Made by a program: the position numbers and the translations under genes
In this document: one piece after another, positions 1 to 64,000 of the stretch
Layout: each line of letters opens with the position of its first letter
Numbering within the stretch: the first letter of the stretch is position 1
NCBI GenBank assembly: GCA_033032865.1
Contig: JAWHQI010000028.1
Coordinates: 7,335,001-7,399,000 of the forward strand
DNA from: Dactylorhiza incarnata
Taxonomy: Eukaryota; Streptophyta; Magnoliopsida; Asparagales; Orchidaceae
Reading direction: 5' to 3'
DNA: 64,000 nucleotides
Notes under the pieces: model-generated
Database searches by the model: none
The model's input: the letters and a program-made list of their open reading frames with translations, nothing else
Told to the model about the DNA's origin: nothing

Positions 1-2
1 CT

Positions 3-2321
3 ACATTCACATGTCCATCCGGTACCTTCGCGTTCAAAAGAATGCCATTCGGACTGTGTAATGCCCCCGCAACTTTCCAACGTTGTATGCTCGCCATTTT
101 TGCTGACATGGTAGGGGATTTCCTCGAAGTCTTTATGGATGATTTCACTCTATTTGGCAGTAGTTTTGACAGTTGCCTCGCAAATTTGGCCAAGACATTG
201 AAGCGGTGTGAAGACACCAATCTTATCTTAAACTGGGAGAAATGCCACTTCATGGTGCGCGAAGGAATCGTCTTGGGGCATAAAGTTTCCTGCGAAGGGC
301 TTGAAGTGGATCAAGCGAAAGTTAGTGTCATCAGAAACCTCCCTCCACCCATGTCAGTGAAGGGCATTCGAAGTTTTCTTGGCCATGTGGGCTTCTATCG
401 AAGGTTCATCAAGGACTTCTCCTCCATCTCAAAGCCTTTATCTCGCCTGCTGGTTAAGGACGTCCCATTCCATTTCGATGAAGCATGCATGCACGCCTTC
501 GAAACTTTACGGGGGCAACTCATCTCAGCCCCAATTCTGGTGGCACCCGACTGGACTCTACCTTTCATTATCATGTGCGACGCAAGTGATGTGGCCGTAG
601 GTGCTGTTCTCGGTCAAAAGAAAGACAAGACTTTTCACACTATCGCGTATGCCAGTCGAACTCTCAACAGTGCACAAGCCAATTATACCACCACGGAGAA
701 AGAAATGCTAGCTGTGGTCTTCGCTTTTGAAAAGTTTCACTCATACTTGGTACTCTCCGAAGTGATCGTGTATACGGACCACGCCGCTCTCAGGTATCTT
801 TTCAGTAAGAAAGAATCCAAATCGCGTCTGATTCGTTGGATTTTACTCTTGCAGGAATACAATCTGGAAATCAAAGATAAGAAAGGGGTGGAGAACGTGA
901 TTGCTGATCATCTCTCACGTTTGGAGTACGACACTCCTAATTGCGTTGTGGAGGAAACTGACGACTATTTCCCGGATGAAAAGTTATTTGCAATCACCAC
1001 ATCCTCCCCGACCGCACCTTGGTATGCAGATATTGCTAATTACTTGGCTTGTAGAACACTCTCCCCGAGTTTGTCCCCTCAGCAAAGACGGAAGCTTGTC
1101 TCCGACGCAAAATACTATTTTTGGGAAGATCCGCTCTTGTTCCACACATGCAGCGACGGGATTATTAGGCGTTGCATTCCGGAAGCTGAGTTTCAGTCTG
1201 TATTACAGCATTGTCATGACAGAGAGGCCGGCGGGCACTTCGGGGCCGTTCGAACAGCACGAAAAATCCTGCAATGTGGATTGTTCTGGCCGACCCTCTT
1301 CCGGGATGCCCATGCCTATGTCACCAAGTGCGACGAATGTCAAAGGACTGGGAATATTTCCCGGCGTGATGAGATGCCCCTTAATAACATGTTGGTTTGC
1401 GAACCCTTTGACGTCTGGGGAATAGACTTCATGGGCCCTTTCCCAATGTCTCATGGTAAGCATTACATTATTGTGGCAGTTGATTATGTCTCGAAGTGGG
1501 TGGAAGCTGAGGCGGTTGCCACGAATGATGCCAACACTGTGCTGCACTTTATCCACAAGAACATCTTCTCCAGGTTTGGGACGCCGAGAACTATCATCAG
1601 CGACGGCGGGAGTCATTTTTGCAATAGACAGTTTGTGCAGCTCATGAAAAAGTTTGGGGTCCATCATAAAATTTCTTTGGCTTACCACCCCCAAACATGC
1701 GGGCAAGTCGAAGTCTCCAACCGCGAGCTCAAGCGAATAATTGAGAAATCAATACATTCAAATAGGAAGGAGTGGGCTAAGAAGGTCGATGACGCATTAT
1801 GGGCCTACCGGACTGCGTTCAAAACACCCATTGGAATGACTCCGTTTCAATTAGTCTATGGCAAGGCATGTCACCTCCCTGTAGAGCTGGAGCATAAAGC
1901 ATTATGGGCTACCAAACTGTTGAACATGGACATTGGAGCCGCGGCCGAAGTGCGTCGGTCCCAACTCAACGAGTTAGAGGAGCTCCGTCATTTTGCTTAT
2001 GAAAACGCTCGCATCTATAAGGAGAAAACGAAAAAATGGCATGATCAGCATATAATTCCTAAGGAGTTCAAAATTGGGGACCAGGTGCTGCTCTACAACT
2101 CCCGTCTCCGCCTCTTCCCAGGGAAGCTTAAATCGAGGTGGAGTGGTCCTTTCTCCGTGACCGATGTCTCGCCTTTTGGTGCCATTGAAATATCTGGAGA
2201 TAAGGGGGACAAGTTTAAGGTCAATGGACATCGGCTGAAGTTATATGATGGCGCCACTATTAACAAGGAGCGTCAGTTGTTGACATTGGGAGATGGACTT
2301 CATACAAGCACCGGCAGCTGA
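3..2321 (+). CDS. gypsy pol polyprotein, RT-RNase H-integrase part
   Basis: This is the C-terminal part of a Ty3/gypsy polyprotein; the frame is open from base 3, so the start lies outside the window. Numbering from the Met at 42: the RT catalytic box FMDDF is at residues 31-35. RNase H acidic motifs are CDASD (179-183), TEKEM (218-222) and YTDH (244-247). The integrase zinc site uses H392, H399, C430 and C433, and the core triad is D462 (IDFMG), D521 (SDGG) and E557 (QVEVSN). All expected catalytic residues are present. It would copy genomic RNA into DNA and insert it. The stop codon ends at 2321 and no env-like ORF follows. The frame is uninterrupted over about 770 codons, which suggests recent activity. 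No chromodomain was recognised. Confidence 0.93.
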
Positions 2322-4134
2322 TTTCCTATTCTTGTCTCTTATCTTTTGTGTGAAACTCTAGTTCTGAACTTTTTCTTTTTAAATTCCTGCACTCTTTATA
2401 AACAATGCTAATTCAGGTATTTGGTCCAGCTTAAGGACGTTAAATGAAAGCGCTACTGGGAGACAACCCAGATTTCCGGTTTTTTTTTTATATATTTCCT
2501 TTTATCTAACCTTTCCTAGTTCAGTTTTTGTTTTTGCTTTTGTTGTTTTGAGTTTTGCTTGCAGGTTTTGTGTTCGATGGTGGATGCTGCGGATTGTCTT
2601 GATTTTAAACGCCATTCTTCTGGTATGCTCACGTGCTGAGCATTGGGTAACTTCTTCCCTAGCTTTCAATTTTGATTTTCACCGTCATATCATTATGTTG
2701 TATGGTTTTGATTAAGTCTGGGGGAGAGCCGTTTCTTTGTCACCCACTGCACATGCTCATCTCATTTGCATACTAGAAGTATTTTAATTTCAGTTATTTA
2801 GTATCGTTCATCTTCACACACCACTTCACCCACTTGAGTGTGTGCTTATCTTGTTGTGTTGTTCCGTTTAAACTAGTCTGGTCGGAAGGTGAAATAGGCT
2901 ATTAACACAGGAATTATTATTTGGAGCGCAGTGTCGACTCATGTAGTGTTCTAGTCGCTTCGCATGCTATAGTAGAACCTGAGTAGAATTAGATTTTCTT
3001 TATGCATTTAATTTATGTGCAGTATCTCTGCGTAAATTTAGATTTAATGTACTCAAGTGGTGAATTCGAATGAAATTGATGATAACCCGGTGTTGTGTGT
3101 GTGCGGTCGCTAAACGTGTGTTGCTCGAGTCGGGAGGAAGGTTTATCTTTCTCGTGGGCTAAGAACTTGCCCCAAGCGACTCTTGAAGCATGGGTGAGAG
3201 CTACTTGTTGAGTCAAGCATGATGTAGGCCACCATTTGGCTAGTTTGAGCTTTGCTATTCCATGCCCCTTTCATTCACCTTTGCAAGCCAAATTTGTGCC
3301 TACCATTTTTATGTTCAGCTCCTCCTCATCCACCAAAGCCTGAAGCCTATCCTACGCCCGCAACCAAAAAAATGTTTTAACTGTGCTCATAATTTCCAAC
3401 TTGTGTGGTGTGTGGTATCATTGTGTTTTGAAGAGAAAATATTGTCTATCCGCTGATTTTGAACCAACTGGAGGTTGCTTGAAAGAAGAAAAATATATAA
3501 AAGAAAAAAAGAAGAGTATCCTGAAAATAATCCTCCCAAGCTAAAGAGAAAAATCTGTTGGTATTTGTAAAGTAGGCTGTGTGCACACCTGGTTTTCATG
3601 ATAAGTCTGGGGGTGTGTCACACGAGCATAGTTGTTTGGTTTTGTAAGGTGCAGTGTGCCGTTGGCTCATTTGGGTTGCGTAGCCGTCATGTTTATCTTT
3701 GCATATCATTCCGTAACCTAAGCCCCGTTTTAATCCTATAAGTCCTACTGATTTGATTTGCGAGTTTGCTAGCGCCGTGGAGAGAGTGTGACCGGGCAAG
3801 CGTATGGTTCACGACGTTGATGGATTTCAGCGGAGTTATTCCTAAGCCCCGATCTTTTGCAACACCCGCCTCAGCGTCTCGTCACTTCCATACCGGGCAT
3901 GATCGTCAAATTCTTCATAATTCACCCACTGAGTACAATTAAATCTTTGAGTACGCTTTAGTACTTACGTAAATTAGTTAGCATAGCTAGAATCTTCTTC
4001 TACTAGAATTCCTACTCGCATGCGTATGTTACTTCGCACTGTACTCCCCTGCGTAATTCGCTATTTTAATTATCTTTTTCAACTTCCGCCGGATTCGTTT
4101 GCTCGGGACGCGCAAACAGTTAAGTCTGGGGGTG
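2322..4134 (+). other. E1 3' non-coding region with three polypurine-like motifs
   Basis: This stretch of 1.8 kb between pol and the 3' LTR has no convincing ORF. About 130 nt after the stop it has GCGCTACTGGGAGACAACCC, a motif type I recall from this position in plant gypsy elements. The motif TAAGTCTGGGGG occurs three times, at 2713, 3602 and 4121. Only the last abuts the LTR and is the expected priming site for plus-strand DNA. Part of the region (about 3125-3200) resembles E4 near 29410-29470 in reverse. Confidence 0.8.
4121..4134 (+). promoter_or_regulatory. E1 polypurine tract
   Basis: TAAGTCTGGGGGTG lies directly before the LTR start TGATGAGTCC. It is the expected plus-strand primer site. 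E4 has the same motif next to its LTR. Confidence 0.85.
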
Positions 4135-4393
4135 TGATGAGTCCTGATTATATACACCTTCATGGACTCATCCGGTCCATTATTTAGTCAATATCACGCA
4201 CTTTAGCCTTATTATAGTTTATAATTGATAACCCATGCTAGGTGCACATTTTGGCCCACTTTGGTGTGTTTTCGTGTTTATTTCCTTTCATAGTACTCAT
4301 ATGTTGTTAAGTGCCACTTTCGGTGGCTAGTTCTGTGTTTGTGCTGGAATAGGAGGCGTGCAAGTGTTTCCGGTGCAATTCTGCACAGGAACA

Positions 4394-4755
4394 CTGCGCA
4401 CGATCACTTGTTCTAGTGCGCACGACCACTGGTCGTGCGCCACTGATCGTGCGCACTTAGCCCCTTTTTACGAGTTCTGTCTGGTGCAGTGCGCACGCCC
4501 ATCAACTCCAGTGCGCACGACCACCGGTCGTGCGCCACTGTCCGTGCGCACTTAATAGTAATTTTATGAGTTCTGTCTCACCTATTGCGCACGACCACCG
4601 ACGCTAGTGCGCACGATCAACGGTCGTGCGCCACTGGTCGTGCGAGCATTTTATTTTATAATTTCATCTCTTGCAGGTTCTGTCCAGGCAGTGCGCACGA
4701 TCGCAGGATTCCAGTGCGCACGACCACTGGTCGTGCGCCAATGATCGTGCGCAGT
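4394..4755 (+). repeat. E1 LTR palindrome array, GTGCGCACGACC family
   Basis: There are four diverged copies of a unit built on GTGCGCACGACCACTGGTC followed by GTGCGCCACTGATC and GTGCGCAC. Each unit can fold on itself (CACGACC with GGTCGTG). Spacers between units differ in sequence. The array lies about 260 nt into U3 and ends about 15 nt before a TATA-like box. Confidence 0.85.
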
Positions 4756-4769
4756 GTTTAATCCAGCGC

Positions 4770-4778
4770 CTATTTAAG
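4770..4778 (+). promoter_or_regulatory. E1 LTR TATA-like box
   Basis: CTATTTAAG lies 15 nt after the palindrome array, at a position fitting the U3 core promoter. No start site can be shown from sequence alone. Confidence 0.55.
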
Positions 4779-5643
4779 CGCCTGTTGCGATTTTAGGGCG
4801 GATTATTCATTCCGGGAGCGGGATTTCTGTTCCGTACGCCGCCGACCGCCCCCTTGGATCGCCCCTACTTCATCTCCTACGCAAGGGGAAGCTTCCTCGG
4901 TCCATTCCTAGACATCCTCCATCGCCCGTGAGTGTTCTCCATCATCCGCAAGCCTCCAAGCAATCATTTTCGCTTTCCGCCCGGTGAGAAGAAGAAGAGA
5001 CCTTGAGTCGAAGACGACGGAGCACGTAGGGAGATTGTGACAGCCCTCTACGCCGGAAGCATCGTCCGCCCGAGTCCGGAGGTAGCCCGACAACCTACCA
5101 TTCCGGCCGTGAACGGCCGCTAGTCTTCACCGCCGGTTATCTCCTTCCTCTTTCCTTGATTGTACCCCTTTGAATCTTTTACTAAATGAATATTGTGATA
5201 TTTACTTGATGAGAATGAATGTTTCTGTGTTCTTATTCATGGGTTGGTTGTGATTCACCACGTTCAAGCGCACTCACTCACACACGCACGCAAGGCGTTT
5301 GCTCCGTGTTGGCAAGAGCTAATGACGGTTGTGAAGAGGTGTTTGCGACCCTCACTCTCTCGCGCCTGAGTCCACTTCATTCGCCTCACGAAGCACGGCA
5401 TCGCGGCCGTTGCATCCACCTCACGTTGCGAAGCGGTGTTCTCGACCCGCATCTCTTTTATTGTTGTTAAAATTAGGAAAACCAACCAAAAACCCCTTGT
5501 TGTGTTTGTGAAACGCTTGTGTAACAATATTCACTGCACGATTTGATCACCCATCCTGCATTCCTCAAGAGACCGACATCCGGGGAATTTATTCTCCACA
5601 ATTATTACTTGACAGCGACCGGTGCACTTGCCGACGCGCATCA

Positions 5644-6560
5644 CTAGCCCGATGTTTTCCCCAAGCCGCGCGCTCCCTCAGCCACCCCTACGACCAGTTT
5701 CCCCCACACAAACCCTCCACCAACCGCTCCTGGATCTGTCGCCCCCTCCCATTCAAGCTGCTACCGGTCTCAAACTTCCAGCCCTAATCCTTCCGTACTG
5801 ATCACCCCTGCCCAAGCCTCATACAACCAGCTTTCCCCTTCATCGAGCCCCACAACCCTTCCCCTCCCCTTCAAGTAGCTTCATACCACCGCCTAAGCCC
5901 TTCCCCTTCCCTTCCTGTAGCCCCTCACCACCACCCTGATCCACTATACCCCCTTGTCGTGACCCTCCAACACAAGTAGCCTTGTCCCTCCACATCCTGA
6001 ACCCACTCCTTCCTCTATCCAAGCTCGCTAGCCCCGGATCACTCGTCCGACACCTCCCAAGATCGCAACAAACCTGGATGACCACAATTGACCATTGTTA
6101 TTATGTCGCCTACACGAGTAAGTTGTAGTTTGGAGTTGTTATTTTCTATCGTTGAGTATTTGGTACCATATTTGCAGTGGATGTTGATTATTGTTTGCTA
6201 TTAGTATTGGACTTTGTATGATTTGCGGGCATATTCCGCACGAGCTTAAAACGTTTGCGCCTTGGTTGTTTGCTCTCTTTAATTAAAATTTGTGAATGCT
6301 TGCGCCTCTGTTAGTCTTATAGTAGTTAATTATTGTTGTTATTTTTAAGTGAATCTCTTGCATTTACATTACATCCTATCGTATGTAGGATTGCATTTAG
6401 AGTGTCCGCCCCTTGTCGACCTACCCCTGCATCACATTGTTTCTAAACCTCGTTCAATTTGTCGGACTTGTGTCATTTGAGTATTTTTTTTCTAGCTTCC
6501 TTGCACGCAATGCATATCAACATTTTAAATGTCTTCCAACATGTCCAATATGTTTGCTAA
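5644..6560. other. unassigned sequence between E1 and E2
   Basis: The first 450 bp are rich in C and pyrimidine runs; the rest is AT-rich. Short ORFs here show no family motif. This is the host context of E1 and E2 and may be older repeat or ancestral intergenic DNA. The last five bases, GCTAA, are the left target duplication of E2. Confidence 0.5.
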
Positions 6561-6747
6561 TGTTGGGAAAAACATCCTCCGAATTTATCTTACAAATTAT
6601 GTAAAAGTGATTTCACCATCTAAGATTCATTACCCATGTTGTATAGAGAGGGTAATTTGGTCATTAGATGTCCTAGGATGTCACTCTCATTAGGGTATCA
6701 AAGACTAGTCCAAAAGAGTGCAAAATTTTGTTGAGTTAAATCTGCGT

Positions 6748-7105
6748 CGAATAAAAGTCGACGCAGCTTCGACTGCAAGTCAAAGTAACTTCGAATAGAA
6801 ATAAGGATAACTTAGACTGGTAGTCGATGCATCAGTTGAAGTCGACGCAATGTCGAAATGTACTCGACGTAGAAGACAGAGCCATCCAAAGCAACATTAA
6901 AGTCGACGCAACTTAGAATTACATTCGATGCAGAAGGAAGGGCTCAGATTTTAAGCATTCATCTCGACGGATACGTCGATAAATATTTGACGCAACGTCG
7001 ACATCAGAGTTCATTTCTAAGCTGAGAATGATTTCGAAGCAGCTTCTATTAGAACTCAGAGGTGTGTCGATAAGAAGGCAAATGTATTCGACGCTACGTC
7101 GAATA
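6748..7105 (+). repeat. E2 LTR palindrome array, TCGACG family (5' copy)
   Basis: Short units based on TCGACGCAACGTCGA-type palindromes, about a dozen half or full sites, spaced irregularly. Examples are GTCGACGCAGCTTCGAC near 6760 and TTCGACGCTACGTCGAA near 7088. The array starts about 190 nt into U3, as in other families here. No clean TATA box follows it. Confidence 0.8.
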
Positions 7106-7797
7106 CAGACATAGAATTAGAATACTTTCTGTATTCTTTTCTAAAACCGATTCAAAAGTCAAAATGGAAATGATTTGAATTCTAACAGGTCGTTCATAAT
7201 CAAGAATGGAAAGAAGGACTCCAGAGACACAATAAAAACATTTTTAGAAGTTAATCAATAAGGGATTGACGGGGCTGTCAACTGAAAAAGAAAGAACATT
7301 ATTATCCCTTGGACATTCCTACTAAGGATATAGCAGAAAAGGAAAGTAATTCAAATGTTATTCGACAGAAGAATAAGTATACAAAGGAAGATTGAGAACA
7401 ATAAGATCTCTACTATTATGTCTTCTTCTTTCTCAAGCTTTCTCTAAGACACAACAACAGATCAAAACTTTATACAGGAAATACTCAAGACTTCTTCTTT
7501 CTCTCTCACAGTAAGAAGCCTACAGATATACAGAGATTATCAGGATCAAAGTGTATCAATCCTTGCATTCTACTATCTCTCTTAAGCAAGGATTCATCTA
7601 CTGAACAGAGATCCATCAAAAACACTAAGTGCCTGAATCCTCAGTGACTACTGCAGGAGGATTGAATCAGAAGAATAATTTTTATTTCTCTTCTTCTCCT
7701 TTACTCTTTCTTTCTCCCTTGTAATCTGAGTAAAGAGACCTTAGAATCCCTCTCCAAAGGATTTAGTGGTTTAAAATCTCCTTATCAAAGGATCTAG

Positions 7798-7935
7798 CTT
7801 GGTTCTAAGAGTCTCATTAACAAAAGACTCAGACCTTGGTTCTAAGAGTCTCCTTATCAAAAGACTCAGTGATTCTAAGAGTCTCCTTATCAAAAGACTC
7901 AGTGGTTCTAAGAGTCTCCTTATCAAAAGACTCAG
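7798..7935 (+). repeat. E2 LTR hairpin repeats with constant loop (5' copy)
   Basis: Four tandem units of about 32-36 bp, each with arms GAGTCT and AGACTC around CCTTATCAAA or a close variant. Just upstream are weaker units ending in GGATCT. The arms pair perfectly in most units. The position is late in the LTR, so the repeats would be in the 5' leader of the RNA. Confidence 0.8.
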
Positions 7936-8213
7936 GCACTGGATAGTGTATTCCTATCACGGTGGTAGAAGAGTGGAGTACCCACATTTTGGGGAACCAC
8001 TATAGATCTTGTCTAATCTGTGCTGTGAAATTTCTGTGTTGTCCATTCTTTATTTCTGCATTTCTGTGTTTATTTTATTCTGGATTGGAAATCTGAATGC
8101 ATAGTTAGTTTAATTTAATGGTCTATGCATAATTTATAGAAAAGTTTATAAAATCTATTCACCCCCCCCCCCTCTCTCGAGAATACTCAGAGGACTCACT
8201 GTGGAATTTCAAT

Positions 8214-8226
8214 TGGTATTAGAGTG
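8214..8226 (+). promoter_or_regulatory. E2 primer-binding site (tRNA-iMet type)
   Basis: TGGTATTAGAGTG starts 2 nt after the LTR. It matches the usual plant copia site TGGTATCAGAGC with a few changes. Confidence 0.85.
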
Positions 8227-8307
8227 AGGTTGATTATAAAGAGGTTAACACCTTGATCAAAAAATCCTCTCACTCAAATTTTAATATTTTAAAATTATTT
8301 TCAGAAA

Positions 8308-10197
8308 ATGAGTTCTAAGGACTATGCATCCACAAGACCACCAGTGTGTAATCTGAATAAGTTTACACTCTAAGGCCAGAATAAAACTTTTTATGAACTC
8401 TTGATGATTTTTTTTTGATGTCATTGTACCAGGTCCTCCAATCTCATTCAGAAAAGATGCAAGCGAGACTGTGTCACAAAAACTTGTCCCTAGAGCAAAA
8501 TGGACTAATGCTGATAAGAAGTTGAATGCATGTGATGCCAAGGCCATGAACATTCTGGTATCAACTATGTTAGATGACATATTCCAGAAAGTGGTTGACT
8601 ACCAATCAGCAAAGGAGATCTGAGAGTCACTATCCAGATTGGTAGAAGGTAGCTCAGATGAAAGAAAGGACAGGAAGTCCCTTCTCATATCCCAATATGT
8701 GAACTTTTAAAAGAAGGCTGAAGAAAATGTTGCTGAGATGTATGAGAGATTCAACATCATTATAAATGAGCTTAAGGGACTGGATAAGGAGTTCTCTCTA
8801 ACTGAAATCAATGATAAGCTTCTCATGTGCTTCTCAAGCACATGAGATTCAAGGATCTGGGCCATTAGAGAATCCAGATGCCACAGAGAAATCTCCACTG
8901 ATGCTTTGCTAGGCAAACTCAAGTCCTATGAGCTACTGTTGAAAAGTAGAGTTGAGACTAAGGCAAAGGAGAAAGCCTCAATCCCAAAAGAAATGACTAT
9001 AGCTCTGAAGGCTGCTGAAGGAAGTTCTTCCACATCTGAAGAAAAGATGTTCAATCTCTTGGCCAGAAGATTCAGAAGATGGGTCAAATCTGAAGACTCT
9101 AGAAGGAAGGAAAGGAGCTCGAGCAAACTTAGGTTTGACAAGTAGGTTTGACAAGACTCCAAAATAGGAGATAATTTGCTTTTCATGCAGAAAACCAGGG
9201 CATATTGCCTCTGAATGTCCTGAAGAGCAAAAGTACAGAAGCAGCAGCAAGAAGGAGCATAAAAAGAAGTCCTTCAGAAAGAAGGACAAGAAAAAGGGAA
9301 AATGTTTCATAGCTGAAACCTGGAGTGACCCAGAATCTGAGTCAAGTTCCTCTTCATCTGACAGTGATGGAGAATGTATCGCTGAAGAAGTCTGTCTGAT
9401 GCCTTTAGAAGACTCAACTGAAGAAGACCATGTATCTCAATTTGATGAATTTGATTTCTCTTCAGAAGACTTTAAAAATTGTTTTAAAGAATTTTGTCAA
9501 GATTATCTTAAGCTTCAAAAAAAACTGAAACAGTTAGGGAAGAACTAGAAGATCTTAAGAAAGAAAATCTATATTCTATTAATTATGATTTAAGTAATCA
9601 GCTATATAAAAAGGAAACAGAAATAAATGAGCTAACTAGTGAAAACTCAAATTTAAAAGAAAAGCTTACAAAGGCAAAAGCCTTTGAAGTCTCACTCAAT
9701 GGGAGGAGTCAAAAGCTCAAGGATATCACACAGAATCTCTCTATGAGATCTAGATATCTTGTCTAGGAGCAGATATATTAACTAGCACATCAATCTCCAG
9801 TAAACCAGCCTAAAAAAATTCAGTTATATTTGTCAGACCTAGTGTCTATCAAATAAATGAGAATAGTCATGTATTTAGAGAACAAAACAACAATCATCCT
9901 GATAATCTCTCTATATTTAATAAAGCAAATCTTAATAATGAGAAGAACACTCTAGGCAAGAACAATTCAGAAAAACCAATGAACCACAATCAAAAGGGTA
10001 AAATTAAAAGAAAAATCATTAGGCATTCTACAGATCTACTATATCAAGATGTATTTTATGCAAACTTCAAGTATCAAGATAATAAATATTGGTCTGATAG
10101 ACCTATTTTCTGTCATCCAAAAGGGTATCATGAAAGACCACTTTATTCTTTCATAACACCTTATAATGGTAAAAGCAAAGGGCCTAAGATAACCTGA
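8308..10197 (+). pseudogene. E2 gag, SIRE-like, with stops and frameshifts
   Basis: Gag would form the particle and bind the RNA. The ATG at 8308 (MSSKDYAS) is followed by a capsid-like region running in more than one frame. Segments such as NILVSTMLDDIF, LVEGSSDERKD and LLGKLKSYELLL match the gag fragments of E3. The zinc knuckle CFSCRKPGHIASEC (CX2CX4HX4C) is at 9177-9218. After it come a Lys/Ser-rich stretch, an acidic stretch and a Leu/Lys/Glu-rich coiled coil near 9500-9720. The end (9979-10197) finishes with KGPKIT, resembling the GPK motif that precedes protease in SIRE-type elements. Several in-frame stops, for example TGA where Trp is expected near 8620, make it non-functional as it stands. 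Protease and the rest of pol should follow but do not. Confidence 0.82.
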
Positions 10198-10429
10198 GTA
10201 CCCTCTAATATTTGAATTACATGTGCAGGAAAACTTAGGGTCATGGAAAAACTAACTCTTCAACATGGAACTACAAATAATCAAAGGGAGTGACTTCTTT
10301 TCTAAAAAATCTTGATGTTGCATTTTAATTCATACATATAATCTTATAAATGCTAATTTCAATAAACACTATTGCTGGGAAAAACAACAGATATTTTCTA
10401 AAGAAATACAACAGTAGATTTGGAGTTGC
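10198..10429 (+). other. E2 gag-to-array spacer, site of the missing pol
   Basis: This AT-rich spacer has no ORF. In full-length relatives (E5, E7) this point would hold about 3.5 kb of protease, integrase, RT and RNase H. Confidence 0.55.
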
Positions 10430-10690
10430 ATCGAAAAGAATTCAACGCACCGTTGAGTTTTACTCGACGTTAGCTCCGAGAGTCGACTGGGATAGATAAT
10501 TTGAATAGCACTCGACGCAACGTCGAATACATATCGACGCATGTGTTGATTTAATAGTTGTTGTATGAATTCGAAGTCATGTCGAGTACTAATCGACGCA
10601 ACGTCGACATGACAAGTGGGTGCAGTTTTGCTTCTAGAAGCTACTTTCGACATGTTTTGGTGCGCTGAACCTATTTCCATTCGGCGTTGC
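10430..10690 (+). repeat. E2 internal palindrome array, TCGACG family
   Basis: The same motif class as in the E2 LTR, for example ACTCGACGCAACGTCGAATA near 10510 and AATCGACGCAACGTCGACAT near 10590. It lies between gag and ORF3, the position of the arrays in E5 and E7. It is not a solo LTR: other LTR landmarks are absent. Confidence 0.8.
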
Positions 10691-10694
10691 TTCG

Positions 10695-10703
10695 ATTATA
10701 ACC
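10695..10703 (+). promoter_or_regulatory. possible internal TATA box before E2 ORF3
   Basis: ATTATAACC lies just after the internal array and about 145 nt before the ORF3 ATG. E5 and E7 have better TATA matches at the same relative place. The match alone is weak. Confidence 0.4.
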
Positions 10704-10846
10704 CTAAGCTATGATGAATCGTCTTCTTTTAAGCAACTCGGATGTTAGATTAACTTACGCTTTCGAATTTTCTCTCTCTTGCATTCTTGTTCTTGCTTCC
10801 TTCTCTCGTTCTTGTATTATTTCTGTAGGTACTACAGCAAGGATCA

Positions 10847-12422
10847 ATGGCTCCTCCCAAAGTTAACTCCAGATTCGATGTGGATATCGAATCATTCAAT
10901 GCTACCTCTGAAAATTTCAAGGCAATTCTGGGGTTGTTCCAAACCGTGGGGTTGACAAAGCAAATTTCGACAAGATGCAAAGTATATGATGTCGAATTAA
11001 CAGAACTAAAGGACAACATCCATATTGGAGATGATGGATCTCTTCATGGAAGAATTTCAGAAAATGACATTGATATCACAGAGGAGATGTTGAGTCCCAC
11101 CTTTGATCTACCAGAAGGTGATGATTCATATGAACTGACGGCGACAGAGACTCAACAGACACTGCAGACAATGAAGTTCAACAAAGAAAATGCCATCAAC
11201 CTAAAGAAGAATGACTTCTCAGAAGAGTATAGGTTTTTGGCAGACATAGTAGGAAAAGTTCTACTATGTAAAATTTCTGTTCATGATGTTATTCCTAAAC
11301 AACAACTACAGATAGTGGGAGTTTTAATTCTGAATAAGAGAATACATTGGGGGAGGTGTCTTCTCAAACTGATAGGTCATAAGTATTCTCATAAGGAAAA
11401 TGCATACATGAGAATCATGAGCTAAGTCATGTTTCATCACTACCCAATAGTGTGCAGATCAAAATGAGTGCTCATTCATCCTGGAAAAAGAATTAACATA
11501 GACATCTTCTCAAAATGGACCAAATAAATTCTGAAGCCTGGTCAAGCTCCACCCTCTCCCCCTCCATCTCCAGCTCCTCAAGACCGTGAAACTGTTATAA
11601 CAGATGTCTGAAATGAACATCTAGGTCAAGACCTTCAGACAACCCTACCAGATACAACAATTGAACCTGCAACACAGATTTCCTCTCAACAACAACCACC
11701 ATTTGTCACTCCTTGTGAAGAAAACCTCACAGTCATCCATCCTGCTCTCTTAGTACAATCCCATTCTCAATCACCTCCTCAAATTGACATATCAAGACCT
11801 CTCATTGACACCCTCTACCTCTCATTTTATACATCATTTTGACATGGATCAAGCAATTACTAAAGCAGTGAGTCTGGTCGCTGAGACTTTTGCTGACCTG
11901 CTACAGAGTCAATTAAGAAAATTCCAAAGAAAATACTCTTAGATGGAGCCAGAACTGCAAGATTCAAAGGAATCAATCCTGGCACTCAATACTTGTATGT
12001 CCTCCTTAATGGTCACAAAGTCTTTCTTAACCTTCCTTGTTAGTAAGGTTCAGAAGGGGGAGAATGTTCAAGAGGAGGAAATGCCTACCCAAGAAGAGGA
12101 GATTGGCCAGGAGAAGGAAAAGCTTATACAAGAACCTGAGAATGCTCAAGAACCTGAGATTTGCCATGAGATTGTTAGTGATCCAAAGAGTTATGCATCA
12201 ATCCAGGGGGAGCCCCTCACAACTAATGAACAGATCATAGAAGATGACACCAAGATTGCTAAAGAGACTGACCAGATAGCTGAAGATGCTGCATTAATTC
12301 AGAAGGAGCCTCACAAAGAAGATGACAAGACTGCTGAAGAGGAGGATGACCCCCTTGTATTTCCACCAAGAAAAGTGACACCACAAGTCTTCTCAAGGAA
12401 GAGAAAAACCCCTCCAAAATAA
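10847..12422 (+). pseudogene. E2 accessory ORF3, broken
   Basis: The first open part (10847-11425, 192 aa) starts MAPPKVNS, just after the GGATCA preceding the ATG. It carries the core ADIVGKVLLCKISVHD, which matches E5 (CDIVGKALLCKPGSHD) and E7 (SDIVGKAILCKPRSHD). A stretch with stops and Pro/Gln-rich remnants follows. The last open part (11943-12422, 159 aa) is highly charged with many Glu/Lys, likely disordered or coiled. The fold resembles what I recall of the Pfam 'putative plant transposon protein' domain found in plant LTR elements; that link is inference. Its position before the 3' LTR is where SIRE1 has its env-like gene, but I see no signal peptide or membrane segment. Function unknown. 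Confidence 0.72.
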
Positions 12423-12670
12423 TAGTGAAAATCAGGTAATTAGCAAATAAACAATTACTCTTATAAGTTCTCAGTGAACACATTTGAGATACAACTATGG
12501 TAAACAATCTAATCTATTACATTTGGATGTTTATCATATCATTCTAGTCTATGACTTTATGAAATGATGTGTGAATTTGTCTTGTTTATAAGTATATTTG
12601 TCTGTACTCTACTTTATTTTAACAATATGATTGAAATCACTTAAAATATTTGTAAAATTTGTTATGATAA

Positions 12671-12682
12671 ATAGGGGGAGAT
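12671..12682 (+). promoter_or_regulatory. E2 polypurine tract
   Basis: ATAGGGGGAGAT directly before the 3' LTR. E5 has the same AGGGGGAGAT ending on the minus strand. Confidence 0.85.
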
Positions 12683-14335
12683 TGTTGGGAAAAATATCCT
12701 CTGAATTTATCTTATAAATGATGTAAAAGTGATTCACCATTTAGGATTCATTACCCATTTTGCATAGAGAGGGTAATTTATTCATTAGATGTTCTAGGAT
12801 GTCACACTCTCATTAGGGTGTCAAAGACCAGTCCAAAAGAGTGCAAAATTTAGTTGAGTTAAATCTGCGTCGAATAAAAGTCGATGCATCTTCGACTGCA
12901 AGTCGAAGTAACTTCAAATAGAAGTAAGGATAACTCAGACTGGTAGTTGATGCATCAGTTGAAGTTGACGCAATGTCGAAATGTACTCGACGTAGAAGAC
13001 AGTCAGTCAAAGCAACATTGAAGTCGACGCAACTTACAATTACATTCGACGTAGAAGAAAAGACTTAGGGTTTAGGCCTTCATCTCGACGGATATGTCGA
13101 TAAGTATTCGTCGCAATGTCGACATCAGAGTTCATTTCTAAGCTGAGGAGAATTTCGAAGCAGCTTCTATTAGAACTCAGAGGTGCGTCGATAAGAAGGC
13201 AAATGAATTCGACGCTACGTCGAATACAAACACATAATTAGAATACTTTTTGTATTCTTTTTTAAAGCCGATTCAGAAGTCATAAATGAAAATATTTTGA
13301 ATTCTAATGGGTCGTTCATAACCAATAATGGAAAGAAGGACTCTAAAGACACAATAAAGATATTTTTGGAAGTTATTCAAAAAGGGATTGACGGGCATCA
13401 ACTGAAAAGAAAAGAGAACATTATTATCCCTTAGACATTCCTACTTATGATACAGTAGAAGAGGAAAGTAATTCAAATGTTATTCGACAGAAGAATAAGT
13501 ATACAAAGAAAGATTGAGAATAATAAGATTTCTACTATTCTGTCTTCTTCTTTCTCAAGCTTTCTCTCAGATAGAACAACAGATCAAATCATTGTACAGA
13601 AAATACTCAAGACTTCTTCTTCCTCTCTCACAGCAAGAAGCCTACAGATATATAGAGATTATCAGGACCAGAGCTTATCAATCCTTGCATTCTACTCTTT
13701 CTCTCTCTCTCTTAAGCAAGGATTCATCTACTGAACAGAGATCCATCAAAAACACTAAGTGCCTGAATCCTCAGTGACTGTTGTAGGAGGATTCAATCAG
13801 AAGAGTAATTTTCATTTCTCTTCTTCTCCCTTACTCTTTCTTTCTCCCTTGTAATCTGAGTAAATAGTCCTTAGAATCCCTCTCTAAAGAATTCAGTGGT
13901 TCAAGATCTTCTTATCAAAAGATCTAACTTGATTCTAAGAGTCTCCTTAACAAAAGACTCAGACCTTGGTTCTAAGAGTCTCCTTATCAAAAGACTCAGT
14001 GGTTCTAAGAGTCTCCTTATCAAAAGACTCAATGGTTCTAAGAGTCTACTTATCAAAAGACAGAGACACTAGATAATGTATTCCTACCAAGATGGTAGAA
14101 GAGTGGAGTACCCACATTTTGGGAAACCACTATATATCTTGTCTAATCTGTGCTGTGAAATTTCTGTGCTGTCTATTCTTGATTTCTGCATTTCTGTGTT
14201 TATTTTATTCTGAATTGGAAATCTGAATGCATAGTTGTTAGTTTAATTTATTGTTTGTGCATAATTTATAAAAAAGTTGTTAAACTCTATTCACCCCCTC
14301 TAGAGAATACTCAGAGGACTAATTGTGCACTTTCA
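12683..14335 (+). repeat. E2 3' LTR (1653 bp)
   Basis: Pairs with 6561-8211. It contains the TCGACG array at about 12868-13226 and the hairpin repeats at about 13905-14062. One upstream unit has arms AGATCT/AGATCT around TCTTATCAAA, giving a perfect stem. It ends TTTCA, followed by the GCTAA duplication. Confidence 0.93.
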
Positions 14336-14949
14336 GCTAACATGTCCTTTTTTATGTCAAAATGACTTTTTTATTCAAAAAACAATTGTGTTCATTAATA
14401 AAATATAGATAAGCATATCTTTTTTTTTCGTCTAACATGAATTTTAAGCATATCATCATTTATTTTATTTTATGATATGTTAGTAGTATATGCTTAAATC
14501 ACATATATGTATTAAATTATATATGCTTAAATTGATTAGACTTATTGTTTAATTCTTTTTAATGTGTTATTCTTATAATTAAATTTGTTTAGTCATTTCA
14601 TTTTATATCTTTTATATTTCATATTGCTAAGAAATTCAACTGATTTATTAGTTGACTATTTTAATGCTTTTAACCTAACTTTATTAAGCTTGAAAAGACT
14701 TATAATTAATCAAAGATATATAATTATCAAATATTCTTTTCTTGATATAAAACTCGATGTTTTTTAAATATAGTTTCTATGTAATATTAATATATTTTAC
14801 AATTATTAATATTTGTAGTATATTACTGTTATTTTATTTTGGACACTTCAAATTTATTTTGGGATATATATGAGTCATTTTCGTTTACTTGTTATGTTAA
14901 TTTTTAACTCTTAGAACATATAATTCTACTTAATATGCATAAAAATAAA
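14336..14949. other. AT-rich unassigned sequence right of E2
   Basis: Starts with the right GCTAA duplication of E2. The rest is strongly AT-rich with no credible ORF or repeat structure. It may be old host DNA. Confidence 0.5.
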
Positions 14950-16282
14950 GGGCAATGTTATAAGCAGTCCTATATCGGCTATTCGCAGTCCTATAAAATA
15001 CTTAAATTAATACGCTTTATTGTGTATAATCGCAGTCCTCACCCAGCTCCTCCCATTCACACCTGTCAATGCAGCCGTCTGTTCCAAAATAGAGCATGCT
15101 TGGAGATGGAGGAGTTGCTTGGAGACCGTCGGCCAGAGTAGAGAGTTGCTCATCAGAGGAGTCGCCGGATTTGGAGGCCGGTCGGACTCTTTGGTGGAGC
15201 AACAGTTGCTGCCATCGGTCATGGGGTTGTCATCGGCCATAGGGGAGGAGGTCGGCTTGCTTGAAAGATAGTGTGAATCTGGGTTGTTAAAGGCGTGCCT
15301 CAGGCGCGCCTAAGGCTCCAGGCTCAATAGGCTCAGAGGCTTGCACCTTCGTGCGTCTTTTTTGCGCTTTTGGAGCATAAAAGCTGTGTCTAGGTGCGAT
15401 TTCTGTTGCAGACATTTTTTTTCAAAAAAAAAAAGAAAGAAATAATGTAAGAACTCAATAATATTTGCATGATTTTGTGTATGTGAAACATAATTGAGTG
15501 TTAAGACTTAGATATGATGTGAGTGACCACATTAATTATATTTTTAAGAGATATAAATGATAGTAATGAATAATTAATTAGTAGAATAGATGAAAAATCT
15601 GATCAAGAAGATGAACTGATGTTTAATGCTTATTTTTAAAAATGAATGTGGTTACGCATTGCCTTCGTCAGGCGCGCGCCTGCGCCTTGAGCCTCACGCC
15701 TAGGCTCCAAGACTCTTTTGCGCCTTTGTGCGCCTTGCGCCTTTAATAACTAAGGGGTGAATATGAGCTCGCTAGAGTTAGGAGAGGGGTGCTCGACCAG
15801 ATTTGGAGTGGAAAGTAGGCTTCTTCCGGCTTGTAGCAGGCGAAGTTGACCAGGTAAATAGACTTGGGGTGGCTGAGGAAGTAGAGGGTGGAGAGGAAGA
15901 CGATGAGTGTGGAGCACAAAATTACAGAAAAGTAGAGGGTTGTCGTCGGCCATGGGGGAGGAGGTCGGCTTGCTTAATGGATTGCTTGAAGTTTGGTAGC
16001 CTTCTTGAAGAAGATTTGGGTAATGCCTCATCCAATTTTGCTTCCGCCATTGTTGGATCTCATATTCGAATCGCAACAAAGTGGATATGAGCAGAACAGA
16101 TTCGAGTCGCGTGCGACTTTGTAATCCCAGTAGCTTTTCAGTTTTTTCCATCTATGCATGTGCTATTTTAGTATAAGACATTGGATTGCGATTCAACATA
16201 TTGGACTGCAAATGAATTTTTTAGACTGCAAATATCAAAGGACTGCGATTAGCCATTTTAGGACTGCTTATAACATTGCCCA
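14950..16282. mobile_element. terminal-inverted-repeat DNA element, non-autonomous
   Basis: The left end GGGCAATGTTATAAGCAGTC is repeated in inverse at the right end (16263-16282). Inverse similarity extends over about 45 bp, including CGCAGTCCT. No transposase domain is visible. The flanks, AAAAATAAA on the left and AGATTAAAA on the right, are only loosely alike, so the superfamily is not certain (Mutator-like or hAT are options). A segment around GGGGAGGAGGTCGGCTTGCT occurs twice, near 15241 and 15955, on either side of a nested element. Confidence 0.7.
15287..15746. mobile_element. nested small TIR element, AAGGCGC type
   Basis: It begins TTAAAGGCGTGCCTCAGGCG and ends with the roughly inverse GCGCCTTTGTGCGCCTTGCG followed by CCTTTAA. 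The inverted similarity covers about 70 bp per side and the core is AT-rich. About 460 bp with no ORF fits a MITE-like element. It sits inside the larger TIR element; exact ends and target duplication are unclear. Confidence 0.6.
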
Positions 16283-16677
16283 GATTAAAAGTTTTTTTAT
16301 TTATAATATATGAATATCTGATATCTTAAATTATCCCCAACATTTCTCCAACTTTCGATGTCTGAATTTAAAAATTTAATTCGACGTGTCACCGATGTAT
16401 GATATTTACAATTTTGAATCCATAACTTGCTTCCTTATTAGAAATCTTGCTTAATTGTGATTATCGTGTTGTAATTTTACATTCATTTATTGTAAGTTAG
16501 TTGTCAAATTATTGCCTAGTTCATATGTGCATATATATAAGTGTCCAACTGTTTCATTAGAACCTATCATGCGTTAATTTGGTATTAGAGCCCACGATTT
16601 GGGCCACTTGCTCACAGGAGGTAGGAAAATATTTTTCTCTTTACTTGTCTTTCTTTGTAAAAAAATTATTTTCTTTT
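16283..16677 (+). other. remnant of another LTR element with a PBS-like site
   Basis: AT-rich sequence ending in TGGTATTAGAGCCCA at 16580-16594, which looks like a tRNA-iMet PBS on the plus strand. The sequence before it would be an LTR end. E9 is inserted about 85 nt downstream, and the sequence after E9 (21671-21890) is probably the rest of this leader and gag start. Confidence 0.5.
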
Positions 16678-16879
16678 TGTAGATAAACACAGAACAAAGA
16701 GAAATATTTCAAATATTTTATTAATTCCTCACATGCATACATACAAGTATTTGCACACTTATATAGGAAGAGAGAGAGAGGAGCAAGAATCTCATTCTAA
16801 GGTGTGAAACTAAATCATAAAGAAGTAATGAGCTATAGTTGGGCCTTGCTATGGGCTTTTGTACATATTTTATTCAACA
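16678..16879 (-). repeat. E9 3' LTR
   Basis: In element sense it starts TGTTGAATAAAATATG and ends GTTTATCTACA. The pol frame runs through the purine tract into the LTR. It is about 25 bp longer than the 5' copy, through small indels. Confidence 0.9.
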
Positions 16880-18463
16880 CTCCCCTACAAGCTGGGGCAT
16901 ACAGATCGTAAGCACCAAGCTTGGACAAGAACTGATAATATAGCGGATGCGGTAAGGCCTTAGTGAAAATGTCAGCAACTTGCCCAGAAGCAAGAACTAG
17001 TTTTAATTCCTGTTTCTTCAGTTGAATCTTTTCCCGAATGAAATGACAATCAACTTCGATGTGTTTAGTACGTTCATGAAATACGGGATTCTTGGCAATA
17101 TGTATAACAACTTGACTGTCGCAAAAGAGTGGCCGGTGAGGAGAGTTTCCAACCATGTAAACTCAGACACAATAGAGGCCATTGAACGATACTCAGCTTC
17201 GACAGATGAGCGAGCAACCACATATTGCTTTTTGTTGCGCTAGGTGATATGGGGTCCACCAAAGTATGTACAAAATCCACTTGTGGAACGATGATCATCC
17301 AGAGAAACAACTTTGTCAGCATCAGAGTAGGCGATAAGAGATAAGGAAAAAGAAGGATTGTATACAAGTCCTTGTCCATGAGCGCTCTTCAAATATTGGA
17401 GGATGCGCTCAACTGCTTGGAGGTGAGATTCGTGGAGCATGCATGTATCGACTGATAACCCCAACAACAAATGATATATCAGGTCTTGTAACTGTAAGAT
17501 GAATTAGCTTCCCTACAAGACGACGATAGTACTCTGTGTTCGGAAGGAGTAGATCAGAGTCGGAGGCATGAGCGCAGAGCTTGTGTTTGACATCCATATG
17601 TGTATCAACAGACTTCCATCCAAAGTAGCCATCATCATGAAGAAGGTCAAGACAATACTTTCGTTGAGATAGGACAATGACATCAGGATGTCGTGCTACC
17701 TCGAGACCAAGAAAGTACCGAAGATTTCCCAAGTGTTTGGCTTGAAAAACAAAGGCCAAATGCTACTTAATCATGTGTATTCCTTTTAAATCATCACCCG
17801 TAATCAAAATATCATCGACATAAACCAAGAGAATCACTGTGCCCATCTAACGATGATGAGTAAATAGAGAGAAGTCGGGCGAGCTTCGAGCTAACCCAAC
17901 ATCACAAACAACCTGACTAAACTTGTCAAACCATGTTCGAGGAGACTATTTGAGACCATAAAGAGATTTTTTGAGGTGACATACACGGGATTCCCTCATG
18001 GTCTCAAACCCGTGAGGTTGTTTCATATAGACAATCTGCAGTAGATCGCCATTGAGAAAATATTTTTGACATCCAATTGATGCAACTGCCATTTTTGATG
18101 AACAACATGGGAGATCAAGACACGAACAATATTTAGTTTTGCGACAGGTGAGAAGGTCTTGTCATAGTCAAGGCCAGGTTGTTGAGTAAACCCACGAGGT
18201 ACAAGACGAGCCTTGAGACATTGAACCATCCCATCCAGACCATGTTTGATGGCATAGACCCACTTACAACCCACACAAGTTTGGCCAGGAGGAAGAGGGA
18301 CAAGATCCCAAGTTTGATTTTCCCAAAGAGCAGCCATTTCCACATCCATGACCACCCGCCATCCCGGATGCTGAAGGGCCTCGTGTAGAGAGTTAGGGGT
18401 GGAAATAGACGACAAAAAAGTTGCAAATTTGTGAAGCACCGGAGAAAGGCGATGCATAGACAC
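16833..18463 (-). pseudogene. E9 RT and RNase H, broken
   Basis: Copies of RNA-dependent DNA polymerase segments run in several frames. They include GCKWVYAIKHGLDG and RLVPRGFTQQPGLDYDKTF at the RT start, then LVYVDDIL (catalytic box, near 17806-17830), YFLGLEVAR and VGKLIHLTVTRPDISF. The RNase H part ends with [14 protein letters not shown] and [11 protein letters not shown]. Stops separate the RT pieces. The reading frame ends at 16833, inside the LTR. Confidence 0.88.
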
Positions 18464-19960
18464 ATAATTAGCCAGAGGATAAGCGGTAGATGCTGTTGTC
18501 GGATCTTCAGTCTGCGCGATGCCATTAGTAGAGGGTAACTGTCGTAGGGAATCAGAACGAGCAGGGCGATGAGTGTATACATGAAGAAGAGGTGGTATGG
18601 AGGGTATGGGGATCGGGTTGGGAGGAATGGTGGAAGATTCGATGTAACAGGAACAGTAGGGTGCGGCAGGATTGTAGGTGTTGGAGGAGCTAGATGGAAA
18701 GAGTGAAAATGTTGGTTTTCGATGAAGGTCACATCCGCAGATGTGACAACCTTACGATCGCCGGGAGAATAAAAGACAAACCCTTTTTGAGTGCGATAGT
18801 AACCAACGAACATATATTTAGTAGCACGAGGAGCTAGCTTGTCGGTGGAGGGGCCATGGTAGTGGTCATAGCAGGTACATCCAAAGACGCGAGGCACGAA
18901 AGTAAAGAGAGGTATGGATGGAAATAGAAGACTAAAGGGGGTTGCATAATTGAGAATGGAGGACATGCGATTGCTGAGGTAGTAAGCTATCGAAACCGTG
19001 AAATTCCAATAAAGCATGAGAATATTCATTTGAAACATAAGTGAGCCAGCGACCTCATGAAGGTGACGATTCTTACGCTCAACCACACCATTTTGTTGGG
19101 GGTATAAGCATATGTGCTTTGATGGATGATCCAAAACTCGGTGCATAAATTAGTAAATATATGACCCGTGTATTCACACGCATTGTCGTTTCGTAGTGTT
19201 TTAATGGAGCTAGAAAATTGTGTATGAGCCTCAACAATAAAACACGAAACACACGAGTTAGTTCAGAATGATCGTGAAGTAAATACAACCATGTCATGCG
19301 AGAGTAATCATCAATAAATGTAAGAAAGTAATGGTAACCAGAAATACTAGCTGGTTTATAAGGTCCCCAAATATTAGAATGCACTAAATCAAAAGGAGCA
19401 TTGCTCCAAGTACAATGAGGGAAAAAGGAAAGCCGATGTTGTTTTTCGAAGATACATGACTCACAAGTAAAGTTAGCGAGGGATAGATCAGGAAGAACTT
19501 CTTGAGAATTAGAAGAGGAGCATGCCCAAGACGCTGGTGCCGATCAACATAATTGACAGAGGAGGCAACTGTGTGAGAAAGATCCAGAGTATAGAGCCCG
19601 TTGGACAGTCGCCCTTTACCAATGATAGTCTGCGTCCGTCAATCCTGCACAATAAAAGAAGTGGAAAAGAAGGTTATAGAGCAAGCAAAGTCTTGAGTAA
19701 GACTACTAACAAAGAGAAGGTTGAAAGGAGAGTCTGGAACATGAAGAACCGAGCGAAGAGAGATTGATGAAGTGAGGGGCACATCAGCAGAACCAGAAAC
19801 CAGGATGGTGTCATCATTGGCCACTGTGATGAACTTAGGATGCGCAGAGTTTAAGTACTAACTTGGTTTCTGCGGAGTAATATGATGTGTTGCACCCGAG
19901 TCCACAATCCAAGTTGGACTATGTGAGAGACAAAAGATACATTCATTGGAGATCGACACA
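18464..19960 (-). pseudogene. E9 protease, pre-integrase and integrase, broken
   Basis: The protease site WIVDSGATHHIT is readable near 19880-19920, followed by the pre-integrase segment SVLHVPDSPFNLLFVSSLT. Integrase shows HSNIWGP, where the first catalytic Asp of HSDxWGP is now Asn. It also shows RNDNACEY with the second Asp, and QQNGVVERKNRHL with the Glu. A frameshift splits the last two. The linker region SADVTFIEN runs on toward RT. The Asp-to-Asn change alone would abolish integration. Confidence 0.85.
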
Positions 19961-19982
19961 ACATAGCCAGTTGAACGACTGA

Positions 19983-20872
19983 TCATCCCATGATGTTGCT
20001 AGAGCTGGTTGCGCAAGGCATCAATGTCAGTATTGGTGGTGGAAGAAGTATCGACCGCAATGGATGCATGTTGTTGCGGGGGCATGCCATGATTACGATA
20101 TAATGTTGCCTCAAGTTGACCATTCCGACCACAATGAGTACACATAGGATAAGCCCTTCCGTTGCGCCCCTACCCCGAGAAGAGGTGCGAGCTCCACGAT
20201 CTGATGGAGGAGCGGGGTGAGATGTAGAAGAGTACTGGAGGAGAGCAGGAGAGAGAGACACGGGAGCAGGGGGGACCATTAAAAGCATGGAGCAAACATC
20301 CGAAAGAGAATGAATGGTGGGGGAAGAAAGGATCTGAGCACAGACGCTATGGAGATGAGGTGGAACACAGGCCATCGTCATGGCGATGCCAACCGCTTCT
20401 TTCTGAGCACGTTGGGCAACGAGATCTGTTGTTGGGGGCTGATGTTGAATCCAGGCCTAGAACGAGGTGGTTAAGTCTCCAGCCACTCCTGATTCGAGAG
20501 ATTGAAGGCCTGTGATAATGTAAAATAGGTGTTGCAAACTGTCCTTGCAAGAATAGAGGGAGTGAAGTTCCTCCCACATGGTCTTGGCCATTTCATATAC
20601 ATGGCCATACGATATGATTCACTGTCCATCGAGTTTGGGATCCATGGTTGGACACGATCGTCATCGCGAAGCCATTACTCGGTGGGCTAAGTAGGAGTAG
20701 CCTTAGTCAGATGATGAAGGAGGCCTTTCTGACGAACATGGTGAACATAGTGCACCCACTCAACAAAGTTCTTCCCACTAAGAGAGATAGTGGTGATTCG
20801 AAGCTCATCACGAACTTCATGTTGGGGAGTCTCAGCACGGGTCGAAAGAGATAGGGCATCATTCAAGTCCAT
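19983..20872 (-). pseudogene. E9 gag, broken
   Basis: It starts near MDLNDALSLSTR and has the capsid-like segment LSGKNFVEWVHYVHHV. A knuckle remnant CTHCGRNGQLEATL has lost the His and final Cys of CX2CX4HX4C. Frameshifts and stops occur throughout. The remaining 600 bp up to the 5' LTR (20873-21476) have no clear product. Confidence 0.75.
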
Positions 20873-21476
20873 TCAGGCAGCCGAGGAGCGCAGAAAAATA
20901 GGTGGGGAGCTTGGCAGAGGGGAGCTGTAGCGGCCAAGAACTTGGTGATCAGGAGAGCTCGCAAGAAAGATGAAGTTGAGCGGTCAGACGAGGTTGAGCA
21001 GTTAGACGAGGTGATATGAACTCTGGCGGGCAGGCGTAAGGCACTCTGAGCGGACAGACGAGATGAACTCATGGAGCTCGCAGACAAGAACAACGGACAG
21101 AGCGAGTTTGGTGAGCAGCAATGGAGCTCAGCAAACTGAGGAGGCGCAACAAAGGGACTTTACTTCGGACAGAAGCTGCAGTTAGAAATGCAGGCCGGAA
21201 CTCGACAAGCACGGTAGGAACGCAAGGTGTGAGCTGAAGAAGCACCGACGATCAAAGCGGACAGGGCACGAGAGGCCGCAGACGTCGTCAATTTGGTGGG
21301 TCTCGGAGAGGCGGATAGGCAAGGCTATAAAAGCATCGGGTGAGGGGACAGACGAACGAATAGGTGGGGAGAGACATAGAGAGGCGGGCTTGAGCAATGA
21401 GACCGCTAGTTCGCCTGATCGTGGGCGAGATGAAGAGAGAGAAATCCCCCAAAAAAATTTAAAGGACAGAATTACA

Positions 21477-21488
21477 CCTCAGATACCA
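21477..21488 (-). promoter_or_regulatory. E9 primer-binding site
   Basis: On the minus strand TGGTATCTGAGG directly follows the 5' LTR, a one-base variant of the tRNA-iMet site. Confidence 0.8.
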
Positions 21489-21665
21489 TGCAGATAAACA
21501 CGGAAAAGGAGAAATAATTCAAATATTTTATTAATTCCTCACATACATACAAGTATTTGTACACTTATATAGGAAGAGAGAGATGAGCAAGAATCTCATT
21601 CTAAGGTGAATCTTAAAGAAGTAATGAGCTCTAGCTAGACCTTGCCATACATATTTTATTCAACA
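21489..21665 (-). repeat. E9 5' LTR
   Basis: Pairs with 16678-16879 and is followed by the CTTTT duplication. Confidence 0.9.
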
Positions 21666-21895
21666 CTTTTCAATAATTTGGTGGCCAGTTCAATTGACAC
21701 TGATGGCCAATTAACCAGCACACACACAGACATGCCCACATCCAATTTCCAAAATTTCATGGTCAAGCAATCTGAACAAAAAATCAATAGCATTTGAATT
21801 TTGATGACTTATAACCAATTATGGACAATCACTACTCGGGTCGACAATCTAGATCCTCATAGGAGCCCATATCACATCTCATATTCTGGACATGA
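21666..21895. other. remnant between E9 and the E3 LTR
   Basis: Probably the continuation of the element interrupted by E9. Plus-strand translation gives short gag-leader-like pieces (for example NFQNFMVKQSEQKINSI) ended by a stop. Too short for a family call. Confidence 0.4.
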
Positions 21896-22135
21896 TGAAA
21901 GAGAAGGTAATCTCTTGAGAAGTACTCTAGGGGGCGAATAGAGTATTTAAATTTTAAGAGACTGTTTTCCTGTTTTCACAAATTCACACAACAATCCAGT
22001 TTATATCACAGAGAAAAAAGAAAGCACAGAGAAAATGCACAACACAGACGACACCAAATTTTATAGTGGTTCCCCAAATGTTGGGTATGTCCACTCTTCT
22101 GCCTCAGCAGGAATCCACTATCACTAGTGCTGAAT

Positions 22136-22300
22136 CTTTTAATAAGGAGGCTCTTACAATCAGGACTTTTGATAAGGTGTCCAATGATCCACTGTGTCTT
22201 TTGATAAAGAAACTTTTAGAACCAGGACTTTTTATAAGGTGTCCAAAAATCACTGAGTTTTTTGATAATGAGACTCTTAGAACCACTGAATCCTTTGATG
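22136..22300 (-). repeat. E3 LTR hairpin repeats
   Basis: Diverged relatives of the E2 units, such as GGACTTTTGATAAGGTGTCC at 22163-22182. In element sense the arms are GGAC and GTCC around ACCTTATCAAAA. The loop core is kept while the arms differ from E2. Confidence 0.7.
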
Positions 22301-22959
22301 TGGGATTCTCAAGACTCCTTGTACAGTTCATGTTGAAGTAAGTTTCCAAAAAGATATCTCCTTTCAACAAGGCTCTGTAGATGTAATCTTGATAGCACTG
22401 TGTGGATTCAGGCAGGAATAGCAACAGCTTCTTTATTGAAGATGAGGGAGTTGATTCTCAAGAGAAGAGAGAATCTCCTTGCTGTCTTCTGAGAATAGAA
22501 GACTTCTTGTTTTTCTGTCTTGCTTGCTTCAGTTGTTCTTCAGTGTAGAAAAATGCTCCAAAGGTAGAGAGGGAGGAGAAACAAGCCTATCAGTTTTTTT
22601 GGTTGCTCTGTCTATCTCATTTTTTGTTCTTCACTGTTGTCTTTTTATATTCTGTATATTCTTGTATTTGTTTCTTCTTTCTTTATCCCTTCCTATTTTC
22701 TGGCAGACAGCACGGCTGAAAATTCTAAAAAATCTTCCTAATTGCTGGTAGATAGAATTTTTATTATTGCTATTCCAAATCAAGTTCCAATGGACTTAAT
22801 TTCTTTCTTGGGACGTCTGGGAGTTAATTCCCTGTGTTTAATATATTATTTACCAAATCAAGTCCCAAGGTAAATATTTCCTTCTTGAAATGAGTTGTAA
22901 CGACTAGAAGATAGGGTCGTGAATATATTGGAGAAGATTTGTCTTTTCCTGAAGGGACT

Positions 22960-23265
22960 TCGACGCAGCTTCTTAGAAGTCGACACCGCTTTTAGAAGTG
23001 GAGAGGAGAATTCTGAGTAACTCTGGGAAGATGTCGACGTTGCTTGAACTTTACTAATCGATGCAACTTGAACTTCACAAATCGACATGGCTCTTAGAAG
23101 TAAGAGAAGAGAATCATGAGTAACTCTGGGAAGAAGTCGACGCAGCTTGATCTGTACTAGTCGACGAAGCTTGGAGAGGTAGGGAAGAGAATCTTGAGTA
23201 ACTCTGGAAAGATGTCGACGCTGCTCTGAGTATATTTCGACGTTGAGTTGATTCCTATCGACGCT
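22960..23265 (-). repeat. E3 LTR palindrome array, TCGACG family
   Basis: Repeated TCGACG sites alternate with GGAAGA and AGTAACTCTGGGAAGA spacers. The array starts about 190 nt from the U3 end, as in the other long LTRs. Confidence 0.75.
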
Positions 23266-23451
23266 GTGTTGAACACTTTTCGTCAATTCGGCATCATTTT
23301 GAGAATTTTTTACGTTGATTTGAGATCTTTGAAGTTTTCTTGAGTTGCACAGATTTTCCCTTGACTCAAATTACCCTTCTATACAACTTAATATCCTATT
23401 TGATCACTCTTCAAATTGTATATCAAATCAAGAGGTGAGTTTTTTCCAACA

Positions 23452-24644
23452 ATCTTCCGATATATCAATTTTTACAAGAAGTTTTGAGTGATTTTCAACG
23501 TAAGTAAAAGAAATTATGGCAATCAATGGAGATAAAATACGTTTCTCAGATTAGCCTTTATATTGCACAAACATTGATGCCATTAACAGTAGAATAAACA
23601 ACAAAAGTAAATAGAGCATGATCCATTCATCAAGATGTTATGTATTTTGTAGTAGAGTTTCTCTACAATATCAAGTGAGATTTTGTTGATGGATTTCTGT
23701 CTTTCTTAACATTTTTAGATGAGACCTAATTCACTATGAGATAGAGAAAGAAACTTATAGAGAAAGAGGAATTCTAAGACGATGAACAACCGGGCTCTGT
23801 CCTGCTCATGTTCTGTGAATCAATGCAATCAAATGATAGTCCCAATTGTCTTTCACTCCCCTAGATTGTGTCCGTCTTTGTCGGTAGCAACCACTTGTTG
23901 AGCTTAAGCAGTAAGCTCCTATGCAAAAGATGGGGAGGATCCAGATACAGAGAACCAGTAGATGAGGATGCACTCTTTCCCCTGGAACTGGGAAAGGGGA
24001 TGTACTCCTCCCCCTGGACGAGAGCTCAACATACCTCACTGGAGAAGAGAGTCCAATAAGCATATGTGGCATTGCCATTCTAAGAAAAAGGTTGTTTAAC
24101 ATCAACCTCATGCAAAGAAATGGACTCCAGTGACCATATGTGACATTTTCCTGAACCGGCATAGTCCTTGCTAGGAAACAACATTCTCTCCCTTCTTGAT
24201 TCTATTGAAGATAGAGATCAAGACCATCCTAGGAAGGAGCAGATTGGAATAAGAGTTGGGAATGTTGATTGAAGGAGACGACTGCCTGAAGTCTTCAAGA
24301 ACTTGAGAGAGAAGAAGTGAGAAGTATGAGACGAACGAAAGAGGAGTGAGATGCACATATGAAGCAGTCCTTAAATAGACAAGACATTCGACTTATCTTA
24401 CTTAAATGCAATGACGATTCAAATCGTTTGACCAAAGACAGTTGGGAGAAATAAAATTGCTACTGTTCGACATGTGAGTGTTCAAAATTCTTGAATTTAC
24501 AAGAGACGTGACGATCCTTTTAAACGATCGAGGAGATGTAAAGTTCTTTTCATCTTTTAATGCTTACAATCCTAATGCAATTAATCAGTTCCTAGGTTCA
24601 AAGTCCTAGTCTTATATTTTATTAATTAAGGAGGGCATATCCAA
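23452..24644. other. unassigned sequence, probably E3 internal region
   Basis: About 1.2 kb between the E3 LTR and the LINE with no ORF carrying a known motif. If E3 is one element, pol and ORF3 should be here but are not recognisable. Part near 24170-24420 has a promoter-like AT content. Confidence 0.4.
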
Positions 24645-25475
24645 CAAGTAACACCTTGGTGTTTATTGTTTGCGGATGATATCGTTTTGGTCGATGAGAC
24701 GCGCAAGGGTGTAAATAAGAAACTTGAATCTTGGCGAAATACTTTAGAAAAGAAGGGTTTTAGGTTGAGCAGGTCAAAGACGGAGTATATAGAGCTTAAA
24801 TTTAGCAGTGCAAGAAGGACGGATGACTTCATTATCAAATTGGGTGATCAAGATATTTCCCGCTATGAGTGCTTTAAATATCTTGGATCGATAGTTCAAA
24901 AAGATGGAGGTGTTGATAAAGATGTGATAAATAGAATCCAAGCAGGTTGGTTGAAGTGGAGAGGCGCGTCAGGGATCTTATGTGATCGTGAAGTACCATT
25001 AAAACTTAAAGGCAAGTTTTACCGTACTACAATTTGACCAGCGATGCTCTATGGTTTTCAGTGTTGGGTAGTGAACTGTGTACATGAGCAAAAAATGAGA
25101 GTCTCAGAAATGAGAATGCTTTGGTGGATGTGTGGACACATGAGGCTGGATAAAATTAGGAATGAATATATCAGAGATAAGACAGGTGTGACACCAATTA
25201 CTGAGAAAATGCGAGAAGCACGACTAAGATGGTTTGGACACGTACAAAGGAGACCATTAGAGGCACCTGTTAGGTGTTGTGGAGTTTAGTCACTAGGCAT
25301 GTTAAACGTGGGAGGGGTAGACCGATAAAGACATGAAATGAAACTATAAGGAAAGACATGATGTACTTATGCATTAGTGAGATTATGACTAAAGATAGGG
25401 CACAATGGTGACAAAGGATCCATATAGCTGACCCCACTATAGTTGGATAAAATCTTGAGTGTTGTTGGTGATGTA
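24645..25475 (+). mobile_element. 5'-truncated RTE-type LINE
   Basis: It encodes only the end of the reverse transcriptase. The 3' end has the AGTTGGATAA and GTTGTTG type tail known from plant RTE LINEs. Truncation at the 5' side is typical of LINE insertion. It is on the opposite strand to E3, in which it probably inserted. Confidence 0.85.
24651..25440 (+). pseudogene. LINE reverse transcriptase, C-terminal part
   Basis: TPWCLLFADDIVLVDET contains the RT catalytic box FADD. It is followed by the RTE signatures KTEYIELKF, YLGSIVQKDG and the thumb segment RIQAGWLKWRGASGILCD. A TGA stands where Arg is usual before PAMLYG, a C-to-T change at a CpG. The C-terminal part (RMLRWMCGH-like, then ARLRWFGHVQRRP) continues to 25289. 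A frameshift follows, and the GRGRP segment has two further stops where Trp is expected. Not functional. Confidence 0.87.
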
Positions 25476-25479
25476 TACC

Positions 25480-27022
25480 CTAAGTCCTTCTACATTAATT
25501 ATTCCAGCAGTTGAGTATTTTTAGTTGTGTCCATTCCACAGCTGGTTTATGGAGGGACTGGTATGTACTTGTATTAAGAATAAACGTTAGAAGGAGCCAA
25601 CTATAGCTTGGGTCCTGTTTGTCTTGTATAATAATTAATGTTGTAATTAAAAGGATTTCTCATGTATCCCTTAGGATTAGAGTTTATTGGTAGATTATAC
25701 CAACAGTCCTTCGTAAAGTGTCCCACCTTATGACAACAATGACACTCATATTTATTATATCTAATTTTTCTTTTCATGTGAGTGTTGTGAGAATGACTGT
25801 GAGAGGTGCTCAGATTGATTCCATTAGATCTGTTGTAAAGAAAAAGTAGCAGTCTGAGAGAAAATATCAGATCAAATAGTATTCAATGCATATGAGTGCG
25901 TCAGATATTATTCGACGGAACTCGGTAAATAGAGTTCGACGTGGCATATTTGTGTCGAGTAGTATTCGACGCATACTCTGAATACTTGCGATTGCTCAAA
26001 TTTCTGTAATTTTTATTCATTTCTCCAGCTGAATTTCTTGGAGCTCTTCCAAGGATTCCTTCCTGATTGGATGAGCATGGAAGGTTTATATTGTTATCGT
26101 TATTGTTTGATTTTGATGTTGAAGGAATGTCTTCAACTAAGGGGACTTGACTTTTGCCTTTTGGTTTAATAAAGTTCACTGGGTTTTTCCAGGCAGGTGT
26201 GCTAGAGGTACCCTGAGCAGTTAAAACATTAGCAACCAAGCCCAAGTGTTTGAATCTCACATTGAGATTTTCAGTTATATCCTTGATCTTATTACTTCTT
26301 CCATTAAGGCAATCCTCAAATTCTTTTGCATTTCTAAGAGACTCCTGAAGGTCAGCATTTTCTGCCTTTAGGGCTATTATTGTTCTATTTAAGGTGGTTA
26401 TCTCACACCTTAGTTGTAATTTTCTTCTTTACATACTTCTTGGTTTAGAGCAATAATCTCTTCTTTAAGAGATACAATCTCCTTCTCAGTCATTTCTTGT
26501 TCAAGACACATTTCCTTAAAGAATTGTTTAAATTCATTTGATGTAAAATCTATTTCATCTAATAGAGTTACCTCATCTTCCACTTGAGGGATTTATTCAT
26601 CAGAATCTTCTAAGGAAATCAAGTCCATCATTCATGCGCCTTCTTCTTTTCATCTTCTAAGCTTGAGGAGTTGTCCTCTTTAGAGTTACTCCAGGTTTCG
26701 ACCATAAAACCCTTGCCCTTCTTCTCTGTGTACTTTTCTTTGGATCATTTTCTTCTTTTGATCCTTTTTTGTCTTCTCATTAGTGCTCTCAGTGCACTCA
26801 GAGGATATGTGACCTGCTTTACCACAAGTAAAGCAGATTATATCTTTAGGAGTCTTGTCATACCTTGGCATTGTATGACTTCTCTCCTTTCTTCTGGATC
26901 TTTCAGACGATCCACTTTTTGAATCTTCTTGCTAGAAGACTCGTCACTTCATCCTCAATACGTGGGGTTCCTTTAGTGTTGTCTTTTAAGACAATAGATT
27001 TCTCCTTCGAGGAGGAGGAACT
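25480..27022 (-). pseudogene. E3 gag, C-terminal part, broken
   Basis: This is the part of the E3 gag left of the E4 insertion. It has a knuckle CFTCGKAGHISSEC in the 61-aa piece 26871-26686 and a charged and coiled-coil-like middle. A Pro/Asn/Ser-rich piece (26260-25901) carries TCGACG motifs in its DNA. A second knuckle CHCCHKVGHFTKDC is near 25700-25760, then GPKL, as before protease in SIRE-type elements. Stops and frameshifts occur. The 5' continuation is at 33050-33434. Confidence 0.75.
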
Positions 27023-27914
27023 TGATGGCGCAAATCTCGCACACCGCTATAGGCGGTAGCTCGACTGCGACACGAAACGGCAGTGTACCGATCATTCAAG
27101 TAATATAAAATGAGGAGTAATCCCCGAGTATCGAATCTCTCAAGGAACACAGTAAGGTGGAGTTAACGTTCGAGGAAGGACTTGAGATTGAAGTCCTTTA
27201 CGTCGGATGGATGTGGAAACGGGGGATTTGGATTGTGGAAAATAAAAAGAAAATTCTACACTACTCCTATGCAATGCCGCTATGCAATGCTTCGCTTGGC
27301 GGGATGGAGACTAGGCAGGCCTTGAGCGCACTGCGTCGCAAGGGCGGATGGACGAGTAGGCAAACGGAGTGAGGGTCGTAAGCACCTCTTCGACAAGCAC
27401 GCCACTAGCAATTGCTAGTGCGGCAACGAACGCAATGGCGGGGTGGATGATGGAATGGGGCGCACCTCAAGCAACATAAACCATAAAATAATTTCACATA
27501 GACATGAAATATAGAAATACAAACAAGTTTATGCACTCTACTTCATCATAATAATGAGATCTACACATCTACACATCAATAAGAGAAGTACAAGGCAAGA
27601 AATCGACCGAATCCGAAGTCTTGTTGAAGATTTACGGTTGGAATCGCTGGGTTATCAATCTGCGTCCAAGCTCGGTCAGCAACTGCGTCCGGGGTAGAGA
27701 GAGATGTCACTACTCTCCAATGGACCCGTCTTCTTCGTCTCACGATCCGGTGGAGGTTGCAAGCTTCCTCTTGCTTGAAGGTGATGGCGTCTAGATCTCT
27801 CTTGAAGCCCTAGGATGAAGGAGGAGGCCTAAGGGACGAAACCCTGGTGGAAATGGCGGAATCGCACTGCTGTACGGCGCGTACGGGCGTCTCCCGATTT
27901 AGGTCGAAGCTGCA

Positions 27915-27924
27915 GCTTTTATAG
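27915..27924 (-). promoter_or_regulatory. E4 LTR TATA box
   Basis: CTATAAAAGC on the minus strand, about 18 nt downstream of the palindrome array. The second LTR has the same box at 32516-32525. Confidence 0.7.
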
Positions 27925-27941
27925 GAAAACGTCAGAAATTT

Positions 27942-28165
27942 GGTCACGCACGGTCGAACGCACGACCATGCGTTGACCGTGCGATACTTAAGCGCAGCAG
28001 GCGTGCAGGAGAAGAAGGAATGCGCCCGTGCGTTTTACTCACGCACGGGCGAACCCACCCGTGCGTTAAAACGCACGAGTAAACTCCGAGGCTCCGTTTT
28101 CTGCCCAGACACAAATGCACGACCGCAACCGACCGTGCGTCAAGGAAACGCACGACCGTGCGATA
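27942..28165 (-). repeat. E4 LTR palindrome array, CGCACGG family (3' copy)
   Basis: Repeated CGCACGGTCGAACGCACGAC, CGCACGGGCG and ACGCACGACCGTGCG units. Many are self-complementary (CGCACG with CGTGCG). The motif is related to, but distinct from, that of E1. Confidence 0.82.
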
Positions 28166-28448
28166 TGCACAGAAATGACTTCTGGGGAAAACGGGACGAT
28201 CAGGTCACCTGCATACAAGATCAACGGCTGGGAATACACGTCCAGCAGTAAAGAGATACAGAAAATACAATGGGGAGCACGAAGTGCTTACCCCTAACAA
28301 CAAAGTGCGCAATTGTACACAAAAACAGGCACAACTATATACTTCTAATAAAAGCATGAATAAAGGAAATATGAACGAAACTGAAGCACAAAAGCAGAAA
28401 AACTAGCCTAAATGAGTCCGAAAATATGTATATAATAGGGACTCATCA

Positions 28449-30162
28449 CACCCCCAGACTTACATGTTTGCGCGTCCCGAGCAAACAATTCCTACGCAAG
28501 CGGGAATATGAGATAGCTAACTAAAAATTACAAAATGGAATACCATGCGAAGTCGCATGCTCATGCACGTATAAGAAAACTAGAGAAGATTTCTAATTAT
28601 ACACAGAGTTTATGAATTTCTATAAACATAAATAATTGTTACTTCTACTCAAAATGAGAATTACGGTGGATCATCTGGTCACGCATATGGAGAAAGTAAA
28701 CTGAACGCTGAGGCGAGTATTGCTAAAGATCGGGGTGCCGGAAAAACTCCACCGAAATCCATCGGTGTAGGTGACCATAGGCTTGCCCGGTCACATTCTC
28801 TCCACTACACTAGATTGGCCCAAGGCGTGAGTCAGTAGGACTTGTAGGTTTAGAACGGGGCTTGGGTTACGGTGAGGTAAACAAAGGTAAACCTGGAGGC
28901 TAAGCACACCCAACCCAAAATGAGCTTTAAGTCAAACTACCCGCACGACTATAATAAACAAGTGCATCACACCCCCAGACTTAGACTTTTGCAACATAGG
29001 TGTGTGCACTGCCCACTCTCCAATACAAATTTCAAACAAATTTTTCAATTACTTTTCATTCTTCTTTTTCTTTTCAAATCATTTTTCTTCTTTTCTTTTC
29101 TTTTTCTTTCTTTTCTTTTTCAGCAAAATTTTCAATGAAAACACCCACAGTTTCCACTATAAAAAAAATACCACGTCAACACCCCCCAAAATGTAAAAAG
29201 AACTATAACTAAAGCTCAGATTTGGGTGTGCGACTAGGTTAGGCTTTTAGGCTTTGGTGAAATAAAAGTGAGGCTGAATCAAGAGGAAGGGGTAGGCACA
29301 AAGGGGCTAGCACGGGTAAATGATAGGCATGAAATAAAAAGCTCAACCGGGCCAAAATGATGGCCTACGTCATTCTCACGCACTAGAACTATCCTATGTC
29401 AATGCTTCGAGAATCGCTTGGGGCAAGTTCTAGCCACCGAGAAAGATTTTCCTTTCTCCCGACTCGAGTAATACGAATCTAGCAAACGTCTACACACATC
29501 CCTACGCTACCGTTTGATTCACACCGGATTCATCATTTGAGTATAGTAAACAATATTTATACTAATAAAAATGCATAAAGCTATTAGTATAAGAAGAAAC
29601 CTAATCTACATGAATCCCTATACTCGCATGAGTACTTGACTAGAAACACCGGAGCCAACATTTTATTCCACTACATAATTTAAAAGCTAGCACAAACATT
29701 TTCTCATATGCAAAAAAGGAATGAGTTATACTCGTGACGCGCTGAAGGTAAAGTACACGCTCAAGTGGGTGCTAAGTGTGCAAACAAAAATGAACAAAAA
29801 TGATTCTTAGATAAAGAAGCTTCTAGCATGCTAAATAATTGTGCACGTGAGTGGGTACACAAAAATATCTCCCCCAGACTTAGACTATGCATTAAGATAT
29901 TCTAAAACAAAGTTAGGGGAAAAGGGTACCCAATGCTCAGCAAGTAAGCATTCTGGAAGCCTGTAGTGAAGTTCTACGAAGAATCACGACCACCGCCTTC
30001 ACAAATAGAAAATACCTGCAAAGGGTGGTCTCCGCACAAGAAAACTAAAATAGCACAAAATAAGCTAGTTTTTGCAGGGGATACATTAAAAGACATGAAA
30101 AATTAAGATAACTACTGGGGTTATTGTCCTCCCAGCACGACTTATTTGGCTTTTGTACAGTT
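28449..30162 (-). other. E4 3' non-coding region with three polypurine-like motifs
   Basis: On the minus strand TAAGTCTGGGGGTG is at 28462-28449, next to the LTR. Further copies are at 28983-28970 and 29882-29869, the last reading TAAGTCTGGGGGAG. The spacing matches E1 (see findings). A segment near 29415-29470 and the CTGGGAGG motif near 30130 also match E1. No credible ORF. Confidence 0.8.
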
Positions 30163-31454
30163 CTAGCTAATGGGCCTATGAAAAGAAAAGTGAACAGGCA
30201 GCTGTTCTAATATGCGTGTCGGTAGCGGGTACCGATACGGCGATAAAACAGTTATTCCCCTACCTAAATAACGATACATGTTGAACACAGGTAGCGGGAA
30301 TAGGAAGTAAGAAGAGGAGGAGGCCTGGTCCTTACTCATCTCACCACAAAATAAATCCTTGCCTAGCAAGGTGTCATGTCCAGGGAGGTGGCAGGAGAAA
30401 GAGGCAATGAGTGGAGCTTCCTCTACGGAGGGGGAATCAACCTCCTCACAAAAGAGGATGCTCTCATCATTGACTTGAGCATCATGCTCCAAGTCCTCCT
30501 GATGTACCTGTGGAGACTCAACCTGCACAGGCTCAGATATAGCAGAAGGGGGGTCAAGAAATAAAAGAGAAGAAGAACATAAATAAAAATCAGGCGGAGG
30601 AGTGGTCCCGGACTCACTCCCATCAGGTTGGGAAAGTAAAATAATGTTGGCATTGTCATCAATGCCACAAGATTCGGCGGGATCGTCAGTGGCCAAGCTA
30701 AAGATTTGGACTTCCTCCACCGGTGCTGAGAAAAGCTCCTCTTCACCTAGAAGGTTGTCCTCCTCCATAGGAGCAGGCACACTTAGATCGCCGGCCTCAT
30801 CCTGCGACACATCCTCGACAATGTCATCTAAAATAAATGTACTAGAATGCACAATAGGAGGGGGAAGGGTGCTTGGATAATAGTCCAGCGCACTGGTTCC
30901 TCACAAAGAATCAAACCTATGCTAGGAGATGGGTGTACAGGGGAGATGGGCTCAGCCATGTCAGTGCCCAGATCAGCCACACATTTGGTGACCGTGTCCA
31001 CATCATACCCTTCATAAGATGAAGGTGATATGGCCACATAACCAGATGTCGAAGGTGTGCCGCCAGAGGTAGGAGTCAGGACGATCCCGATATCCGGCTC
31101 GTCATCCTCGTCCAATTGGCGAAGATACTCGGCACAATCCTTCAGGGCATGATCCATGCTCTGACAAAACAAGCACTGCCTAATGGGCTTCTTTGGCACA
31201 GCGTGTGCTGATGCCAAAAAGAAGATTGACGGTAAAGGCGTGGCAGAATAGCCATAAGACTTCCGCGCACCATATGGAGTACCAGACGAAGTCGGTGCTC
31301 CATATGCTGGGTTGGTAGTGCTAGGGCTACTATCTCCCTTTGGACATCTATCGCTAGCATGAGAGATATCTCTACAAAAATGGCAACGAATATTAAACGC
31401 AGACCACATTTTGTGAAGATAAAATGATTCAACATGTAGAAAACTATTGTGCAA
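30163..31454 (-). pseudogene. E4 zinc-knuckle and acidic protein, frameshifted
   Basis: The first part (31454-30828, 208 aa) has two CX2CX4HX4C knuckles, CHFCRDISHASDRC and CLFCQSMDHALKDC, separated by a Ser/Thr/Pro/Tyr-rich linker. The second part (30852-30163, 229 aa) is very acidic. A +2-type shift near 30890 separates them; the natural continuation is in the frame of the second part. No capsid domain is recognisable, so this is either a knuckle-only gag remnant or a separate RNA-binding protein. It begins about 150 nt after the PBS, where gag belongs. A role in RNA packaging is inferred. Confidence 0.7.
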
Positions 31455-31599
31455 AATAATACACCCAACAAAAAATTACTTAACAGCCTAATATAAACAG
31501 TAAAACAGAATAAGAAGTAATAAAACAAAATTGCGATAAACAAATGGAAAGGGCTTTAATCTCAGATTCTCCCTCTCCAGAAAACTCGCACGTCCGTGT

Positions 31600-31617
31600 T
31601 CCCCGGAAACGGCGCCA
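31600..31617 (-). promoter_or_regulatory. E4 primer-binding site, tRNA-Asp
   Basis: Minus-strand TGGCGCCGTTTCCGGGGA, 6 nt inside the 5' LTR, fits the 3' end of plant tRNA-Asp with one mismatch. E6 has the perfect form. Confidence 0.85.
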
Positions 31618-31623
31618 AAAACT

Positions 31624-33049
31624 TGATGGCGCAAATCTCGCACACCGCTATAGGCGGTAGCTCGACTGCGACACGAAACGGCAGTGTACTTATCGTTCAA
31701 GTAATATAAAACGAGGAGTAATCCCCGAGTATCGAATCTCTCAAGGAACACAGTAAGGTGGAGTTAACGTTCGAGGAAGGACTTGAGATTGAAGTCCTTT
31801 ACGTCGGATGGATGTGGAAACGGGGGATTTGGATTGTGAAAAATAAAAAGAAAATACTACACTACTCCTATGCAATGCCGCTATGCAATGCTTCGCTTGG
31901 CGGGATGGAGACTAGGCAGGCCTTGAGCGCACTGCGTCGCAAGGGCGGATGGACGAGTAGGCAAATGGAGTGAGGGTCTTAAGCACCTCTTCGACAAGCA
32001 CGCCACTAGCAATTGCTAGTGCGGCAACGAACGCAATGGCGGGGTGGATGATGGAATGTGGCGCACCTCAAGCAACATAAACCATAAAATAATTTCACAT
32101 AGACATGAAATATAGAAATACAAACAAGTTTATGCACTCTACTTCATCATAATAATGAGATCTACACATCTACACATCAATAAGAGAAGTACAAGGCAAG
32201 AAATCGATCGAATCCGAAGTCTTGTTGAAGATTCACGGTTGGAATCGCTTGGTTGTCAATCCGCGTCCAAGCTTGGTCAGCAACTGCGTCCGGGGTAGAG
32301 AGAGCTGTCACTACTCTCCAATGGACCCGTCTTCTTTGTCTCACGATCCGGTGGAGGTTGCAAGCTTCCTCTTGCTTGAAGGTGATGGCGTCTAGATCTC
32401 TCTTGAAGCCCTAGGATGAAGGAGGAGGCCTAAGGGACGAAACCCTGGTGGAAATGGCGGAATCGCACTGCTGTACGGCGCGTATGGGCGTCTCCCGATT
32501 TAGGTCGAAGCTGCAGCTTTTATAGGAAAACGTCAGAAATTTGGTCACGCACGGTCGAACGCACGACCGTGCGTGGACCGTGCGATACTTAAGCGCAGCA
32601 GGCGTGCAGGAGAAGAAGGAATGCGCCCGTGTGTTTTACTCACGCACGGGCGAACCCGCCCGTGCGTTAAAACGCACGAGTAAACTCCGAGGCTCCGTTT
32701 TCTGCCCAGACACAAACGCACGACCGCAACCGACTGTGCGTCAAGGAAACGCACGACCGTGCGATATGCACAGAAATGACTTCTGGGGAAAACGGGACGA
32801 TCAGGTCACCTGCATACAAGATCAACGGCTGGGAATACACGTCCAGCAGCACGGAGATACAGAAAATACAATGGGGAGCACGAAGTGCTTACCCCCAACA
32901 ACAAAGTGCGCAATTGCACACAAAAACAGGCACAACTATATACTTCTAATAAAAGCATGAATAAAGGAAATATGAACGAAACTGAAGCACAAAAGCAGAA
33001 AAACTAGCCTAAATGAGTCCGAAAATATGTATATAATAGGGACTCATCA
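31624..33049 (-). repeat. E4 5' LTR (1426 bp)
   Basis: Same length and ends as 27023-28448. Its array is at 32543-32766 and its TATA box at 32516-32525. Confidence 0.95.
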
Positions 33050-33434
33050 GAACTCTTTAGCATTGCAGCTTCTGCTTCCCTGGTCTTGATGAGGAGTTCA
33101 TAAGATTTGAACTTACCTAGGAGATTCTTAGTAGTAATCTCTCTTTGACTTCTAGACTCTCTTATAGCCCAGATCATGTTTTTTATGAGCTTGGGAGGCA
33201 CATGGGGATCTTATCATTGATCTCAGTTATTGAGATCTCCTTGTCTAGGCTCTTCCGTTCACTTACTATAATGCTGAACCTGATATACATATCAGCTATG
33301 GATTCTTCATTTTTTTCTTGAAATTCTCATATTGTGAAATGGGAGAAAATCTCGTATCTCTCCTTTCATCAGAGGATCCCTCTACCATTCTTACGAGGGA
33401 ATCCCATATCTCTTTGGCAGATTGTCAATATGAT
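33050..33434 (-). pseudogene. E3 gag, middle part
   Basis: Continues the gag split by E4. Minus-strand pieces include IWDSLVRMVEGSSDERRD and LLGKFKSYELLIKTREAE, close to E2 gag. Similarity to E2 stops near 33434, where E7 ORF3-like sequence begins. The 5' part of this gag and the E3 5' LTR are missing. Confidence 0.75.
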
Positions 33435-34910
33435 CTGGATGTACTTGATCATCATCTAAATCATCTATTTCATCAGCTGCATTTGCTGGCCCCTCCCCCT
33501 CAGAGAGAGCATATTTGTCAGATGAGTCTAGGAAGGCTGTGACAATTAGTTAGAGTTAGAGTTAATGACTTTAGAAATGTTAAAGATGGATTTGGTAAGG
33601 GCTTTCCAAGGACATCATCTTTATGTATTGGTGGCTCTTGAGGCATCTCCCCTTCAGAAGGGGCATCAGGATGTCCTGGTGAAGGTAAATCCTAGAGGGC
33701 TGGTTCATTATCAGGATTAAGCTTAATTCTTTCTTCTAGATTGAAAATAAATCTATCAATCTGACCTTGCAAGTCCTGAGGAGAAGGCTCCTTGTCCTTA
33801 TCATCGTCATTGATATTAGTTATATCTAAGGAGGCTTGTTCTTGTTGTTTCTCCCCCTCAGATGGAGCACTCATCATTCCTTGAGGAGCTGTTGTCCACA
33901 CTATTCAAGTGTCAGAAATGACTACCTAATTGATTAGTTATGATCAAGTAATTAAGAGAGAAGTGTGGAGTTGAAGTATTAGTTACCAGGAGTTATAACT
34001 TGGACCAGCACCTGAGGATGGATAGTGTTAGTTGACATGTCATTCTGTATAGCATCTTTGTCAAGGTTGCTGTGTGACCCTATGTCAGCACCAGCATCTT
34101 CATTTTTATCTAAGTGGTCAGACTCAGAGCTTGACATAATTAGTCTAGGTTTCTTAGTGGATTTGGATGCCATTTTCTCCTTTTCTTTTGCCACAGTGGG
34201 CTGACTCATTGGAAGCACCCTGGTAAACCTGTCCAGGGTCTTGATATCCATTCTTTTGAGATAGTGAAGGTTTGATCCTTTGGAGTTGCTAAACTTTTCA
34301 GGGTAGGTTTGGAGTAGGTATAGGGAAAGAATTTTGCCCATGTTGGGTGCCAGAAGGCATTCCTTGATTCTTTTAAATAGGACTACTCCCAAGAGGTTTT
34401 CCTTTTGAGAATTATCCTTATCATGAGATCAAACATGAACTGTGAAATTGTGTCATGGGACCTTGGTTTGCAAAGGATAGCCTTTCCCACAATATCTGAT
34501 AGAATTTTTCCCTTTTGGTTGAAGAATTTCCTCTTTAATGATCATGTTTTGGCATCATTGTATCCAGTCCATTTCAGGGCCTTTGTCTTGTTTTTCTCAG
34601 AGATGTCTTCCTCCTCACTTGGACTGTAGTAAGGAAGATGTAAGGCTTTTTGTAGCTTTGTAGGGGTTATCTTTATTCTATCTTCTCCTATCTTTAACTT
34701 GAGGGAATACTTGGAAGAGGATAACTTGGCATTGCTAAACCATTCCAAAACTTCAGTTCTGAGAATGGTACTTGGTTCAGATAGAAGAAATTCCAGGCCT
34801 TGGTCTTCAAGGAGTTGAATCACTCCCTTGATTTCTTCAGGAGCATGAGCAAACTCATTCCTGACTATTTCATATCCTTCAAGAAGATCCTTAGAGCTTT
34901 TGGGATCCAT
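33435..34910 (-). pseudogene. E7 accessory ORF3, broken
   Basis: The start MDPKSSKDLLEGYEIVRNEF closely resembles E5 ORF3. The first piece (34910-34542, 122 aa) covers the N-terminal domain with EFLLSEPS, VLEWFSNAK and ITPTKLQKALHLP. After one stop the core SDIVGKAILCKPRSHD follows. A frameshift leads to 34392-33979 with KECLLAPNMGKILSLYL and LKRMDIKTLDRFTRVLPMSQ. The tail is acidic (33901-33692). It ends abruptly near 33435 where E3 gag begins, so the coiled-coil tail and 3' LTR of E7 are missing. Its pol is at 52926-56015, beyond E5. Confidence 0.78.
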
Positions 34911-35003
34911 TTCTGTGGTAGAAGAATGCGCCGGGACGGATGAGTAGGTGATTCATCTCGGTGGCTAAGAAAGAAGGGTCGTGTACCTTTCACTAATTAA
35001 GAT
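34911..35003 (-). other. E7 ORF3 leader, left side of the E5 insertion
   Basis: Untranslated sequence just before the ORF3 ATG, ending in the AAGAT target duplication (34999-35003). It joins, without E5, to 52444 and the TATA box at 52448-52458. Confidence 0.75.
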
Positions 35004-36283
35004 TGAAAGAACTTAGGGGTTTAGATTAAATCACCTAGAGGGGGGTGAATAGGTTTTTCTTATTCTTTTTGGGCTTAGAGCTGTTAGTAGCCTAATATGC
35101 CTACACAACCAATGAACTCAAGCTCAAATAATCACAGCCACAACACAAAGGATTTTATAGTGGTTCCCTAAGTGATGGGTAGTCCACTGTCCCCCTACAC
35201 CCCTCTAACTCCAATGTTAGATAGGGATCAAGATACTCCTCCAAGTTATCTTCTCAGCTTCTAAAGCTTACACCACAAGTTCCTCAGAACTTCTCAGATC
35301 ACAGATGATCCTACCTCATGACAATAGTCCCTACAGGTCAGAGCTATCACTAGCTCCTACCTCAGGCACAGCAGCCCTACAACTCAGAGGAATCCACCTC
35401 CTACAACTCAAACCACCTCCTGGTCCTACTTCAGGCAATAGCCTTTTACAATCTTCTCAGAGCTGAATATCTCTTACAAAATAAAGATATAATAGAATAA
35501 TAACTTCTACTATTGATTCAATCAGATGAGGTATCAGTAGAGAATCTCAGCAGAAGCTGATCTTGAGATGTTCCTGGCCTGGTTGATTCAGAACAGCTCC
35601 ATTATCTTCTTCTTCAGAAGGAAGAAAGAAGACCCCTGCCTCTCTTGTTGATGAAAACTAGAATCACTAAAAGAGAGAACAACTTCTGTTCAAGGCAAGA
35701 AAGTTGTTGCAGCTTTCAGGGGTTGCAGACGGGTTTCCTTGATGGCTTGAGCAAATACAATAATCAAGAGTGTCTTCTTTGTTGCCCTAGTTTTTGCTTT
35801 TATAGTATTGTACGTCTTCAACGGCTATAAGCACGACCTCCCTTGCCCATGCTGATAAAGGCATTACTTTATCACTTCTTGCGCCTTTATCAAATTTTAG
35901 GCGGCGCCAGTCAACGGAAAATAAGCTTGATTCTGTCTCAGCGGATCCGCTGAGACGGCTCCTTGTCTCAGCAGGTTAAAAGCTGAGATAGTCTTCTTCT
36001 CAGCGGTTGGCACAAGCTGAGACAGCTACTTCTTTTCAGTGGTTCCGCTAAGATGGCTCCCATCTCAGCGGATCTGACCCTTCGTCTCAGCGGTTCAGCT
36101 GAGACAAATCTTCATCTCTTAGGAGTTGATTTCTCCTGATCGTAGGTCCTGATTGACCCTTTATCATTGAGTCACCTATGCCTTTGTATCTTACAAAGCA
36201 AAGCTTTATCAAATACATTTAGTACTTAGCATTGCATAGTGACCTCTCTTCAAATCAAGGGAATTTGAGGGCAATTCCCAACA
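35004..36283 (-). repeat. E5 3' LTR (1280 bp)
   Basis: In element sense it starts TGTTGGGAATTGCCCTC and ends GTTCTTTCA. The purine tract TAGGGGGAGAT lies right next to it at 36284-36294. It holds the CTCAGCGG array and a TATA box (CTATAAAAGC) at 35796-35805. Confidence 0.95.
35936..36103 (-). repeat. E5 LTR palindrome array, CTCAGCGG family (3' copy)
   Basis: Units of TCTCAGCGGATCCGCTGAGA type, six or so, including degenerate ones. Full units are self-complementary. The 5' LTR copy lies at 52087-52262. The TATA box is about 130 nt downstream, farther than in E1, E4, E6 and E8. Confidence 0.85.
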
Positions 36284-36718
36284 ATCTCCCCCTATTTGAA
36301 GAGGGTAAAACACCTGCCAATGCTCAGTACCTTTTTAAACAGAAATATGTCAGTTTACTGAATTTGATTCATTAAGTAAAGTTATGACATTTCATGACAC
36401 ATGTAGCTTGAGTAAATATGTGTTGATATTATCAGTTTCTTATTTACACCAAGCATCATTAGATACATATATCAACAACTCATGAATATACATCACATAT
36501 ATGTTCATTATATTATGACTCAGCATTTCTTTATTACTATATGTACTGCACAGGATATTTATAACCTACTAAGATAGAGCATAGATATTCACATGCAACA
36601 TACATACATAAGCAACAATAGACACAAAATAATTTTCAGGGAATAAAAGGTCACTTCATTCAATTGTCCAAAATAGATATACAATATCAGTCCAAATCAT
36701 ATTGTTACATCAACCATC
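36284..36718 (-). other. E5 3' non-coding region and polypurine tract
   Basis: About 435 bp from the end of ORF3 to the LTR, AT-rich and without an ORF. The last bases in element sense are TAGGGGGAGAT (36294-36284), the plus-strand primer site. Confidence 0.8.
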
Positions 36719-38658
36719 CTAAGGAGCTCCTAAGTAAGGCATTTTCTTGGATGGTCCTTGGGTTGATGAGGAGATTTCTCCTATTTCCATGGACTTCCTC
36801 TTCCTTGCTTCAGCAGCAGCCCTCATATTTTCCATCCTTTTGAAATACATGAATGGCTTTGGAAGATATCTTGGAGGTACCCTTATAGGGATTTCCCTTC
36901 TTACCAGATTTTCTTTGTGGATTCTTTCCCTTGGAGACTCCCTCTCAAGATGCTTGATCCATTCAGCAGATGAGTAGGCATGGTCAATATCCTTGAGTGG
37001 ATTGCCATGGCTAACCCCAGTGTTGACTACTATGGTATCCAGTTCCAGATTGTCTTCCTCGGCAAATGGATCATCCACCCTTTCCATCCTCTTCTGGGCC
37101 ATGTACTCTTCAGCAGTCTGAATGCCCTCTCTTCTTCCCCTCTTTGCTTCCTCCTCATCTTGAATCTATTGAGATTGATTTTGAAAATCAAAATCTTCAG
37201 TTCTGTTTGGGTTCAGCATAGGAAGATTTAAGGCAATTCAGGTTCCTTGTAGTACCTTCAGACTTGTGGCCCTTTGATCATTATTTACCATCTCAACAGC
37301 TTTTAGAAGTTTATTTCGAATTTCATTTGAGACATTGTTGACTTCTTCCACCACTTTCTTTTAGGCTGCTTCTTGGTTAGTGTTTAGCTATTTATGGGCA
37401 TTCTCCAGGTTGGTGTCCAACCTCATGTGGGCCTCCTTCAGGTTTATACTTAGCTTGGCAATTTCTTCCTCCCCCTTTTTGCTCTCTTCAAATATCTTCT
37501 TTCCAATTTCAGAGTGTTGGTCAAGTATAGATTGGGAGAGAGTTTGGAAAGTACTTTCCACATCATCCAGTACATTTTCCTTGGCCTTTTCAATGTGGGA
37601 CATGACATGGATGCTGGTTGTTTTGGTCACTTGGACCATTTTGGCCACGGCCTTCTCCCAGACATTTTCAGTCTTATAGACTTGATTTTTTACATAGGCA
37701 ATGTCCCTGGTGGAGTCCCCTTGTCTATCTGCAATTTGCTTCAGTATGGTGTGTTGGGCAGCAACAGTGCTTTTAGCCATCTCAAACCATCTGGTCATCT
37801 GCTGGAGAATATGAGCAGATGATGTTTTGACACTTTGGACCTGAGTATTCAGCTCAGTCCTTACTGCAGCCACCCTGGATTCCATTCTCTGATCACTGGC
37901 TTGGATCTACTGAGTCAATGTTGCCCTTGTAGCATTGAGCTCATCTTTGATTTGGGCAGTGGCACCATGAACTTTTTCTTCAAAGTGCTCCTTGATAGAC
38001 AATATCTGACCCTCAATTATGGATGTTATTGCGTTTAGCAGGTCAGATGTGTCCAGCACAGCTGCTGGCCATTCCTGGGCTATTTCCTTCTGCACTGCAG
38101 GTTCAGGTCTTGGCAGCTCATCAGAGGGGCGTAGAGGGTTTGGCTGTAATTCAACTTCCATGTTGTGAATTATCTTGTTTAATTCTTCCTCCCCCTCACT
38201 AGTACCCCCTTCTTTCTCTTCACAGTTTGAGCTTTGCTCCCCCTCACTTCTTGTAGAAGCATCTACTGCTCCAGACCTGGAGTCATGCTCCCCCTCACCT
38301 AGAACATCCATGTGTGGAGGACTTTGTCATGGGGAACCTGAAGAGAGAAAGATGTGTTAGTTAAATTCCTAGTCTTATCTATAGTCTGAGGAGTGTAGGT
38401 TAACTGTGATCCTTGGTTTACCAGGGATATGTGAATTCCTTGGTTCATCCTTAGTTGGTGGGACGGCTGGTTCAACATGGATTTGAGTTGACTCAGAGTG
38501 AGATTCAACTCTCACTTGGGGTACATTCTCTACATTTGTCCTGGGGACATCTTCACCTTCCACTCCTTCCATGTGCTCCTATTGATCATCATCCTTGCTG
38601 GATTTCTCGGCCCCTTCTGCCTCAGTCTTCTTAGCCTTTTTCTTCTCCTTCAGCTCAG
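36719..38658 (-). pseudogene. E5 accessory ORF3, C-terminal part
   Basis: Continuation of 44586-43867 past the nested E6. It begins Lys/Glu-rich and then becomes acidic and Ser-rich. A long helical, coiled-coil-like region follows (38311-37388), with segments such as SIIEGQILSIKEHFEEK and VESRVAAVRTELNTQVQ-like heptads. The end is basic (37102-36719), finishing KKMPYLGAP. Stops lie near 38580, 37905, 37387 and 37170. No signal peptide or membrane span is visible, which argues against a classical envelope protein. The combined length without stops is near 880 codons. I infer a structural or RNP-associated role, with little support. Confidence 0.7.
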
Positions 38659-40357
38659 TGATAATAAAAATTGGACTTCTTCTTCTAGGGTTTATGATTT
38701 ATAAAAATGCGAAGAAGTTTGATGATATTTTCCAAAACTATATTCGATGAAGGCAAGTGTACCTTATCGTATATAACATAGGATATTTTATAAAAATACC
38801 AAGGTCGTATTAAACTCGGGTTTGTCGAGTACTTCTACTTCGAGAAAGCGGACTATTATTTTATCGGAGAGAGAGCGGAAAAGAGAACTAAATTGCTACT
38901 AAATAAAAGAGAACGAAAATAAAGAAAGAAAATAAAACTTGATTAAAACTCGCTTTGAAATGAAATTAAAAGATAAATACTATCATTCAACTCTAAGCCT
39001 TGACCGTGGGGATTCCCGAAGCTCGAACATGCCTCTCTCGAGGTTAATGCCCAACTAAGCTTAGGAAAAATCAACCGGACTCTCGTCCTATAATTGATTA
39101 CCTAAGACTTGCTTTACGCTGTGAATCCCACTATAGGATTTGACTCCTATCCGGAAGATTTACGTCATCCTCTCTCGAGGGGTGCGTGCAACTCTTTTTA
39201 TTCTCGAGTGATCGATTCATACGCACGTCCTCTCGGCTAGCTAGAATACGAAAACAAATACCGAAATTCATAACCGGAATATGAACTCGATATCGTTATA
39301 TTTCGAGAATAAATCGAAGGAGAGAAGATAAAATAATAAGGAAAGAGATGATTTTGATTCAAAGCTTGCTAAAAATCAAGACTACAAAATAATTGCTAAA
39401 GGAAAAAATTAAAACAAGAAAGAGAGAGAAAGAGGAAGAAAGAGAGTTTGCGAAAATAAAAGAAAGCTTAAATTTTCATTGCCATAAAAGAAAGAGATTA
39501 CATGAAATAAAACCTACATTACATTGCTTGGAATTGAAACTAAGCTAGCTTGCATGAAATAAAATTACAAGGAATGAAAAAAAGAAATAACAAAATTACA
39601 TGAAATTAAAGCTAACCCTAAAACATGAAGAAATAAGGAAAACTGTACAAGAATAGCCCAAATGGGCAGGGGGAAGGGAATGGAATGCTGGAGGAGAACC
39701 TCTGAATTTATAGGAAAAATTTCCAGGTTACACGCCCTCGGTCACGGGCGTGACCTAGGGCGTGTAATACTTGTTCTGCACGGCTGCGACATCGGCGTGG
39801 GTCTTGCATGACTGTGTCGCGAAAAAGGACATTACACGCCCGTGTAACTTTGGTCACGGGCGTGTACCTGGGTGGCTTCATCAATGCGGCATGGGCTTGA
39901 GTGCGGCGCTGCAGCGAAAAGCGATCACGCGCGAAAAGTCACGGGCGTGACTCATGGGTCACGGGCGTGACTTGGGTCAACTCCTCGACAGCATCTCCAC
40001 GTCTCGTCGGTAGCCAGCTGGGAAGATTCTAAGATTACACGCCCTTGGTCACGGGCGTGACCTGGTGTCACGGGCGTGACCTGGGGCGTGACTTGCTGTG
40101 GACTAGTTCAATCTGCTCGGCAACACTTTTGGACTGATCTTAGTGTTACACGCCCTTGCTCACGGGCGTGACCTAGGGCGTGTACTATGGAATTTGTCCA
40201 AAAACACCAGAAAATCTGCAAAACAAAAATACAATTATATTTAGAACTAAAATTATAAAAGAAGTGATTTTTAACTAAAATATAAATAATATTTAAAAAA
40301 TTATATTAAACTTAACCTAAATACTATAATTAAAATAAGCATAAATCCTACTTATCA
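38659..40357 (-). repeat. E6 3' LTR (1699 bp)
   Basis: On the plus strand it starts TGATAATAAAAATTGGAC and ends TCCTACTTATCA. The TATA box CCTATAAATTC is at 39704-39714. Array at 39732-40190. Confidence 0.95.
39732..40190 (-). repeat. E6 LTR palindrome array, CACGGGCGTGA family (3' copy)
   Basis: Repeated ACACGCCC, GGTCACGGGCGTGACC and GGGCGTGTAA units, about ten sites in GC-rich blocks. The unit GTCACGGGCGTGAC is nearly palindromic. The array ends about 18 nt before the TATA box. The second copy is at 43241-43699. Confidence 0.85.
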
Positions 40358-42143
40358 AATACCCTCATACTTAAGCTTTTGCTATTCCAGGGCAAAAGTA
40401 TGAGAAATATTTATAAGACATTTAATAAAAATTTTAATTAAGACTAAAAATTTATTGAATCACAAGTAAGCTAAAAAGAAAATTTAAGGATCGACGAATT
40501 AAGTCCTAAATTATGAAATTAAAATAATAAGAGAAAAATATTTAGCCAAGAGTTCTCAAAAATATTAACTAGTTAACAAAATTAAGTAATAAGTAAACAA
40601 AATTAGATTTAAAATTTATAAAAACCATAACTTTGAAAAATCTAAAGGAAAAATGTAACTTACTAAGTATTGCTCTCTCCATAACATAATTTAAATCTAG
40701 ATCAAAGATATTGGGTTAGGGGGGGTTTCATAAATTTTGGCATAAGAAGAGATCTTTGAATGAAGGTGATGGATTTTCCATTTCACCAAAGTGGTTTTTT
40801 TTTTAAGTAAATATTTTTTTTTCTCTTCTAACAACAACCCAAAATGTATATAGTTTAGGAGTAATGAATTTTATCCTCTTACTCCATGCCATATAATCTT
40901 TTCAAATATTTTGGGTGCATATGTTTTAGGGACTAATGAATTTTATCCTCTTATTCCCATGACATATGATCTTTTAAAATACTTTTTTTATGCCATCAAA
41001 GGGGTAGGGTAGAGAAAAGACTTCTAGCTTATAAATTAAATTATTTTGAGAGCAAATTTTAGTACTTTAAACTTTCCTAAGATTTTAAAAGCTTGAGGTA
41101 GAAATAATTAAAATCTAAAGGTGTTTAAGCAAGATTACTAAAAATTTGTAACTATTTAAAATAAAAGAGAAGAAGTGCTAAAGAAATACCTCTAATCAAA
41201 TTAAAATCATAAAATATTTCTTAGCACTAAATCACTTAAACAAAAATTAGATTTAGCAAACCATGATAGAATAAATGATTAGCAAATAAAAAAGTATAAA
41301 TGCTTATACATAAACTCCAAATGATTTTGGAAATGACAAAAACCAAAGTAAGGGCTTATTATATTTTTGGGATTTTTTTATAAGTTTTTTGTAATAATTT
41401 TTTGGAATTTTTTTTTTTGATATTATCTTTTTTTTTGGAATTTTTAATATTATCTTTTTTTTTGGAATTTTTTAGGATAAGAAATAAATACTAAAAATGC
41501 TAAACATAAACTAAAAAAAAACTAATTTTTTTTTGTTAATTCTTGGACTTCCCGAGGTCTACCCGGTGAAGGGCTCGCAAGGTACTAGAGGCTGTGAAGG
41601 GAATTCAATCCCAAGGCGTCCTTTCCGAGAATTTAAATTTTTGATTATCTAATTTTTTTTTAATTTTTTTGGGTTTTCTAAATTTTTTTTTTTATGAAAA
41701 AGCTAATTTTTCTTTTGTAAAAGACAATAAAAAGGAAACAAACTATTTACAAAACTATGTACACAAATATTTTTGGAATTTTGTGATTTTCAAAAATTTT
41801 TTTTTTTTTTTGGAAATTTTCTACGATTTTATAATTTAAAAGAAAGAGAAATACACCCACATACTTAAAGTTCAACATTGTCCACAATGTTGAAAGCTAA
41901 GTATGGAGAATAATAAAATAGAAAATACAAGAGCATGATTATGAAAGAAAAAGAACAAGGAGAGGAAAAGAAGTACGTCCCTGATGGAGACGGACGACCA
42001 TCACGATTACCTGCAAAAATTTTCTTTCAAAACCATAAGACAAAACACAAAATTAAAACATAAAAGTTACTTATTATTATTATTATATATTTTTTTTTGA
42101 TAAAAGTAATAGTGCTTTCTCTTTTCAAAATATCGACTAAATA
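40358..42143 (-). other. E6 internal non-coding region
   Basis: AT-rich with long T runs and no ORF of useful size. A distinct GC-richer block lies at 41541-41634 and is shared with E8. The purine tract AGTATGAGGGTATT is next to the 3' LTR (40358-40371). Confidence 0.85.
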
Positions 42144-42161
42144 TCCCCGGCAACGGCGCCA
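42144..42161 (-). promoter_or_regulatory. E6 primer-binding site, tRNA-Asp
   Basis: Minus-strand TGGCGCCGTTGCCGGGGA, perfect complement to plant tRNA-Asp 3' end as I recall it, 6 nt from the LTR. Confidence 0.88.
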
Positions 42162-42167
42162 AAAACT

Positions 42168-43866
42168 TGATAATAAAAATTGGACTTCTTCTTCTAGGGT
42201 TTATGATTTATAAAAATGCGAAGAAGTTTGATGATATTTTCCAAAACTATATTCGATGAAGGCAAGTGTACCTTATCGTATATAACATAGGATATTTTAT
42301 AAAAATACCAAGGTCGTATTAAACTCGGGTTTGTCGAGTACTTCTACTTCGAGAAAGCGGACTATTATTTTATCGGAGAGAGAGCGGAAAAGAGAACTAA
42401 ATTGCTACTAAATAAAAGAGAACGAAAATAAAGAAAGAAAATAAAACTTGATTAAAACTCGCTTTGAAATGAAATTAAAAGATAAATACTATCATTCAAC
42501 TCTAAGCCTTGACCGTGGGGATTCCCGAAGCTCGAACATGCCTCTCTCGAGGTTAATGCCCAACTAAGCTTAGGAAAAATCAACCGGACTCTCGTCCTAT
42601 AATTGATTACCTAAGACTTGCTTTACGCTGTGAATCCCACTATAGGATTTGACTCCTATCCGGAAGATTTACGTCATCCTCTCTCGAGGGGTGCGTGCAA
42701 CTCTTTTTATTCTCGAGTGATCGATTCGTACGCACGTCCTCTCGGCTAGCTAGAATACGAAAACAAATACCGAAATTCATAACCGGAATATGAACTCGAT
42801 ATCGTTATATTTCGAGAATAAATCGAAGGAGAGAAGATAAAATAATAAGGAAAGAGATGATTTTGATTCAAAGCTTGCTAAAAATCAAGACTACAAAATA
42901 ATTGCTAAAGGAAAAAATTAAAACAAGAAAGAGAGAGAAAGAGGAAGAAAGAGAGTTTGCGAAAATAAAAGAAAGCTTAAATTTTCATTGCCATAAAAGA
43001 AAGAGATTACATGAAATAAAACCTACATTACATTGCTTGGAATTGAAACTAAGCTAGCTTGCATGAAATAAAATTACAAGGAATGAAAAAAAGAAATAAC
43101 AAAATTACATGAAATTAAAGCTAACCCTAAAACATGAAGAAATAAGGAAAACTGTACAAGAATAGCCCAAATGGGCAGGGGGGGGGGAATGGAATGCTGG
43201 AGGAGAACCTCTGAATTTATAGGAAAAATTTCCAGGTTACACGCCCTCGGTCACGGGCGTGACCTAGGGCGTGTAATACTTGTTCTGCACGGCTGCGACA
43301 TCGGCGTGGGTCTTGCATGACTGTGTCGCGAAAAAGGACATTACACGCCCGTGTAACTTTGGTCACGGGCGTGTACCTGGGTGGCTTCATCAATGCGGCA
43401 TGGGCTTGAGTGCGGCGCTGCAGCGAAAAGCGATCACGCGCGAAAAGTCACGGGCGTGACTCATGGGTCACGGGCGTGACTTGGGTCAACTCCTCGACAG
43501 CATCTCCACGTCTCGTCGGTAGCCAGCTGGGAAGATTCTAAGATTACACGCCCTTGGTCACGGGCGTGACCTGGTGTCACGGGCGTGACCTGGGGCGTGA
43601 CTTGCTGTGGACTAGTTCAATCTGCTCGGCAACACTTTTGGACTGATCTTAGTGTTACACGCCCTTGCTCACGGGCGTGACCTAGGGCGTGTACTATGGA
43701 ATTTGTCCAAAAACACCAGAAAATCTGCAAAACAAAAATACAATTATATTTAGAACTAAAATTATAAAAGAAGTGATTTTTAACTAAAATATAAATAATA
43801 TTTAAAAAATTATATTAAACTTAACCTAAATACTATAATTAAAATAAGCATAAATCCTACTTATCA
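42168..43866 (-). repeat. E6 5' LTR (1699 bp)
   Basis: Same length as the 3' LTR. The differences I saw are one A/G in a GATTC(A/G)TACGC context and two in a G run near 43180. TATA box at 43213-43223, array at 43241-43699. Confidence 0.95.
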
Positions 43867-44586
43867 TTCAGCCACCATAGAGGGTTGGCTCATGGGGAGG
43901 ACTCTTGTTGATCTATCCAATGTCCTTATATCCAATCTTTTCAAGTAGTGGATGTTGACACCTTTGAGGGAGGAGAAATGGCTTGGATATGCCTTCGGTA
44001 GGTAGAGAGACAGGATCCTTCCTAAGTTAGGGGCCTGCAGACATTCTTTCAGTCTTTGATAAAGAACATTCCCCCACCTTGTTCTTTTCTTCAAGATGAT
44101 TCTTGTAACCAGCGCAAACATAGGTTGAGAAATGGTGTCATGAGAGCCTGGTTTACACAGAAGAGCTTTCCCCACTATATCACAGAGCAACTTGCCCTTT
44201 TGATTGAAGAACTTCTTTTTCAGAGATGAGGTCTTGGGGTCACTGTATTCACAACAGCTCAGGGCTTGTTCCTTGTCAGTCTCTGACACCTCTTCTTCTT
44301 CCAGTCTAGGTATTTGCAGTACCTTTTCTAGCCTCCTAGGGGTCACCTTCACCCTTATCTATCCAATTTTGGAAGAAAGGCCATCCTTAGAGGATGACTG
44401 CTTGACATTGGCATAAAAGTCTAGCACTTCATTCTTGAATATCTGAGAGGGTTCAGATAGAAAAAACTCCAAACCAGCTTTAGTGACAAGGGTGATGACA
44501 CTGAGAACCTCTGGTGAGGCATAGAGAAAGCCATCCCTCACAAACTCATATCCCTCAAGCAATGCTTTGGAGCTTTTGGGAGCCAT
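43867..44586 (-). pseudogene. E5 accessory ORF3, N-terminal part
   Basis: It starts MAPKSSKALLEGYEFVRDGF. Its segments are AGLEFFLSEPSQIFKNEVLD and FYANVKQSSSKDG, then one stop (44357). Next are VTPRRLEKVLQIP, the core CDIVGKALLCKPGSHD, KECLQAPNLGRILSLYLP and LKRLDIRTLDRSTRVLP. The reading frame then runs into E6 at 43866. FYANV plus the KVL..P element and the LLCKPGS core recall the Pfam 'putative plant transposon protein' family (PF20167 from memory; not checked). The ATG is about 97 nt after a TATA-like box and a palindrome array. Product function unknown. Confidence 0.78.
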
Positions 44587-44680
44587 TGCAGTGGTGGAGG
44601 AATGCGTTGGGATGGAAGAGTAGGTGAATCGTCTCGGCGCCTAGGTTAAAGGAAAGTGCGATATTTTACTCAGTCATTAA

Positions 44681-44690
44681 GCTATTTATG
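44681..44690 (-). promoter_or_regulatory. possible internal TATA box before E5 ORF3
   Basis: CATAAATAGC on the minus strand, between the internal array and the ORF3 ATG at 44586. E7 has TATATAAATAG at the same relative place. Confidence 0.5.
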
Positions 44691-44777
44691 TGGTTTAAGA
44701 TTTAGGTAAAATGAAACATAGTAATTAGATTTGATTGCCCTTATAATTGATAGTGTAAAAGAAATTACACCATCAGG

Positions 44778-45105
44778 CTGAGTTCCTCGAACTCAAACTG
44801 GAGTTCGTCGAACTCAGACTGGAGTTCGTCGAACTCAAAGCTGAGTTCGTCGAACTCAAAGCTGAGTTCATCTGAACTACATCATAAGGCAGAGTTCGTC
44901 AAACTCAAAGCTGAGTTCATCGAACTCAAAGTAGAGTTCGTCGAACTCAAAGCTGAGTTCGTCGAACTCAAAGCTGAGTTCATCTGAACTACATCATAAG
45001 GCAGAGTTCGTCGAACTCAAAACTGAGTTCGTCGAACTCAAAGTAGAGTTCGTCAAACTCAAGCTCAACGTTCGTCGAACCCAGGTAAAAGTTCGTCAAA
45101 CTGAG
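44778..45105 (-). repeat. E5 internal palindrome array, GAGTTCGTCGAACTC family
   Basis: About a dozen copies of GAGTTCGTCGAACTC, each nearly self-complementary, joined by AAAGCT or AAAGTA linkers. Some repeat as a longer period ending CATCTGAACTACATCATAAG. The motif differs from that of the E5 LTR. Location: between RNase H and ORF3. Confidence 0.9.
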
Positions 45106-45397
45106 ATTTTTCCCAGTTGACAAATTGCAGCCTTAAGCTCAGCTGAAACAGATTGTTCTAGTTAAGCTGATCATACTACTTTAAATTCATTAGAGATAGG
45201 ATTACCTGAATGCCTGAACATGTCTTTCATAGGGTTGACATTTTAGGGAGATTATCTACCCTATCATGTGGACTATTGTTATTGTTTAAATAAAGTTGAT
45301 CAATTCAGATTTCAATTTCCATAACATTGCATATTGAGAGTATTGTACAGTTGAAAACATAAGCAATGCAATAGAGGGTATATATTTATAAGTGAAC

Positions 45398-48300
45398 TCA
45401 TTCTAAATTCAGCATTCCTAAGTCAATTTTGAAGGAATTGAACTTGGCCTCATCCAGTGGCTTGGTGAAGATATCAGCTACTTGATTGTCTGTGAGGACA
45501 TATTCAATTTTGATATCTTCACACTCTATATGCTCTCTAATAAAATGGTACCTAATTTCTATATGCTTGGTCCTGCTATGGGAGACAGGATTTTTGGCAA
45601 TAGAAATAGCACTGAATGAGTCACACAACAATGGAGATTTACTAACCTTGATGTTGTAATCCACCAATTGATGTTGGATCCACAGAAGTTGAGCACAGCA
45701 GCTGCCTGCAGCAATGTACTCTTACTCAGCTGTGGATATGGCCACACTGGTTTGATTTTTGCTGCTCCAAGAGATCAGCCTTCTCCCTAAGAACTGACAA
45801 GTGCCACTTGTACTTTTCCTGTCTTCTTTGCATCCTGCAAAATCTGCATCTGAATAGCCTTTTAGTTCAAAGTCATTGTTCCTAGGGTACCAAAGGCTAA
45901 GATTCAGGCTGCCCTTGAGGTATCTCAAGATCCTCTTTACAGAGGTGTAGTGAGATTCCTTAGGACAGGCCTGATACCTAGCACAAACATATGTAGAATA
46001 CATAATGTCTGGTCTACTAGCAGTTAAATACAACAAGGATCCAATGATTCACCTATACATGGATTCATCAAAGGTCTTCCCCTTTTCATCCTTTTCTAGT
46101 GACACATTAGATCCCATGGGTGTTCTCATGGTGGAGGCTGACTCCATCCCAAATTTCTTAATGAGCTCCTTGGTGTATTTAGTCTGGGAAATAAAAATTC
46201 CTTCATCAGAATGTTTTACTTGGAGCCCAAGGAAATATTTGAGCTCACCCATACTGCTCATCTCAAACTCCCCTTGCATTAGATTAGCAAATCTCTTGCA
46301 GAGATTGTCATCAGTAGACCCAAATATTATGTCATCAACATAGATTTGGACTAAGAGACATTTGCCCCTTGTCTCCCTAAGAAACAATGTGATATCTATC
46401 TTTCCCCTCAAGAATTTGTTCTTGATGAGAAAGCTAGATAAGGTCTCATACCATGCTCTTGGGGCTTGTTTGAGACCATAAAGAGCTTTCCTAAGGAAGT
46501 AAACATGAGATGTAAGAGTTGGATGTACAAAACCTAATGGTTGTTCTACATATACTTCTTCTTTCAGATTTCCATTTAGGAATGCTGATTTGACATCCAT
46601 CTGGTACACTTTGAAGCCTTTGTGGGCTGCATAGGTAAGGAATAACCTTATGGCTTCCAACCTTGCAACTGGGGCAAAAGTTTGGTCAAAGTCTATTCCC
46701 TCCTCTTGCCTATACCCCTTTGCAACAAGCCTTGCCTTGTTTTTGATGACTGTCCCTTTATCATCCATCTTATTCCTGAAGATCCATTTGGTGCTTATGA
46801 TATTGTGTCCTTGTGGTCTTGTCACCAATTTCCATACTTTGCACCTCTTGAATCGCAAGAGTTCTTCCTGCATTGCCTGAATCCAGAATGGATCCATATT
46901 GGCCTCTTCAAACTTCTTGGGCTCTTCCTGTGACAGGAAGCTGAGAAACAAAGCCTCATTGTGAGCTCTGCTCCTAGTTATCACACCATGTTGAACATTC
47001 CCAATGATCTGCTCCAGGGGATGATCTCTGTTAACACTTAGAATAGGAGGCAATCTGGCAACTACTAGTTGTTGTTCATTCACTACTTCTTGCTGAACTT
47101 CTTCCAAAGCAGCAGTTACTTCATGCAGCTGAGGATCATCAACTTGTGCATCTTCTTCATGGTCAGTTCCAGTTAAAGTTAGAGGCTGATTTGAGCTTAG
47201 TCTGTCCTGAAGGCTCAATTCCTGCAATTTTTCTAAAATTCCTGCATTTGAAGGTTGGCTAGACCATTCCTTATGAACAAGGTCAAATTCATCAAAGACT
47301 ACATGCATGGTTTCTTCAACAACATGTGTTGTGTTGTTGAAGACCTTATAGGCTCTACTATTAGAGTTGTATCCAACAAGGATACCCACCTTGCACTTCT
47401 CAACAAACTTGGTGAGGGGTTGTTTCCCATTGATCAGGATGTAGCATTTGCAACCAAAGATTCTAAAGTAGGAGATGGTTGGTTGTTTGCCCTTGAGAAT
47501 TTCATATGGGGTGATACCAAGAGCCTTATTGATGGAGGCTCTATTGAGGACATGGCAAGCTGAGCTGACCGCCTCAGCCCAAAAATATTCTGGGAGAGAG
47601 GAGTCACTCAGCAATGTTCTGTCAGCCTCAATCAAAGTTCTGTTCCTTCTCTCAGCCACTCCATTTTGTTGTGGAGTTCTGGGAGAGGAGAACTCTTGGG
47701 TGATACCAAGATCTTGGCAGAACCTTGTCATGGCTTCAGACTGGAATTCTGTGCCATGGTCTGATCTTATTCTGACTACTGAGCACAGCAATTCATTCTG
47801 AATTGCCTTGACAAATGTTTTGAAGACATCCAAGGTATCAGACTTCTTCTTTAAGAAGTGCACGCAGGTATACTTTGAGTGATCATCAACAATCACCAAG
47901 GTATACCTCTTCCCATTTAAGCTCTCAATTGACAAAGGGCCAAACAAATCCATGTGCAATAGGTAAAGATACCTTTCAGTATCTTTGGAACCAATACTTT
48001 TAAAAGTGGCCCTTGTTTGCTTCCCCATTTAGCAAGCATGACAAGGGCAGCTTCTAATACACTTGATCTTAGGACAGTCCCTCACAAGATTTTTTGAAAA
48101 GAGCTTGTTCATTGTCTTGTAGTTTATGTGAGCTAGCCTCTTGTGCCATTGGACAAAAAGAGACTCACTTTCATTAGCTATAAGGCAAAAAGGCATAGAG
48201 GGATCTATATTAATGAAGTCTAAGCTATAGACATTACCATACCTAGTGCCTGAGAGAATATCTTGGTTGTCACTCTTCACTTTTATCAGACACTTCTCAC

Positions 48301-48560
48301 TAGAGAATTCTACCACATGACCTAAGTCACATAATTGTCTTATGCTCAACAGGTTGTGTTTCAACCCATCAACATGAGCTATATTGGTGATAGAGATTAC
48401 GCCATTAGAAATCATACCAAAACCTTTTATTCATCCCTGTTCAGAGCCTCCAAAGATGACCTTTCTTCCTTTGCGTTCTGGAATGAAATCCTTAAGTACC
48501 TTCCTTTTTCCAGTCATATGCCTGGAACATCCACTTTCCAAGTACCAAATTAATTTGGCA
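45398..48560 (-). pseudogene. E5 pol: protease, integrase, RT, RNase H
   Basis: The N-terminal piece has ESGCSRHMTG, where the usual protease DSG is now ESG. Then come the pre-integrase segment with HKRLAHINYKTM and, after one stop (TAA for Gln, near 48029), integrase with [16 protein letters not shown] and [12 protein letters not shown], all three acidic residues present. RT has DVKSAFLNG and YVDDIIFG. RNase H has SDADFAG, STAE followed by a stop, then CDS, and ends [18 protein letters not shown]. Stops near 46040 (after SMYR) and 45720 break it. The frame ends at 45398 after GMLNLE. All core catalytic motifs apart from the protease Asp survive. Confidence 0.92.
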
Positions 48561-49094
48561 CTTGAACTATCCTGCAACAACAAAGTTAATAAGCCTTAGG
48601 ACCCCAGTAAGGATTGGGTCCTAGGAAACAGTTAGTCATTAGGTAATTATATCTGATGGCTGCACTTCTAGGAGGAAAGCTACTCCTAGCACTTGGGGGA
48701 CTTGAATTGTGCCAACAATCTATGGCAAAGTGACCCACTTTACCACAGCACTAGCACTCATGAATTTTGTATCTCCTTTTCTGAACCTTCCTAGAAGGAG
48801 TAAAAGTCTGCCTAGGTTCAGAGAAGGAGACAACCTTCTTCTTAGGCTTTGTAGCTGGAGGAGGTGTGGTAGATGTTTGGGGCTTGTGCACATGAGAGGT
48901 TTTCTTCATGTCACCAACAGTTTTCAGCTTTTCATCTTCATACTGTTGACAGCATCCGAAATGCTCTGATGTGGGTTTTCCCCACTATAGCAGCCAGCAT
49001 TTTTCTCAGCGGGGACAGTCTTGGAAGAGCTGGCTTCCATTCCCTTGAGTGAGGGTGCTGAGGTACCAAAGACAAATGGTCCTGGTTGGACCAT
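48561..49094 (-). pseudogene. E5 second zinc knuckle and gag-protease linker
   Basis: The piece near 48770-48700 encodes a knuckle that in E7 reads CWCCGKVGHFAIDC; here the second residue is a stop (TGG to TAG). The remaining linker is Lys/Thr/Pro-rich and broken. Confidence 0.7.
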
Positions 49095-51078
49095 CTAAAT
49101 TTCCTCATGGGGAGCCTTCATGGAACTCAACCCAAGTCCCTTTCTTCTTGCAATGCTTGATTCATTCAAATAGCAAGGAGCCTTTTCATTTTGCCTCTGA
49201 CCATATATGATTGCTTGGTCATACTGGTTATAGGGCAGCCATACCTTTTGAAAGGTAGAATTAAGACAAGCTAAAGACTTGCCCTTTCTATCATTCCCAT
49301 CCTTGGCTGCCTTATTATTATGACCTAATCCCCTCTTACCAGGTTGAGAGGAGAAGGTCCCAATAATGGGTAGCACAATTTTTGGTTTGGAGAATTGGGC
49401 TACTAAGTTTTGTTCCTTGAGAAGCTGATTGTTAAGCTTCCTGATAAATACCCACATTTTCTGTTTCTCATCAAGAAGATTATCAATCACCTTCTGGAGC
49501 TTTATGGACTTCTGTCCATCTTGATGGAAGATGTCCATCTTGCTTTGTAGCTCAGCCTTAAGTGGACTTAGCTCTTTGAGCTCTTTAGCTTGTTCTTTAA
49601 CAAGCTTTTTCTTCATCTTCAGGGCATCAATGAGAGCCCCATATCTGTCAATCAGATGATCAACATCTATGTTTGATCTTGATCCATCCTCACCTCCAGC
49701 CCTTGAGGATGTATCAGAATCTGGGCTAGTTTCATATTCAGAATTTGAATGGGATAGGATGAAAACTGGTACCTCACCTTCAGATATGGCCATCAGATCA
49801 TTGTACTCCTCTTCTTCATCCACCTCATCATCACTTTCAGGGTGTGATGGAGGGGCCCTGATTGCAATCCTGCCAGCAGCAAGTTCTTCAATAGCAGCCA
49901 GCCCAATGAGGGCTTCTTCCTTTTCAGATTCTGATGAGCTGGAGTCTGATTCACTCCAGCTCTTTTCCTTCTTAGATAAGGGTTTTCTCTCCTTTCTTGC
50001 CTCTTGGCTGATAAGCCTTCTTCTCATCCCTCTCTCTTCTCTTGACTGGGCAGTCAGCAATGACATGCCCAGGTTTGCTGCAGCAATAGCAAACAACTTT
50101 GGAGGAATTAAATTTAGAGTTGGAGCCATACCTATCACTCCTGGAGTGATGCTTTGACTCCTTACTGTCCTCCTTGTTGTGATATGAGGAGGAAGGCTTT
50201 TTCTTCCATTGCTTCCTCCTCAGCAGTCTTTTGAAATGCCATGTGAAGGCAGCCATTTCCTCATCAGAAGAGGAGCAACCTGATGAGCTGGGCCCAGAAA
50301 CTTCTGGTTCAGCAGATCTTCTGGGAGGTGAGTGAGCCTCCGCCTTTCCTCTTCTTGAGTTTTCAGCCTTTAAGGCCAGGGATTTCTTCCTGGTATTACT
50401 CCTTGCATTCTGCTCTTCTTCCTTCCTGGCATTCAGCTGCATCTCATAGGAGAGCAGCTTACCATAGAGAGTATGGGGAGGAGTTTCAGCCAACTTAGCC
50501 ATTTCCCTTATGGCACAGATTTTGTTGTCCCACTCTCTAGTAAGAGATCTCAGGAATTTATAATTCAATTCATAATTGCTGAACACTTTCTGATAGGTTC
50601 TTAACTCATTGACAATCCTAAAGAACCTTTCATAGCACACAGCTATGCCCTCCATGTTCAGCTGCCTAAAGGCTTCATACTCCTGATTAAGGAGTGACTT
50701 CCTGTCATCCCTAACTTCTTCAGTGCCCTCCATATAAACAATGAGGGTGTCCCACATCTCTTTGGTTGTTTGGCAATGGACAAGGTTTTGGAAGGTGGAA
50801 TCATCAATAGCACTAACAATAATGTTTTGTGCCCTCTTGTCCATTCCATCCAGGACAATCTCATCCTTGTTCAGTTCAGCATATGGCTTTGGCACCTTCA
50901 CCACTGGCTCAGTAGTGGTAGTCTTAGTGAAGGTAATGGGACCTTCCACTACTGTCACAAAAATCCTAGGGTCAGTTGCTTCCATAAACAGCCTGGCCCT
51001 TTGCTTCCACATGCCAAGGGACTATTTCCTACATATTGGTAGCTTCATTGAACTCATCTCCTTTTGGTAGACAGCCAT
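49095..51078 (-). pseudogene. E5 gag, SIRE-type, one frameshift
   Basis: Start at the ATG at 51078 (MAVYQKEMSS), which keeps the frame of the long piece; an in-frame stop lies at codon 19. The capsid region begins WKQRARLFMEATDPRIFV and contains TKEMWDTLIVYMEGTEEVRD and LLSYEMQLNARKEEE. The knuckle CYCCSKPGHVIADC is at about 50045-50095. A shift between 50138 and 49972 moves to the frame ending at 49095, which holds acidic Ser/Glu runs, a Lys/Leu coiled coil and the segment KVWLPYNQYDQAIIYGQ. Without these two faults the frame would be about 650 codons, normal for SIRE-type gag. Confidence 0.9.
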
Positions 51079-51139
51079 GGAAATAAGCTTTTAATCTAAC
51101 CCTTGGGATCTTGCTTGGCTGTTAAGCCTTTTTAAGCAA

Positions 51140-51155
51140 CCTCACTCTGATACCA
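51140..51155 (-). promoter_or_regulatory. E5 primer-binding site
   Basis: Minus-strand TGGTATCAGAGTGAGG, the standard copia tRNA-iMet site, 2 nt from the 5' LTR. Confidence 0.92.
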
Positions 51156-51157
51156 CT

Positions 51158-52438
51158 TGAAAGAACTTAGGGGTTTAGATTAAATCACCTAGAGGGGGGT
51201 GAATAGGTTTTTCTTATTCTTTTTGGGCTTAGAGCTGTTAGTAGCCTAATATGCCTACACAACCAATGAACTCAAGCTCAAATAATCACAGCCACAACAC
51301 AAAGGATTTTATAGTGGTTCCCCAAGTGATGGGTAGTCCACTGTCCCCCTACAACCCTCTAACGCCAATGTTAGATAGGGATCAAGATACTCCTCCAAGT
51401 TATCTTCTCAGCTTCTAGAGCTTTCACCACAAGATCCTCAGAACTTCTCAGATCACAGATGATCCTACCTCGGGACAATAGTCCCTATAGCTCAGAGCTA
51501 TCACCAGCTCCTACCTCAGGCACAGCAGCCCTACAACTCAGAGGAATCCACCTCCTACAACTCAGACCACCTCCTGGTCCTACTTCAGGCAATAGCCTTT
51601 TACAATCTTCTCAGAGCTGAATAGCTCTTACAAAATAAAGATATAAGAAAATAATAACTTCTACTACTGATTCAATCAGATGAGGTATCAGTAGAGAATC
51701 TCAGCAGAAGCTGATCTTGAGCTGTTCCTAGCCTGGTTGATTCAGAACAGCTCCACTGTCTTCTTCTTCAGAAGGAAGAAAGAAGACCCCTGCCTCTCTT
51801 GTTGATGAAAACAAGAATCACTGAAAGAGCGAACAACTTCTGTTCAAGGCAAGAAGGTTGTTGCAGCTTTCAGGGGTTGCAGATGGGTTTCCTTAATGGC
51901 TTGAGCAAATACAATAATCGAGAGTGTCTTCTTTATTGCCCTAGCTTTTGCTTTTATAGTACTGTACATCTTCAACGGCTATAAGCACGGCCTCCCTTGC
52001 CCATGCTGATAAAGGCATTACTTTATCACTTCTTGCACCTTTATCGAATTCTGGGCGGCGCCAGTCAACGGAAAATAAGCTTGATTCTGTCTCAGCGGAT
52101 CCGCTGAGACGGCTCCTTGTCTCAGCGGGTTAACAACTAAGACAGTCTTCTTCTCAGCGGTTGGCATAAGCTGAGACAGCTACTTCTTTTCAGCGTTTCC
52201 GCTGAGATGGCTCCTCGTCTCAGCGGATCTGACCCTTCGTCTCAGCGATTCAGCTGAGACAAATCTTCATCTCTTAGGAGTTGATTTCTCCTGATTTTAG
52301 GTCCTGATTGACCCTTTCTCTTTGAGTCACCTAAACCTGTGTATCTTACAAAACATAGCTTTATCAAATACATTTAGTACTTAGCATTGCATAGTGACCC
52401 CTCTTCAAATCAAGGGAATTTGAGGGCAATTCCCAACA
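51158..52438 (-). repeat. E5 5' LTR (1281 bp)
   Basis: Pairs with 35004-36283, with perhaps two or three per cent scattered differences by eye. TATA box at 51950-51959 and array at 52087-52262. Followed by the AAGAT duplication. Confidence 0.95.
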
Positions 52439-52447
52439 AAGATTGAC

Positions 52448-52458
52448 TATTTATATAA
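52448..52458 (-). promoter_or_regulatory. internal TATA box of E7, cut off from ORF3 by E5
   Basis: TATATAAATAG on the minus strand is a strong plant TATA match. Before E5 inserted it lay about 107 nt from the ORF3 ATG. E5 inserted only some 5-10 nt downstream of the box. Confidence 0.65.
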
Positions 52459-52572
52459 CCTAATTATGTATCATGATTAGCCCTTATAATTAGAGATAAG
52501 TGAACTTATAATTTTGTAGGGAATTAGGTTAACTGGGTGCAATTTGACATATTTTTAAAGGAACCAACCCAT

Positions 52573-52735
52573 CACAGCGGAACCGCTGAGACGACTACCT
52601 TTACCGCTAGGACAGGGGGCAGGCAACCGCTGGGACAGATTTAGTAGTCTCAGCGGTTCAGCTGAGATGTTTCCCAGCTGTCTCAGCGGTTCAGCTGAGA
52701 TGTTTCCCAGCTGTCTCAGCGGTTCAGCTGAAACA
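52573..52735 (-). repeat. E7 internal palindrome array, CTCAGCGG family
   Basis: Units such as TCTCAGCGGTTCAGCTGAGA, some within a perfect 34-bp-like tandem including TGTTTCCCAGCTG. It lies between RNase H and ORF3 of E7. The motif is the one found in the LTR of E5, not in the internal array of E5. Confidence 0.88.
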
Positions 52736-52925
52736 GGCTTTTTGTTTTAGCTGATCTAACTACCTGAATGTTTGACCTCTTAAGATCTGCTTGAGTGAAG
52801 TCCTAACCATGTCACTAGGTTTGTTGATGAGACAAAATTATGAGTCATAAACACAATACTTTAAGTGCATAAGTGTGACAATAGTCTAGCATCATAGATG
52901 ATTGGAATAAGAAGATGTTTGGCAT

Positions 52926-55900
52926 TTATTCAACATTTAACATTCCTAGTTCAATCTTGAAGGAATTAAACTTAGCTTCATCCAATGGCTTTGTAAAGAT
53001 ATCAGCAACTTGACTATCAGTAAGGACAAATTCAAGGCAAATGTCTTTACATTCAACGCGTTCTCTTATGAAATGATATCTTATCTCTATGTGCTTAGTC
53101 CTGCTATGAGAGACGGGATTCTTAGCAATAGAGATAACACTGGATGAGTCACAATAAAGAGGAGACTTACTTACCTTGAGGTTGTACTCCTCTAATTGAT
53201 GTTGAATCCATAATAGTTGTGCACAACAACTTCCTGCAGCAGTGGATATAGCCAAACTTATCTACTTTTTGCTGCTCCATGAGATCAACCTTCTTCCTAG
53301 GAATTGACAAGTGCCACTTGTGCTTTTCCTGTCTTCTTTGTAGCCTGCAAAATCTGCATCTGAAAATCTAATTAGTTCAAAATCATTATTCTTAGGGTAC
53401 CAAAGGCCAAGATGTAGGTTGTCTTTAAGGTATCTCAAAATCCTCTTTGCAACTGAGGAGTGAGATTCCTTAGGGCAAGCCTGGTACCTAGCACATACAC
53501 ATGTAGTATACATAATATCTGGTCTACTAGTAGTTAAATACAATAGGGATCCAATGATACACATGTACATGGATTCATCAAAGGCCTTGCCCTTCTCATC
53601 CTTGTCTAGGGAAATGTTGGACCCCATGGGAGTTTTCATGGTGGAAGCAGATTTCATCCCAAACTTCTTTATAAGCTCCCTAGTGTACTTGGTCTAAGAG
53701 ATGAATATACCCTCATCAGACTATTTCACTTGGAGGCTAAGAAAGTACTTGAGCTCTCCCATACTGCTCATCTCAAACTCCCCCTGCATGAGGTTGGCAA
53801 ACCTTTTGCAGAGGTTGTCATCAGTAGACCCAAATATTATGTCATCAACATATATTTGGACTAGGAGACACTTCCCCCTTGTTTCCCTAAGGAATAATGT
53901 ACTATCTATCTATCTCCTCAAGAACTTGTTCTTTATAAGAAAGCTAGACAAAGTCTCATACCAAGCCCTGAGGGCTTGCTTTAGACCATAAAGAGCTTTT
54001 CTATGTAAATACACATGATTAGAGAGGGTTGGATGCACAAAACCTGATGGTTGATCAACATATACCTCTTCCTTCAAGTTGCCATTGAGGAAGGCTGACT
54101 TGACATCCATTTGATACACTTTGAACCCTTTGTGGGCAGCATAGGCAAGGAATAGACTAATTGCTTCTAACCTTACAACAGGGGCAAAGGTTTGATCAAA
54201 GTCTATTCCCTTTTCTTGTCTATAGCCCTTGGCTACCAATCTAGCCTTGTTCTTTATGATTACTCCAGTTTCATCTAATTTGTTCCTGTAAATCCATTTG
54301 GTGCCAATTATATTGTGTCCTTGAGGCTTTGGCACCAACTTCCAAACCTTGCATCTTTTGAATTGTAGGAGTTCTTCTTGCATTGCTTGAATCCAAAAGG
54401 TGTCTTGGTTGGCTTCTTCAAATTTCTTGGGCTCCAATTGTGATAGGAAGCTCAAGAATAGGGCTTTATTATGGGCTCTGCTTCTGGTCAATTCTCCTTG
54501 GTTTTGATCTCCAATGATTTGTTCTCTTGGATAATCCCTGAGATGTCTTGCAGTTGGATGCAATCTGTCTTGAGCTTGTTGTACTGCTCCCACTATTTCA
54601 GCAGTGACATCAGCTCCTTGGATCTCTTCCTCTTCAGGAATTGAAGCATCTGCATATGCTTTGCTGCTATTGGGTATGTCTTGTATAGACATTTCTTCCA
54701 TTCCTTTCTCATTTCCTGTCAAAATAGAAGAACTAGACCAGCCCTTATAGATTATGCTGGTCTCATTAAATACTACATACATAGACTCTTCAATAACATG
54801 AGTTTTCTTATTATAAACTCTATAAGCTCTACTGTGGGAGTTATAGCCAACAAGAATTCCCACATTGCATTTCTCTGCAAACTTGGTTAGTTGAGATTTT
54901 CCATTGTTTAAAATGTAGCATTTGGAGCCAAAGATTCTAAAATATGAAATTGTAGGTTGTTTGCCTTTCAGAATCTCATAGGGAGTTATTCCATGAACCT
55001 TATTGATGGAAGCTCTATTGAGAACATAACATACAGTATTGACTGCCTCAACCCAGAAATATTTGGGGAGTGAGGAGTCACTAAGCAATGCTCTCCCAGC
55101 TTCTATCAAGGATCTATTCCTCCTCTCAGCCACACCATTTTGTTGTGGAGTCCTTGGGGAGGAGAACTCTTGGGTGATACCAAATTCTTGACAAAATCTT
55201 GTCATGGCTTCAGATTGAAATTTTGTGTCATGGTCAGTCCTAGTTCTGACCACAACACATTGTAAATCATTATGAATTGCTTTGACATGATTTATAAAGA
55301 CATTCAAGGTATCTGACTTCTTCTTAAGGAAGAATACCCATTTATATTTTGAGTGATTATCAACAATCACCAAAGTATACTACTTTCCACCTAGGCTCTG
55401 AATTGGCAAAGGACCAAACAAGTCCATATGCAATAGATATAGACATCTTCCAGTTTCTTTGGAGCCAATACTTTTAAAGGTGGTCCTAGTTTGCTTGCCC
55501 ATTTGGCAAGCATGATAGGGACCACTTTTAATACATTTTAAATTTGGACTATTTCTAACAAGGTTTTTAGAGAATGGTCTATACATAGTCTTGTAGTTAA
55601 TGTGAGCAAGTCTCTTATGCCATTGAACACAAAGAGACTCATTTTCATTAGCCATAAGACACATAGGTGAAATAGAATTACTGCATATAAAATCTAAGCA
55701 ATAAACATTCTCACTCCTAGTGCCTGAGAGAATGGTCTCTAAGTCATTAGACTTTTTGATCAAGCACTTGTCATTGTGGAATTTAATGACATAGCCTAAG
55801 TCACATAGTTGACTTATGCTTACTAAATTGTGTTGCAACCCTTCAACATAAGCTACCCATGTGATTGTAACTATGCCATTGGAGATCATACCATATCCTT

Positions 55901-56015
55901 TGGTGATTCCCTTTTCAGATCCACCAAAGATAACTTTAGGTCCATTCTTCATAACTTTGTAGTCTTGTAGAAGTTTTTTGGTTCCTATCATGTGCCTTGA
56001 GCACCCACTGTCCAA
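52926..56015 (-). pseudogene. E7 pol: protease, integrase, RT, RNase H
   Basis: The protease site MDSGCSRHMIGTKK is intact at 56015. The pre-integrase HKRLAHINYKTM and integrase LHMDLFGP follow. A stop at about 55377 separates the next part, which has RTDHDTKF (E5 has RSDHGTEF) and [14 protein letters not shown] has DVKSAFLNG, then stops near 53908, and YVDDIIFG in a middle piece. RNase H has SDADFAG and CDSSS but the piece with the Glu (AEAEYI in relatives) is deleted: AISTAAGSCC is read here. It ends [15 protein letters not shown]. The loss of the RNase H Glu and several stops make it inactive. Confidence 0.9.
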
Positions 56016-56460
56016 GTACCATATTTGGTTGAGGCTGGTACTTGAACTACCCTACAAGAAGAACTTTAGTTACCCTTAGGAGCCCAAATAATTTTGGGTC
56101 CTAGGACCTTGTTAGCATGAAGAATTTATCTTCCTCCTACAGCACTCCTTCCAGGAAGGTTCTTATTTGCAAGAGGCACATTGGGATTATGCCAACAGTC
56201 TATGGCAAAGTGTCCCACTTTACCACAGCACCAACACTCATGAATGTTGTATCTCCTTTTCTGAACATTTCTTGTAGGAAGAGCATCAATGTGCTTGTGT
56301 TCAGGAGAGGAGGCAGCAGCATTTTTCATGTTCCTTTCAGTAATGATCTGGCTGAATGTTAACCCTTATTCACCCCCCCCCCCCCCTAAGGGCACCAAAA
56401 ACAAATGGTCCAGGTTGGGCCATTTGAATTTCCTCATGGGGAGCCTTCATAGCACTCAAG
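56016..56460 (-). pseudogene. E7 gag end with second zinc knuckle
   Basis: The piece 56329-56126 has CWCCGKVGHFAIDC followed by WHNPNVPLANKNLPG. To its right is a foreign filler of about 30 bp (56364-56393) with a C run, then a stretch (56394-56460) matching E5 gag near 49070-49130. E8 cuts the element at 56461; the rest of gag would lie beyond the window. Confidence 0.75.
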
Positions 56461-57565
56461 TGTTGGATCTGTAGGCGCCCTTAGAGGGGGGTGAATAAGG
56501 GTTTTAAAAACATATGTTATATTTTGAATGACTTGAAAGAATAAGAGATTAAAATAATGATTTTAAATAAAGATCTAAATTGTTTTATAATGAAAGAGAG
56601 GATAATAAACACTTTAGAGAAATGAAGAATAAAATCAATTTTATTACTATAACGCTAGAAATCGGAGGCGAATAATAATAAAACTCTTTTTTGTTTTTTA
56701 TCCCGACTAGTATCCCCATGAACCGGTGGCCCTAGCCTATCCTTCCCCGGATACGGCCTTAAGCTGCTCTAGACAATCCTTCCCCGGATATGGCCTGGAG
56801 CACCCCCTAGACCTAACCTAGATCTAGTCGCCAACATGAGGCGAATTTCTGCCCCGAGTCCTACCCAGACCTAGTCGCCAACACGAGGCAAATCCACTAA
56901 ACGATTACAAGGATAAAGATGTGAAATAAACAACAATAATATAAAAAAACTCCCTTTAAATAACTTCTGAATTCGGAGATGAAGGATCGCTGTAGAATAA
57001 GCATGGTTGAAGCGATCATCCTTCGGATATAGCGTGACAAAGTCCTCCTTCAGAATCTCTCTAAGCTTTTTGGTGGGAGATCAACTCTCGGCCGAACAAG
57101 GCTCTGGAATTGTGGCACTAAACCTCTCTTCAACTTCTCTCAGGAAAATGAGAGAAGAGGGATCCTTTTATAGGAGAGAGCGCTAGCACCTGCACTAACA
57201 CTACCACCAGCGCTACCCCGGTATAGCATTATTCTGCGTGTGCGTATCTTTCTTTCCAGGGAAACATTGTCGGCTTGCCTCTTGTGCTCCTCGCTACCGC
57301 CTGCGCTATCAGCTACCGCCTAGCGCTAGCGCCTTCTAAAGATGTTCCCGGAATTACTCTAATCAAAGCTAGCGACTGCGCTAGGTGCTACCGCCGGCGC
57401 TAGTGGGAATCTTGGAATTTTTGACTTCTAAGTTGGGGGCAACCTTCATGTGTTGTCCTTGAGTCATATGGACTTGTTTGCATGTACACTTAACCACACA
57501 AGAACAAATACACATAGGATTTGTTATTCTCAAACCTAGGAGATGCGGAAGACCATTTTCCTACA
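56461..57565 (-). repeat. E8 3' LTR (1105 bp)
   Basis: In element sense starts TGTAGGAAAATGGTCTTCC and ends AGATCCAACA. The purine tract AAAAGGGGGAATT abuts it (57578-57566). TATA box CCTATAAAAGG at 57164-57174. It also holds two copies of ATCCTTCCCCGGATA with nearby diverged sequence (about 56738 and 56775). Confidence 0.93.
57177..57404 (-). repeat. E8 LTR palindrome array, GCGCTAGCG family
   Basis: Units of AGCGCTAGC, GCTACCGCC and GCGCTAGCGCC type, self-complementary at the core, about eight sites. The array lies within about 5 nt of the TATA box. The 5' LTR copy starts at about 63848 and runs out of the window. Confidence 0.82.
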
Positions 57566-59072
57566 AATTCCCCCTTTTGATAATAACAAATCCATTAATG
57601 ATAAATCAGAGCATTAATATATAAGCATGATAAAAATCTACTTGTGTGTGAGTGTGAGAGATGACTTAGGATAAATGTCAATATTAGTAGTTAGAATTGC
57701 TCCCCCTAAATATGTGTTCCCCCTATGCGAATGCTCCCATTAAAAGAATTCTATCAACTTAATCTTTGAGTTTAATCATGTTGATATTTCCATTTGATAA
57801 CACATTATTTATCATTTAATTTTCCCCCCTTTTGTTATTAGCAAAAGTGGGCAAGGAATCCACAGACACAAAAGAGAGGATTTTTGTTTGAAAAAGATAA
57901 GGCATGATCGAGCGTTTAGAGAAAATGAAATGATAATGAGTTTTAAGGATAATAAGGTAATGATTTCCAAGTAACTAATCTACCCAGACAATATGTCTAC
58001 ACCCAAGACCCATACTAAGTGACGGATGGTCATGAGGAGCTGCAAATAAGCCGTAGGTTGGGGTGTTAGTCTCATACGCAAACACTAGAAAATACTCAAC
58101 CTAGCACTCTCCCCCCAGTGCCTCGCAAGGCCCCACTGGAACCCTCCCCGGTTAAGAACAAGACATGACTTAACGGTTAGATTATCTAATGCCTACAACC
58201 CTACGCCCCCGCTATGGTGAGATATGTAATCATGGGATAATACTTATTGGAAACATTAAGCATTTTAAATCTAATGATAGGTACATAGCCTATGGATTTA
58301 TATTTTTATTTGAATTTTTAAACAAAAAAACTCACATAGCTATTTTGAAATCCATTAATGAATCAGAGTTTTTAGCATTGCGGAAGAATGAAAGAAACAT
58401 CTTTATGAAAAGCATAATAATAAATAAGATTTTAAGTTTTGAAATTGTCATAGGAGTAAATCAGAGTTCTTAGCATTAAAAAATGATATGCGTGTTAGAA
58501 CAACCAATATAAATTTTACCAAGCAAGTCTACCACTTGTTAAAAAATTTTGAGATTTAAGACTTGATATAAGCATGAAAGCGCAAGGTAAAAATATATGG
58601 TGATGATGTGGAAGACTTATAGAGATACAAGAAACAACTTTTTTGTAATCATGATTATCCATAAGAAGAAATATGAGTTAAATTCAAAAAGAGAAGATGT
58701 TTTTTTGTAAATCAAGTTCTTATAAAATCTTTTGACAATAAAGTAACCAAGCATGAAAGGAATATATCAATAAGAGACTACTACAATGTTATTGTAATTC
58801 ATAAATTCAAGACATACCAAACATTGTAGAGAGCATGCTAGGTTATCTAGTGCATTTCATAAATAAAGAGTAGTATAGAATTAGCATTAGGATCCAATAC
58901 TCATGAGATGAAGTGTTATAGAAGATAGTGATGTGCACATAAGTGTATTTTGAATAGAGTAAACAAATGATTTAATCAAAAATACAAGACATACGTAGAG
59001 TAAAGTGCATAATAAAACACAAATAGTTTTACTTGCCCACACTTTAATGCACATAGAAAATGTACAACTACC

Positions 59073-59310
59073 AAGGTGCTTTGCACACACAATGCTCATT
59101 AAGACTTATTAGGGTGCAAAGTAGTGCTTTGGGGATCACACACTGTTTATTTTGTCAATATTGTTTTTTTGTGATCTAGTGTACTTAAGAGTAAGTGGTT
59201 TTATTTTTGTAAGAAGGTTTGCACAAGACACTTTATTATTCTTTCCAAGGTGCTCAACCTCACAATGCTTAGTAAGACTTATCAAGAGGTTCAAGTAGTG
59301 CTTGGTGGAA
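59073..59310. repeat. pair of imperfect hairpin repeats in E8
   Basis: Copy 1 (59073-59141) has arms CTTTGCAC and GTGCAAAG. Copy 2 (59246-59310) has arms AACCTC and GAGGTT. Both share AAGGTGCT, ACAATGCT, TAAGACTTAT and AGTAGTGCTT. The arms differ between copies but stay paired. Confidence 0.75.
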
Positions 59311-59828
59311 TTATCTTTGTCAATTTATTTCATGATTTTTGTTTTATACAAAGTTCTCTGAATACACTTGTTATGCAAACCAATTTGATTTTTGAAAGCA
59401 CAACCACTTTTCTTAATTTTTAAAGAGTGCAAGTAAAGGTAGTGTAGATAAGATACTTATGCAATTTTAATTCATTGTACTATTACAATACATACACAAG
59501 CATTCTTAGACTAAAAGCACATGTAGAGAATGCCAAAATAAGTGAGTGAATAAATATCATTATCAACCATAAAGCATTTACTGATACTTAGAGGCATGCT
59601 AAGCTTGGTTCTACACACTTTTTACAATATAATTGATGCACATGTGATTAGATATATCAAAGCATGATAAAAACAATATTCAAAGTAGTTTGAAAAGATA
59701 AATTTCAACATTGAAGAAGGTCGAAATGATATATTAAATCATGCTCGATTTTTTACAATAAAGTCTGTACAGTTTTATGATAGTTTGAAAAAATAATTTT
59801 GTTTTAAGATTTGAACTCTTATAATTGA

Positions 59829-59920
59829 TCTTGGACTTCCCGAGGGCTACCCTATGAGGGGTTCGCCCGGTACTATGAGATGTGATGGGATGATAGCCCA
59901 AATCTTCCTTTCGCAAGATA
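59829..59920. repeat. block shared with E6 (about 90 bp)
   Basis: Starts TCTTGGACTTCCCGAGG, identical to E6 at 41541-41557, with good similarity onward including GGTACTA and a TTTC end. Same orientation relative to both elements. Confidence 0.85.
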
Positions 59921-60186
59921 TATGTAAATAAAAAAGTGAAGTTCAACAAATAATATTTTAATGAGTTATATGTTTTATATTTTTGTATTTGATTTTTATT
60001 GTTTGCATATAAAACAAAACAAACAAATGACCACAAGAATAATTTTTTTTTGTAATTTGGCTTTTGTAATTTTGTATTTCAATTTTTCAAAAACCAATAA
60101 TATGCAGATATGCAAAAATAAGTAGTACATATAAAATAACATATTTTTAGGGATTTTGCAAAAATTAAAAAATACAAAAAATCAGA

Positions 60187-60216
60187 GAGGTGCGCTAACG
60201 CTGGCGCTAGCGCGAT
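60187..60216 (-). repeat. internal copy of the E8 LTR palindrome
   Basis: Contains GCGCTAACGCTGGCGCTAGC, matching the LTR array units, in otherwise AT-rich DNA. A clear TATA box or ORF does not follow. Confidence 0.7.
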
Positions 60217-61395
60217 AAATAGTACATTATTTTTCAAGATTTTGGAAATTCTGATTATTGATCTTGATTAAGTGTCCCAAGAGTAGTTTCATGCAGAAAT
60301 TTCAAAATTTTTGGAGATGTCTAGATAGTGTAAATTGCATGAAACGTTAGCGATTTTTTATACGACTTAACAATGCATGATATATATTTTCTTATATCTT
60401 CATTTTGTTTTTTCTAAGGCTTATATTTATCAATATAATGTAAGTTGGAAATGATAGGAAATTTAAGCACAAGATATCATGTTTGAATAAGCCAACAAGT
60501 ATGATTTAAATGATTAGCATGAAATGATGTTTATGCAAAGAATAGCATGGATAAGCCCTAGATAAGAATCCAACCCGTATATATTGGCAAACATTTAAAA
60601 CCTAACATAGACATAATTATTCTTTTAGGTGACAATGTTAGTATGATAAGTTTGAGAATAATGTTATGTCAAAGTATAATAGTGATTCAATTTATAGACT
60701 TAAAATGATGTGAAGATTCTATTTGATTTGTTCTTATTGATATCAAGATGATTCTAAGGTCTAAACTTGGAATAAATCATAATACACAAATAATACACCA
60801 ACCATGGTATGCAATTTATAATTCCAATTGTCATCATATAATTCATATAAATGTGATAGAAATAGTTATTTTTAGAAGATTTTGATATGAATTATGATAT
60901 ATTGTTTTTAGAGAATTTTATCAAAGGACTTCAATAGATCATGGTGGTGCATGTGCATTCAATATTCAATATGATGGTAAATTCTTCCAATACATTTTAG
61001 TGATTTTCTTTTTACTTATGAATTTTGAATAAATATGTGATTTTTATTAGGTGAACAATAGTGATGGTTTAGATCAAGTTTGATATCAAGGAGTGAATCA
61101 AGGTACAATTTTTGTTTTGAAAAAGAAAAAGAACATATTGAAAATTGAGCTTTCTTTTAGATCTTGAACTTTCTTTTAGATCATGTTATTTCTCTAATTT
61201 TGTTGATGAAGGCTAAAGTGCTTAATAGCCTAATAACTTGATTTAATTAAAATATCTTATAGCAAATTTATAGTTCAATTTATATGAATACTATATGATA
61301 ATTATAGGCAATAATTTTAATATTAATAGATAGGTCACCAAAATAAAATATGACTTTGAATTTTGATCAATTTGATTTATAAACTCATTAAGCTT

Positions 61396-63030
61396 TTAAG
61401 AGATAAAATCATATTTCCAATAATATGTAAGATGACCATGACATGATAGCTTAAAATAAGGTGAAAAACAAAGAAAATAAAAAGGAACATTATGCATATC
61501 ATGAAGTAGAGATTTTTGTAATTCATTTTGATTTATTTCTACTTCTTGCAAATGAAAGATACTAGTGAATAAGAGATTTAGGTATCCAAAGTTTACCATG
61601 TGAGATGGTTCCTTTGGGTACCCAAATATATCATATTGGTTTGTGGGTAGATAATGATGAATGGGTCCTTTCATGTGAAGTTAATGTTTCAGTTTTAATT
61701 TTGGGTCTCCATTCAAATCTTGGTTTAATGTTATTTTTATACATCAAATTTCTATTGTGGTTATCTTTATTTTGAAGATTATAATTGAAAGTATCGTTCA
61801 TAGGAAATTTGTGAAATTTCAATTTTAAGTTGGGAAAAACATGATTTTGTAAATAATGATGATTTGGTTTTTGATTTACAAAAACTTTTTGTTTCTTATT
61901 CCCATTATTAGGTTTATTTAAGATATTCATATTTGTATTCAACTTGCTTTTAGATATTACTTGATATTCTAAATTTGTATGTTGTGAATTCATAATTTTC
62001 ATAAGCAAGTTGATTTTTTATTTTAATTCATCATTTTTGGCCTTAAGATTATCCCTAGTTTTATTAAAAGCCATTGTGCTATTTTTAAGAGTGGAAATAA
62101 TTGAATCAATATGAGTTTGATAATTATTTCTAAATTCCTCAAATGTTTCATCCATCTCTTTGATTTCAATTTTATAACTTTTGCATGTAGCACAATTACT
62201 TCTCAAAGATGAATTTTCTAAAGATAATTTTTCATTTTGTTCTTTTACAATTAATAGTTCTTTTTCAAAATCCTTGAATTTTTCATTAATATTATTTCAA
62301 TCAAAACACGGTTTTATATTTTCAAATAAACTGCAAGGTGGAGAATAATCAAACACATCAATCTTTGTTTCTACATTAGTTTTAGCTTTTAAGTTTTTAT
62401 TTTCTAAGCGTAATTTTGAATTTAAATTTTCTAATTTCTTAATTTTACGCTTAGTAGTTTGTAGCAATTGTAATGCAGAAATATAATTGCAAAAGATGGA
62501 ATTTGATTTCCTTACAGCGCTTGCAGTGAAATTTGAGCATAGAGTTGCTTTGTTATCTTTATCTTTTTGACATTCATCTTCCAAAGATAAGATTTCTTCT
62601 TTTTCACTTGTTGTGCTCTCCATTGATTCATCGTGAGAGGAGCTTTCTTGAACATCTGTGCGAGCTTGTGTGTTCTCTAATTCTTGCGTTTGTTCCATAC
62701 CTATAAGAGAAAAATCATACATTTCTTCAAAAAATTTCCATACCTTGTATGCATTGGAAAAGCAATAAATCAATTTGAAAATTTCTTGAGATAAGGCACA
62801 AAAATACTATTTAAAGCCTTTGCATTTAGGTTACATTCTTTTTTATTTGTTTCATCCACTAGTCTTACTATTGCTATATTCCATGCTTCGATATCAAAAT
62901 TTTTAATAAATTTTTCCATTAACAATTTCCACCCTTTATAATTTCTCCCTTCGAATAAAGGTGGTGCAAGAGATTTTTTTTCTTCATAAAAATTTCCCCC
63001 ACTAATAGAAGCGAGATCATGAGACGCCAT
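61396..63030 (-). pseudogene. E8 gag-like region, broken and shortened
   Basis: It starts MASHDLASISGGNFYEEKKS, 49 nt after the PBS, with PPLFEGRNYKGWKLLMEKF, a typical copia gag opening. A frameshift near 62790 leads to KVWKFFEEMYDFSLIG. The central capsid part appears to be missing, because an acidic Gln/Glu/Ser segment follows at once. Then comes a coiled coil (KRKIKKLENLNSKLRLENKN). More open pieces (62206-62018, 62008-61631, 61674-61396) are Asn/Lys-rich. No zinc knuckle was found. It starts at the only Met near the leader. Confidence 0.75.
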
Positions 63031-63065
63031 TATTCCAGGTTGTTAAGCCCATTTGGAATAACCTA

Positions 63066-63078
63066 GCTCTGATACCGC
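63066..63078 (-). promoter_or_regulatory. E8 primer-binding site
   Basis: Minus-strand GCGGTATCAGAGC, the tRNA-iMet site with the first T replaced by C, next to the LTR at 63080. Confidence 0.8.
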
Positions 63079-63079
63079 T

Positions 63080-64000
63080 TGTTGGATCTGTAGGCGCCCT
63101 TAGAGGGGGGGTGAATAAGGGTTTTAAATATTTATGTTATATTTTGAATGACTTGAAAGAATAAGATATTAAAATACTGCTTTTAAATAAAGATCTAAAT
63201 TGTTTTATAATGAAAGAGAGGATAATAAACACTTTAGAGAAATGAAGAATAAAATCAATTTTATTACACAAAGAGACACATGATTACTATTCATAAAATT
63301 GATTACAAAATTAGATTTCTATAATGCTATAAATCGGAGGCGAATAATTATAAAACTCTTTTTTGTTTTCTATCATGACTCGTATCCCCACGAACTGGTG
63401 GCCCTAGCCTATCCTTCCCCCGGATACGGCCTCAATCCGCTCTAGCCAATCCTTCCCCGGATATTGCATCAAGCACCCCTAGACCTAACCTAGATCTAGT
63501 CGCCAACACGAGGCAAATTTCTGCCCTAAGTCCTACCCAGACCTAGTCGCCAACACGAGGCGAATCCACTAAGTGATTATAAGGATAAAGATGTGAAATA
63601 AACAACAATAATATAAAAAACTCCCTCTAAAGAACTTCTGAAGTCGGAGATGAAGGATCGCTGTAGAATAAGCGTGGTTGAAGCGATCGTCCTTCGGATA
63701 TAGCGTGACGAAGTCCTCCTTCAGAATCTCTCTAAGCTTTTTGGTGGGAGATCAACTCTTGGCCGAACAAGGCTCTGGAATTATGGCACTAAACCTCTCT
63801 TCAACTTCTCTAAGGAAAATGAGAGAAGAGGGCTCCTTTTATAGGAGAGAGCGCTAGCGCTTGTGCTAACGCTACCGTCGGCGCTATCCCAGTATAACAT
63901 TATTCTGCGTGTGCGTATCTTTCTTTCCAAGGAAACATTGTCGGCTTTCCTCTTGGGCTCCTCGCTACCGCCTGTGCTATCAGCTACAGCCTGGCGCTAG
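63080..64000 (-). repeat. E8 5' LTR, partial
   Basis: Matches 56461 onward, with several small differences including an insertion at about 63265-63325. TATA box at 63835-63845 and the beginning of the array. The window ends within it. Confidence 0.92.

Follow-up and report, generated by a model that had tools for sequence, protein, structure and literature searches.

Candidate Internal TATA Promoter and Splice Acceptor-Like Site as Two 5′ Arrangements of ORF3 in SIRE-Type Elements of Dactylorhiza incarnata

Elements of the Window and the Region Preceding ORF3

The window, that is, the whole stretch of 64,000 nt of D. incarnata DNA that was analyzed, contains the elements E2, E5, and E7, each with an accessory gene, ORF3 (table 1). 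The genes of E5 are placed on the minus strand in the order gag, pol, a linker of ~800 nt, and ORF3. In the pol of both E5 and E7, the integrase precedes the reverse transcriptase (rve then RVT_2), which is the order of Ty1/copia elements. A polyC-rich integrase signal at the LTR end adjoining a GGTATCAGAG-type PBS was recognized by eye in E5 and in the E2-type, and one PPT-like stretch was seen before the 3′ LTR of E5 (~36290). E5 is inserted into E7 with a 5-bp flank duplication (by eye), and it separates the TATA box of E7 from the ATG of its ORF3. The LTR of E7 was not found within the 64-kb window, and for this reason the comparison of internal and LTR signals does not include E7.

The ORF3 of E2 is homologous to that of E5 (27–31% identity, E about 5e-16). 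The gene upstream of ORF3 in E2 is gag, and no RNase H is present at this place; the copy in the window has no pol match and does not carry a full gag-pol.

Protein searches with ORF3 retrieved no homologues at E ≤ 0.01, and its pieces matched no Pfam family above the cut-off. A possible downstream piece of ORF3 (37391–37906) gave 20 weak Pfam matches, none above the cut-off. Among the viral contigs, no relatives of pol were found. The pattern of the integrase signal occurred in 56 places, 3 in viral and 53 in genome contigs, with one weak pol match (L034, 46 residues, E 3.6e-5).

Table 1. Features of E5, E7, and E2 in the Window
Feature	Position	Strand	Remarks
E5 LTRs	5′ LTR 51157–52438; 3′ LTR 35003–36284	−	95.5% identity (self-comparison); ends by eye
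Palindromes in E5 5′ LTR (CTCAGCGG..CCGCTGAG)	52089–52260	−	
TATA TATAAAAG in E5 5′ LTR	51951–51958	−	
E5 internal palindrome array, GAGTTCG(A)CGAACTC	44778–45105	−	13 GAGTTCGNCGAACTC units (≤3 mismatches), spacing mostly 21 bp
E5 TATA-like box CATAAATA	44683–44690	−	One mismatch from TATAWAWR; first base 104 nt before ATG
Predicted transcription start of E5 ORF3, CAC	44656–44658	−	Bases 33–35 from first TATA base; prediction only
E5 ORF3 leader	44587–44657	−	No upstream ATG; aligned with relatives
E5 ORF3, first part, broken	43867–44586	−	In-frame TAG 44361–44359; nested element from 43866 down
E7 internal palindrome array	52573–52735	−	CTCAGCGG..CCGCTGAG type, as in E5 LTR; 4 units, 1–2 mismatches
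E7 exact TATA box TATAAATA	52448–52455	−	Severed from its own ATG by E5 insertion
E7 ORF3 ATG	34908–34910	−	Leader 34911–34997, past E5 target-site duplication
E2 LTRs	6561–8211 and 12683–14335	+	Self-comparison
Weak candidate splice donor AAG|GTTAAC, E2 5′ leader	8244	+	≥5 bits in 21/30 copies
E2 internal palindrome array (TCGACGNNNCGTCGA)	10430–10690	+	5 units, ≤2 mismatches; common to E2 LTRs; CpG o/e 1.86
E2 splice acceptor-like AG (TTTCTGTAG|GTAC)	10827–10828	+	18 nt before ATG; top 0.17% of 8625 window AGs
E2 ORF3, first open stretch	10847–11425	+	192 codons

In the initial annotation, the ORF3 of E5, E7, and E2 was described as having a common upstream order, namely a palindrome array, a TATA-like box, a leader, and the ATG. 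Arrays do precede ORF3 in all three elements, and the ATGs of E5 and E7 were confirmed, the latter on the far side of the E5 insertion; the TATA box holds for E5 and E7 but not for E2. The array of E5 is far beyond chance, as the whole window has 15 matches to GAGTTCGNCGAACTC against a mean of 1.32 in shuffled sequences (maximum of 5 in 100 shuffles). For the arrays of E7 and E2, the units were counted (table 1), and the comparison with shuffled sequences covers E5.

TATA Box and Leader in E5/E7-Type Copies

The TATA-like box proposed for E5 is present, and that of E7 (TATATAAATAG) includes an exact TATA, with the correction that it begins at 52457 and not at 52458. An exact TATA is expected by chance in ~5% of stretches of E7's size. 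In random stretches of 150–200 nt, a TATAWAWR site occurs in 46–54% of cases with at most one mismatch and in 5–7% exactly. Thus, the TATA strings alone do not stand far above chance, and related copies were needed.

Relatives were drawn from the plant's own genome (3.27 Gb), in which 408 perfect matches to the start motif of the E5/E7-type ORF3 were found, 186 of them forward and 222 reverse. A set of 15 copies was composed of E5, 12 copies hand-picked among the first of these matches so as to be varied, and two (L141 and L145) from the list of palindrome loci; as relatives of one another, these copies are not independent. E7 was left out because its promoter and its ATG are located on the two flanks of the E5 insertion.

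All 15 copies have a TATAWAWR site with at most one mismatch at −95 to −110 from the ATG of ORF3, and in 11 of them the site is exact. In the last 180 nt before the ATG of the same copies, no exact TATAWAWR was found at the 2340 other positions. A core promoter motif is therefore located at a nearly fixed place before ORF3 in the E5/E7-type.

The 15 copies are split into two groups, of nine and six, with a mean identity of 0.48 between them and of 0.78 and 0.76 within them. The 12 best-kept windows of nine bases between the groups form two islands, one at the leader motif TCCCAGCGC (best 0.91) and one at the TATA (best 0.87). The former, located ~20–30 nt ahead of the ATG, is better kept between the diverged groups than any other 9-mer.

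The last 75 nt before ORF3 are free of ATG in 12 of the 15 copies, the exceptions being L158, L160, and L151; by comparison, E5 has 19 ATGs from the stop of pol to the TATA. A CA starting at bases 30–36 after the start of the TATA is found in 13 copies (not in L149 and L160). This is weak evidence, because the copies are related and 40% of random 7-position stretches have a CA. In E5, a CA is located at base 33 after the TATA start, alike at the internal site and in both LTRs.

A YAG with a pyrimidine tract, of modest acceptor score, is located at approximately −50 to −56 in eight of the nine copies of the E5/E7-like group (L158 has CGG). On the other hand, only one of the six copies of the second group (L157) has it, and hence the YAG is not a shared feature of the E5/E7-type. 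In the five copies of the second group without YAG, the TATA-like site remains.

Two other explanations were considered for E5. Stop-codon read-through or reinitiation was rejected because ~800 nt with 19 ATGs separate the stop of pol from the TATA. The origin of the internal site as a duplication of the LTR was also rejected, since a lenient self-comparison gave no match of at least 60 nt between linker and LTR.

Acceptor-Like Site in E2-Type Copies

In the protein search for E2 ORF3 in the host genome, 150 related places were scored out of 37147 first-look candidates. The E2-type sample included 50 of these, that is, the best 30 and 20 hand-picked among the less similar ones. Three copies (L069, L078, and L108) were dropped because their upstream sequence was replaced, leaving 47; for the longer alignment of 45 copies, L098 and L109 were also dropped.

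A gag coiled-coil piece precedes ORF3 in 37 of the 50 relatives, and sense-strand pol was found before ORF3 in none of them (within 1.5 kb in 30 and 2.5 kb in 20 relatives); an antisense pol match is present in one (L079). Judging from these sequences, the E2-type is a non-autonomous SIRE derivative with gag and ORF3 and no pol between them, in which ORF3 has been kept.

In E2, ATTATAACC at ~10695 had been taken for a TATA box. It is not one, and between the array and the ATG no site lies within one mismatch of TATAWAWR. The relatives agree: in the last 230 nt before ORF3, an exact TATA occurs in none of the 47 copies and a site with at most one mismatch in six. The site at ~10695 itself was located in 34 of the 47 relatives, with TATAA in five and ATACAAC or ATAAAAC in 20. 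In the LTRs of the E2-type, an exact TATAAATG was aligned in 10 of 30 copies, 55–87 nt after the array, and the only LTR TATA of the copy in the window is CATAAATG, in the 3′ LTR. Since the E2-type LTRs have TATA, its absence from the internal region is a contrast. The order of array then TATA, which had been assigned to the LTR promoters, was confirmed for E5, and in the E2-type an exact TATA follows the LTR array in these 10 copies.

Farther upstream, before the array, an exact TATAWAWR is located at −502 in 35 of the 45 copies (34 with TATAAAT(A/G) and one other), directly followed by AATAAA in the majority of the columns. Between approximately −150 and −110, the E2-type also has a block CCTAAG..TCTTCTTTTAAGCAAC, for which a hairpin is possible in some of the seven copies folded.

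A sequence resembling a 3′ splice site, TTTGCAG|GTAC, usually lies 13–22 nt before the ATG of the E2-type ORF3. The acceptor-like AG at −14 to −26 has the top score in 41 of the 47 copies, among 73–158 AGs per 1400 nt upstream, and a simple acceptor picker selected CAG in 36, TAG in six, and other triplets in five copies. TGNAG is present in 41 copies, at 13, 14, 18, 19, or 22 nt from AG to ATG (1, 15, 10, 14, and 1 copies, respectively), and missing in L072, L073, L080, L087, L090, and L092, the last having TTACAG. In the alignments, the columns TGcAGGTAC are mostly kept at 90% or more, and their flanks vary. The distances from AG to ATG do not belong to one reading frame, which indicates a leader and not a coding sequence. 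For the same reason, a Gag-ORF3 fusion by splicing was rejected.

No donor conserved in at least 10 of the 45 copies was found between the array and the AG. Candidate donors are AAG|GTTAAC in the 5′ leader (21 of 30 copies) and one at the 3′ end of gag (34 of 45), which are weak or perhaps kept by coding.

Palindromes, Their Spread, and CpG Content

The internal palindrome of E5 has no matches in either of the E5 LTRs, and the internal palindrome of E7 is that of the E5 LTR. In the case of E2, the LTRs and the internal array have the same TCGACG..CGTCGA palindromes. Because the palindromes can differ between the LTR and the internal array of one element, the earlier proposal of similar cis-elements is only partly true. 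The palindromes had also been called family specific, which needs correction: their position is kept and their sequence turns over, and GAGTTCGNCGAACTC recurs thousands of times genome-wide.

In detail, GAGTTCGNCGAACTC has 5722 exact occurrences in the host genome against 52 of the reversed control. Twelve of these loci were looked at. In two (L141 and L145), the array precedes an E5-type ORF3. In L146, it is joined directly to the 3′ sequence of ORF3 (matching E7 33471–34140) and the start of ORF3 is lost, as is probably also the case in L142 (weak match) and L147 (by eye). Arrays stand beside E2-like LTR sequence in L057 and L058, and the surroundings of L144 are LTR-like by eye. In the overlapping loci L059 and L060, the array precedes a short, unrelated ORF that has a weak Myb-like match (E 0.034, below the Pfam cut-off), and no context was assigned to L143 and L148. 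One palindrome, GAGTTCGNCGAACTC, thus seems to be shared by unrelated transposons. As arrays persist without the start of ORF3 and the palindrome is found at other sites, the arrays alone are no proof of an ORF3 promoter.

The CpG o/e ratio is 1.29 in the array of E5 and 0.62 in that of E7, with the array of E2 having the highest value (table 1). The corresponding values for E5 are 0.04 in pol and 0.00 in the part of the linker that precedes the array. Similarly, the mean of the 47 E2-type copies is 1.77 in the array zone and 0.20 at −1400 to −700. CpG has been kept in the arrays and lost in the rest of the element, which suggests that, with the exception of E7, the palindromes matter to the element.

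Expression of ORF3 and Alternative Explanations

The E5/E7-type is characterized by the arrays, by a conserved leader, and by a TATA whose place hardly varies among many copies. From these features, we infer a transcription start at the internal site and the binding of a factor to the palindromes; the factor may belong to the element or to the host, or the palindromes may instead act as RNA hairpins. In E5 and E7, both of which are SIRE-type elements of Ty1/copia, ORF3 would be under its own RNA polymerase II promoter. In the sense strand, the CpG-rich palindrome array would provide the upstream activating sites, followed by the TATA ~99–109 nt before the ATG, a transcription start at a CA ~30–36 nt past the TATA, a short leader in which upstream ATGs are mostly absent, and ORF3. 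The LTR promoter would produce the genomic RNA for Gag-Pol, and the internal promoter a separate short mRNA for ORF3. Its control is probably partly separate from that of the LTR, since the internal palindromes can differ from those of the LTR. In the E2-type, with gag and ORF3 and no pol, ORF3 would be made from a longer RNA through splicing into TTTGCAG|G. This combined reading, that is, an own TATA promoter with an upstream array in the E5/E7-type and, more likely, splicing in the E2-type, is given a probability of roughly 0.7 on the basis of sequence comparison. The internal promoter originally proposed for all three elements would accordingly be retained for the E5/E7-type, and in the E2-type the lack of an exact TATA and the kept acceptor speak against it. 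The mismatch in E5's own TATA counts against the promoter reading.

ORF3 could also be expressed in general by splicing of an RNA started in the LTR, as in the case of retroviral env, with an acceptor just before the ATG and an incidental TATA. As an explanation for ORF3 overall this is rather unlikely, with different weight in the two types. For the E2-type, it is the likely route: the best-scoring AG (41/47), its form as CAG or TAG (42/47), the presence of TGNAG at varying frame (41/47), and the retention of TGcAGGTAC amid varying flanks all favor an acceptor, against which stand the six copies without TGNAG at this place and the candidate donors, none of which is pinned down. For the E5/E7-type, splicing is quite unlikely; the YAG of the E5/E7-like copies points toward it, but five of the six copies of the second group lack YAG and maintain the TATA-like site. 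The splice-site and TATA matrices used were approximations.

For the E2-type ORF3, splicing into the conserved AG is the first choice and an internal promoter without TATA the second. The latter would be built from AACCCTAAG together with stretches rich in pyrimidines that follow the array, with TGCAG as a part of the 5′ UTR, and it is a possible but doubtful explanation. It agrees with the CpG-rich array and with several conserved blocks between the array and the ATG, and plant genes often have CT-rich leaders and AACCCTA motifs close to their starts. It gives no reason, however, for the retention of TGcAG|GTAC amid drifting flanks, and the LTRs of the E2-type do carry TATA. It is improbable that the arrays represent tandem repeats of a passive or silencing-related kind (small-RNA hairpins or satellite seeds), with no part in a promoter, and that the TATA was kept by shared ancestry. 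The abundance of the GAGTTCG palindrome in the genome, beside E2-like LTRs and elsewhere, and its persistence without the start of ORF3 in L146, and probably in L142 and L147, would be expected of such repeats. Nevertheless, the high CpG of the E5 and E2 arrays (though not of E7) compared with E5 pol, and of the array zone in the 47 E2-type copies compared with the sequence upstream, argues against passivity, and the TATA stands out from flanks of the same ancestry.

The Tas protein of foamy viruses acts as a transactivator. ORF3 might be a regulator whose targets are the palindrome arrays of the LTR and of its own internal promoter, in a foamy virus-like circuit of two promoters. The palindromes would then be a fast-changing operator code passed between unrelated transposons, with cross-family control or hijack as possible outcomes. 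This idea is highly speculative and improbable.

Comparison with Known Elements

How Sireviruses express their additional 3′ gene has been an open question since at least 2002, according to the account in PMC2829016. The hypothesis of an internal promoter for ENV is credited there to Peterson-Burch and Voytas (2002), and Bousios et al. (2010; PMC2829016) argued for it, with the promoter not conclusively identified. In the parts of that study covered here, palindromic RM boxes are located before a conserved TATA in Sirevirus LTRs and again before ENV in the ENV-bearing elements. The palindromes were found in the linker in nine of nine ENV-bearing RM elements and in none of four without ENV, and 77 of 79 copies lay upstream of ENV (PMC2829016). 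The idea of an internal promoter and the arrays before an ENV-like gene have thus been published since 2010.

In E5, as in these elements, palindromes are clustered in the LTR ahead of a TATA and again before the 3′ ORF. The E2-type shares the layout of arrays in the LTR and before ORF3, and an exact TATA was aligned in the LTR of 10 of 30 copies. Compared with the 2010 description, the E5/E7-type adds a conserved TATA and leader, and the E2-type has an acceptor-like site and no TATA there. As far as a text search of the open-licence literature indicates, the conserved TATA with its leader and the two 5′ architectures of homologous ORF3s appear to be new. A TATA at a nearly fixed distance amid diverged flanks offers the hypothesis a concrete start site, and the contrast with the E2-type suggests that homologous ORF3s can stand behind different expression signals. 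If this is true, an element could produce its accessory protein without producing genomic RNA, a point of relevance to how such families follow host silencing or escape it.

Internal promoters of accessory genes are found in other systems. In Grande, gene23 is located between pol and the 3′ LTR and has its own promoter (Gomez-Orte et al. 2013, as cited in PMC7264820); gene23 is antisense and Grande is Ty3/gypsy, whereas ORF3 is sense and Ty1/copia. Foamy viruses combine an LTR promoter with an internal promoter and a 3′ accessory gene, tas (PMC7828637). The likeness to ORF3 would consist of the two promoters and the 3′ accessory gene; no relationship is implied.

Other routes are described for env and env-like genes, that is, stop-codon suppression in SIRE1 and predicted or reported splicing in Bagy2 and Athila (PMC2829016 and PMC7264820). 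In all three, as here, a sense ORF is placed 3′ of gag or gag-pol, and splicing resembles the acceptor of the E2-type. Unlike the env of SIRE1, the ORF3 of E5 begins ~800 nt past the stop of pol, for which read-through is unfit, and the E5/E7-type has a TATA. In a survey of eORF-3′F, 74% of SIRE elements had a sense ORF downstream of pol, with great diversity among these ORFs, and the text of the survey as covered here gives no expression signals (PMC6317226).

The palindromes themselves differ in part from the RMs. Bousios et al. list one consensus per element, with a CGG-CCG core except in Tnd-1 (PMC2829016, in the parts covered here). The core is present in the LTR of E5 and partly in the linker of E7; it is absent from the E5 linker and from the E2 palindromes, and the LTR and linker palindromes of E5 are different. 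Other LTR elements of the window (27019–33049, 38659–43866, and 56409–64000) also have CpG-rich palindromes in their LTRs, of the types CGCACGACC.., GTCACGGGCGTGAC, and AGCGC..GCGCT.
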